Of a stretch of DNA of 41,398 bases, positions 1 to 41,398 are shown piece by piece (position 1 is the first letter of the stretch; each line of letters starts with the position of its first letter). This DNA comes from a virus. The notes under the pieces were generated by a model, which did no database searches, was not told the DNA's origin, and worked only from the letters and a program-made list of their open reading frames with translations. A program made the position numbers and the translations under genes. The stretch lies in the IMG/VR virus record IMGVR_UViG_3300032356_000004, positions 1 through 41,398 of that record; one strand, 5' to 3'.

Positions 1-127
1 CTCTTTCTGGTTTACGCATGCTAGATGGTATGAACTCGTCCTCTTCAACATTCCCATCTAATAATTCACCTGCTACGGCTCCGTCAATTATCAACAAACC
101 CTTTATTATGCAATACCTGTATATTGA
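1..127. repeat. Terminal direct repeat, left copy (contig circularisation overlap)
   Basis: These 127 bases are identical to the last 127 bases of the window (41272-41398). The reading frame of a tail gene is continuous through the overlap. An exact 127-base overlap is what a de Bruijn assembler with k=127 leaves on a circular contig. The simplest reading is therefore a circular or circularly permuted genome of 41271 bp rather than a biological terminal repeat. Confidence 0.95.
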
Positions 128-2713
128 ATGTGATTCAGTGTTTGCATCATTATACACCGTCCGTTTTCCTGCATACTTCCAAGCTAGATCATCTACTGTT
201 CTTGATTGATTGTAACTAGATTGGTAGGGATATACTATGAGTTTTGCAAACCCACCTTCTTCAACTGATTTTCGATATAGCTTCATAGATTTTAATTTGT
301 ATTCTGTGTTTAATGTTTTTCCTATGAAACCAATATTTGTAACCCTTCCAACTCCCCAGCCGTCAGGATACTCCCAATTGATATCAGTGTCGGGCGCTCT
401 TTCCAGTCCTTGATTTATGCCGTTTTCGTCTTTTTTATTGAATGTACCTTCCATAGGTAGTTCCTGAGAAATGATACTTTGCATACCGTTGATCGTGAGT
501 GTTTTACTTCCGTATTCGTCAAACTTAACAACGGTCAAATCTCCTTCGTTGTAACTCATATTTCCCAAGTCTGTAATAACCATATACAGATATTTTTTTA
601 CTGGATACATATCCATTAGTTCATAATTTATTAGCGGATTTGTATTTGTAATAAGTAGAACATCAATCGTTGTCTTATACATCAAATCCTGAACATCCAG
701 GTTGTCTTCATCTTCAAGGTAAAAGGATATATATCCGGCTCCTGATTGTAGTGTGAGATTACAAGTTATAATTACCTTAGAACTAGGTTTTATGTCGCTC
801 GGAAGCTCTAATTTACCCAACCTGTCAAAATCACCCGTATTTGGCATGTTGTAATTTACAGTCCATGTCCCCAAGTGAAAATTTCCTTCAATCTCGTATG
901 AAGTTGATGGAACAGTTGTCCTAGTTGGTTTGCACAAATCTATTAAGGTTACATTTTCGGTGTCTTTTGCTCCACCTGTTATATCCCACTCGTGCCCTGA
1001 TAGTTTAAAGGTTGCTTTTGCATTGTCTTTATTCGCAACCCATCTCAGCTTTGCATATCTAGCTCCATTGCATCGTTTGTTTAAAGATATACCTATGTTC
1101 CTTGGCAGGTTAATTCCTGATTCTTCAGATTCCGTCTCGAATACTCGATAACTACCAGACACAGAAGATGGTCGCCCTTCCCAACCTGTAATTGTGGTAA
1201 AATCTATAGGTGTTGCAAACTCTGAACCTGCAGCAGGAACTGTTATCTCAAGATAATCTCGAATACTTAAATATGAGCCAGTTAGATATAGCAATGTATC
1301 GTTATAAGCTCCCTCATTTCGAGTAAACTCCAAATATGGATGTGAGTATGTCCATATGGGTTCGCCTGTTTCCCTATATTGTAATACATTGTCAATGCTA
1401 AAGTGTTTGGGATATGGTTTCCAGTCTGGGAACAATATTTCACCAAAAGATGGTTTTTCGTCATATTCTTGTTCTGTTTGATTCCAATCAGGGAACAATG
1501 TCCTATAATACTGCTTGTATGGATTTACATAATGCAACTCAGAATATGCATACAATCCGTGTGAGTGTCCTTGTGGAGGGCCTTGGCCGTTCCATATGTG
1601 GTCATCGAAAACAGATGCACTCCCACCGTAATTAACCCCGTTCCTCATATTGATTTTTATTGAGTCTTCTGACCAAGGTGTAGTTTCGTCTGTTATATCA
1701 ACCCAAGATGACCTTTGCCTTCCGTCTTCATTATTATAAACAATTGGCTTTCGATCAACTCCAATAATGGGATACGATATAAACAAATTTTCATCGTACA
1801 TATATTTTTGTGAAATTTGAGGCTGTAAGCTGTAAGCCCTTCCGAATTCAAACGCATCAATTGTTCTTATTGGGTCGTCTAGTCCCCGTCGTCTGAATAG
1901 TCCGACTTTGACGGTTCCAGATCCGTTGTTTATATTTGCGTCAAAGAATGCATTTCCTGACCAATACCGTTTTTGAAAACCATCAAATGCAGGTGAATGA
2001 AAATCAAATGTACATGCTAGTACGGTATAATTTGTGTCATGTATTTGTGATATGGGAAATACTTCAAGTTCAGCTCCAGCCATATATCTAGTAAATCCAA
2101 GACCGTAAAAATCAGAATTAAGGCCAGTATCAAATTCAGTTACGACTCCACCTATATTGACAGAACCTGATAATAAAGTTACTTTTGGTTTAAGTGTAAT
2201 TGTTATATCGCTTTGCATGTCCCAGCTCCCGTTTCTCCTTCCAATCTGAGGAAAAAACTTAGCCAGTTCTACACCTGTAGTTGATTCCGATTTCTCAGCA
2301 TAAACATCAATCCCTACAGTATACTCAATTGAAACATATACAGGTGGAATATCTGAATTGTAAGCCAATATGTCCCCATGATTGTATTCAAAACCTGAAA
2401 AGGTCGCGTCTTCTATCCAATCGCCATATGCCACACCACCGCTTATGTAAGGACAACTTACACCGATTCGCATGCGTCCCCAAGAGTGGTGAGGGAAATC
2501 TTCTTCATATTCGTGAAATGTATGAATACCGTTAATGCTCAAATACCCAACTACCGTATGAGGCTCTAGGGCTCCGTTGAATGTTACATTTGAGTATGGA
2601 AAGTAAAGCGGTTCCCCTTCAGGCATATGTCTAAAGTAGATTGTTCCTGATATTTTGAAAGTTCTTGTAGCAAAGTTCTTTTTTACTATCTGTCCGTATC
2701 CACTGAGAGGCAT
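1..2713 (-). CDS. Large tail tip/baseplate protein, N-terminal part (gene spans the contig junction)
   Basis: An ATG at 2713, 6 nt after a GGAG site, opens a frame that reads without a stop to base 1. It continues in the same frame at 41271 and ends at 39851, giving a protein of about 1377 residues. The N-terminal part is rich in Gly, Tyr, Asp and Asn and looks like stacked beta-sandwich modules. The motif LFPDW occurs twice about halfway through. No catalytic motif is recognisable. It follows the tape measure gene by 64 bp, where siphophages keep distal tail and tail-associated proteins. I infer a tail tip or host-contact role from position and composition, not from a recognised family. Confidence 0.75.
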   Translation of the reverse strand, partial: MPLSGYGQIVKKNFATRTFKISGTIYFRHMPEGEPLYFPYSNVTFNGALEPHTVVGYLSINGIHTFHEYEEDFPHHSWGRMRIGVSCPYISGGVAYGDWIEDATFSGFEYNHGDILAYNSDIPPVYVSIEYTVGIDVYAEKSESTTGVELAKFFPQIGRRNGSWDMQSDITITLKPKVTLLSGSVNIGGVVTEFDTGLNSDFYGLGFTRYMAGAELEVFPISQIHDTNYTVLACTFDFHSPAFDGFQKRYWSGNAFFDANINNGSGTVKVGLFRRRGLDDPIRTIDAFEFGRAYSLQPQISQKYMYDENLFISYPIIGVDRKPIVYNNEDGRQRSSWVDITDETTPWSEDSIKINMRNGVNYGGSASVFDDHIWNGQGPPQGHSHGLYAYSELHYVNPYKQYYRTLFPDWNQTEQEYDEKPSFGEILFPDWKPYPKHFSIDNVLQYRETGEPIWTYSHPYLEFTRNEGAYNDTLLYLTGSYLSIRDYLEITVPAAGSEFATPIDFTTITGWEGRPSSVSGSYRVFETESEESGINLPRNIGISLNKRCNGARYAKLRWVANKDNAKATFKLSGHEWDITGGAKDTENVTLIDLCKPTRTTVPSTSYEIEGNFHLGTWTVNYNMPNTGDFDRLGKLELPSDIKPSSKVIITCNLTLQSGAGYISFYLEDEDNLDVQDLMYKTTIDVLLITNTNPLINYELMDMYPVKKYLYMVITDLGNMSYNEGDLTVVKFDEYGSKTLTINGMQSIISQELPMEGTFNKKDENGINQGLERAPDTDINWEYPDGWGVGRVTNIGFIGKTLNTEYKLKSMKLYRKSVEEGGFAKLIVYPYQSSYNQSRTVDDLAWKYAGKRTVYNDANTESHSIYRYCIIKGLLIIDGAVAGELLDGNVEEDEFIPSSMRKPER

Positions 2714-2777
2714 TTTTGACTCCGTCCTTATTTATGTTTTCGGGGTTCCGTCTAGGTTACATTGTGCTGTTTTCTTG

Positions 2778-5741
2778 CTATGCAAATGCTCCACTACGGA
2801 TCAAGGTATCCATTGTTGCTTGTTCCGCTACCTCGTACATATCAGTCTTTAGTTTCTCGTCTCCGATGTAAACATTTATCACTGGTCTAGTTGTTACTGT
2901 TGGTCTAAGTGGACTCTGGTAATTACTTGAAAAACCACGCAGGCTAACATTCATTAAGGCTACACCTGTTCTTGCAAGTAATTCAGTCATATTCTTGGGA
3001 GCATTGATGATTTGCATTGTCATTTTCTTAAACTCGTCATCCATGTTCTTTGTTAATGCTTGCTGCATTTTAAGTATCTCAGCAGTTGTTTTGTTTATCT
3101 CAACCCTTAGAGCATCAGCCTTGATGACATGCCCCATCTTCTCAGCCATTGCCAAAGCCTCTTTATATATTTCCAGCTTCTCTTTTTCAAGCTGTATCTG
3201 CCTGACAGTGCTGTTATTCATTGCTAATTGCGAGTTACCCATCGCTTGGTAAACTTCAGATTGTGATTTAACAATATCAATCTGTCTTTGTATTGTAGCT
3301 GTCTGCCTATCGTATTTACTATAGAATAGGTCTAGCATTTTACCCATTAAATCCATTTGCTTTGCAGAAGCCTCAATCGAAGTTTCCAAATCAACATCTG
3401 GGTCGTTTGCTAACTTAACATAAGCCTCAACTAAATTGCCCAACTTAGCCATCTGTGCATCAGCAAACTTTTCTACGCCCCTATCATCATATTTACTCAT
3501 AACATTAATAATGGACTCGGTATAAGCTAACTGCTTTTCCTGAACTGATATCAAGCTCTTGATTCCGTCAATTCTATCTTTTATCGCCTTGTCTGCAATG
3601 TCTTTTTCTATTCTTAAGTATTCTTCATTTACAGCATTAAGTTCAGCTTGAGCAGTATTCAAAGCATCTAGTCTCTTAAAATAAAGTTCAGTTTTATTGT
3701 TTTTCTCATCAAGAGAATAGAAATCTTGTGCTGCCAGCGTTAGCTTTTCGTCTTGCAATGCTTTCAATTCTTCAATTTTTGCTTTGTATTCTTTTGATAC
3801 ATCACCAAACGCTGACTTTATTGCTTCAACGCTTTGCCTCTTCCACTTTATTAAATATTCAAGTTGCTCCATTCTACCAAGAGGCTCTAATGTTTTAGAT
3901 GCATCTTCAGCCAACCCTTCCATTGCTTCTAATAATTGTTCGGTTGCTTCTATTTGTGATTCGATAAGGTCTAGTTCTTTTTGCAATCTCTCGTATTCGT
4001 ATTTTTTATTCCAAAAATCCTTGTCTAGCACTGGACTAGCCCAATTAAGGTTATTATAGGCTGTTTGAGCTTTAGAGTATGCTGTCAATGTATCATTTCG
4101 CAGTGCCTTGAGTTTATGGTATTCTTCTCTCACAATCTTGATATTCTCGGCACTTGGGTTATCCATAAATTCTTGTTCACGTTTTTTGCTGAACCTTGTT
4201 TTGTACATGTGTTTAAATAGATTCTGATAAGATCTTTCGAGGTCATCAATAGCATCTTTCCAAGGTTTTATAGCTAAAACATACAACCCGATCGAGGCAA
4301 TCGCCGCAGCTATCATATAAGGGTGTTTTGCTATTACACCCAATAACCCAGTTGCAGCAACTTTTATGTTTGTAAATGCTGTAGTTGCTACAGTAGAAGC
4401 CGCACTAATAGCCCCTAATTGTGCCACCATACCCCTAAATGCAATCGTATTTGTAAACATAATTAAGGATTGTGCTTGCAAGGCTGTTTTTAATTTAATT
4501 ATTATTGCTATTATAGAAACCAAGACAGCACCCCATTTAATGAAAAAGGCTACAACAGGATTAGCAGCAATTGCCGTCAATGCTTTTACTAGACCCAAAG
4601 CCCATTTTACTAAACCAAGCAAACCTTTAATCATACTTTGCCCGCTAATGCTATCAAAGAACTTCCTGAAGTTAGCAATTATAGCAGTCAATTCTCTGTA
4701 AACATAAACAACAAAATCAGCTATTTTATTCTTGTTATCCATTATCCAACTAACTACTTTACCTAGTGAGTTAGCAAAATAAAAAGATAATCGCTTTTCG
4801 TTTTCCATCAAGAAATCAGATATAGATTTTATGATAGGCAAAAAGGATTCGCCCATTGCTGCTCTCATTCTGAAGATTGCATCAGCGATATTCTCTATCG
4901 TTCCCTTTGTGGTCATTCCGATTTGAGGTAGTTTTTGCAGTTTTTCAGCAAATGCTTCTATGAAATCATCGCTTGTAATTCCTCTACGTTGCAATTCTTC
5001 GGTTTTGCTTGTGCCATACATCTCGTTAAGCATTTTTCTTATTTGCGGTAGTCTCTGTTGGAGCTGTCTAATCTCTTGACCGTAAACATTACCCATTGTT
5101 GCTATCTGGGTAATAGCCAAAGACACAAGCCTCATATCTTCCGCACCGCCACCAACTGAAGCTATCGCATTAGCTATACCTTTCACGAGTTTCCTTGAAG
5201 TTGCAGCACCGATGCCAGCAGCTTGAAACTGGATCGATGCCCTTAATGCTTCTTGGAATGTCACACCTGGCTTTAATGCGATTTTTTGCAATGCGATTAT
5301 TTCAGCTTGTGCAGCCTTAGCACTATCCATAATATTTTCCATACCGAGCTTCAAGGCATCTAACGCCACAAATGACTTGATTGCTTGCCACATAGCAAAG
5401 ACAGAACCCACAGAACCAGCAAGCATGGTGAATTGTCCCATTATTCCGCCCAGCATGCTCCTTATAGAACCAAAAACTGTTTTTGCTGCTTGCCACATAC
5501 CTTGAAATACATTAGTGATACCTCTTGATATATTGCCACTCATTCGGATTGCTTTTTTACTTACTTCTTCTGCCGCCTGAGCTGTTTTATTAACAACGCC
5601 ACTAGCTTGTTTGGCAGCCTGAACCGCACCACTATTTTGTATTGTGTCAATATCCTTCTTGATTTGTTGAAATACTTTTCTAGTGCGGTTCTGAGCTTCA
5701 ATTATAATATCAATTCTTCTTTGATCTGCTAGACTGCTCAT
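2778..5741 (-). CDS. Tail tape measure protein
   Basis: This 987-residue protein would set tail length and line the tail tube before DNA ejection. Residues about 130-300 match the phage tape measure domain I know (TIGR02675 type): an Ala-rich helical stretch, then NVYGQEIRQLQQRLPQI and MRAAMGESFLP. Hydrophobic segments lie near residues 395-420 and 470-490. The rest, about 500-900, is charged long-helix/coiled-coil sequence rich in Lys, Glu and Leu. At about 1.5 angstrom per residue the length predicts a tail near 150 nm. The start overlaps the end of the frameshifted chaperone T region by 32 bases, the usual G-GT-tape measure order. Confidence 0.95.
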   Translation of the reverse strand: MSSLADQRRIDIIIEAQNRTRKVFQQIKKDIDTIQNSGAVQAAKQASGVVNKTAQAAEEVSKKAIRMSGNISRGITNVFQGMWQAAKTVFGSIRSMLGGIMGQFTMLAGSVGSVFAMWQAIKSFVALDALKLGMENIMDSAKAAQAEIIALQKIALKPGVTFQEALRASIQFQAAGIGAATSRKLVKGIANAIASVGGGAEDMRLVSLAITQIATMGNVYGQEIRQLQQRLPQIRKMLNEMYGTSKTEELQRRGITSDDFIEAFAEKLQKLPQIGMTTKGTIENIADAIFRMRAAMGESFLPIIKSISDFLMENEKRLSFYFANSLGKVVSWIMDNKNKIADFVVYVYRELTAIIANFRKFFDSISGQSMIKGLLGLVKWALGLVKALTAIAANPVVAFFIKWGAVLVSIIAIIIKLKTALQAQSLIMFTNTIAFRGMVAQLGAISAASTVATTAFTNIKVAATGLLGVIAKHPYMIAAAIASIGLYVLAIKPWKDAIDDLERSYQNLFKHMYKTRFSKKREQEFMDNPSAENIKIVREEYHKLKALRNDTLTAYSKAQTAYNNLNWASPVLDKDFWNKKYEYERLQKELDLIESQIEATEQLLEAMEGLAEDASKTLEPLGRMEQLEYLIKWKRQSVEAIKSAFGDVSKEYKAKIEELKALQDEKLTLAAQDFYSLDEKNNKTELYFKRLDALNTAQAELNAVNEEYLRIEKDIADKAIKDRIDGIKSLISVQEKQLAYTESIINVMSKYDDRGVEKFADAQMAKLGNLVEAYVKLANDPDVDLETSIEASAKQMDLMGKMLDLFYSKYDRQTATIQRQIDIVKSQSEVYQAMGNSQLAMNNSTVRQIQLEKEKLEIYKEALAMAEKMGHVIKADALRVEINKTTAEILKMQQALTKNMDDEFKKMTMQIINAPKNMTELLARTGVALMNVSLRGFSSNYQSPLRPTVTTRPVINVYIGDEKLKTDMYEVAEQATMDTLIRSGAFA

Positions 5742-6401
5742 AATGTGCCGCCACCTCGTTCGCTATTATTGTGAATGCTAACACCAGTAAATGGTCTTGG
5801 TCGTCTAAACCACCCGCTCTCGGTAAGCATTTGAATTCCTTGCATAAGCAATATTGATTCCAGTAATAAACGCATATCTCATTATCTGTTTGCGATTTGC
5901 CTTTATACTTGTCTGGCAATTTATCTTCACCGTATATTTTAGTCCATGCAGATAATGTTTTATCCTTGTTTGTTTGTTCGCCTAGGATTGACCTGACGAA
6001 CTCTCTAAGTTTTTTACTAATTCCTCTTTATCTTCTTCTGTGCCGTTAAGCTCTTCCATCATAGAATCAAACAAATCACAAATAGTTGAATCAAAATGCT
6101 CATAAACTTTTCTGTTTTGTTCAGGTGAACCAAACTCCAATACATGACCACTGTCATCAATTAACCTGTAGTCAATTATGCATTTCTCGAACTCAAACAT
6201 CTTCATTTCGTCTAGTTTCATTTTCATAATAGTTTCATTGTTTTTATCTTTCTTAGAACCTGAAATTACCATCTGTGAACCTATCGAACTTCTATGTCGT
6301 TCCTCACCTGAAGTCAATCTTCTTATTTCAAGATATTCCTCCCCGTTAGTTCCTGGTACTTCCCTTTTTAGTGTTACTCTTTTGAAATTCACACTTGCCA
6401 T
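5710..6401 (-). CDS. Tail assembly chaperone GT, made by -1 ribosomal frameshift
   Basis: The chaperone G frame contains a canonical slippery heptamer A AAA AAC in the correct phase at 6015-6009, codons 129-131 (Val-Lys-Asn). After a -1 slip the frame stays open for 99 codons to a stop at 5710, so the fusion would be about 230 residues. The T part has no convincing start of its own: its first possible start is a TTG at 5919 without a ribosome binding site. In lambda and most siphophages, gpG and gpGT made this way just before the tape measure gene chaperone tape measure folding and tube assembly. The gene order, phase and heptamer all agree. The slip efficiency cannot be read from sequence. 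Confidence 0.85.
5982..6401 (-). CDS. Tail assembly chaperone G
   Basis: This is a 139-residue protein with an acidic, Glu/Lys/Met-rich second half and a Ser-rich tail. Size, position between the tail tube genes and the tape measure gene, and the frameshift signal near its 3' end fit a lambda gpG-type chaperone. It would be made in excess over the GT fusion and bind the tape measure protein during tail assembly. It starts 15 bases after the preceding tail tube gene. Direct family similarity is not obvious by eye, so the call rests on context plus the slippery site. Confidence 0.8.
   Translation of the reverse strand: MASVNFKRVTLKREVPGTNGEEYLEIRRLTSGEERHRSSIGSQMVISGSKKDKNNETIMKMKLDEMKMFEFEKCIIDYRLIDDSGHVLEFGSPEQNRKVYEHFDSTICDLFDSMMEELNGTEEDKEELVKNLESSSGQS
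6009..6015 (-). promoter_or_regulatory. Slippery heptamer AAAAAAC for -1 programmed frameshift
   Basis: On the minus strand the codons read GTA AAA AAC, so the heptamer A AAA AAC sits exactly in the X XXY YYZ phase. It lies 27 bases before the stop codon of the G frame, and the -1 frame is open to 5710. I did not fold the downstream RNA, so a stimulatory structure is neither claimed nor excluded. Confidence 0.85.
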
Positions 6402-6416
6402 TACAAGACACTCCTT

Positions 6417-7253
6417 TTACATTGTCATACTTATTATATCTCTACATTCATATTCTAAAACAAAATCAATGGGCTTTACAGGCTGCAATTGCTCAGATAC
6501 TTTCCTTTGCTTGCAATCAATCAATTTTATTAGTGTTCGCAAGTTGCTACAAACATCCAGTATGCCAATATTTATCTCGATATAGCTCTCTGGTTGTGTG
6601 CCACGCATTGGGTTATAAGAGTAGCCATTTCTTGATATTGTTACATTAGCTTTCCTGTTTTTAGCCTTTAATTTAGAAAAAGACCGCATATCTGGCTTGT
6701 TTCTATCTGTAGTATATACGCCCTCTAAACCGTTTGATATGTTTATAGAACATCTATTGAAATCGCCAACTGGCACACCGTTTACAGTCATTTCTATGTG
6801 CGTATTGATATATAATGGCAGGGGAGCAAGCATTGTTGGAATCGCACCATTTATACATCTTTGTGCAATAAACTCATAATTTGCATGAATAAATTGCTCC
6901 TCCGCCATGTCTATAGTACAACTATTACACATGGCACCGATAAACCTTCTAGGCAGGATTCCTCCGACACCAGAAACCGCTACACCTGCATCTATCGTGT
7001 AAGACTTCAACATCATAGCCCAGTTAATAAAAACAATCGGATTGAATGTAGATGTAATCCGACCGTTATATCCTGAAGTCATATAATCTATTTTACTTGG
7101 CACATTAACACCAGGAGGGTAGATGTAATTAAGTTCGTTATCCTCATCAAGACTTCCTCCTAACACTATGCCAAAATGGCTGTTAGGACTTACAGCCGTC
7201 CCGTACACAGATTCCTCACCATATATACAAATCTGCTTGTTACCAGTAAGCAA
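6417..7253 (-). CDS. Tail tube-like structural protein (second of two)
   Basis: This 278-residue protein has an N-terminal motif of the form GEESVYGTAVSP, typical of phage tail tube and major tail proteins, where a short extended N-terminus precedes a beta-sandwich. Later parts are beta-rich, with MTVNGVPVGDFN as a strand-turn-strand candidate. It lies directly after a similar-sized tail tube candidate (14-bp gap) and directly before the G/GT chaperone, the normal site of the major tail protein. One of the two may be the tube subunit and the other a minor tube, tail completion or decorating protein. I cannot decide which. Confidence 0.65.
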   Translation of the reverse strand: MLTGNKQICIYGEESVYGTAVSPNSHFGIVLGGSLDEDNELNYIYPPGVNVPSKIDYMTSGYNGRITSTFNPIVFINWAMMLKSYTIDAGVAVSGVGGILPRRFIGAMCNSCTIDMAEEQFIHANYEFIAQRCINGAIPTMLAPLPLYINTHIEMTVNGVPVGDFNRCSINISNGLEGVYTTDRNKPDMRSFSKLKAKNRKANVTISRNGYSYNPMRGTQPESYIEINIGILDVCSNLRTLIKLIDCKQRKVSEQLQPVKPIDFVLEYECRDIISMTM

Positions 7254-7266
7254 TCTGAGTCTCCGT

Positions 7267-8163
7267 TTATGTGATAGTCATTGTTCTAAATTGTATTCCT
7301 ATCTCATACTGCACTATTTCATTAGCATTGTATGACTCGTTAACACTCTTGTAGATACCGTTTCCAAGTGTTATTACTAGAGTCTCTGGACTTGACGCTG
7401 TGCTACATTCATTAACAAAAGTAGCCTCCATTGTAATGTTTCCAGTGGAACAACCGTATCCGCTTTCCTCAAGGTTAATTCCTATTGGTCTTGTGTATGT
7501 CATAACCCTTGCATCAACCTCAAAATTGCCATCTTCAAGCACCTTGGCCGTTCTTTGCTGATTACTAATAGAGTTATCAACACCTTTTCTTGTTATATTG
7601 TTGTTTACTGTAATCTCAAGACTCATCAAATCATTGTCTATAACGCCACCAATCCTTAATGTTAGCCCTGTTCTTTTCCACAGTATCGGATTAGCAATTA
7701 ACTGTTTCTCTATATCAAACCCAGTCGCAGAACCCGCAGGAACTAACCAGCTTTTGAATATCCCATCAAAACTAACTGACAATGGTTCTTCTTCTGGAAC
7801 GTTTATTGTCATCTGATTCCATTTCAAACCAACACCCTTGCCAGAATCTCCTGATTTACCAATAGCAAAGTTATACGAGTTTATTTCTTGGTTCACGTTA
7901 GGTAAAGCTGTCCGCAAAATAGCTTTGCTTGGAGCAACACAATCAACTCTAAGAGTGTTCTCTACTGCACCAGCATATTCGGCTTGTGCGGCTTTTTGAC
8001 CTAATCCATAAATCTTGTTTGTGTCTGTTGACCTGTTCGCTTCAGCAGATGAGACAATTCCAAATACCTGCCAATTCACACTAGGTATTACCTTGCCAAA
8101 TTCGGTTTCTGGTGTTGTGCTAAGCAAACAAACAGCATTTTGACCTGTTACATAGTCTCCCAT
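7267..8163 (-). CDS. Major tail (tube) protein candidate
   Basis: The product is 298 residues and begins with a short segment followed by TTPETEFGKVIPSVNWQ, the kind of N-terminus common in major tail proteins. The rest is beta-rich with few charged helices, including VDNDLMSLEITVNNN-like strands. It starts one base after the tail terminator-like gene and is followed by another tube-like protein. This position fits the major tail protein, which polymerises around the tape measure. The call is from context and general sequence character. Confidence 0.7.
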   Translation of the reverse strand: MGDYVTGQNAVCLLSTTPETEFGKVIPSVNWQVFGIVSSAEANRSTDTNKIYGLGQKAAQAEYAGAVENTLRVDCVAPSKAILRTALPNVNQEINSYNFAIGKSGDSGKGVGLKWNQMTINVPEEEPLSVSFDGIFKSWLVPAGSATGFDIEKQLIANPILWKRTGLTLRIGGVIDNDLMSLEITVNNNITRKGVDNSISNQQRTAKVLEDGNFEVDARVMTYTRPIGINLEESGYGCSTGNITMEATFVNECSTASSPETLVITLGNGIYKSVNESYNANEIVQYEIGIQFRTMTIT

Positions 8164-8609
8164 TATTGCACCTCCCTCTCTCTTTCCATCAATAAAGTAG
8201 TAGAATACCGTATATCACAGAAATGGCAACGCACCAAGCCCTCGCCATCTCCAAACTCTATGTAATCGTTCAGTATCACCTTGGGAGCAGATTGTTGCAA
8301 ACAAGGCAAACTAATTCTCAACGTATCTTTTACTTCCTGCATCTTGCTCAAGAAAAACTTTTCTGAATTGCAATCATAATTGATTGGGAAAAACCCTTTT
8401 ATGCTCCAATCATACCTTACTTGGTCATGTGTAAGTGTAGATTTTATAATCTCATCAGATACAAACTTGACCGTCCAATAACACACAGGGTTATCAAGCT
8501 GCCAAGATATATTTGCTACTCCGCCTTCTTGCTCATCTATTATTCCTAAGTTGGCCTCTCTTAGGACTTCGCTAATCGCTTCAAGCATATCTACATAGGT
8601 TACTATCAT
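8163..8609 (-). CDS. Tail terminator-like / tail completion protein
   Basis: This 148-residue protein has an N-terminal helix (MLEAISEVLREA) followed by alternating strands, the pattern of gpU and SPP1 gp17-like tail terminators. It sits between the HK97 gp10-like gene, overlapping it by 4 bases, and the major tail protein, exactly where siphophages place the tail terminator. It would cap the tail tube and dock it to the head connector. No signature residue proves this, so it is inferred from size, fold pattern and order. Confidence 0.6.
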   Translation of the reverse strand: MIVTYVDMLEAISEVLREANLGIIDEQEGGVANISWQLDNPVCYWTVKFVSDEIIKSTLTHDQVRYDWSIKGFFPINYDCNSEKFFLSKMQEVKDTLRISLPCLQQSAPKVILNDYIEFGDGEGLVRCHFCDIRYSTTLLMEREREVQ

Positions 8610-9142
8610 ATTTTTGCCTTGTTTATCCCTGCTACCATAGCTCTGAATATGTTATCTCGTTCAGCGTTGAATGGTTTAAGCATATAATATTGAGCATTTA
8701 TACCTTGTGATTTTATCTTTCTTCTTATCAAAAAAGTCTTTCTTTCCAAATCTTTCAATCCGTCATGCGGTATCTTTCGTTTAACCCACTTCCTTAATTT
8801 TGCATAAGGAGGCATCATTCGCTGTCCCCGTGTGCCTTTTTCAACATATACACCATAAGGAGCTGTTTGTTTAATAAAAATCCTGCCTGATGCTTTATCG
8901 CTTGAGTTATCAAAGCTGGTTTTCTCGCCTATGCTTTTTCTTAAAATACCATAAACACCAATCGGAGCAGCTACTTGTATCTTACCTTTAATCAGCATTG
9001 TATATGAAGATACGACCCTCTCCATCTCTTTGTTAATGTTATCTGAACCTCTTAGCCATAACCGTCTTAATGCAGGTGATACAGATACACTAACATTGTA
9101 ACTTGCCTGTGATAACGGTGTCCGATTGCTATACCAAGCCAT
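8606..9142 (-). CDS. HK97 gp10-like head-tail/tail completion protein
   Basis: This 178-residue protein carries the recognisable HK97 gp10 family core. A helix is followed by APIGVYGILRKSI, then APYGVYVEKGTRGQRMMPP and a basic helix KLRKWVKRK. The family joins the head completion proteins to the tail during assembly. The family is usually about 120-150 residues. The extra length is mainly an N-terminal extension of about 30 residues and a basic C-terminus. It overlaps its neighbours by 1 and 4 bases, so translation is probably coupled. Confidence 0.8.
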   Translation of the reverse strand: MAWYSNRTPLSQASYNVSVSVSPALRRLWLRGSDNINKEMERVVSSYTMLIKGKIQVAAPIGVYGILRKSIGEKTSFDNSSDKASGRIFIKQTAPYGVYVEKGTRGQRMMPPYAKLRKWVKRKIPHDGLKDLERKTFLIRRKIKSQGINAQYYMLKPFNAERDNIFRAMVAGINKAKI

Positions 9143-10071
9143 TACACATCACTCCATCTTGCAAATACCGCTTTGCCACGAGAAGAAAGTAGTTTTAATG
9201 CTTGCTGTCTATACATGTCAGCCATTTTCCTGAAATCGCTAGACCTCATATCAAAGTTTACTACTTCTGCTCCTATTTGTCTATTAGAGTTATGGGAATA
9301 TCCAGTTGCAATGTGAGTGCATGCGTAACTAGCACATAACATCGCAAATGGTGTTATCTTGTTGTTTGGTATATCTTCACAAGTATAAGGAACTGTATAA
9401 TAAAAAGATAATACATCACCTGTTCTTGGAGCAAAGTTAGATAGTGTTATATATCTACCAACTGACACATTGGAATAACCAACTTCCTCAGATTCGCCGT
9501 TTCTAGTCCAGTATGCTTTTGTGAAATTGCTTACGCCCTCTACCCAATCATCTGGTAAAGCATAATTATATATTCCTGATGTAACAGTTATTTCCTTTAC
9601 AACTTCTTTTGGTTCTATCTTTGAGTATTCGCTTAGAGCTTGCTCTAACGCTACCTCGTATAATTCGTGTCTCAAAAACTCGGTTGCTGTATTTGTTGTA
9701 GGTATAACACTTCCTGTGCTTGTGTATTCTCCTAGCACGAACTGGCTGGAAGCATTTTGAGTTATGCTTGCTTCGCCCTGCAAAGTATAATCATCAGTCC
9801 CAACAGAAGCATATACTCTGAACCTTATAGCATTTTTCACCCTGCCAATGTTTATTTTTATGGCTTTACCACTAGCCGCTATTGTTGAAGATACATGCGC
9901 TCCGCCTGTTGTCTCGCCAAACAAAGACACACTTGTAACCTTGATCTTGTAAGTTCCGTTAGCAAGTCCTGGACCTGTAACGTTTTCTTGCTGCAATCGC
10001 AGTACTGGGTTTTCAACAATATCATTTATAAGCAGCTTTGTTTTATCCACAATATTAATACAGTTAGTCAT
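9142..10071 (-). CDS. Head-tail connector/adaptor protein with inserted Ig-like domain
   Basis: This is a 309-residue protein. Its C-terminal half, roughly residues 130-309, alternates beta strands and helices and resembles phage adaptor proteins (gp6/gp15 type). It includes ITPFAMLCASYACTHIATGY and a helix ending MYRQQALKLLSSRGKA. Residues about 25-125 look like a fibronectin/Ig-type sandwich, with NGTYKIKVTSVSLFGET and IRFRVYASVGTDDYTLQGE. Such surface Ig-like domains are common in virion proteins and may bind host surface glycans. The adaptor call follows from position between capsid genes and the gp10-like protein. Confidence 0.6.
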   Translation of the reverse strand: MTNCINIVDKTKLLINDIVENPVLRLQQENVTGPGLANGTYKIKVTSVSLFGETTGGAHVSSTIAASGKAIKINIGRVKNAIRFRVYASVGTDDYTLQGEASITQNASSQFVLGEYTSTGSVIPTTNTATEFLRHELYEVALEQALSEYSKIEPKEVVKEITVTSGIYNYALPDDWVEGVSNFTKAYWTRNGESEEVGYSNVSVGRYITLSNFAPRTGDVLSFYYTVPYTCEDIPNNKITPFAMLCASYACTHIATGYSHNSNRQIGAEVVNFDMRSSDFRKMADMYRQQALKLLSSRGKAVFARWSDV

Positions 10072-10112
10072 ATCTTCTTTACCACCATTTTTTTATTCAC
10101 CAATTGATGTTA

Positions 10113-10217
10113 TTATTTCAAGCCAAGTTGTTGCATTATCTTTGTTAGTCCAGCCCGTGCCTGTTGCTTGCTGCTGTAGTTAAGTATCTGCGGATTATCA
10201 TTTGTTAAACCCCTCAT
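10113..10217 (-). CDS. Possible 34-residue protein of unknown function
   Basis: A short frame opens at ATG 10217 and ends at TAA 10113 in the 173-base gap between two structural genes. The peptide is basic and Gln/Asn-rich, with no membrane segment. A purine-rich AGGGAG lies only one base before the ATG, which is closer than ideal. I do not recognise it. It may be a genuine small virion or assembly protein or simply a leftover of the gap. Confidence 0.35.
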   Translation of the reverse strand: MRGLTNDNPQILNYSSKQQARAGLTKIMQQLGLK

Positions 10218-10244
10218 GCTCCCTAGAAAGAACCTATTTTATAG

Positions 10245-12158
10245 TTACTCATTAATTACATTTCTCCTGCCAGTGTACCAAGTGCCTTTTTTCCTACCTT
10301 CTGGCAACGGTAATAATGTGTCATAAAAACCATCATAAAATTCAACAGGACTATCTTTAAACGGATTGCACATAGGGTCACCAACGTAAATCATCGGACC
10401 CCAGTATCTTTCAGCCCAAGCCATTGCCACTGCAAAAGGAATACCGCTTAGATAATACACTACAAAATCACGAACTGGGTTACAACCCCAAGGTTCGCTT
10501 GTAAATCCTATTGCACAAGTTGCTCCATTTTCTCTATCTATTTGACTCCATAAAGTGTTTCCTGTATCCTTAAAATACTTATTCCAGCTTTGCATTGACG
10601 CAGGTTGAGCACTTCCTGACCAAAGTTGAAAATGTACTCCACCATTAGCATAAGAAAGTGAATTAAAATATTTCAAATCTTGCATTCTGTTTGTTCCTGC
10701 AATGTTGTAATTTCCAGCAGGTCGCTTTGGATTATCAGAATCAAACCATACTATCTTACATTTATCACCCGATATATCACAATCAAAATCGTTCGCTGTT
10801 AATTCTGTTCCATCTTCAAGAAAAGCCACATTTATTGTTGTTGAGCCACTTTCACCTATAAATGGTGAAATATTAGGTAAATCAAATTCGTCTGTATTGT
10901 CTTCGCCTCTAATTACTAAGCATTTTATATAACCCCTTAACACTATAGGTGAGGCTGGCATTTCTGAAATGTTCCACTGAATTGTGTGATTATTAATTTT
11001 AGTAACTTTGTATGTTCTGTTACCAGTATAAATAGTAGGAGTAGCTCCCCTGAGTTGTGGATATATATAATTATCGTCAAATGATTCTACATCACCATCT
11101 CTTACACCTGTGATATTAGCATATAACCCATATCTTCTTTTGTCTGCTTTTTTCATATAGAGAGAATGACTAAAATGGATAATATTGTTTACGCCAAGCC
11201 CTGTATAAACAGTATTAGCTTCCGTTGTTGAGTTTGGCTGAATAACAATATCTAAACCAGCATTGTTAAAATTAGATTTGTTAAGCATGAAGTTTGGTGC
11301 TGTGTCACTTCGGAAAAACGGAGGATTAACAGGAAACATTTTGTATAAACCTAACCCCCCTATATCACGGTACCAGTTGTCGTCAAGCGTAACTTGAATT
11401 TTTGGTGTCTCGTTTGGAATACCGTTATCAGCTAATTTGCTTTTATTAATCATTCTTTTTACTTCATCTAAATTGTTGCCAGTGAGATGGGTTGTATACA
11501 TAATTATACTATTTATCAATTTATCATCTATCATTTTTAATAAACTGATTTTTTCCTTGAGTGTTAGTATTTGGTTAAACAACAAATTATTAATAGGAGA
11601 ATTATATAATTGGTGGTTGTAAACTTTTCTTCCTACTATATTTTTTCCTAAATATCCAACATGTAGCCAACTTGAAAATATTCCGTTGGTTGCAAATTCC
11701 CAAAACTCAAAAGGTATATCTGAAGAAAACACAACGTAATATGGTTCCGATAAACTCCATTCCATTTCAGATATTTTATTCATGACAGGCTGATATATTT
11801 TTGTGTTTACATAATTACTTTTTTGTTCTGAAGTAAAACCGCTAGGCTTGTAAATATAATTTGACCACCCATCAACCAGTTCACCGTCCTCATTGTAATA
11901 AGCATTATTAAATGGTAAATCGACAGGCACGTCAACAATAGTTATATCATCACCACGAACACTTTTATAATACTCCATTATTTGTTTAGAAAATCCCCGA
12001 TTAACAGTATTATCACTGTTTTGATTCCAAACAAATATTAGTTTATGAGGTATATAATCATCTAAATTTATCTCTTGATAATTTAAGTTATAATAAACAT
12101 CCGCTGGCGTCAGGTACAACGCCCCTCGGTTAAGTGGGAAGTTAATCGGTATTGTCAT
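10245..12158 (-). CDS. TIGR03790-like protein in the virion gene cluster
   Basis: The 637-residue product shows the two end signatures I associate with TIGR03790. Near the N-terminus (residues about 38-80), LIFVWNQNSDNTVNRGFSKQ is followed by a helix, EYYKSVRG and a strand with DVPVD. Near the C-terminus (about 548-600), a SEPWG-type motif is followed by SGIPFAVAMAWAERYWG and VGDPMCNPF, matching the family ending of the form VGDPLYRPF. Between them, PYYVVFSSDIPFEFW resembles the family's central strand. The family is uncharacterised and distantly reminds of caspase/gingipain-like folds. I see no clear His-Cys catalytic pair. It lies between the beta-helix protein and the connector, so it is probably virion-associated or an assembly factor. 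Family assignment is from memory. Confidence 0.6.
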   Translation of the reverse strand: MTIPINFPLNRGALYLTPADVYYNLNYQEINLDDYIPHKLIFVWNQNSDNTVNRGFSKQIMEYYKSVRGDDITIVDVPVDLPFNNAYYNEDGELVDGWSNYIYKPSGFTSEQKSNYVNTKIYQPVMNKISEMEWSLSEPYYVVFSSDIPFEFWEFATNGIFSSWLHVGYLGKNIVGRKVYNHQLYNSPINNLLFNQILTLKEKISLLKMIDDKLINSIIMYTTHLTGNNLDEVKRMINKSKLADNGIPNETPKIQVTLDDNWYRDIGGLGLYKMFPVNPPFFRSDTAPNFMLNKSNFNNAGLDIVIQPNSTTEANTVYTGLGVNNIIHFSHSLYMKKADKRRYGLYANITGVRDGDVESFDDNYIYPQLRGATPTIYTGNRTYKVTKINNHTIQWNISEMPASPIVLRGYIKCLVIRGEDNTDEFDLPNISPFIGESGSTTINVAFLEDGTELTANDFDCDISGDKCKIVWFDSDNPKRPAGNYNIAGTNRMQDLKYFNSLSYANGGVHFQLWSGSAQPASMQSWNKYFKDTGNTLWSQIDRENGATCAIGFTSEPWGCNPVRDFVVYYLSGIPFAVAMAWAERYWGPMIYVGDPMCNPFKDSPVEFYDGFYDTLLPLPEGRKKGTWYTGRRNVINE

Positions 12159-12162
12159 AGAA

Positions 12163-14097
12163 CTACACCACCGCTGATGTTATTGTCTCGACTGAGCCGT
12201 TTGGTAGCTTAATTTTTAATTTGCCACCTTCTAGATATAGATACACCTGTCCTGTAGGTGGGTTGCCTGTAGGTAATGTACCTGTAAGCCTTATCACAGG
12301 AACGGGAGCACCGTCTAAAACCTCATCAGGATCTCCTGTTAGAGCAAAATACGTTACTGTATAAGTAGCTCCAGTATTTAAATTAGCTCCTGCATGCCAC
12401 TCTGCTGTTGTTCCTGTTGTTTTTTCAATACCCCACGCACCAGCATCGGGGTTTTCTATTATCTCGATAGGAGTAATTCCCATTAAACTACCAGCCCCCC
12501 AAACTGGTGTTTGTGATAATCCTGTCATAGTATATTTATTATTAGCAAATGTAACGGTTTTATTTGTGTCTATAACTTCAGCAATAGTTTTGTAAGTTAC
12601 TTTTTTGTAAACAGAGTTTGGAGAAATGAAGACTCTTCTTGTCGCTGTATCCCAAATGTTAATATTATGGTAGTCAGTTATTAAATTAAACGTAACGGTT
12701 GACACCATGTTATAATATAAATTAACATTAGAAGTATCTTGGTAAAGAGTGTTATTCCATAATTTTAAGGTATTATGGTTTAACGGGCTTGTCGAGCCTA
12801 TATACAAGTTCATATCACCATGGAAAGTAGAATTCACAATTACACATGAATGTTTCCTTGAATTAAAGCCTCCTCCACCTAATGTCATACCAATCTTAGA
12901 GTATTTTGTACCAAATATACATCCTGAAATTCTAGCTAAACCTGCATAGATAGGAACATCAATAATAGAGTTTGTTATTTCCAGTATATTAGCACCATCA
13001 CCTTCCAAGCATAAAAACGCTGACTTTGCATTTGAAGTTGGTATTATAGAAGAGTTAGATATTTTAACTCTTACAGAATCTGATTCACCAATAAAATCCA
13101 GAATTTCTTGTTTTTTTTCTAATTGAAGAATAGAATCCGTTATATGATTTGTAAAAAGTACTAATGATGTCATCGACTGGACTAACCAAACATTTGATAT
13201 ACTTCTACAAAATAATAGTGTGGTATTATTAGTTATTTTTACGTAACCAGTATCATTTCCATCCACTGATACAACGCCTGTCTCATCAACAATCACAGAG
13301 GGGACTGCAGCTAATCCTTGTATAAACCCTAATCTCTTATTAACATTCAAAGTGTATTCACCTGGTTCTAATAACACACCAGAACCATTAGGTATGCTAT
13401 TAACAGCATCGTCTAATGTTAAGAAGTTAGCTTGACTTGAAGCACCAACCCTTACAACTGAGAATTGAGCAGATGCTCCAGCACCTGTTACAGTTCCTAA
13501 TACTGTTATACCACTGATTCCACCATTAGATTCAATAACCACATTACCATCAATTTTTACAGATGTAGAATCTCTACCCCAAAGGGTTACACCAGCAGGT
13601 ATTGTCAAAACTCCATTATTAGTTAATATTTCATGTATTCCGTTGTAAAGTTCTACAAATACTCTGTTATTTGCAGTTGCACCTTTAGCAACTGCCAAAT
13701 CCACCGCAGCCTGCACACTCTCGCCAGCCCTGACTATGATTGTGTTTGGGTCGGAGTCTTGCAAACCAATCATCAACTCAAACTCAGTTGCTGTTATTGC
13801 AACACCAAGTTGAACACTTCCAGATGCACTTACTGCACCTGCGTTGCCAAGATAGAGTTTCTGCCCCACTGTAAGACCAGAAAGCCCACCAACTACACCC
13901 TCTGTAACAATCTCTACCCTGCCGTTTGCAGCAGCCCTCGAATTCGCTATACCTATAACTTCTTTCTTTGTAACATCTGTATTATCAGCCTTATATATCT
14001 TTGCATCTTTTATGCAAACAACATCGCCGATATCAATAGCCTCACCAGCTATTATGGATTTCCCCAATCCTTTAGATTTCTTAACTACAAATGGCAT
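12163..14097 (-). CDS. Capsid decoration (DUF2190-like) domain fused to a right-handed beta-helix
   Basis: Residues 1 to about 115 of this 644-residue protein read like a small phage decoration protein: AGEAIDIGDVVCIKDAKIYKA, then VIGIANSRA, then VGQKLYLG. This parallels the stand-alone decoration protein at 14912-15316. From about residue 120 it becomes a pectate-lyase-type parallel beta-helix (SVQAAVDLAVAKGA, PAGVTLWGRDSTSV, then many short Asn/Ser/Val-rich rungs). A C-terminal stretch near 590-644 (GQVYLYLEGGKLKIKLP) may be a trimerisation or binding module. I infer a fibre or spike anchored to the capsid surface, with possible polysaccharide binding or cleavage. No catalytic triad is identified. 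Confidence 0.65.
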   Translation of the reverse strand: MPFVVKKSKGLGKSIIAGEAIDIGDVVCIKDAKIYKADNTDVTKKEVIGIANSRAAANGRVEIVTEGVVGGLSGLTVGQKLYLGNAGAVSASGSVQLGVAITATEFELMIGLQDSDPNTIIVRAGESVQAAVDLAVAKGATANNRVFVELYNGIHEILTNNGVLTIPAGVTLWGRDSTSVKIDGNVVIESNGGISGITVLGTVTGAGASAQFSVVRVGASSQANFLTLDDAVNSIPNGSGVLLEPGEYTLNVNKRLGFIQGLAAVPSVIVDETGVVSVDGNDTGYVKITNNTTLLFCRSISNVWLVQSMTSLVLFTNHITDSILQLEKKQEILDFIGESDSVRVKISNSSIIPTSNAKSAFLCLEGDGANILEITNSIIDVPIYAGLARISGCIFGTKYSKIGMTLGGGGFNSRKHSCVIVNSTFHGDMNLYIGSTSPLNHNTLKLWNNTLYQDTSNVNLYYNMVSTVTFNLITDYHNINIWDTATRRVFISPNSVYKKVTYKTIAEVIDTNKTVTFANNKYTMTGLSQTPVWGAGSLMGITPIEIIENPDAGAWGIEKTTGTTAEWHAGANLNTGATYTVTYFALTGDPDEVLDGAPVPVIRLTGTLPTGNPPTGQVYLYLEGGKLKIKLPNGSVETITSAVV

Positions 14098-14115
14098 GTG
14101 ACTCTCCCCCTTGGG

Positions 14116-14907
14116 TTATAAAATCGGTATCATTACACATCCACAATTTATTACATTTCTAGCCGAGCCGTTCGGATCAGAAGGAAACATTAACTTCTCA
14201 CCATCAACTATAAACGGCTCATCAAATCTTACTGTTTGACCGCTTGCTGCCATATGAGATGGTCTAGGTTGATAACTTCCGCCCAATGCTCCAGTATGAA
14301 CCCACATCTTCTTTAAGTTAGGGTAAATACTGCCTTGTTTTAATATCTCGTTATACTCAGCCATATTTAGTATTGTAGAGTATTCTGTTCTTACTATGGT
14401 AGTTATCCGCTTATTGTATTTAAGCAATACACCATTATTTAAATCTGCTAACTCAGATACTAAATCATCTGGTCTTACACCTGTTATTATAGCACGTTTG
14501 ACCCTCTTTGCTATGTCGTTTCTTATGTCATCTGTTATGTTTCTTATAAGTTCTGCCCTGTAACTATCAAGCACATTAGAAAGCTCAGATGTTGAGTCTA
14601 TAGACGGAAGCATAATCGGAACAGATGACACCCTTCCAATCACACTACCTACACTCTTTATGTTCGACTGCTCCAGCATGAATGTGTTAATTAAATCTAC
14701 ACGCATAGCCTTAATTAACTCGTCCAGCTTATCTATGATTATATAATTATTAATCGGATTCCACTCTTTAGACGAGCTACCTAACATTGATAGTATTGCA
14801 AGCAGGTGTTTACTAAAAACACCTGCTATTACTAAACTAAAGCTAGATAGCCCGTCCTGAATCTTTTCAACAAGCTCTTTGGTTTTACTTTCAAGCTCGT
14901 TATTCAT
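14116..14907 (-). CDS. Phage Mu gpF-like minor head protein
   Basis: Starting at ATG 14907 the product is 263 residues. An AGGTG site lies 9 nt upstream, and the longer frame would overlap the decoration gene. The second half has the MuF family signature: helical TTIVRTEYSTILNMAEYNE, then MWVHTGALG, PRPSHMAASGQ and a closing INCGCVMIPIL. Family members bind the portal, sit inside or at the vertex of the head and can be ejected. The first 100 residues are helical. It is unusual that it lies after the capsid and decoration genes rather than directly after the portal. Confidence 0.85.
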   Translation of the reverse strand: MNNELESKTKELVEKIQDGLSSFSLVIAGVFSKHLLAILSMLGSSSKEWNPINNYIIIDKLDELIKAMRVDLINTFMLEQSNIKSVGSVIGRVSSVPIMLPSIDSTSELSNVLDSYRAELIRNITDDIRNDIAKRVKRAIITGVRPDDLVSELADLNNGVLLKYNKRITTIVRTEYSTILNMAEYNEILKQGSIYPNLKKMWVHTGALGGSYQPRPSHMAASGQTVRFDEPFIVDGEKLMFPSDPNGSARNVINCGCVMIPIL

Positions 14908-14911
14908 TTGT

Positions 14912-15316
14912 TTATGCACCTGCCCTGAATTGACCGCTGCCAAAGTTGTAATGAATATCAGTAGCATTAACAGCTACTCCGATTACTTGCACGAAATTGT
15001 TGCTACCAGTTGGAGCTGTCTGTGTAACCGCCCCAGCAACTGCAGCACTCAAATAAACCTCGCCGCCTGTTGCCAAAGAAGTTCCTGCATTGGCTATAGT
15101 TGCATCACTACAAACCTCTGGTCTCACATTGGCTAAATCGGCAGTTTTCACACCAGCAGTAACTACGCCCACGGCTGGAGAAGTATCTGCATGGTTGGCT
15201 CTTGCTTTTACCCATTTCCCAGCAGAATTAAGACAAACCACATCACCTACTTCAACAGCAGTATGAGCAAGTGCGGACGGAACTCTCAGTCCTCTATGTT
15301 TCACATATTTTCCCAT
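14912..15316 (-). CDS. Capsid decoration/stabilisation protein (DUF2190-like)
   Basis: This is a 134-residue protein with VEVGDVVCLNSAGKW, SPAVGVVTAG, TGGEVYLSAA and VQVIGVAVNATDIHYNF. This is the pattern of small beta-rich DUF2190 decoration proteins that bind the outer surface of HK97-fold capsids. It follows the capsid gene by 18 bases, the usual site. The same layout is found at the N-terminus of the beta-helix protein two genes further on, so this phage probably carries two decoration paralogues. Confidence 0.8.
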   Translation of the reverse strand: MGKYVKHRGLRVPSALAHTAVEVGDVVCLNSAGKWVKARANHADTSPAVGVVTAGVKTADLANVRPEVCSDATIANAGTSLATGGEVYLSAAVAGAVTQTAPTGSNNFVQVIGVAVNATDIHYNFGSGQFRAGA

Positions 15317-15334
15317 AACTATCTAACCCCCCTA

Positions 15335-17353
15335 TTAATTTGCAACGACATGCTTGTAAGCTCCTCTTGGATCAAGAAGAACTACCTCATACTCGTATCT
15401 AACTTTATAAACCATTCTGTCAGCAACAAACATATCGCCAACAAGCGGATTGTCTGCTAACATAATCTCTGGCGTCTCCTTGCCAAACAAGAATGATACT
15501 TCTATCCAATCCATTTCAGATTGTGGTCTAACAAGATACCAGTCTGTTGCATCAGTAAGCCATTTGCTAACAATGATTCTCTCGTTGTTTGCACCAAACA
15601 TGTGATAGATTGGATTATATGTCTCAACACTATTCTTTTGATTAAGACCTATTGCTGTTCCTCTTAAGTCAACAGGAACTATAAGGAGGAAGTCATCACC
15701 ACCGCCAAATCTTTCACCGCTGCCTGGCTCAACCATCTTGTTCATAAGAGTAATTGTTTCATTTATAGCAGTTTCAGAGAGTGCTGCGTTTCCTAAGTTT
15801 CTGTTAGCTACGATTGTTCTATTACTTGAGAAGAATCTGCCTGTTCCACCAGAAGTATGTCCATCCTCACTTGTAGAATAGTTGTCTGCAAATGCAGGGT
15901 TATCATGCAAATTATCTACATAGATTCTCTTTTGCATTGTTCTAGCACAACTTCTGCCAAGGTTGCCAACTATCCTTGATAAACCGTTAAGGTCATCATT
16001 GATAATAGCCCTTCTTGTTATAGGAACAAGTCCACCGTATTGCTTGATAACAAAGTCAACTCTACTGTCTGAATACAGCTCAAGCAATGGGTAATTTTCT
16101 ACATCAGGATACACTTGAGGCATATCGCCAAAGTAGCCTGTATTAACTCTTTTCTGTGATTTGAAATCATAAGACGAACTCACATTACAAAACTTCTTCC
16201 AATCATCATTAACACTAGCATAACCCTTGAGCAGTTTCTTGTTTAAAGCATCCTGCATAACATAAGGAAATGAAGTTATAGAGAACGCAGATTCTTTTGT
16301 CTGGGATTCATTAAGTCTTATTTGACCTGTGAAATCCACATCGCCAGTGAATGCTACATAAGCCTCTTTAAAATCTTTAAACGGTTTTACATCACCAAGC
16401 TCGGTATCTGCACCAACAAACGCCTCAAGAGCTATCCTGAGTCTATCTTGTTTGTCTTGCCCTACATCCACATTGGTATCTTTCCCTTCCTCGTCCTCTA
16501 GTCTGCCTAACATCTTCTTGAAAAGCTGTATTTCAGAAGTAACAGCACTAGCCTCAAAAATCTTACCATCAAAAGCACTTCTTATTTTCTCTTGTGCTTC
16601 AGCAGGTAAATTAGACTCAATCAACATCTCAGCAAGCATTATCTTGCAATTATTCTTTGCAGATTCCTCTTGCAATCGAGCCTCTAGTGTTTCAGTCGTA
16701 AGCCCAGCAGTTTCACTAGGTTTTGTTTCTTCTTCCTTTGGTTTTTCAATAAGGCTCTCTATCTTTTGAGTAAGTGCCTCTACTTTCTCGACCACTGGAG
16801 AAAGTACTTTTTTTGTTTCTTCGGTAATTAAATCTTGCATTTCTTTTTCCATAATTAAACCCTCCTCATCAGAACTTTCAAATATTCGCCCACCAGCCGC
16901 AGGATTAACAACAAAGTCAACTGAGTTTTCTTTACTCTCGACAAAGCTACTAACAACTTTTACTGGCTTCCCGTCCAATATAGCAGCTTTGCTTTTTGCA
17001 TACACACAAACAGAAAGACCCAGCAACTCTTTTTGTTCCAGCGATTCTAACAAATAAGGCTCTGCACTCTTTAAATAGTGCAAATCACCATAAACAACCC
17101 CATTATCATATCGAACATTTTTTACAACATGCGATAGGTTCCTTGGATCAGTTCGGTACTTACCGCCCGATTCATGACCAAAGAAACCGTTTGAGTTTTC
17201 AAATATTTGATACTGATTCTGGAGTAAATCTTCAGAATAATAGTTATTATTCTGACTGACACCTGCTTTTATGAGAACAGCATCTCTAATGACTCTATTC
17301 TCTTTATCCAGTTGACAATTCTCAATTTGGCTTGACTCTCTAAGTAGTTGCAT
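15335..17353 (-). CDS. Fused prohead protease - scaffold - major capsid protein
   Basis: With ATG 17353 the product is 672 residues; upstream in-frame starts at 17380 (TTG) and 17374 (ATG) are also possible. Residues 1 to about 170 look like a gp21/S80-type prohead protease: GHESGG with a candidate His, NLSHVVKNVRYDNGVVYGDL, and LLGLSVCVYAKS with a candidate nucleophile Ser. About 175-330 is an acidic coiled-coil, Glu/Lys-rich scaffold-like region. About 335-672 is an HK97-type capsid protein, with VPITRRAIINDDL, DFLLIVPVDLRG and IIVSKWLTDATDWYLV. The protease would cleave the scaffold and free the capsid subunit. Usually these are two or three genes. Confidence 0.85.
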   Translation of the reverse strand: MQLLRESSQIENCQLDKENRVIRDAVLIKAGVSQNNNYYSEDLLQNQYQIFENSNGFFGHESGGKYRTDPRNLSHVVKNVRYDNGVVYGDLHYLKSAEPYLLESLEQKELLGLSVCVYAKSKAAILDGKPVKVVSSFVESKENSVDFVVNPAAGGRIFESSDEEGLIMEKEMQDLITEETKKVLSPVVEKVEALTQKIESLIEKPKEEETKPSETAGLTTETLEARLQEESAKNNCKIMLAEMLIESNLPAEAQEKIRSAFDGKIFEASAVTSEIQLFKKMLGRLEDEEGKDTNVDVGQDKQDRLRIALEAFVGADTELGDVKPFKDFKEAYVAFTGDVDFTGQIRLNESQTKESAFSITSFPYVMQDALNKKLLKGYASVNDDWKKFCNVSSSYDFKSQKRVNTGYFGDMPQVYPDVENYPLLELYSDSRVDFVIKQYGGLVPITRRAIINDDLNGLSRIVGNLGRSCARTMQKRIYVDNLHDNPAFADNYSTSEDGHTSGGTGRFFSSNRTIVANRNLGNAALSETAINETITLMNKMVEPGSGERFGGGDDFLLIVPVDLRGTAIGLNQKNSVETYNPIYHMFGANNERIIVSKWLTDATDWYLVRPQSEMDWIEVSFLFGKETPEIMLADNPLVGDMFVADRMVYKVRYEYEVVLLDPRGAYKHVVAN

Positions 17354-17579
17354 AATACTTTTTCCCAGTAGCATCAACAACAGCTACCCTGCCATCATCA
17401 AATACTTTTGTGTAGAAAACCCTATCTTCCAGTCCATTGTCTTTTATTAGTTTCGCTATTGCTTTTTTTGCACTAGTTACTATAACAACTTCCTCCTCAA
17501 CAACAGGTTCTTCTACAACTTCTTTTGCTTCTTTTGCTTCAACAACTTCTTCTGCTTTAGTTTCAACTTTTTTAGCCAT
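17340..17579 (-). CDS. Small acidic protein of unknown function in the head module
   Basis: The product is 79 residues. Residues 1-40 are almost only Lys, Glu, Val and Ala in a low-complexity charged run. Residues 40-79 look folded, with KKAIAKLIKDNGL, then short strands VFYTKVFDDGRVAVVDATG. It lies 2 bases after the glycosyltransferase and overlaps the protease-capsid gene. The C-terminal part could be a small beta-hairpin binding module. I do not recognise a family. An assembly co-factor of the prohead is a guess from position. Confidence 0.75.
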   Translation of the reverse strand: MAKKVETKAEEVVEAKEAKEVVEEPVVEEEVVIVTSAKKAIAKLIKDNGLEDRVFYTKVFDDGRVAVVDATGKKYYATT

Positions 17580-17581
17580 GT

Positions 17582-18442
17582 CTATCTCCCCCTCTTTTTA
17601 CAGTAACTACATCCTGAGCCATTAGATAGTTTCTCGTTTACAGGTATATTAAGCCAAGCCCTCTGAGTTATTATCTTCACGGCTTGGTTCTTATTATCTT
17701 GTTGTTTATACAACTCCAATATATCAGGCTCAAAACAATGCAAACATCTATGTGTCTCGTCAATGTATTGCTTAAAACCTTTTTTCATGCATTCTCTAGC
17801 AAAGGAATAATCCTCGCCTTCTTCAGGATACAAAGATGGTGTATCTAAATAGGAGCATTTCTTAAGTAGCTCTTTTGAAGCTAGATACACTGCACCAGTG
17901 CCTCCTACTTCCACCAATCCATCACCGCAAACATAATGGGGTTTCCATCTATCAGGATTGGAATAAACACCTTTTCTTGGCTTAAAATCCATGCAGTTGC
18001 AAGCATATCTATTGAAGTTGACTGTCCCGCTATTAGATATAGTTGCAGCCACAAAATCCACATTGTGAGCAAGCAAGGTTTTCAATGTGCTAGGTTGAAC
18101 CAATATATCACAGTCACAGAAGAAAGTATAATCAAACTTGTTCTTGATTGCATAATCTCTTATGTATTCCCTTACTAACCTCATTCGGTTTAGAGCATCA
18201 CCACTGCTTGTTCTTGTGTAAGGCTCTAGGTCGCCTGTGTCAATATATTCATAGCCAACACCAGCACCCTCGATTATCTCTTTGGTGTTATCGCTGCTCA
18301 TATTGTTAAAAATGACAAAAGACACATCCAGATGTGATGTGTCCATGCTTTTTATACAATCTATAAAATATGGAAGTATCCAAGCCCGATTATATGTCGG
18401 ACTTGCTATTAAGATTTTGTGCTTTTTTGTCGTCAACTCCAC
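17582..18442 (-). CDS. Family 2-like glycosyltransferase in the head gene module
   Basis: This 286-residue GT-A fold protein starts with KILIASPTYNRAW (residues 9-21), the nucleotide-sugar binding strand and loop of GT2 enzymes. FCDCDIL at 108-114 is a DXD-type metal site. VGGTGAVYLASKELL and EEGEDYSFARECMKKG correspond to acceptor-side motifs, the latter holding the likely catalytic acidic residues. The C-terminus has a Cys pair (GCSYCKKR). The start is GTG at 18442 with GGAG 8 nt upstream, overlapping the portal gene by 53 bases. It could glycosylate a virion protein or the host surface. The acceptor is unknown. Confidence 0.85.
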   Translation of the reverse strand: MELTTKKHKILIASPTYNRAWILPYFIDCIKSMDTSHLDVSFVIFNNMSSDNTKEIIEGAGVGYEYIDTGDLEPYTRTSSGDALNRMRLVREYIRDYAIKNKFDYTFFCDCDILVQPSTLKTLLAHNVDFVAATISNSGTVNFNRYACNCMDFKPRKGVYSNPDRWKPHYVCGDGLVEVGGTGAVYLASKELLKKCSYLDTPSLYPEEGEDYSFARECMKKGFKQYIDETHRCLHCFEPDILELYKQQDNKNQAVKIITQRAWLNIPVNEKLSNGSGCSYCKKRGR

Positions 18443-19910
18443 CTAATCCACTCCTATATAATTTCAAGTAGTCTTGCTGGTCCCTTGCTTTCTGCTCATT
18501 TTTTACTCTATCCTCTAAACCATCTGGCTCATCAATATGTGCCATCTGGTAGAACAGCCGTCTATCAGTGATTGAATCAGTTAATCCAAGTTCCTTACCC
18601 ATTATCAATGCCTGCACCAGCTTCATTAAGGAATTACTTATCTTGTCATTATCAGTTGCGGTCATATCAGGCATTGATATATCAAAACTTCTTTCTTCAG
18701 CAGTCACGTTGGGGATATAACCATGCATTATTGCTTGGTCTATAGCATAATCAACCATGTCTCGTATCATGTGCTTTATTTCCCACTGCAACCTACCAAG
18801 ATGTTTGTATGGAGGTGTATCTGCAACTTCAGCAGTGTTCCTATTCACATCGTCACTGGCTGCTACCCATGTTTCACTAAGACCTGAACCTAACCCTATC
18901 AATTTTCTAACTTGAACCAACAAATCTTTTGTGATGTTAGGGTTGATATTAGGACTCTTAGCTTCCCATGTTTCACTCTCGTTATGAACCATAATTGAGC
19001 CAGGTGATGGTTTTTTGACCATGCCTATCTCAGCTTTCCTCTTCAATAATTCTTCTTCAGTCGCACCCGTAAGAGTAACATCCCATATATGACTGCTCTG
19101 TGCACTTACATTCTTGAACTCATCATAAAATGTGTTGTCATGAGCCTTCATCCAACCAAATTGATGCTCATAAGGAGGTCTGCCTCTGCCAGTTATAAGA
19201 TACTCTTGCCTGAAATAGAACACATCGCCAACCCTGAACCCGTCAACCTCTCTTTCTTCCAGATTGCCAAGCTCCTTGCTGCCGATACTCACCTTATCAA
19301 CACCCTCACGGTATCTAATCACATCTAAAACTTCGCCCTCTTTACCTTCTTTGCCAAAAAGCTCTACTTTTGTAACCACACTATTGTTAAGACTATCAAC
19401 ATAAACCTTATTCAACTCCAAAGAGTCAATATAGGATAGCCTAACCTTGCCAGTCTGTGGGTTTACTCTAGCTCTTAGTAAAAGCTCACCATCAAGACCA
19501 AGCAGCATCTCGGAATAATTGACTATCTGCTTATCGAGGTTATTTATCGGGTCGTTCCAGAACTCATCTATAACTTGAGCAACCAATTTACTGGTCTTTG
19601 CTGTCGCAACAGGTTTTGTCCCATACACATAATCCCCGATTATCTTGACTAACCGTTTGCTTATAGGATTGGTGTAATACAGTGTTCTAGCTTCAAGTTT
19701 GGCGTGTCGGTTCGCATGGCTGTATATCTGGTTAGAGGATATATTATTATACAGCAAAGCAGTTTCTGTGTTTCCACTCAAAGAAGCTTCTAGCAACCGC
19801 TTCGATCTAAGAATATCGTTTATCGCCTCTATTTTTGACTCATAAGCAGCTCGCTCAGACTCAAAACGGCTATCAATATAACTATCAATTTTATCCTTTA
19901 GCCACCCCAT
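18390..19910 (-). CDS. Portal protein
   Basis: The 506-residue product has the layout of SPP1/HK97-type portals. A helical N-terminus is followed by NPISKRLVKIIGDYVYGTKP, a strand-rich body with LGLDGELLLRARVNPQTGK, and HQFGWMKAHDNTFYDEF. The long stem/crown helices contain LVQVRKLIGLGSGLSE. The dodecameric portal forms the DNA entry channel and binds terminase. It sits directly after the large terminase gene with a 13-base overlap. A charged, Gln/Asp-rich C-terminus overlaps the glycosyltransferase. Confidence 0.92.
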   Translation of the reverse strand: MGWLKDKIDSYIDSRFESERAAYESKIEAINDILRSKRLLEASLSGNTETALLYNNISSNQIYSHANRHAKLEARTLYYTNPISKRLVKIIGDYVYGTKPVATAKTSKLVAQVIDEFWNDPINNLDKQIVNYSEMLLGLDGELLLRARVNPQTGKVRLSYIDSLELNKVYVDSLNNSVVTKVELFGKEGKEGEVLDVIRYREGVDKVSIGSKELGNLEEREVDGFRVGDVFYFRQEYLITGRGRPPYEHQFGWMKAHDNTFYDEFKNVSAQSSHIWDVTLTGATEEELLKRKAEIGMVKKPSPGSIMVHNESETWEAKSPNINPNITKDLLVQVRKLIGLGSGLSETWVAASDDVNRNTAEVADTPPYKHLGRLQWEIKHMIRDMVDYAIDQAIMHGYIPNVTAEERSFDISMPDMTATDNDKISNSLMKLVQALIMGKELGLTDSITDRRLFYQMAHIDEPDGLEDRVKNEQKARDQQDYLKLYRSGLGGVDDKKAQNLNSKSDI

Positions 19911-21310
19911 AAATTATTCACCGCCTCTGCTTGATTAATATAGCCACCATCCCATACATCATCGCTTGCCTCTAAAATAACACCTGCTGGCTTCGGTGTC
20001 AACCCTGTAAAGAAACATAAAACTAACGCATCTGCTCTATCTGGTGAATCATTTAAATCTTCTTTCCGCTCAAGGACGATTTTTCCCTTCGGGTTGATGG
20101 TATATCCTCTTGTGGAAAGCTGACCCACAAGCATCTCATCATCCATAGGCAGCTTAATCATCCTGTCCCTGAGCATGTTTCTCACATTATCCCACATTAC
20201 ACCAGAAAGATACAAGTAGTTATCATTGCCGCTTCCACCAAAGTTTATAGGACATACTTGTGTAGTCGTTCCCCTTAATCCTTCTTTTATTAAATCAGTC
20301 GCACCTGAAAGACCAGTATCGTCAATCATGATGGCTTTTGCGTTATATTTTTTAGCTTCCAGTATCACCCTGTTGGCAAGTTCAGGGATAGTCCAAGTCC
20401 TACTTGCTTGCAACGGATAGACCCAGTTGCCTTTTCTTGTGCAAATGACAGATTCGTCCCTACCAATACCTTTGCTCACATCAACCCCGATATATACATC
20501 GCCTTCCGCTAACACATTCTCGTTTGTTACAGCATACTCCACTAAATCAAGAGTGATAAAACTATCTGTTCCCAACTTAGGAAACTCACCAAGCACACGA
20601 ACCCTGTATATATCACTACTCTCGCCCCATTTATCCGCCATCATCTTAGCCCAGCTCTTGGATACCCTCTTGGAATCAAGCGAACTGGCAGTAATCAGAT
20701 GCACCCCTTCCATTGGTTTCTGGAATGTCTTATAGAAGTATCCATCCAACCTTGTAGGGTTGCCTGTCATTATCAGCTGACCGCCCTCGGTAGTCAAAGC
20801 ACCGTCCACAACCTCAAAGAGCGGATCATCAACACCAGAAGCCTCATCAACTATGTATCTAATCTTTGGAGCATGGAATCCTGCAAGGTTCTCTGGTTTC
20901 CTGCAAGATACCGCACTGGCTCGCCAACTCTCCTCAAATCCATTCACACAAACAGATGTAGCAGTCCATTTAAGCATACCCTTCAATATACTCTTATTTA
21001 GCCAAGTTCCTATCTCAGCCCATAACAAGTTCCTAAGCTGGTGACTAGTAGGAGCAGTGCAAGGAACTTTACTGTAAGGAAAACAAGCAAGTGTCTGTAA
21101 GGTTATCCAACTAAGCAAAGCAGTCTTACCAACACCATGACCACTCTTAATAACCACATGCATCCCACTATCCATAGCCCTTAGAGCCTCTATCTGCCAG
21201 TCATCAGGCTCTACCTTCAGTATCTTGCGAACAAACTTAACACTATCACCCTGACACTCAAGCAGTATCTTAGCAGCTTCCTCATTTACATTCCTAGACT
21301 TCTTCTGCAT
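19898..21310 (-). CDS. terL: Terminase large subunit
   Basis: The product is 470 residues, a normal length for this family. The ATPase has Walker A SGHGVGKTALLS (residues 56-67), Walker B IRYIVDEASG (150-159) with the catalytic Glu, and the coupling motif TGNPTR (182-187). The nuclease starts at VYIGVDVSKGIGRDES (272-287) with the first metal-binding Asp. AIMIDDTGLSGA and a late DRADALVL give the remaining acidic residues. It powers DNA packaging and cuts concatemers. It overlaps the small subunit by 17 bases. Confidence 0.96.
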   Translation of the reverse strand: MQKKSRNVNEEAAKILLECQGDSVKFVRKILKVEPDDWQIEALRAMDSGMHVVIKSGHGVGKTALLSWITLQTLACFPYSKVPCTAPTSHQLRNLLWAEIGTWLNKSILKGMLKWTATSVCVNGFEESWRASAVSCRKPENLAGFHAPKIRYIVDEASGVDDPLFEVVDGALTTEGGQLIMTGNPTRLDGYFYKTFQKPMEGVHLITASSLDSKRVSKSWAKMMADKWGESSDIYRVRVLGEFPKLGTDSFITLDLVEYAVTNENVLAEGDVYIGVDVSKGIGRDESVICTRKGNWVYPLQASRTWTIPELANRVILEAKKYNAKAIMIDDTGLSGATDLIKEGLRGTTTQVCPINFGGSGNDNYLYLSGVMWDNVRNMLRDRMIKLPMDDEMLVGQLSTRGYTINPKGKIVLERKEDLNDSPDRADALVLCFFTGLTPKPAGVILEASDDVWDGGYINQAEAVNNLWGG

Positions 21311-21743
21311 TATTCTCTTTCTCCCACTGACTCACCAAAGCATTAGCAATATTAACTTGCACATCCATCTTACTATCATCTCTAAACATCCCAATGCTCT
21401 TACCCAATAACTCCAATGCCCTGTTTGCCGCACTTGGGTTGTACTCCTGATAACCCATATTTTCACCACTGTTTGTTATCAACGGCACTTTCCCCATTGA
21501 CACCAAAGCGTTCTCCTTCAATGCTGTAATCACAAACCCCACATTAACCACATCAGACTTAACTAACTCCGCCCTCCGCTCCGCTATTGCCGACTTAACC
21601 CTCTCTAGCCTAAGTAACCTCATCCCCTGCTTCTCACTTAACCCTAACCTATCACAAGCCCCCTCAAAATTAAAGTCAATACAGAACTCACGCACAAACT
21701 TGAACTCATCATCAGTCATTATACTTCTACTTCCACTACTCAT
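21294..21743 (-). CDS. terS: Terminase small subunit
   Basis: This 149-residue protein has a helix-turn-helix region near the N-terminus: MTDDEFKFVREFCIDFNFEG, then DRLGLSEKQGMRLLRLE. A helical oligomerisation part contains NRALELLGKSIGMFRD, a stretch typical of small terminase subunits. It recognises the packaging site. I chose ATG 21743 because AAGGAGG lies 10 nt upstream, whereas the ATG at 21764 has no ribosome binding site. It is the first gene of the late unit. Confidence 0.88.
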   Translation of the reverse strand: MSSGSRSIMTDDEFKFVREFCIDFNFEGACDRLGLSEKQGMRLLRLERVKSAIAERRAELVKSDVVNVGFVITALKENALVSMGKVPLITNSGENMGYQEYNPSAANRALELLGKSIGMFRDDSKMDVQVNIANALVSQWEKENNAEEV

Positions 21744-21817
21744 TTCCTCCACACCTCCTTCCATTCATACACAACTTAAGTATATCACTTACCATTTTGT
21801 TCCTACAAATACAACCC

Positions 21818-21826
21818 ATTATAACA
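21818..21826 (-). promoter_or_regulatory. Probable late promoter (extended -10)
   Basis: On the minus strand the sequence reads TGTTATAAT, a perfect -10 hexamer with the extended TG motif, about 75 bases before the small terminase start. The -35 region at 17-bp spacing is poor (TTCATA), which is usual for extended -10 promoters or for activated late promoters. No other good promoter lies nearer to the terminase genes. Confidence 0.55.
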
Positions 21827-21982
21827 CCCTCAAACTCAATTATGAACAACCTTAAGAAATAATGTTGAAGCGTTAATATAGTGTGCAATATACCCTGTTT
21901 TTCTTAATATAGCGTTCAAAAAGAGATTGTGAAAAAAAAGTCCAGATAAAGCCTTAATTTCTTAAGCTAATTTAAGGGTCCG

Positions 21983-22238
21983 TTCACAGTTCAAAAATAA
22001 TTCACAAATGCCAGTGAAGCTTAACTTTTTTTTTCTCCCCCAGCAAAACGGATAAAATCATAACACTGCACAATATATATATAATTTGTGAACGAGCTTC
22101 ACGTTACGGAATAAAGTATAAATCAGGGGCCCATGGAGGGAAAAGCGTGAGTTAAGTGAATGTCATAAATTGTGCAGTTTTACCACCGTTAAGTTCAACA
22201 AGCACAAATTAAGCGTGAAATCATTCCTTTTTTGTGAA
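21983..22238. repeat. Cluster of eight GTGAA/TTCAC boxes
   Basis: The pentamer occurs in either orientation at 21983, 22001, 22014, 22088, 22098, 22156, 22215 and 22234. About one would be expected in 256 bases. Some are paired head to head, for example 22001 with 22014 and 22088 with 22098, giving dyads. This suggests binding sites of one protein, either a replication initiator or a late regulator. No binding protein can be assigned. Confidence 0.5.
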
Positions 22239-22553
22239 TTTGCAATTGCATAGAATATGACGAAAAATTAAGGTTAAAGTCATAAAATCTTAAGGGGGAT
22301 TTGAGAATTTAGACCGAGATAAATTTTGGGGTGCCTTCCTATTAAGAACTGCCATTCTGGGGAAGATACGGGGTCTTATACTAAAACACAGATGCTTTAC
22401 TAAAACATAACGCACCATAATGAATATTATGTAAACTGAACATGTGTTCGTATATATAAATTGAACCTGATTTAATGGTGGAATTTAATTAATAATTGTA
22501 TAATTTAATACACAATTTAACTAATACGATTTATATTTTGATTCTGGAGCAAC

Positions 22554-22697
22554 ATGTTTTTTATTCATATAAAAAGTCCTGTTTACGAATTCAAGCCCCT
22601 TCCTGCTGATTCTGTGATTAAAATTATTTTTAGTGATTTTTATAGGTTCAAATTGGTGTTTAATAAAATACTTTATTCTGTGAATTTCTACTTTTAA
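22554..22697 (+). CDS. Weak candidate for a 47-residue plus-strand protein
   Basis: ATG 22554 follows a GGAG by 4 bases and the frame runs to TAA 22697. A TTGAAC box and a TTTAAT box 17 bases apart lie upstream near 22460-22490. The peptide is hydrophobic and aromatic (many Phe, Ile and Tyr) and resembles no family I know. It would be the only plus-strand gene of the genome. In such AT-rich DNA a chance ORF is as likely. Confidence 0.2.
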   Translation: MFFIHIKSPVYEFKPLPADSVIKIIFSDFYRFKLVFNKILYSVNFYF

Positions 22698-22749
22698 GTG
22701 TGTGAAAAGGTGTTATTAACTATCAGCAATCAAGAACATGTTAAACAAC

Positions 22750-22797
22750 TGACAGAATTTGTCAGTGTCAAATTTTGTCACTGTCAGAATTTGTCAG
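22750..22797. repeat. Three tandem 16-bp imperfect repeats (iteron or operator array)
   Basis: Units at 22750-22765, 22766-22781 and 22782-22797 follow the pattern TGwCAgAATTTGTCAG. Units 1 and 3 differ at one base. Unit 1 is a dyad, with TGACA and TGTCA around five bases. Tandem short repeats in an AT-rich gap between transcription units are typical of initiator binding sites or repressor operators. Confidence 0.8.
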
Positions 22798-22844
22798 TAG
22801 AGATATATGTTCATTAGTAGTGAACAAGAATGGGATATAAAAAT

Positions 22845-22870
22845 AGGGGTACAATATTATTTGTACCCCT
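22845..22870 (-). terminator. Intrinsic terminator after the 99-residue protein gene
   Basis: A perfect 10-bp inverted repeat (AGGGGTACAA / TTGTACCCCT) with a 6-base loop lies 16 bases after the stop codon at 22886. On the minus strand it is followed by ATTTTTAT. This is a good rho-independent terminator that isolates the cassette from the late genes. Confidence 0.88.
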
Positions 22871-22885
22871 TGTGTGAGATTGATT

Positions 22886-23185
22886 TTAAATTTCTAAAAT
22901 TGCATTAAAAAGATTAATTGCTTTTATGACTTCTTTAGTCACTTCAGAACTCGCGTTGTTTTTCAATGTTGTGTAAATCTTTCTCAATTCCTCTTTGTTT
23001 TCTTTCTGGTCAACCGCCTTGCTAATCGTCCTTAATGATGCTTTGACCAGTGATGAAATAATTTGATAATCTTCACCAGTCCAATCACTAGTTTTAAATT
23101 GATTTTTTGTAAGTTCTTTGTTTCTCTTGACAACATCACTAATTCTGCTTTTTAAGTTTAATAATTCATTGTTTACTGTTTTCAT
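22886..23185 (-). CDS. Unknown 99-residue helical protein (accessory cassette)
   Basis: This is a basic, mostly helical protein with long Lys/Asn/Leu-rich stretches, for example LLNLKSRISDVVKRNKELTK and KEVIKAINLFNAILEI. It has no Cys cluster and no membrane segment. It may form a small helical bundle. It stands alone between its own promoter (23246-23274) and its own terminator (22845-22870), the classic layout of a moron gene. The region is visibly more AT-rich than the structural genes, suggesting separate acquisition. I do not recognise a family. Anti-defence or host-takeover function is possible but unsupported. Confidence 0.75.
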   Translation of the reverse strand: MKTVNNELLNLKSRISDVVKRNKELTKNQFKTSDWTGEDYQIISSLVKASLRTISKAVDQKENKEELRKIYTTLKNNASSEVTKEVIKAINLFNAILEI

Positions 23186-23245
23186 TTTTATATTCTCTCT
23201 TTTTTAGCAGTATTTATTTACTGCATTAATTTATTTTATAATAGT

Positions 23246-23274
23246 AATATACCCGTATATGTAATTAGAGTCAA
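23246..23274 (-). promoter_or_regulatory. Sigma-70-like promoter of the 99-residue protein cassette
   Basis: The minus strand has TTGACT (23274-23269), 17 bases, then TATATT (23251-23246). The start codon is about 60 bases downstream. The leader holds a small hairpin with arms GCAGTA/TACTGC at 23207-23224. The 40-bp repeat lies 14 bases upstream of the -35 box. Confidence 0.75.
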
Positions 23275-23288
23275 TCAATTAATATTAT

Positions 23289-23328
23289 AATAGCATTAAA
23301 ATACAAAGATGGTATTATATTACCAATT
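23289..23328. repeat. 40-bp perfect direct repeat, copy 1, upstream of a promoter
   Basis: The 40 bases are identical to 25444-25483. Each copy ends 12-14 bases before a TTGACT -35 box, so it covers roughly positions -50 to -90 of the promoter. The same spacing in both copies suggests an activator, repressor or UP-like element. Part of it is a dyad (GGTATTATATTACC). Confidence 0.9.
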
Positions 23329-23480
23329 TAAAATATAAATTGACATATTAACAAATTTATGGCATGAATTAGAAGAGTCAAAAAAGATCATTTAAAATAT
23401 AAATACAAGGAAACAATTAATAAAAACTAGATGCTGAAAATTTTAGTAAACTGTTGTAAATTGGGTATGGGTGTAATATA

Positions 23481-23503
23481 CCTAAGACCGAATTCCAATT
23501 ATA
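23481..23503. repeat. Solitary copy of the 23-bp iteron-like repeat
   Basis: A copy of the unit containing ACCGAATTCCAATT, found in tandem at 25721-25766, lies here. It ends just before the terminator of the 103-residue protein gene. The full 23 bases match the tandem copies, which links the two intergenic regions. Confidence 0.85.
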
Positions 23504-23505
23504 GA

Positions 23506-23540
23506 AAAAAGGGAGTACCAATTTTAGATACTCCCTTTTT
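23506..23540 (-). terminator. Intrinsic terminator after the 103-residue protein gene
   Basis: The arms AAAAAGGGAGTA and TACTCCCTTTTT are perfect over 12 bp with an 11-base loop, 31 bases after the stop codon at 23571. On the minus strand the stem runs into a T tract. The symmetry could allow termination in both directions. Confidence 0.88.
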
Positions 23541-23570
23541 GTGTGTGAGATTAGTCTTAATAGTATTAAT

Positions 23571-23882
23571 CTATATTAAATTGTAAAGCTTTTTCAGCGT
23601 TTTTTTAGTATTAATCTCCTTGATATTATTATTTTTTAACATATCACAGACCCGTTTTTCATTCTGTTTAAATTCCAATACTGAATATGTACCTTTTTCA
23701 TGTGCTTCAGCGTATTTTTTAAGGAATATGTCAATATCAATGTAGCCACCCGTATACCCTGCATTAAAAAAATATTGTTTACCCAGCATATTTACGATAA
23801 GAAATTTTCCTTTTTCTGTATCAACTATTATAAATAATTTATTCTGTTCAATATTTTTTTTCTGTGTGTTATTGTCTCTCAA
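23571..23882 (-). CDS. Unknown 103-residue protein (accessory cassette)
   Basis: This is a mixed alpha/beta, Lys/Asn-rich protein. A strand pair KLFIIVDTEKGKFLIVNMLG is followed by QYFFNAGYTGGYIDIDIFLK, then helices ending in TKKTLKKLYNLI. The start is TTG at 23882. The leader GGAGTAAATAAAA in front is the same 13 bases found before the 173-residue neighbour. There is no signal peptide or metal motif. It is followed by a strong terminator. No family is recognised. It may be a small host-takeover or anti-defence protein, judged only from location. Confidence 0.7.
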   Translation of the reverse strand: MRDNNTQKKNIEQNKLFIIVDTEKGKFLIVNMLGKQYFFNAGYTGGYIDIDIFLKKYAEAHEKGTYSVLEFKQNEKRVCDMLKNNNIKEINTKKTLKKLYNLI

Positions 23883-23968
23883 TTTTATTTACTCCTTTTT
23901 TTATTTAAAACACTTAATAAAAAACTCAAGCGTTTTAACAATTAAATATAAGATAATTAAAGTCATAA

Positions 23969-24490
23969 TTATATATTCCATATTTGTTCTACTCTTATTT
24001 GTTCTACTCTTTCTTTAATGTCTTCAATGTCTCTTAATAATGGTAGTAATTCCATTATTAAATGCTTAATAAATTGTTTTATATTTTTATCATCATCACC
24101 ATCATCATCATTATAAAATTTGCTTTCTTTGAATTCTTGATACAATTTTTCATTATGGAGAACTGTTAAGACTAAAAGATTTAATACTTCTCTATCACAA
24201 AGAAATGCATAAATTTCTTCTTGTGTGAGATTAATAAGTGTGTAGTCGTAATCACCCCAATTCAGCCATTTCAGAATCTCCTGATCCAATATTGCTTTTT
24301 CTATTTGTGTTTTAATATTGCAAGCATCTTGAGACTCGATATCGATATTCATTTTTTCTAAAAATTTGAATACTTCATCATGAAAGTCATCAGAAAATTC
24401 GAATATAGGTTTATCAATATTCATAACATAAATTTCTTTTAAATTGTCATAAGCTCCTGCATACTTACCATTTTTTGTTATATAATACAT
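23969..24490 (-). CDS. Unknown 173-residue acidic protein (accessory cassette)
   Basis: I start it at ATG 24490 because GGAGT lies 8 bases upstream. The longer frame to 24559 would run through a terminator hairpin. The protein opens with MYYITKNGKYAGAYDN, a small strand-turn motif. It is strongly acidic, with helices rich in Glu/Leu and an Asp run (DDDGDDD) near residue 135. It ends with two near repeats of RVEQI. It shares its leader sequence with the next gene, and both lie downstream of the promoter at 25404. Function unknown. A DNA-mimic role is conceivable from the acidity, but this is speculation. Confidence 0.7.
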   Translation of the reverse strand: MYYITKNGKYAGAYDNLKEIYVMNIDKPIFEFSDDFHDEVFKFLEKMNIDIESQDACNIKTQIEKAILDQEILKWLNWGDYDYTLINLTQEEIYAFLCDREVLNLLVLTVLHNEKLYQEFKESKFYNDDDGDDDKNIKQFIKHLIMELLPLLRDIEDIKERVEQIRVEQIWNI

Positions 24491-24520
24491 TTTATTTACT
24501 CCTTTTTTTTTAGTGAAAAA

Positions 24521-24540
24521 TGCAGGGAGTTTACTCCCTG
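24521..24540 (-). terminator. Hairpin terminator/attenuator after the 264-residue protein gene
   Basis: A perfect inverted repeat (TGCAGGGAGT / ACTCCCTGCA) closes with a 0-2 base loop directly after the stop codon at 24546. On the minus strand it is followed by TTTTTC. The next two genes have no promoter that I can see, so the hairpin may let part of the transcription read through. Confidence 0.82.
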
Positions 24541-24545
24541 CAGCG

Positions 24546-25340
24546 TTAGTTTTTAACATTCTCTAGTTCAGAAAAATCAGTAATATCAATATTAAATTCT
24601 TTATTTATAATTGATATCATTTTATCGAAATCAATATAATATTCTATTGATATATCTAAAGTATAATCATGCATGTCATTTAAGAATTCATATTGATCAA
24701 TTGACCAATTATGAAGATAAATCCATATAAGCATGTTCATAATCTTATGATCAACACTCCCTAAGTCTTTGGATATAAAATCATCGGGGTGTGATAAAAA
24801 ATTACATACTTCATTAAGCCAATCACTCACAAAGTGTGAGTGATAAGACAAAAATCCGTTTCTTGATTTATAAACTTCAGTCAAGAATTCTTGAAATTCT
24901 GTTTGATGTTCTAAAATATAATTTACTGCTTTTTTAATATCATTTGTAGATATAAACAAATTACAATCGATATTATCATTAGAAAAATTATATTCTTTAG
25001 GGCTATCCAGTTTTATAAATTCCCATTCTGCTTTAATTCCAAGAGGGAATTTAAGACTATTAAAATACTCAATAATTTTATGACATATGTCTATTTGATA
25101 ATTATTATAATCAATACATTGGCATATGTTTTCAACAATAAAGTCAGAGTATTTTTTTGATAGTTGAAAATTTATTTTTAATAATTCACTTGTATTGTTT
25201 AAAGATTCATACAACACATCCTCCATTTTAAAATCAGGGTCAAAAACTGATTCATAAAATCCTGGAAAGTATGGCAAATACGAATTTAGTGTAAATATCT
25301 TATTTGCATGTGTGTGTTTTTTTCTTTCAATTGTTTTCAT
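24546..25340 (-). CDS. Unknown 264-residue protein, largest accessory cassette gene
   Basis: I take ATG 25340, which has a GGGG site 9 bases upstream; an ATG at 25349 touches that site. The protein is rich in Asp, Asn, Ile, Tyr and Phe and mostly helical, for example ICQCIDYNNYQIDICHKIIEY. Several Trp residues lie in the second half (LIWIYLHNWSIDQYEFL). There is no membrane segment or metal motif. I do not recognise it. It is transcribed from the promoter at 25404-25431 and followed at once by a hairpin. Its AT-rich codon use resembles the other three cassette genes and differs from the structural genes. Confidence 0.75.
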   Translation of the reverse strand: MKTIERKKHTHANKIFTLNSYLPYFPGFYESVFDPDFKMEDVLYESLNNTSELLKINFQLSKKYSDFIVENICQCIDYNNYQIDICHKIIEYFNSLKFPLGIKAEWEFIKLDSPKEYNFSNDNIDCNLFISTNDIKKAVNYILEHQTEFQEFLTEVYKSRNGFLSYHSHFVSDWLNEVCNFLSHPDDFISKDLGSVDHKIMNMLIWIYLHNWSIDQYEFLNDMHDYTLDISIEYYIDFDKMISIINKEFNIDITDFSELENVKN

Positions 25341-25403
25341 TTTTTTCATCCCCTTTTTTTTATTTTTTTAACAGCATTATTTACTGCAATTATTTATATA
25401 ATT

Positions 25404-25431
25404 AATATACCATAAAAAACAAAAAAGTCAA
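25404..25431 (-). promoter_or_regulatory. Sigma-70-like promoter of the three-gene accessory cassette
   Basis: The minus strand has TTGACT (25431-25426), 16 bases, then TATATT (25409-25404), about 64 bases before the start of the 264-residue protein. Boxes and leader resemble the promoter at 23246-23274, including a shared TGCAGTAAATAA in the leader. Confidence 0.75.
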
Positions 25432-25443
25432 CACACAATATCA

Positions 25444-25483
25444 AATAGCATTAAAATACAAAGATGGTATTATATTACCAATT
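25444..25483. repeat. 40-bp perfect direct repeat, copy 2, upstream of a promoter
   Basis: Identical to 23289-23328 over 40 bases. It ends 12 bases before the -35 box of the cassette promoter. Sequence similarity between the two control regions continues weakly through promoter and leader, so the whole control region was probably duplicated. Confidence 0.9.
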
Positions 25484-25720
25484 ATGTCATTATATATATA
25501 ATTGAATTCTATTATATGGGTTTTTCTATGAATCAATTCCAGAATTAAAATATTTTATTAAACTTGCAGGATATTATTAAATAAATGATGTTTTATTAAA
25601 CAGTATATATATTATTAAAGTTTACTAATGCAAATGATTTTATTAATAACATGAAACTCCTGGATCGTAACACGGGTGTTTAACTAAAATACCAAAGGTT
25701 TTTGGGGTTCTGAATGAAAC
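25484..25720. other. Very AT-rich stretch with repeated TTTTATTAAA motifs
   Basis: Almost only A and T for about 170 bases, with several copies or near copies of TTTTATTAAA (around 25553, 25593 and 25637) and TATATATA runs. It lies directly next to the tandem 23-bp repeats. This combination resembles the unwinding element and iterons of a theta origin, but no initiator gene is identified. Confidence 0.5.
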
Positions 25721-25829
25721 CCTAAGACCGAATTCCAATTATACCTAAGACCGAATTCCAATTATACCTAAAAAAGCAAAACCGAATTCCAATTTTAGCT
25801 CTGGAGCCAAAACCGTTTTTCAATTTTAG
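25721..25829. repeat. Tandem iteron-like repeats (two perfect 23-bp units plus two degenerate units)
   Basis: The core ACCGAATTCCAATT starts at 25727, 25750 and 25781, with a degraded copy (ACCGTTTTTCAATT) at 25812. The first two are full 23-bp direct repeats in tandem; the others follow at 31-base spacing. The core contains an EcoRI-type palindrome. Another full copy is at 23481. Suggested role: initiator or regulator binding sites. Confidence 0.85.
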
Positions 25830-25840
25830 ACAAAAAAAGA

Positions 25841-25861
25841 GGCTAGATTGTTAGTCTAGCC
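25841..25861 (-). terminator. Intrinsic terminator at the end of the early operon
   Basis: The arms GGCTAGA and TCTAGCC pair over 7 bp with a 7-base loop. On the minus strand they are followed by TCTTTTTTTG. It lies about 90 bases after the stop of the ankyrin-like gene. This would end the roughly 10-kb early transcript. Confidence 0.85.
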
Positions 25862-25953
25862 CAAGCACATTGTGAGAGGATAAATGAAAACAATTACAAA
25901 TCGAGAGGTTCGTGATTAAATGAAAATTGCATTACAATAAGATTATACCCTAG

Positions 25954-26133
25954 TTATACCAACATGTCAACATTATTTTCTATTATTTTTTCTATTTTTT
26001 TATGCTTGAATAGTTTAGCATAGTCTAACGGTGTTTTGTTATCATAATCTTTGATGTGCAAATCGCATTTATATTGACCTATTAACAACTCAGTAAGTTT
26101 TATGTTATTTGTTACTACTGCTGTGAATATCAT
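25954..26133 (-). CDS. 59-residue ankyrin-repeat-like protein
   Basis: ATG 26133 lies 10 bases after the stop of the radical SAM gene. The AAGGAG in that gene's last codons is 17 bases away, so translation is probably coupled. The peptide fits ankyrin geometry. A helix pair NIKLTELLIGQ is followed by a beta-hairpin DLHIKDYDNKTPLDYAK, with the family TPLxxA motif, then a helix KHKKIEKIIENN. Isolated ankyrin repeats rarely fold alone, so it may bind a partner, be a fragment of a larger host protein, or act as a decoy. Confidence 0.7.
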   Translation of the reverse strand: MIFTAVVTNNIKLTELLIGQYKCDLHIKDYDNKTPLDYAKLFKHKKIEKIIENNVDMLV

Positions 26134-26143
26134 TGTTCTTGGT

Positions 26144-26836
26144 TTATTTTCTCCTTAGCATTGGTCTGATAGCCCACTCCATGCATTTCTTGGCTGGATA
26201 TTTATTCTTCCGTTTCGCTTCCACTGCATGCATATAGCACATTTCATAATTAGATTCGTCTGGTATCAGGAACTTAGGCAGGTCTGGGTATGCCGTTGTT
26301 ATATCGTATAGCAGGTCTTTGGGCAGTTGCTCAGTGACTAGAATGTTAATCTCGTCAATATTGGTTAGTCCTTTATTTATTGTGTATGAGCTTGAGGCTC
26401 TTATTGTTACACAATTCCATATTTTCTCAGGCTGTTTGCAATGCAGCTTATCAAATGGGTTTGTTCCGTTGGTCTGCACAATGATTGTTTCATAGTTGTA
26501 TAAACTATCGCATAGAGCAACAAGTTGGAAGTGTCCTATAGATGTGGGTTCACCGCCAGAAAGAACTACAGTCACAGGTGCAACGGCTTGGGTTCTAAAT
26601 ACTGCTTGAAATATGCTTTTGACAGGTTTAACAATATCGTGTCTTGACTCGTAGCAATACTGTGGTGTTATACAGTTCTTACATAATAGATTGCAGCCTG
26701 TTATGTTTATTTTGTCTGCAAACATCCCTTGATGGTAGCCATAGGGTATAACTCCAAACAGTTCTACCGAGGATACATGTATAACACTATTTCTTGCTTG
26801 TTCGTATTCTTGTTTTGATATCAGCAAACTCTCCAA
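26144..26836 (-). CDS. Radical SAM protein, QueE/NrdG-like
   Basis: I start at TTG 26836 because AAGGAG lies 8 bases upstream, giving 230 residues. The 4Fe-4S site is GCNLLCKNC (Cys 48, 52, 55; spacing CX3CX2C). It is preceded by VELFGVIPYGYHQG where QueE has its entry loop. SGGEPT (93-98) is the SAM amino-group motif, and QTNGT (121-125) matches the QueE-type strand. QueE makes 7-carboxy-7-deazaguanine for queuosine or modified phage DNA. NrdG activates anaerobic ribonucleotide reductase. No QueD, QueC, FolE, DpdA or NrdD gene is present, so the substrate stays open. It may support a host pathway. Confidence 0.75.
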   Translation of the reverse strand: MESLLISKQEYEQARNSVIHVSSVELFGVIPYGYHQGMFADKINITGCNLLCKNCITPQYCYESRHDIVKPVKSIFQAVFRTQAVAPVTVVLSGGEPTSIGHFQLVALCDSLYNYETIIVQTNGTNPFDKLHCKQPEKIWNCVTIRASSSYTINKGLTNIDEINILVTEQLPKDLLYDITTAYPDLPKFLIPDESNYEMCYMHAVEAKRKNKYPAKKCMEWAIRPMLRRK

Positions 26837-27068
26837 TGATATATCTCCTTGTTTCAATATTTGATACTGGTAGTATCAAATGCTTATACGGGATTGATAG
26901 TTTATCAGCAATAGTGTGTATTAGGTATTGGTCTTTGTAGTTTTTTGAGCCGACATAAAGTATTTCTACCAAATCCTCGTAGGATATGTTAATCAACTTA
27001 GCAATCTCCAGTAGCGGCATCTTTGTTATTTTTACAAGATGCTGTAATAGGTCAATGTCGCTTGTCAT
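26787..27068 (-). CDS. Unknown 93-residue protein with helix-turn-helix-like start
   Basis: Using ATG 27068 the product is 93 residues; a GTG at 27080 is the alternative. The first part (LLQHLVKITKMPLLEIAKLI, then NISYEDLVEILYVG) looks like an XRE-type helix-turn-helix. The next part (HTIADKLSIPYKHLILPVSN) reads like a second one. It could bind DNA, or be a structural helical protein. Its end overlaps the radical SAM gene by 50 bases and its start overlaps the zinc-ribbon gene, so these three are co-translated. Specific function unknown. Confidence 0.65.
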   Translation of the reverse strand: MTSDIDLLQHLVKITKMPLLEIAKLINISYEDLVEILYVGSKNYKDQYLIHTIADKLSIPYKHLILPVSNIETRRYIIGEFADIKTRIRTSKK

Positions 27069-27300
27069 ATTGCTTAACACACTCCCTGCAGATATTATGG
27101 TTTCTGATAGTGTATTCTGAGTATGGCTTCAGTTGTTTACACCTCCTACATTGTTTCACATCAACCGTTTCGACCTCTTGTTTTTTTTCTGCGGAACATT
27201 TTTTGCATTGCCATTTATTGAAGTCTGAGTATGGCATAGGGTTACCGAACTCAAATCCGCATTTAATACAACTAACCTTTTTTAACGGTCGCTTTGCCAT
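27052..27300 (-). CDS. Small protein with two zinc ribbons
   Basis: The 82-residue product has two Cys4-type knuckle pairs. SCIKCGFEFG with WQCKKCSAEKK forms the first. KQCRRCKQLKP with HNICRECVKQYDKRH forms the second. The second half has the pattern of the small HNH-linked or endonuclease-associated zinc domain (CRRCK, then CRECV), but no HNH catalytic His/Asn is present. It likely binds nucleic acid or a protein partner. It follows a strong AAAGGAGG site and overlaps the next gene by 17 bases. Confidence 0.8.
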   Translation of the reverse strand: MAKRPLKKVSCIKCGFEFGNPMPYSDFNKWQCKKCSAEKKQEVETVDVKQCRRCKQLKPYSEYTIRNHNICRECVKQYDKRH

Positions 27301-27315
27301 GCAAGCCTCCTTTTT

Positions 27316-27465
27316 TTATGATTTGTATAGTTCAAGTGATTTCTTTATGCGCTCTTTGCTGTTGTGTCTTTTATCTAAAAACCCAGCAAAGCTGGTCTTT
27401 TTAAAAAATGCAGGTTGATTACACCATGCAGCTAGGTCAGTATAAAATTGTGAATGTTCGCTCAT
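27316..27465 (-). CDS. Unknown 49-residue protein
   Basis: ATG 27465 has GGGAG 5 bases upstream. The 49-residue basic peptide has a Phe/Trp-containing first half (DLAAWCNQPAFFKK) and a basic helical end (SKERIKKSLELYKS). There is no membrane segment. It fills the gap between the two-helix membrane protein and the zinc ribbon protein in the same direction. No family is recognised. Confidence 0.55.
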   Translation of the reverse strand: MSEHSQFYTDLAAWCNQPAFFKKTSFAGFLDKRHNSKERIKKSLELYKS

Positions 27466-27504
27466 ACTAGCTCCCATTATTCTTTTTGTTTTTGTTTGCT
27501 CATT

Positions 27505-27705
27505 TTATTTTGCTCCGTACATCGCTGAAATAGTTATCACCAGCAAGGCTGCAAGTAAGGCAAATACACCACTAACAGCTTCCTCTATGTGGTTCTTGCA
27601 ATCCTCTTTGAATAACTTACTACCAAAATACATAGCAAGTCCAGTGAACATCCGTAACATGCCTACAACAACAAGTAATTTTACTATCAGTTCCTTTTCT
27701 GTCAT
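27505..27705 (-). CDS. Small membrane protein with two predicted helices
   Basis: The 66-residue product has hydrophobic segments at about 7-27 (KLLVVVGMLRMFTGLAMYFG) and 44-63 (VSGVFALLAALLVITISAMY). A short charged loop with CKNH joins them. This looks like a two-pass inner-membrane protein. In an early operon such proteins may affect host membrane processes or superinfection, but this is inference. The start overlaps the preceding gene by 4 bases (ATGA). Confidence 0.65.
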   Translation of the reverse strand: MTEKELIVKLLVVVGMLRMFTGLAMYFGSKLFKEDCKNHIEEAVSGVFALLAALLVITISAMYGAK

Positions 27706-27944
27706 TTTTCTACTCCTATTATTTTTATTGTATTGTCTGTATCTCTAATCCGTTTTATTCTTCCTTCTGCAATAAGGTCATCGACAACATAGTAAACATA
27801 GAATTCTAGGTTAGTCTGCTCACCTATGGTTTTTACTGCTTCTTGGAAGATAGCCTTTGTGTCCATAGGGTTATCTTTTGTGATTCTGGCAATTAAAACC
27901 TTCAGCTTTTTATACCAATCTTGGTTTTTGTAGGTTGTTCTCAA
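27702..27944 (-). CDS. Unknown 80-residue protein, possible winged helix
   Basis: Residues 25-80 (MDTKAIFQEAVKTIG, then FYVYYVVDDLIAEGRIKRIRD and TIKIIGVEK) alternate helices and a closing hairpin as in a winged-helix domain. The first 25 residues are basic. It overlaps the primase-helicase stop by 4 bases (ATGA) and the membrane protein start by 4 bases, so all three are translated together. A DNA-binding helper of replication is plausible but not shown. Confidence 0.65.
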   Translation of the reverse strand: MRTTYKNQDWYKKLKVLIARITKDNPMDTKAIFQEAVKTIGEQTNLEFYVYYVVDDLIAEGRIKRIRDTDNTIKIIGVEK

Positions 27945-30424
27945 TTCCTCACCTCTCTATATGTCAAGTTATCACATTTACTACATTTGTGAATTATCAC
28001 ATTGCCTTTTTTCTTTACTGCTACAGCCGAACCAAAATTGCAGTAGTCGCAAACTATCGTGTCGCCGTTCTCTATCGGTTCTTCAGGTATATCAACAATC
28101 AAATCATCGCATACAACACACCATAGGCTCTTACTGCCGTTCATAACCGAAACCACTTTATACCCTTTATCGGTAAATCGCTTATCTCTAATCCTGCGGA
28201 ACAGCCAGCCAATTCGTTTTATATTTGGCGTATCGTATTTAAAACAGTCCATCAACGAATCAGGCATTACTTCTTCTATATTTGGGTTGTTCTTTAAGAT
28301 GGTTGATAGTTTCTTAATGCTCATTTCTTGCGTGCCGTATATGTCATAGAACCTCTGCAAAAATACTTCCCACTGATATGTTTCCACATCAGCCACATTA
28401 TTAAGGCTATGCCTATTCTCCAGAAAGCCGTTAATTCCTGCGTTAGCAAGGATATTACCTACTGTTTTACACCATTTCTCAAATGAACCTATCACTGGAA
28501 CATCATAATCAAATCGTTCATTGCAATACCACGCTTTGATTAATACATATAAAGACTTGAGTAGCTTGTTCCTGTTGTGCATAACATAGTTTTCCAGCTC
28601 GGCATATTTAAAACCTTGTCTCTCATCAGGTCTTGCGGTCGCTGCATCCATTCTTATAAGAATAGACCGTCTGGAAGTTTCAGCATCCACCTGCACATTA
28701 TTTCCTGTAACGCAAATAGTGAGTGAGTTCTTAACATTAGCCACTCTGTTTGTGTTTAATAGTCTAGCTGATATAGTTCCAGATGTAACAACCGCTGCAA
28801 GTGAACTACCTTTAACCATACTTGATACATTATCAAAACTTATTAATGTCTTATTCGATAACAAGAAACTAAACAGGGTTTTTCTTAGCTCGTCTGGGTC
28901 ACTAGGAAAAGTAGTTTCACAAGTAATGCCAGTTGTAATAAGACTGCATACCTTGAATAGTTTACTTTTACCAGTGCCTTCTGTTGGTGCATCTATAACA
29001 AATATTGGAACATTGTCAAACTGGTTTCTGAGTATAACTGTAAGCATTAGAGCAATCACATGGGTTTTACTTGCAGAATCCACAAAAGGGAAATCGCAAA
29101 ACACATCATTGATTACTTTTACTGCTTCCTCTACCTCCTCAAAAGTTACAGTATTAAACGGTTCAATATTTATTTTGTTAGAATCATAGAATAGTTTTTG
29201 TTTTTTATTATATCCGTGCTGGAATATTATATCGCCGTTATCGCACACTATCGGAGTATAGGTTATGCCTTCTAATGGCAATAACTCATAATCCGCTGTA
29301 AGCAGTGCAGATACAATATCAGAAGGCAAAGCAGTTACATGTGTATATTCACCTTTTGCGTTGACCTTCACAAAGTTAGCATTCATTAATAGAAAACTAA
29401 TCAAATGACTCCTGCTGAAATCTTGGATATAATAATTATCGTTCTCGTCCTTAGTGACGGTAGCAAGCCCACCAAGATACTTATACAAAAAAGGGTTTTC
29501 TATATTTTTCCTTTTGATGAGTTTTATAATATCGTTTATTATATCTATACTGGGTCTGCCATTTATCTGGATATACGGCAATTCACTTGATTCTGGTTCA
29601 CTTATTGACTGCTTAGGCTTATATGTATCTACTGTTAGCTCAATTGCCTTGGTGATAGTGCTGTGCCTGTAATCGCTACGTTCCCACTTCTCCCTGTAGA
29701 GTCCAGATTCTCTAAACAGCCTATCAATCTCGTTATAGTCTTTATTTGTATAAAAAGCTAGATGGCAACATAATGCTAGGTCAGCACTAGAATCATCACC
29801 AGAATATTTAGAGGTATCGCCTTTATACAATGCAAGGAAATCATCTCCATTTTTAGCATTCTGAGCAATTTCTAATATATCTAACTTTGGCTTTGTGTTG
29901 GTATCCTTCTTCATGTATTTCTTGTAGAACACATCAAAGTTAGCTTGCATGTCTATTATGTCATTCTTATTACCATAAACATTGCCCGTAACACCCATGA
30001 ACCTGTTTTTAACATAACATTCGATATTCAATCGGGTATTCTTGCAGTATTTCTCATCTGTATTAGCCTTGAGCCAAATATGAATACCGTTATTACTCAT
30101 AGAATATTCGATGTATGTTCCGTAAAACAGCTCTATAACTTTCTTTGCGGTATCGCTTAGTTTTCCATCTTGGATACATTTATCAATATCAACTACTGAT
30201 ATGCCGTCATCTTCCGTGATAGCATAAGCGATACCGTCAAAGTCATCATTATAGTATGACTCTAGCACTGTTTCATAGTTCGTCCAAGTGTTAGGGTCAT
30301 TAATCTTAGCATAGTGCCCATTAGGTTGTCTCGGCGTCTTTCTTCCATCATCCTCTAACTTCAAAAGAACCCATTTTCTCTGGGTTTTCAATGTCAAGGG
30401 TATGTTGCTTCCAATTATCATCAT
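27941..30424 (-). CDS. Primase-polymerase/helicase replication protein
   Basis: This 827-residue protein has three parts. Residues 1 to about 175 resemble an archaeo-eukaryotic primase domain (GISVVDIDKCI, then YSMSNNGIHIWLKA). About 200-265 (DLALCCHLAFYTNKDYNEID and YRHSTITKAIE) matches the helix bundle that follows the primase in NrS-1/D5-type phage enzymes. Near residue 480 is a Walker A (APTEGTGKSKL), then LISFDNVSS and VTGNN, an SF3-like helicase. The C-terminus is a zinc ribbon (CDYCN, CSKCD). It likely primes and unwinds at the origin. A second ATG at 30421 is also possible. Confidence 0.85.
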   Translation of the reverse strand: MMIIGSNIPLTLKTQRKWVLLKLEDDGRKTPRQPNGHYAKINDPNTWTNYETVLESYYNDDFDGIAYAITEDDGISVVDIDKCIQDGKLSDTAKKVIELFYGTYIEYSMSNNGIHIWLKANTDEKYCKNTRLNIECYVKNRFMGVTGNVYGNKNDIIDMQANFDVFYKKYMKKDTNTKPKLDILEIAQNAKNGDDFLALYKGDTSKYSGDDSSADLALCCHLAFYTNKDYNEIDRLFRESGLYREKWERSDYRHSTITKAIELTVDTYKPKQSISEPESSELPYIQINGRPSIDIINDIIKLIKRKNIENPFLYKYLGGLATVTKDENDNYYIQDFSRSHLISFLLMNANFVKVNAKGEYTHVTALPSDIVSALLTADYELLPLEGITYTPIVCDNGDIIFQHGYNKKQKLFYDSNKINIEPFNTVTFEEVEEAVKVINDVFCDFPFVDSASKTHVIALMLTVILRNQFDNVPIFVIDAPTEGTGKSKLFKVCSLITTGITCETTFPSDPDELRKTLFSFLLSNKTLISFDNVSSMVKGSSLAAVVTSGTISARLLNTNRVANVKNSLTICVTGNNVQVDAETSRRSILIRMDAATARPDERQGFKYAELENYVMHNRNKLLKSLYVLIKAWYCNERFDYDVPVIGSFEKWCKTVGNILANAGINGFLENRHSLNNVADVETYQWEVFLQRFYDIYGTQEMSIKKLSTILKNNPNIEEVMPDSLMDCFKYDTPNIKRIGWLFRRIRDKRFTDKGYKVVSVMNGSKSLWCVVCDDLIVDIPEEPIENGDTIVCDYCNFGSAVAVKKKGNVIIHKCSKCDNLTYREVRN

Positions 30425-30455
30425 TTCCCTCTTTATTTGTAATTCTTGGTGTTGC

Positions 30456-30821
30456 TTATCTGTAGTCTGGGTCTGCTTCTTGCTGCTGTGTTTGCAGTGG
30501 TTTCTTTTCTAGGCTTGTGACTGTTTGAGCAACAATTCTAGTATTGATTCTTGTATTGTTGTTATTATCAATCCATAAGTTGTTTTGCATAGAACCTGCT
30601 ACTAATACTAGGTCACCTCTATCGATGTAGTCAGCAACAAATTTAGCTGTTTTGTCCCACGCAATAATATTGAAGAAATCAGTTACTTTATCTCCGTCTT
30701 TGTCTTTAAAAACTCTATCAACGGCAATAGTAAAATTTACTACTTGTTTTGTTTCCCCTAATATTTTGAATTCAGGGTCGGCCGTGAGTCTGCCTACTAA
30801 TGTTACTTGATTGAAGTGCAC
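30456..30821 (-). CDS. ssb: Single-stranded DNA-binding protein
   Basis: The 121-residue product begins MHFNQVTLVGRLTADPEFK, continues QVVNFTIAVDR and DFFNIIAWDKTAKFVADYI, and has GDLVLVAGSMQNN. This is the OB fold of bacterial/phage SSB. The C-terminus is Gln-rich and ends EADPDYR rather than the usual acidic DDDIPF-type tip, so binding to host SSB-partner proteins may be altered. It lies between the RecT side and the primase-helicase. Confidence 0.95.
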   Translation of the reverse strand: MHFNQVTLVGRLTADPEFKILGETKQVVNFTIAVDRVFKDKDGDKVTDFFNIIAWDKTAKFVADYIDRGDLVLVAGSMQNNLWIDNNNNTRINTRIVAQTVTSLEKKPLQTQQQEADPDYR

Positions 30822-30833
30822 TTATTGTTCTCC

Positions 30834-31115
30834 TTAGCTCTTAGTGATATTTCCTAATTGAGTTCTCATAAAATCTATTGTTTCAGCGTCACCAGCGTCA
30901 TCAGCATCTTCAGCTAATGTGTTTAGTGATTGTGTTATAAAATCTATCATTTTGGCTTTTATAACCTCGTCACTGTCGCCATCATGTATTGTTAGATTTT
31001 TAATATCTTCGATAGCATTTACTATTTTTATTAGTGATGACATCGCAACTCCATTGTTATGTAGCAAAATGGCATTTTTTGTCTGTAATTCATTAATTCT
31101 TTCTGTGTTATCCAT
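30834..31115 (-). CDS. Unknown 93-residue helical protein
   Basis: The product is acidic and helical, with heptad-like stretches (RINELQTKNAILLHNN and LIKIVNAIEDIKNL). An Asp/Ala-rich segment near the C-terminus (EDADDAGDAETIDF) follows. It lies between recT and ssb, 12 bases from each, so it is co-expressed with recombination genes. It could be a partner of either one or a DNA mimic, but I cannot name a family. Confidence 0.75.
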   Translation of the reverse strand: MDNTERINELQTKNAILLHNNGVAMSSLIKIVNAIEDIKNLTIHDGDSDEVIKAKMIDFITQSLNTLAEDADDAGDAETIDFMRTQLGNITKS

Positions 31116-31127
31116 GCTTAACGTTCC

Positions 31128-32192
31128 TTATTCGTCTATAAATGGGTTAGATTTGTTTACATACTGCATAGCTTTTTCTGGTGTTTCAGCCAGTTTTATC
31201 AACTCTGAAATAACTTCTTTTGCCTGTGTTAGGCTTGTTGGGTAATCTAGTTTACAATCATTCAAGAAAAGCCGCAAGGCATCATCATCATCCTTAAAAA
31301 GTTTCTTCTTAAATGAAAGTATAGTACTTTCCTGCTTCTGTGTCATTGGTGCAGCCTTGGGGGATTCCATTACAAGTTCACCCTCAACAACCTGCTCAAT
31401 GACTGATTGCTTTGTTGTTTCTTGCCTTTTCTCTTGGAGCTTCTGCACTAGCTCGTTAGTCTTAGTAATCTTAGGCTTTTTTATTTCTTCTTCAACATCC
31501 TCTATGTCCACATAAATATTATCCGATACAATGCTATCCATCGCCATAGCTCTAGTTAGTTCTTTTGACTTAGGCACATATTTGAGCAATCGCTTAGTTA
31601 CTGTTTTCTTTGCCATTTCACTGTAGAACGCAACCCATGTATTATCCACATAAGGGTTCATAGATTGCCTTCTTGCGGTTTCAATCTCGGCCTTTGTCAT
31701 CACATCTGCGTTTATCTCACCGTTTGCCAATTTCACCACCGCATAAGCATGGGTAATCTTTGATTGGTCGGCTACTCCGCAAGGGATATGCTTGATTTTT
31801 ATTTCAAGTCCTAACTCGTATTCAAATATATCACCTTCGTAAACTGGATGTGCCCTTATGATTCTTATATCTGAGTTCCTGTAAGCAAGAGTTATAAAAC
31901 CTTTGTATCCTGGCATCGCTTGGCATTTACCGTCTTTTCTTGGTATAAGATATGCCTCTCCATGTTGACTACCAACCTCTAATCCGAGTTCTATAATCTC
32001 AGATACAGCATTAAATATATGTATCGGTTTACATTTTAGTAAATTTTCGTTAGTCATCACCTCTCTAAGTATAATCATTATTACTTTGTTGATGTCTAAA
32101 TCTACGTTTATCTTCTGTAGTTCCTTGCTTCTATCTTCCAGAAAAACCCTTAATGCTCTGATAGGGTTATTTGTGACCTGTATGTTATCCAT
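31128..32192 (-). CDS. recT: RecT family recombinase (single-strand annealing)
   Basis: This is a 354-residue protein with the RecT core. ECKP-like KCKPIHIFNAVSEIIELGLEV is followed by GEAYLIPRK, MPGYKGFITLAYRN and IIRAHPVYEGDIFEYE. TKAEIETARRQSMN and WVAFYSEMAKKTVTKRLLKYVPKS are family landmarks. RecT anneals complementary single strands made by a partner exonuclease, here YqaJ. The Glu/Lys/Gln-rich linker (about 230-285) and the small C-terminal helical part are less conserved. Start overlaps the preceding gene by 8 bases. Confidence 0.95.
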   Translation of the reverse strand: MDNIQVTNNPIRALRVFLEDRSKELQKINVDLDINKVIMIILREVMTNENLLKCKPIHIFNAVSEIIELGLEVGSQHGEAYLIPRKDGKCQAMPGYKGFITLAYRNSDIRIIRAHPVYEGDIFEYELGLEIKIKHIPCGVADQSKITHAYAVVKLANGEINADVMTKAEIETARRQSMNPYVDNTWVAFYSEMAKKTVTKRLLKYVPKSKELTRAMAMDSIVSDNIYVDIEDVEEEIKKPKITKTNELVQKLQEKRQETTKQSVIEQVVEGELVMESPKAAPMTQKQESTILSFKKKLFKDDDDALRLFLNDCKLDYPTSLTQAKEVISELIKLAETPEKAMQYVNKSNPFIDE

Positions 32193-32619
32193 CAGTTAGT
32201 CTCCTATCAATCAGTATATCGTTTATATCGTTAATAACCTCAAGGAAAGCTTGAAGCTGATTACCAAATACATAAATCTCGTTTTTCATATCTGGCTGAT
32301 TTGCTTCAACAAACTCGTATATAGTTATCTTTAATGTTTTGTCCTTGTCAAGATAATCTATTTCAAAGTAATCGTTATCTACTTTAAAATAAAAATCTGA
32401 TAATTCTGAAACTTGCTTACTCGGCTTACATATAGAATAACGCAAATTGAAATGTATATTTAACATTTTGACTATATTGCTTAAGTACCTTGTGTCAATT
32501 TCTACCGTTTTTATGTCGTTCTGAGAATTTGTTATACGGAGAACTGTTTTATCTTTAAAAACAGTACCGTCATATAATTCAAACTTTAAGCTATTTGATT
32601 TTATCTCTATTTTTTTCAT
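32185..32619 (-). CDS. Unknown 144-residue protein in the recombination cluster
   Basis: The protein is beta-rich at the start (KIEIKSNSLKFELYDGTVFK, then KTVLRITNSQNDIKTVEIDT), with a helical middle and a long helix near the end (LQAFLEVINDINDILIDRR). It has no metal or nucleotide motif. Placed between rusA and recT with an 8-base overlap to recT, it may support recombination. No family is recognised. Confidence 0.75.
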   Translation of the reverse strand: MKKIEIKSNSLKFELYDGTVFKDKTVLRITNSQNDIKTVEIDTRYLSNIVKMLNIHFNLRYSICKPSKQVSELSDFYFKVDNDYFEIDYLDKDKTLKITIYEFVEANQPDMKNEIYVFGNQLQAFLEVINDINDILIDRRLTDG

Positions 32620-32622
32620 AAC

Positions 32623-33021
32623 CTACTCCATTTCATATACTACTATCTTTACTCCTGGTGAATCTGCAAGATGTTTTTTTATTGTAGCTTCTACCACCCT
32701 GCTATCGTTAGTATAAACCAAGTCTTGGAGGCAGTCGCCCACAAGTTTAGAAAGGTTATCCCAATCAGGCTTAGTATCATAATGAGATTTCTTTTTAGCC
32801 CAACTCTTAGGCTTCATAAAATAAAAGTCTAATTCCAACCTCACAGGCTTATCTGTAAGTCGCTCTGGTCTGTGCATACCGATATAGGTTTTTAGATAGT
32901 TCTTGTAATCTACTACATCTTTGTGGTCTGCAATCCCAAAAAACTTACCTCGCCTAACTACCTTACCTGCTCTTTGAGGCACTGCCTTACCTGGAATATA
33001 TATCTCAAAGTATGGTATCAT
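32623..33021 (-). CDS. rusA: RusA-like Holliday junction resolvase
   Basis: The 132-residue product has the RusA core: KPDWDNLSKLVGDCLQD (residues 84-100) followed by YTNDSRV (103-109). The acidic residues Asp86, Asp88, Asp100 and Asp106 fit the metal centre. Basic residues KKK at about 76-78 suit DNA contact. It would cut four-way junctions made during recombination and replication. Length is typical. Start overlaps the previous gene by 4 bases (ATGA). Confidence 0.92.
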   Translation of the reverse strand: MIPYFEIYIPGKAVPQRAGKVVRRGKFFGIADHKDVVDYKNYLKTYIGMHRPERLTDKPVRLELDFYFMKPKSWAKKKSHYDTKPDWDNLSKLVGDCLQDLVYTNDSRVVEATIKKHLADSPGVKIVVYEME

Positions 33022-33365
33022 AGCTCAACTTCCAAGCATATAGGGAGCTTCCTGTTTCTGCCTTTTTTCCTGTATGGGTATATGTCGTTTTCTATAATGC
33101 TGTCTGCCTTCAAAGTTCTAAATGCTGTACAAAGTTTAGTGCTATCTGTTTTTCTTGCGGACTTAGATAAATTGTATTCCTTTGGTAAATCATCGAGGTA
33201 ATCATCAACTATTTCTCTTGTTATATCTTTGATGTTCTCCAGCCCGTTATTCATGCACCAATACACAAATCTATTTAACGCATAAAACATCATCTTTCTT
33301 GTAGATACGGTTTTATCTTCCTTGTATTTGTTATAAAAATCTTCTAAGGCTTTCTTAATCTCCAT
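33018..33365 (-). CDS. 115-residue protein resembling a lone tyrosine-recombinase core-binding domain
   Basis: ATG 33365 has AAGGAG 7 bases upstream, inside the end of the YqaJ gene. The sequence TVSTRKMMFYALNRFVYWCMNNGLENIKDI, followed by EIVDDYLDDLPKE and TAFRTLKADSIIENDIYPY, has the pattern of the SAM-like N-terminal domain of phage integrases. No catalytic domain (Arg-His-X-X-Arg-Tyr) follows. It may be a stand-alone DNA-binding accessory protein or a remnant. Assignment is by eye and moderate. Confidence 0.5.
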   Translation of the reverse strand: MEIKKALEDFYNKYKEDKTVSTRKMMFYALNRFVYWCMNNGLENIKDITREIVDDYLDDLPKEYNLSKSARKTDSTKLCTAFRTLKADSIIENDIYPYRKKGRNRKLPICLEVEL

Positions 33366-34242
33366 TTTTATCTCCTTTGATAGTGAATCTTCTTGTGCCA
33401 TTCTTGTCATTCTTCCAGAATATAATACCAGCCGATGTTTCCATTGACTCGTTGCCTTGCATGAAATCTTTGATGCGATTCTCGCATAACAATATTTGTC
33501 GCTCCACTTCTTTCTTAGTTTCCTTCAGGTTTATCAATGTCTTAACATCGTCATCAATAAACGGAGGAGCAACAACCCTACTAAATGGCTCACCCTCTGG
33601 ATATGTTTCTTGCAGTAAATCTCTGTCCCTATCACTTATCGGAGGAGGATAATCAGTAAGTATATACTTCTCCCACCAATTAACAGCTTCACTGATAGCA
33701 TGGTCAGCAATAGCCTTACTAAACTCTATTGTGTATATCTTTATTTCTTGACCTGCGAGCAGAAGTACTAAGTCACAAGAAGTATAACCGCAAACAGCCA
33801 TCTGCCATTGACACTGGATTAGGTAATGCATTGGTACTCCATCATCCTTGTCATCTTCAAACTCTTTTGCAGCCCAGAAGCCAGCAGTCTTGATTTCAAC
33901 TAACTTCTTGATTTTGGGAATCTTATAATCAGGATTAGCAGCAAGAAAAGGTTTATCCTTCATCCTTGTCAGCTTGCCTTTGTATAACCTATGCCCTGTT
34001 ACATTCTTGTATATCTTGGCAATATATGGTTCTAGGTTCAATCCGTGAACCATAGCCTCGTTTATTTGCGTACTGTATTGACCTTTTTTCTCCATAAAAA
34101 GCTGCCGCTCAGTCTTGTATGGATTATATCCCAGAATTGTACTTATATCAGTTCCACCAATATAAGTTTTTCTATCATCTACCCATTCTTGTGATTGGTC
34201 GTTAAATGATATTTTTTTAAGATCATCTAGGGTTAATTTCAA
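33355..34242 (-). CDS. YqaJ-type 5'-3' exonuclease
   Basis: This 295-residue protein has the YqaJ/lambda exonuclease-like fold: RKTYIGGTDISTILGYNPYK, then GLNLEPYIAKIYKN with Glu71. FLAANPDY (Asp105) and LVEIKTA (Glu116, Lys118) complete the PD-(D/E)XK site. CQWQMAVCGY follows, as in the family. It resects double strands for the RecT protein encoded downstream. The C-terminus is helical and basic. It overlaps the RHH-like gene at its start by 20 bases. Confidence 0.93.
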   Translation of the reverse strand: MKLTLDDLKKISFNDQSQEWVDDRKTYIGGTDISTILGYNPYKTERQLFMEKKGQYSTQINEAMVHGLNLEPYIAKIYKNVTGHRLYKGKLTRMKDKPFLAANPDYKIPKIKKLVEIKTAGFWAAKEFEDDKDDGVPMHYLIQCQWQMAVCGYTSCDLVLLLAGQEIKIYTIEFSKAIADHAISEAVNWWEKYILTDYPPPISDRDRDLLQETYPEGEPFSRVVAPPFIDDDVKTLINLKETKKEVERQILLCENRIKDFMQGNESMETSAGIIFWKNDKNGTRRFTIKGDKNGD

Positions 34243-34417
34243 CTACTTCTCCCCTCACATATTTTAATGTTATCGTTCTTACTAGCGTGCTAATTCCAAG
34301 ACCGTAAGTCTTTGCAGCCCGCCTAATTGTTTCTAGTTCATAATCAGAACAGCAAACTCTGATTATATTATCCTTCTTTTCTTTCTTTTCTTTTTTCTTA
34401 GAAACTCTCTTATACAT
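34223..34417 (-). CDS. Ribbon-helix-helix-like small DNA-binding protein
   Basis: The 64-residue product has a very basic N-terminus (KKKEKKEKK), then IIRVCCSDYELETIRRAAKTYGLGISTLVRTI. This is the strand-helix-helix pattern of CopG/MobC-like RHH proteins. It could regulate early genes or bind DNA at recombination. RHH proteins are dimers and the length is right. It has an AAGGTGG ribosome binding site 10 bases upstream. Confidence 0.7.
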   Translation of the reverse strand: MYKRVSKKKEKKEKKDNIIRVCCSDYELETIRRAAKTYGLGISTLVRTITLKYVRGEVVEINPR

Positions 34418-34466
34418 TCTTAATTACCACCTTATAGACATATTATAGATATATTATACCCATAAA

Positions 34467-34850
34467 TCAATACATTGGCAAATAACATTTCCTACCTGTT
34501 TTTTTACTCCACCTACTGGGGTCACGTGTAACTGAACAATACTTGCCTTGTTGGTTCTTGCAGCCCAAACACTCTATTGTTATCGTAGGGTCGAACCCGT
34601 AAGGGTTAGTTTTTCTGTTTTCATTCTTTCTGTCACTACTTTTCTTTATGTATTCGATATAAAACAACTCTTTAAGTTCTTTGCTATTAAAATATTCTGC
34701 CAAAATCAACGCTGTTCTTACTGTGGGAAAACTCACGCATTCTTCTAATCGCTTAAGATTCTTGTTGTTTATTCCAAGCTCAAGAGCCACATGATGCCTT
34801 GTTACACCAGCTTTTAGTCTTAGCTCTTTAAGTTTATCACCAAGTCTCAT
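34467..34850 (-). CDS. XRE-family helix-turn-helix protein with C-terminal Cys cluster
   Basis: The N-terminal 60 residues are an XRE/Cro-type HTH: LGDKLKELRLKAGVTRHHVA, then LGINNKNLKRLEECVSFPTV. A helical spacer is followed by IECLGCKNQQGKYC and a final KCYLP. The four Cys (C-x2-C-x6-C, then one more) could bind zinc or iron-sulphur. It may act as early regulator. It is not a typical CI because it lacks a peptidase domain. Start overlaps the coiled-coil gene by 4 bases (ATGA). Confidence 0.75.
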   Translation of the reverse strand: MRLGDKLKELRLKAGVTRHHVALELGINNKNLKRLEECVSFPTVRTALILAEYFNSKELKELFYIEYIKKSSDRKNENRKTNPYGFDPTITIECLGCKNQQGKYCSVTRDPSRWSKKTGRKCYLPMY

Positions 34851-35014
34851 TTACTCAACTCTTTTTTAATTTGTAATATTCTCTGCTCGTAAATCGCTTG
34901 TTGGCTTTTAATTCTGAACTTCAATTCAACGTTTTCCGCTTCCAGCTTTGCAATTTTTCTATCCGCTTGCTCCAGCTCCGCTTCAAGCTCCTCAATCCTT
35001 GGATTGTTTATCAT
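34847..35014 (-). CDS. Small coiled-coil protein (55 residues)
   Basis: A frame from ATG 35014 to TGA 34847 gives a heptad-rich peptide, with IEELEAELEQADRKIAKLEAE-like repeats in which Leu/Ile recur every 3-4 residues. The ATG overlaps the stop of the next small gene and the TGA overlaps the XRE gene start, so translation is coupled. It is probably a dimerising helper. Function unknown. Confidence 0.65.
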   Translation of the reverse strand: MINNPRIEELEAELEQADRKIAKLEAENVELKFRIKSQQAIYEQRILQIKKELSK

Positions 35015-35112
35015 CTAAAACACCCCCATCCTGCTATAAAGCCTATAATAAATGCAACCCCACTTGTGATTGCTATTGCTTTTAATTGCATTGTATCTTT
35101 ATCTTGTTTCAT
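35011..35112 (-). CDS. Single-pass membrane micro-protein (33 residues)
   Basis: ATG 35112 to TGA 35011 encodes a 33-residue peptide. A basic/acidic start (MKQDKDTMQLK) is followed by a hydrophobic stretch AIAITSGVAFIIGFIAGWGC, suited to span the membrane once. It overlaps both neighbours by a few bases in ATGA fashion, which supports real translation. Its role, for instance in superinfection or membrane stress, is unknown. Confidence 0.5.
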   Translation of the reverse strand: MKQDKDTMQLKAIAITSGVAFIIGFIAGWGCFR

Positions 35113-35251
35113 TTTCCACAACCTTTCTGAGCCTTTTTTCAGCTCTAATTTCTGCTTGCCTTAACTTTTCTATGTAATAACTTTTTCTAAGCTCATAAAA
35201 CAGCTTCTGTAAGCCGTCTGCGTTGTATTGATGTTTTTCTTCAGGCTCCAT
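35099..35251 (-). CDS. Unknown 50-residue helical protein
   Basis: ATG 35251 to TAA 35099. The peptide is highly charged and helical (LQKLFYELRKSYYIEKLRQA, then EIRAEKRLRKVVEN). A GGAG site lies 8 bases upstream, inside the end of the preceding gene. It overlaps the membrane micro-protein by 14 bases. It may form a single helix or bind nucleic acid. No family is recognised. Confidence 0.55.
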   Translation of the reverse strand: MEPEEKHQYNADGLQKLFYELRKSYYIEKLRQAEIRAEKRLRKVVENETR

Positions 35252-35255
35252 TTAT

Positions 35256-35420
35256 TCACTCCTTTTTTTCCTCAACAGCAAACTTCAGCAACTTTTTTGC
35301 TAACTCATAATCTGTGCCGATTAATGATTTAATCTCAGACAAATAACGGTTGGTTAATTGCTCTTTTTTCTCTATCCTGTCGCATGCTGTATTTATCTTT
35401 TTGTGGTAGTCTACGCTCAT
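35256..35420 (-). CDS. Unknown 54-residue protein
   Basis: ATG 35420 to TGA 35256. The ATG overlaps the TGA of the 103-residue membrane protein gene by 4 bases. The product is a charged helical peptide (DYHKKINTACDRIEKKEQL, then LAKKLLKFAVEEKKE) with one Cys. It continues the chain of overlapping small genes in the early operon. Function unknown. Confidence 0.55.
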   Translation of the reverse strand: MSVDYHKKINTACDRIEKKEQLTNRYLSEIKSLIGTDYELAKKLLKFAVEEKKE

Positions 35421-35728
35421 ATCCCCAGCTCTTTGCCCTGTCGGATAAATGTAGGCACATTTAAATCAACCCCGCCAATCGCCCTTGCCTCACCAGTTGA
35501 TTCATACGGTGGCACAATCTCTTCTATTTTGCAGCCTAATGGCACATTCTCATTAGCCCAGTTGTATGGACAGTGATTAGTTATTCTTTTTTTAAACTGG
35601 CTAGATTCCATTTCCCGCAACACCGCTCGTTCTTCTTTTATTGACTTTTTTATGTTGTATACCACATAAGCAATGACCATAGTAATTACGCAAAGAATTA
35701 AACAGGAATACATAATTACATCTCTCAT
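35417..35728 (-). CDS. Membrane-anchored early protein (103 residues)
   Basis: I choose ATG 35728, which has AAAGGGG about 8 bases upstream; the longer frame overlaps the HTH gene without a good site. Residues about 5-25 (IMYSCLILCVITMVIAYVVY) form a membrane anchor. The rest is soluble, with a basic helix and a Pro/Gly-rich end containing HCPYNW, CKIEEIVPPY and VPTFIRQG. Topology should place the C-terminus in the cytoplasm or periplasm, undecided. No family is recognised. Confidence 0.65.
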   Translation of the reverse strand: MRDVIMYSCLILCVITMVIAYVVYNIKKSIKEERAVLREMESSQFKKRITNHCPYNWANENVPLGCKIEEIVPPYESTGEARAIGGVDLNVPTFIRQGKELGI

Positions 35729-35913
35729 TTTACAAACCCCTTTTTCCATAAACTTCTGAGATTCTCTACATCTTCATCAGTGAACAATCTCCACCCATCT
35801 ACCGTTTTCACTTGATACTGATGCTGCTTCATAATTTTTCTAACCATTGACCGACTACAACCGAGTTTTTGCGCAGCCGTGCCAATGGCAAAAAAGTTGT
35901 TCGCTTTAGTCAT
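35725..35913 (-). CDS. MerR/excisionase-like helix-turn-helix protein
   Basis: The 62-residue product reads FFAIGTAAQKLGCSRSMVRK, then VDGWRLFTDEDVENLRSLWK. This is the winged HTH of small MerR-like/Xis proteins. It is the first gene after the early promoter, with AAAGGAGG 6 bases before its ATG. It could autoregulate the early operon. An excisionase role is unlikely because no integrase is seen. It ends with a short overlap to the membrane protein gene. Confidence 0.78.
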   Translation of the reverse strand: MTKANNFFAIGTAAQKLGCSRSMVRKIMKQHQYQVKTVDGWRLFTDEDVENLRSLWKKGFVK

Positions 35914-35962
35914 TTAAACCTCCTTTACTTGTTAAGTGTAGGTGTAGTTACTTACACTAATA

Positions 35963-35991
35963 ATCATACACCCTTATTTGAATTGATTCAA
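35963..35991 (-). promoter_or_regulatory. Early operon promoter
   Basis: The minus strand has TTGAAT (35991-35986), 17 bases, then TATGAT (35968-35963). The start codon is about 50 bases downstream. A dyad TTGAATCAATTCAA covers the -35 box, and another (AGTGTA/TACACT, around 35936-35958) lies near the start site. Both could be operators, for example for the HTH product of the first gene. Confidence 0.8.
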
Positions 35992-36055
35992 CACTTTTTG
36001 GAAAAATAATTAAAAAATTTTTTGTTGTATAATGCAAGTAACCTATAAAAAAACT

Positions 36056-36083
36056 CATCCCCAGCCCTTTAGGGCTGGGGATG
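36056..36083 (-). terminator. Strong terminator at the end of the late operon
   Basis: A perfect GC-rich inverted repeat with 13-bp arms (CATCCCCAGCCCT / AGGGCTGGGGATG) and a TT loop. On the minus strand it is followed by AGTTTTTTTATAGG. It lies 47 bases after the endolysin stop and separates the late unit from the early promoter. It is the clearest terminator of the genome. Confidence 0.93.
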
Positions 36084-36130
36084 TGGCGATTTTCCATCAA
36101 ATCTATCAAGTTGAATTGGTGATTTTATTA

Positions 36131-36676
36131 TCATTTCAGTGCCTCGTAAATAGAGTTCGCCATTAGGTTTGCAGTATCCTCTATCCATCTAACGTTTTGA
36201 AGTCGCTGCAAGTCCGCATTATTAGTTATAAAGCCTAACTCAACAAGCACTGCAGGTAAATGCAACGTTCTATTTAAAACTTGCAAATTAGTTCTAGGCT
36301 TCAAGCCCCTATTTCTCATTCCTTGCTTAACAAGCACATTCTGGATAGCATTGGCAAGTGGTATTGTTTTATTGTATTTGTTCTGTGGGTTATACAAAAC
36401 TTCAGCACCGTTGGCATTGCTTGAAGTATTAGCATTGCAATGCATTGAAATAAAAGCAGTCGGATTTGCAACTAAGCCCTTTAACCTTTCAGAAAAAGTG
36501 AGAGTGATGTTTTCCGTGTTTCTGCTAAAGTCAGTTGTAACTCCAAGCCTTCTTAGATAATGCCCTAATCTTTGACTAAAGTTTAAAGCAATCTCGCTTT
36601 CCTTTACTCCACCGATACCCCTAGCCCCAAAATCCCATTTACTGTTTCTGTGTCCAACGTCAATTAAGATTCTCAT
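36131..36676 (-). CDS. Endolysin: N-acetylmuramoyl-L-alanine amidase (Amidase_3)
   Basis: Starting at ATG 36676 (GAGG 9 bases upstream) the product is 181 residues, just the catalytic domain. Zinc ligands fit DVGHR (His9), Glu26 and SMHCN (His79). The catalytic Glu is in LVELGFITN (Glu146). It cleaves the peptide from muramic acid and lyses the host at the end of infection. No signal peptide and no wall-binding domain are seen, so it needs the holin for release. Confidence 0.95.
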   Translation of the reverse strand: MRILIDVGHRNSKWDFGARGIGGVKESEIALNFSQRLGHYLRRLGVTTDFSRNTENITLTFSERLKGLVANPTAFISMHCNANTSSNANGAEVLYNPQNKYNKTIPLANAIQNVLVKQGMRNRGLKPRTNLQVLNRTLHLPAVLVELGFITNNADLQRLQNVRWIEDTANLMANSIYEALK

Positions 36677-36680
36677 TTTA

Positions 36681-36812
36681 TCAGTCCTCAAGAGAATACA
36701 AAAAGCCCAAATATTCAATAGGTTTAAGTTTAAAATACTTAGGCTTTTCTAATATTCTTATTTCTTCTTGTGATGTAGTAAAATATTCTTTTACTCTTTC
36801 TGTTGGTTTCAT
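36681..36812 (-). CDS. Possible 43-residue protein between holin and endolysin
   Basis: ATG 36812 to TGA 36681 encodes a charged peptide (TERVKEYFTTSQEEIRILEK, then KLKPIEYLGFLYSLED). No strong ribosome binding site is seen, so it would rely on coupling with the holin gene, whose stop lies 9 bases upstream. The short distance to both lysis genes suggests a lysis-related or filler role. No family is recognised. Confidence 0.45.
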   Translation of the reverse strand: MKPTERVKEYFTTSQEEIRILEKPKYFKLKPIEYLGFLYSLED

Positions 36813-36820
36813 AGACTTTT

Positions 36821-37045
36821 CTAGCCATAAAGCTTCTTTGATTTAAAATATTCTCTTGCGCCTTTTTGCATTGCTTCAATTATTAAAGTTATAATTCCCA
36901 TATAGAGAATTATGGTTGCGTCTTTGCCGATAGATTGAATTAGCCAATCTGGGAAATTGTCAATGATAAAAGTTATTATCGCTGAACCACTAACAGTCGC
37001 AAATCTTCTTACCATAGCCAGTAGCCATATTAAAAACGCATTCAT
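36821..37045 (-). CDS. Holin
   Basis: This 74-residue protein has hydrophobic segments at roughly 1-12 (FLIWLLAMV), 18-36 (VSGSAIITFIIDNFPDWLI) and 42-59 (ATIILYMGIITLIIEAM) and a basic C-terminus (KGAREYFKSKKLYG). Size, topology and position directly before the amidase identify a class II/III holin-like protein. GAGGTGA lies 5 bases before the ATG. It would make membrane lesions that release the endolysin. Confidence 0.82.
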   Translation of the reverse strand: MNAFLIWLLAMVRRFATVSGSAIITFIIDNFPDWLIQSIGKDATIILYMGIITLIIEAMQKGAREYFKSKKLYG

Positions 37046-37066
37046 AATATCACCTCTTTTTTTATA

Positions 37067-37103
37067 TGAGCCTACTCAAAAATTGGATTCGCAAGTAGGC
37101 TCA
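37067..37103 (-). promoter_or_regulatory. Hairpin in the holin leader
   Basis: The 10-bp arms TGAGCCTACT and AGTAGGCTCA are perfect with a 17-base loop. The hairpin sits 12-16 bases before the holin ribosome binding site and has no following T tract on the minus strand, so it is not a terminator. It may tune holin translation or mRNA stability. Confidence 0.6.
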
Positions 37104-37145
37104 ATACTAAGGAGAAACTAAACGGGCATCTTGCCGTCTGCATTT

Positions 37146-37174
37146 ATTCTATATGGTAATAAAATGTTTGTCAA
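37146..37174 (-). promoter_or_regulatory. Promoter of the holin-endolysin genes
   Basis: The minus strand carries a perfect -35 TTGACA (37174-37169), 17 bases, then TAGAAT (37151-37146). The transcript would start near 37138, leaving a leader of about 95 bases. It lies between a terminator-like hairpin (37193-37234) and the holin gene, so lysis genes can be expressed separately from the tail genes. Confidence 0.78.
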
Positions 37175-37192
37175 ATACAAGCTAGATGCAGA

Positions 37193-37234
37193 AAAGAGGC
37201 ATAGGAAAAGTTAGAGAAAAACCTATGCCTCTTT
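37193..37234 (-). terminator. Terminator-like hairpin after the XhlA-like gene
   Basis: A perfect 13-bp inverted repeat (AAAGAGGCATAGG / CCTATGCCTCTTT) with a 16-base loop, 37 bases after the stop codon at 37272. On the minus strand the stem ends in CTTTTC, a short T tract. It is probably a terminator of moderate strength before the lysis promoter. Confidence 0.65.
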
Positions 37235-37271
37235 CTTGGAGCGTGTCTTGAACAACACGACTGGAGTAATG

Positions 37272-37610
37272 CTATTTGAATACTGATAAAAATAATGTTA
37301 TTATTGCACTAACAAAAACCAAGCCTAATGATATACCAACGCCTTCGATTCTTCCAATTTTTACATCAACCTCTTTTTTTAGCTCGATAACACTAGATTC
37401 GATGTTCTGAACTTTCTGTTGCTGCTTGCCACAGATAAAAGTTTTACCGTCTATTATCATCGACAAACTTTCTTTTATCTGTCCTTGCGTGTCGATGATA
37501 GAAGTAAAAAATGTTTCCAAAGCAACTACTCTGCCTTCTATCAGTTTTGCATCTTGCTTCAGTGTTTTCACATCTTCCTCTAATCTATCAAGCCTTAAGT
37601 TATCAGTCAT
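37272..37610 (-). CDS. XhlA-like coiled-coil membrane protein (lysis helper)
   Basis: The 112-residue product has a coiled-coil first part (LDRLEEDVKTLKQDAKLIEGRV), a middle loop and a second coiled coil (KVQNIESSVIELKKEVDVKI). One C-terminal membrane helix follows (GVGISLGLVFVSAIITLFLSVFK). This is the layout of XhlA/hemolysin-type proteins, which work together with a holin. Close position to holin and endolysin supports it. It is separated from them by a terminator-like hairpin. Confidence 0.75.
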   Translation of the reverse strand: MTDNLRLDRLEEDVKTLKQDAKLIEGRVVALETFFTSIIDTQGQIKESLSMIIDGKTFICGKQQQKVQNIESSVIELKKEVDVKIGRIEGVGISLGLVFVSAIITLFLSVFK

Positions 37611-37632
37611 TATGTTATACCCACCCTACTCT

Positions 37633-37776
37633 CTATTGGTTATTGATTACTTTCACATTGCGAAAACCACTCTTCTTATGAAGCTCTATTATTTTATCAG
37701 CGTTATTACCTTTTCTTTGTTTGGCTGGAGGCTGACTAAAAATACTTTTAATCATCATAGGTTTTCTTACTTTCAT
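37633..37776 (-). CDS. Unknown 47-residue basic protein
   Basis: ATG 37776 with GAGGGG about 9 bases upstream, to TAG 37633. The peptide is basic (MKVRKPMMIKS, then KQRKGNNADKIIELHKKSG) and without a membrane segment. It is 6 bases from the end of the tail gene and 22 from the XhlA-like gene, so it is part of the late unit. No family is recognised. Confidence 0.55.
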   Translation of the reverse strand: MKVRKPMMIKSIFSQPPAKQRKGNNADKIIELHKKSGFRNVKVINNQ

Positions 37777-37782
37777 TGTGAT

Positions 37783-39864
37783 CTACCCCTCTGGTTCTGG
37801 TTCTGGTTCGGGAATTATTACATATTCGCCTTCTATCGTCTGCTGGAAATGGTTGTGTGCGACCGTTGACGATACTCCCCGTGTTAATACACCGATTCGA
37901 GTTCCATCACCATATTCTAACACAACAGTATTACCTTGATAAAGCCGTTCGCTGCCTTTTTTCACATTTGTTGTGAAAATTATTTTGTTTGTGAACTTAT
38001 TTACCTTTGCAAACAACCTTCGGCAAACCTCATCGCATATTTCCTGCGTGTTGTAGATTCCATCAATGATTACCCAATGTTTTAAATAACCAATAAACTT
38101 ATCGCTTTCAGGGTTGTATAATGAATCATTATCTATCAAAATTGAACCTATTGCTACATCATTTTTTGTTTTACCATAAACACTTACTGCATTATAAAAA
38201 TTTCCATCGTCTGCATCTTTGAAAGATATATTTAATATATCAGTATCTACATTAAAAATTATATTTGGTTCTTCTTCCTGCCAATTAATATCTTCTATTT
38301 CTGGGTAAGGTTCTATTCGTATCTTGCCGTCTGGGTATTGAATTATCCAACCGCCCAATAATTCTTCAACTATCTTTTTGAGAGAATCCCATAAACTCTC
38401 ACCTTGTTCGGGTTGCCAAGTATCGTTTTCTTCTGTTTCTTCAAAAGTTTCCGAGTCCCAATCATTAGCGATTGATATTCTGTCATCAGGAATACCAGCT
38501 CTGTTAAGAATATCTTTAAGAACTTCTGGGATAGACCAACCATTATAATCTGGTGTTACAATATTAGTCCCATCTATAACATTTTGTAGGTAAGACCCAC
38601 AAACTAGGGTAATGGTTGAGTCTGATTGCGTTGTTTCATCTATAACTTCTTTGACTGTATAAACATTTCTTAAAAAACCGTCTGTAAAAGTATTAACTAC
38701 CTCACCATTACTCACTTCGGTCATTTGCCAACCTATCCACGCTTGGAGTTTATCGTATTTCCTGTAAGCTCCTCGATATGGGTGTGGGTATCCGTTATCA
38801 ATAACAATTCTAGCGTTTAGCTCATCAGCACTCCAGCCAGTTGATTCTTCAAAAGATATAACCTCTGGAACAACAGATGGTGTAAGTTCGGCTCTTGATA
38901 TAACAGGATTGAAATATACGCTTACTCCTGCTATACCAACTGGATGGGTATATGCATCAACCCCGATAGTATAAGATATATCTTTATTGTTTGCTGCTAC
39001 ATTTACTGTTTTTGTGACAGTGGTTCCTTGTGGAATAACTCCAACTTTAATATTCGCATTTGCTGGGTCTTGTTCTATGTATGAGTGAAAATCAGCACTG
39101 GTCATGCTTGCATTAGCAAACCGTATTTTGTGTAACGCATAATAACTGACACCACAGTTGCCTTCGATAACTACATGCCCAGCATCAACCGTCAAGGGCT
39201 CATCTTCTTTTATAAAGAAGTAGTCAACCATATCGTTTGATATAAGTATTCCATCAAAGTAAGGTATTACAAATAAATATTGAGAGGAAACCATCTTGCT
39301 GAAATTGAACTTTTCGCCCATAGGTAGGTTATGAGCAACCCACTCCTCACCGTGTTTTATGTCTAACGTGAAATCATGTTTTGTTATCCTAATTCTGTAT
39401 TTGCCATTACCAAATCCCATAGTTATATAACTATAATCTTCTAGTTGACGATTGCTTAATAGCTTGTTGTATTCAATAGCAAAAGCCTCGTTTTTTAATA
39501 GTTCATTTGGTGAAGTTATTTTATATTGGGCTGGATGGTTTGATGCACCTGAGGGAGCTATTTCTGTAAGAGTCCAGAACATAACATGAACCATTGGATG
39601 CAAAGCCCAATCGCTTTGCCAATAATCGCCTTTGTTTACCGTCCATGCTTGGTCACCAGGGGAATACTTGCGTATCAGTATAGGCTTAGTCATTATTGTA
39701 TTTGTGTTGTATTCAGGTATGAAGTTATTAAATGTGTATTCAGGATGATGTATCTGTTCCACAGGTCGCTCGTTGAAGGCAAAGCCATAATTCAACACCA
39801 ATCCATCTGGTGATGGGTTCAGTTTCGCTATTTCACAATATGGAACTGCTTTAGTTGCTGCCAT
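37783..39864 (-). CDS. Tail tip/hub protein (693 residues)
   Basis: ATG 39864 lies in the end of the upstream tail gene (14-base overlap). A TTG at 39870 is less likely. The first half is beta-rich. The second half (about 340-690) resembles baseplate hub/late-control D-type proteins, with LVCGSYLQNVIDG, IPEVLKDILNRAGIP, LWDSLKKIVEELLGGWIIQYPDGK and VCRRLFAKVNKFTNK. A final GNTVVLEYGDGTRIGVLTRG is an OB-like strand set. The C-terminus is a Pro-Glu repeat. It likely forms the tail tip ring. Confidence 0.7.
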   Translation of the reverse strand: MAATKAVPYCEIAKLNPSPDGLVLNYGFAFNERPVEQIHHPEYTFNNFIPEYNTNTIMTKPILIRKYSPGDQAWTVNKGDYWQSDWALHPMVHVMFWTLTEIAPSGASNHPAQYKITSPNELLKNEAFAIEYNKLLSNRQLEDYSYITMGFGNGKYRIRITKHDFTLDIKHGEEWVAHNLPMGEKFNFSKMVSSQYLFVIPYFDGILISNDMVDYFFIKEDEPLTVDAGHVVIEGNCGVSYYALHKIRFANASMTSADFHSYIEQDPANANIKVGVIPQGTTVTKTVNVAANNKDISYTIGVDAYTHPVGIAGVSVYFNPVISRAELTPSVVPEVISFEESTGWSADELNARIVIDNGYPHPYRGAYRKYDKLQAWIGWQMTEVSNGEVVNTFTDGFLRNVYTVKEVIDETTQSDSTITLVCGSYLQNVIDGTNIVTPDYNGWSIPEVLKDILNRAGIPDDRISIANDWDSETFEETEENDTWQPEQGESLWDSLKKIVEELLGGWIIQYPDGKIRIEPYPEIEDINWQEEEPNIIFNVDTDILNISFKDADDGNFYNAVSVYGKTKNDVAIGSILIDNDSLYNPESDKFIGYLKHWVIIDGIYNTQEICDEVCRRLFAKVNKFTNKIIFTTNVKKGSERLYQGNTVVLEYGDGTRIGVLTRGVSSTVAHNHFQQTIEGEYVIIPEPEPEPEG

Positions 39865-41398
39865 TCTCAAGCACCTTCAATTTACATGATTTTATTCCGT
39901 TATCATACCAATACAAAAACAAATCGCCACTTTGTGATAGTATCAATGCTGGCTTTTGTTCTCCCACTGATCCGACAGTATCGCCTGAAAGTCGTTTGTT
40001 TGTTATATCTGTTTCCTCTAATATTATAACACTCTCATCAATTCTAAATGCTAGATAAACAAAACTATTGTTCTTCCACGCAACCGCATAGAACAAATTG
40101 CCTAATACATCATACACAACACAAGGAAAAGAAAAGTCAGCATCAGCTTTTACTGTTTGTATGTTATCAGCACCCCAGCCAAACCCATATAGAGGTTTAT
40201 TGTCCAGTGTAGGTATATAGGTTTTTAATGCGTTATTATCCATATAGAATACTCGTATAACTCCGCCGTCTGTATCGGTTATGTTTACAGGTTGCTTTTC
40301 TGCGGATATCGGAGTGTCAAATGTAACATTATTAGCATCTATTGTTTTTACTCCATCGTTCTCTGTGATATTAACCTTCCATATTTTATCCGTAAACTTA
40401 ACTTGCACCGTAGAAGGTATATTATTTGCAGGTAGTGATATATTAGTAAAATTAGTTCCTGTGTCTTTAGATATTGAATAACCACCTGAATAATCGACCC
40501 TAATGTCGCCAGTTCCGCTAAACAGCAACGCACTTGGGAAATTTCCTGTTGGGTTCACATTAATTATCTCATCTTTACGTTTAAGTTTAATTCCTTCGTT
40601 TGAATAAAATATATAATGGGTGGTATCGAACGGATGCTCGAACCCACTAAGTATTATTGCATCACCAGTAGACAATAAAGCCGTCCCTATTCTTGTGAGC
40701 ATTCTATTTCTAAGCTCTGTTTGAGTATTTCCCGCTTGCACTGTTCCCTTTGTGTTAAGCGGAGGACTAATCCAGAACCCTAAGTCATTGGCTGTCACAG
40801 TAGTATTTGTTGCGTGTCCGCTTACATGGTTCGCTGTTATGATCTTGATTTTTTGGTTAGGCTGCGCTAACCCGTAAACCATGCCTCGCCCTGAATAATA
40901 TATTGTGTCTATGAATCCAGATATGTTATTTCCCTCAAATAAAGAAGTAGGGCAACTCAATGATGAATACATGACATCAATTCCCACTTTTATTTTTCCA
41001 GATGATTCGTAATATATTCCAGGTTTCAAAAACTGAACATCTAAATTATTCATCAAAAACTCGTTTTCTGCATTTGCTTCTGTATATTTATAGTCTATGC
41101 TCACTCCATTTATATCAGGTTCTGTAGGCTGTTGTTTGTTGTATGCTAGATAATCTTTAAGCGGATATAACACAGCTTTGTTTTTTGTATAGTTTTCAAT
41201 TGGAACAGGGTTTCCTGTCGGATTAGTGCATAATAATGTTTTTTGCGGCGCAAATGTAAATATGGAATTAGCTCTTTCTGGTTTACGCATGCTAGATGGT
41301 ATGAACTCGTCCTCTTCAACATTCCCATCTAATAATTCACCTGCTACGGCTCCGTCAATTATCAACAAACCCTTTATTATGCAATACCTGTATATTGA
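39851..41398 (-). CDS. Large tail tip/baseplate protein, C-terminal part (continues from base 2713)
   Basis: This is the other end of the gene that starts at 2713. The frame enters from the 127-base overlap and runs to TAA 39851. Bases 41272-41398 repeat bases 1-127 and must be counted once. The C-terminal 500 residues are beta-rich, with recurring strands such as DAIILSGFEHPFDTTHYIF and a last part (PCVVYDVLGNLFYAVAWKN, then PALILSQSGDLFLYWYDNG) that looks like propeller blades. Propeller or carbohydrate-binding ends are frequent in host-recognition proteins, so receptor contact is plausible. A TTG at 41368 could pass for a start but is internal. Confidence 0.8.
   Translation of the reverse strand, partial: SIYRYCIIKGLLIIDGAVAGELLDGNVEEDEFIPSSMRKPERANSIFTFAPQKTLLCTNPTGNPVPIENYTKNKAVLYPLKDYLAYNKQQPTEPDINGVSIDYKYTEANAENEFLMNNLDVQFLKPGIYYESSGKIKVGIDVMYSSLSCPTSLFEGNNISGFIDTIYYSGRGMVYGLAQPNQKIKIITANHVSGHATNTTVTANDLGFWISPPLNTKGTVQAGNTQTELRNRMLTRIGTALLSTGDAIILSGFEHPFDTTHYIFYSNEGIKLKRKDEIINVNPTGNFPSALLFSGTGDIRVDYSGGYSISKDTGTNFTNISLPANNIPSTVQVKFTDKIWKVNITENDGVKTIDANNVTFDTPISAEKQPVNITDTDGGVIRVFYMDNNALKTYIPTLDNKPLYGFGWGADNIQTVKADADFSFPCVVYDVLGNLFYAVAWKNNSFVYLAFRIDESVIILEETDITNKRLSGDTVGSVGEQKPALILSQSGDLFLYWYDNGIKSCKLKVLENGSN
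41272..41398. repeat. Terminal direct repeat, right copy
   Basis: Identical to bases 1-127. It should be removed when the genome is circularised, leaving 41271 bp. Confidence 0.95.

Follow-up and report, generated by a model that had tools for sequence, protein, structure and literature searches.

A phage structural-operon protein with a C-terminal region resembling the cellular TIGR03790 family

Why should a protein that resembles a cellular family be encoded among the head genes of a phage? The question is raised by a gene at positions 10245 to 12158 of a viral DNA of 41,398 nucleotides (the window, analysed over its whole length). TIGR03790 is an uncharacterised cellular family that occurs mainly in bacteria with exosortase systems, and our literature search found no paper naming it, nor any function for it. 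An earlier note on this DNA had likened the gene product, here called P0001, to TIGR03790, and had suggested that it may be a virion-borne, peptidase-like or surface-processing protein and a hint at the host group.

Genome organisation and the P0001 gene

The first and last 127 bases of the window (1 to 127 and 41272 to 41398) are identical and form an exact terminal direct repeat; thus, the phage genome is probably complete, with 41,271 bp. Across these ends, the ORF of a tail protein (2 to 2713) continues into 39851 to 41398, giving a single protein of about 1,377 residues. The structural genes lie on the minus strand in the order small and large terminase, portal, glycosyltransferase-like protein, protease-capsid fusion, small protein, Mu F-like protein, spike, P0001, adaptor-like protein, neck, two tail-tube-like proteins and tape measure. 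Pfam and PHROG matches identified the neighbours, namely the terminase large subunit (19898 to 21310; phrog_2, E 3e-42), the portal protein (18390 to 19910; phrog_10963, E 1e-18), the prohead protease/major capsid protein fusion (15335 to 17380; Phage_capsid_4, E 4.7e-29; also NF045540, E 3e-41, under its cut-off), the Mu F-like head morphogenesis protein (14116 to 14967; PF04233, E 2.4e-9; phrog_2468, E 2e-34) and the HK97-gp10-like neck or tail-completion protein (8606 to 9142; phrog_5, E 6e-9). The probable head-tail adaptor (P0004, 309 residues, 9142 to 10071, minus strand) matched SU10_adaptor at E 0.0074, under the cut-off. The probable capsid spike (P0003, 644 residues, 12163 to 14097, minus strand) has an N-terminal cement-like domain (Phage_cement_2, E 1.8e-4, 22.2 bits, just under the 24-bit cut-off) and then a long repetitive region. 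P0001 therefore lies inside a phage structural cluster, between the spike and the connector and tail genes; the earlier note had placed it between a capsid spike and connector genes.

P0001 is a real gene. Its ORF of 637 residues, also proposed earlier with the strand unstated, runs from an ATG at 12158 to 10245 on the minus strand only, and the plus strand over this interval is rich in stop codons. A ribosome-binding site (GGTGGTG) precedes the ATG, which lies 4 nt past the stop codon of the spike gene. The GC contents at the three codon positions (0.41/0.36/0.25) are coding-like. The third-position value (GC3) of P0001 is close to that of the spike gene (0.24), as opposed to 0.28 to 0.41 in the other head genes, and these two genes may form an accessory module.

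Several other genes were recorded along the window. The tail-tube-like genes at 6417 to 7253 and 7267 to 8163 (minus strand) both match PF18906 and are adjacent, an apparent tandem pair. The gene between the portal and capsid genes (17582 to 18442, minus strand) encodes a glycosyltransferase family 2-like protein (PF00535, E 2e-5) with weak similarity to HpsE (E 1.7e-4), possibly serving capsid glycosylation. The GC content falls to about 0.25 to 0.28 over the 4 kb at 22001 to 26000, where ORFs of 196 and 267 residues gave no Pfam or NCBIfam match. A radical SAM-like protein at 26144 to 26857 (minus strand), with weak similarity to QueE (E 3e-6, far under the cut-off), is possibly linked to deazaguanine DNA modification. 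The gene at 27941 to 30424 (minus strand) encodes a protein that resembles primase-polymerases and contains an HBD domain of the NrS-1 type (PF22763, E 6e-24), and genes for RecT, a RecE-like exonuclease and RusA lie nearby.

Similarity of P0001 to TIGR03790

TIGR03790 is an NCBIfam subfamily model of 316 positions, and cellular examples are encoded by Rhizobium gallicum (pRgalIE4872d) and Rhizobium sp. WL3 (WP_187182033.1). Among 18,950 NCBIfam models searched with E up to 10, it was the sole match of P0001 (E 0.0098, 15.4 bits). The match covers residues 491 to 578 (10425 to 10688, minus strand) and profile positions 227 to 306, compared to positions 3 to 314 in a true member. With 15.4 bits against a curated cut-off of 67 bits and this partial coverage, P0001 fails formal membership of the family. 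Furthermore, when the other proteins of the window were scanned, an unrelated tail protein matched an unrelated membrane-protein family at E 0.0077 and 16.1 bits, so that the profile score of P0001 taken alone is at chance level. The probability from hhalign for P0001 and TIGR03790 was 3 to 25%.

The location of the match is nevertheless informative, since TIGR03790 had been named beforehand and the matched residues overlap neither of the signatures on which it was named (about residues 36 to 75, and 592 to 600). The chance for one pre-named model is 0.0098/18,950, or about 5e-7, a best case because the earlier reader saw the whole sequence, and a figure that holds if the nomination rested on the two signatures alone. 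The G[D/E]PL..PF motif of the family follows immediately after the end of the TIGR03790 model. In the R. gallicum member, the model matches residues 44 to 334 and LLVGEPLSRPF comes directly after; in a second, informal consensus, the match reaches residue 90 of the consensus, just before MMVLVGDPLYRPFK. Projection of the profile end with this spacing predicts that the motif in P0001 should start near residue 593, and VGDPMCNPF, the counterpart of VGEPLSRPF and VGDPLYRPF of the family, indeed begins at residue 592 (residues 592 to 600; 10359 to 10385, minus strand). It lies past the end of the model and thus outside what the profile score counts. The short motif is not rare by itself: a scan of 959 ORFs for the looser pattern G[DE]P[LMIV]..P[FYW] also found it in an unrelated tail ORF (GEPLYFPY) and in one antisense frame.

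Alignments with the two Rhizobium members showed that P0001 shares the C-terminal order of the family (GAT..xG...EP...YL.G...VG[D/E]P[L/M]..PF), with GA..xxG, EP and L.G followed by G[D/E]P[L/M]..PF after the model end. The C-terminal region of P0001 and the R. gallicum member have 22 of 76 identities in a gapped alignment, with a pairwise p of 0.001 in 3000 shuffles. This member had been retrieved with an informal C-terminal consensus, and the curated model then recognised it with 136 bits. A proxy model placed P0001 at rank 2 of 5001 against 5000 shuffles and on top of the ORFs of the window; this model, like one pairwise test, includes an informal consensus, and it is weaker evidence than the curated model. 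With the naming of the family in advance, the motif spacing and these alignments taken together, distant homology of the C-terminal domain of P0001 to TIGR03790 is probable.

The N-terminal half, in contrast, shows no statistically supported similarity to the family. Its signature, confirmed by inspection like the C-terminal one, consists of a strand (IPHKLIFVWNQNS) and a helix ending in MEYYKSVRG (residues 36 to 69). Sequence and low-confidence single-sequence models suggest that residues 39 to 145 (11724 to 12044, minus strand) comprise a strand, the YY-helix (WNQNS...MEYYKSVRG), a strand, a helix and a strand (YYVVFSSDIPF). The resemblance to a TIGR03790 member in this region (N.N[SD]..[ST]V..G, later Y...RG) was found by eye and gave a p of 0.29 by shuffling, and the profile gave no match with the N-terminus of P0001 alone. 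At residues 219 to 233 (11460 to 11504, minus strand), P0001 reads MYTTHLTGNNLDEVK, a segment picked by eye, and the matching region of family members presumably carries a TRLDGP...VKR motif. Residues 340 to 490 (10689 to 11141, minus strand) form an apparent insertion, probably beta-rich, as judged from the distances between motifs and from a secondary structure predicted with low confidence. The idea that this insertion masks a higher score was rejected, as insert-deleted constructs scored lower (11.2 and 10.9); in one such construct the HMM alignment began at residues 219 to 233 (profile position 138), but the score did not rise. Another construct, whose N-terminus had been shuffled, reached 15.9, as high as native P0001. 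Together, these scores indicate that the N-terminus adds nothing measurable to the TIGR03790 match. The proposed TIGR03790-likeness is thus supported in part, by the single NCBIfam match on residues 491 to 578 and by VGDPMCNPF at its expected place, while at the N-terminus it lacks statistical support, and the score stays far below the family cut-off.

P0001 also differs from the cellular proteins in other respects. The R. gallicum member has 443 residues, compared to the 637 of P0001 with its large insertion. P0001 is phage-encoded and has no signal peptide, the highest 15-residue Kyte-Doolittle mean in its first 45 residues being 0.53, whereas the value of 2.24 for the cellular R. gallicum member indicates a hydrophobic leader. 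This difference suggests that the cellular protein is probably exported and P0001 is not. The TIGR03790 gene of Rhizobium sp. WL3 adjoins polysaccharide export genes, in agreement with a connection of the family to the surface layer.

Structure models and the peptidase question

Single-sequence structure models of whole P0001 and of residues 30 to 345 had mean pLDDT values of 34 and 41, respectively, and a plausible strand-helix-strand order was seen only in about the first 120 of the folded residues. Because both models are of low confidence, we did not use fold matches as evidence. A Foldseek search with the latter model gave no match below E 0.001, and the best PDB match had an E of 0.07. 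The comparison with caspase and gingipain folds that the earlier note had suggested did return C11 peptidases and caspases (6nag, 5dyn, 6kmu and 4fxo), all of them among the non-significant matches.

If P0001 were an active peptidase of the caspase/gingipain type, acting in particle maturation or in digestion of the host surface, it would be expected to have the His/Cys pair of clan CD. The low-confidence model has a possible alpha/beta order in common with clan CD peptidases (C11, C14 and the C25 gingipains), and IIHFSHSLY (residues 326 to 334) resembles, by eye, the His after a strand. However, no clan CD His/Cys pair could be identified in P0001 with strands placed by eye, nor did the protein match peptidases among Pfam or PDB sequences. 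The strand-end segment where the nucleophile would be expected by eye, GGVHFQLWSGSA, has no Cys, and the Rhizobium members read HLTSFGG and HLTSNGG there. A role in capsid maturation was rejected, since a prohead protease is already fused to the capsid protein. Proteolysis by P0001 is therefore not supported, the peptidase-like activity suggested earlier found no backing in these comparisons, and we regard an active peptidase as very unlikely.

Relatives, host and a possible role of P0001

P0001 had no match in Pfam, PHROG, PADLOC or PDB sequences, and none of the known phage fibre, decoration and connector families in PHROGs and Pfam matched it at E 0.1. Homologues were not found in phages, plasmids (tblastn), IMG/VR or genome scans, searches of limited sensitivity that were mostly exact-pattern scans from one sequence. 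An IMG/VR search with P0001, the spike, capsid, terminase and primase returned terminase relatives and one capsid relative only, and the DNA of those examined contained no P0001-like gene. The five terminase relatives found in genome scans were all from Bacillota; about 1,100 genomes chosen with them as starting points yielded nothing real for TIGR03790 or P0001, and of two weak matches, one resembled by eye a membrane protein of the type II secretion type and the other an indolepyruvate-oxidoreductase-like enzyme. The phage belongs to a group without close known relatives. The nearest head-module relative found was Microcystis phage Mae-JY22 (PP438414.1), whose portal, capsid/protease fusion, Mu F-like and neck genes are homologous with about 27 to 31% identity, but whose head genes are in a different order and include no counterpart of the spike or of P0001. 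The best terminase relatives were from Bacillota and their phages, and amidases similar to that of this phage occur in Bacillus, Vibrio and Akkermansia phages. Since the terminase, capsid/portal and amidase relatives point in different directions, no host group can be named, and the expectation that P0001 would hint at one was not borne out.

We considered whether the resemblance to TIGR03790 could be fortuitous, with P0001 being an orphan structural protein such as a second head fibre, a decoration or a neck protein. The profile score at the level expected by chance for this many proteins, with an equal false match from the tail protein, is consistent with this, as are an N-terminal similarity no better than that of shuffles and the lack of any phage, plasmid or IMG/VR relative bridging P0001 and the family. 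On the other hand, the match was to a family named in advance and fell outside the named signatures, the next motif followed at the predicted spacing, and fibre and connector families gave no match, so we consider a fortuitous resemblance rather unlikely. Another explanation is that a TIGR03790-type gene was acquired from a host and is expressed to alter the infected cell without being part of the virion. The low GC3 of P0001 compared to most head genes agrees with such an origin, and so does the absence of both spike and P0001 from Mae-JY22, which shares other head genes. Its same-strand position within the structural operon, directly behind a spike gene of similar GC3, and its lack of the leader seen in the cellular protein argue against it, which makes cargo of this kind quite improbable.

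We give about even chances to the reading that P0001 is a structural-operon protein with a C-terminal domain descended from TIGR03790, carried in the particle at the surface of its head or neck, where it meets the host envelope. The C-terminal domain (about residues 490 to 605) would share an ancestor with the cellular family, and would be joined to an alpha/beta part at the N-terminus and to a large central insertion that is probably beta-rich. The lack of an export signal and the location of the P0001 gene among those for the capsid spike and head completion suggest that it is most likely assembled into the particle beside the spike; judged from gene position and the missing export signal, packaging in the virion is slightly favoured. 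The head surface is suggested by the capsid-binding cement-like domain of the neighbouring spike. At adsorption, P0001 could then meet the host envelope or a surface polymer as a binding or surface-modifying protein, although an action on the host surface is put forward only tentatively. It is a speculative and rather improbable extension that the phage adopted a member of the exosortase- or polysaccharide-associated TIGR03790 family, so far seen in cells, for display on its capsid, where it would recognise or modify the layer of the host surface that is served by the cellular family.

If the resemblance were due to chance, P0001 would be another orphan phage structural protein. If P0001 is a particle-carried phage version, it would provide a leaderless form of TIGR03790 suited to purification and assay, and the virus would tie this family to surface-layer biology.
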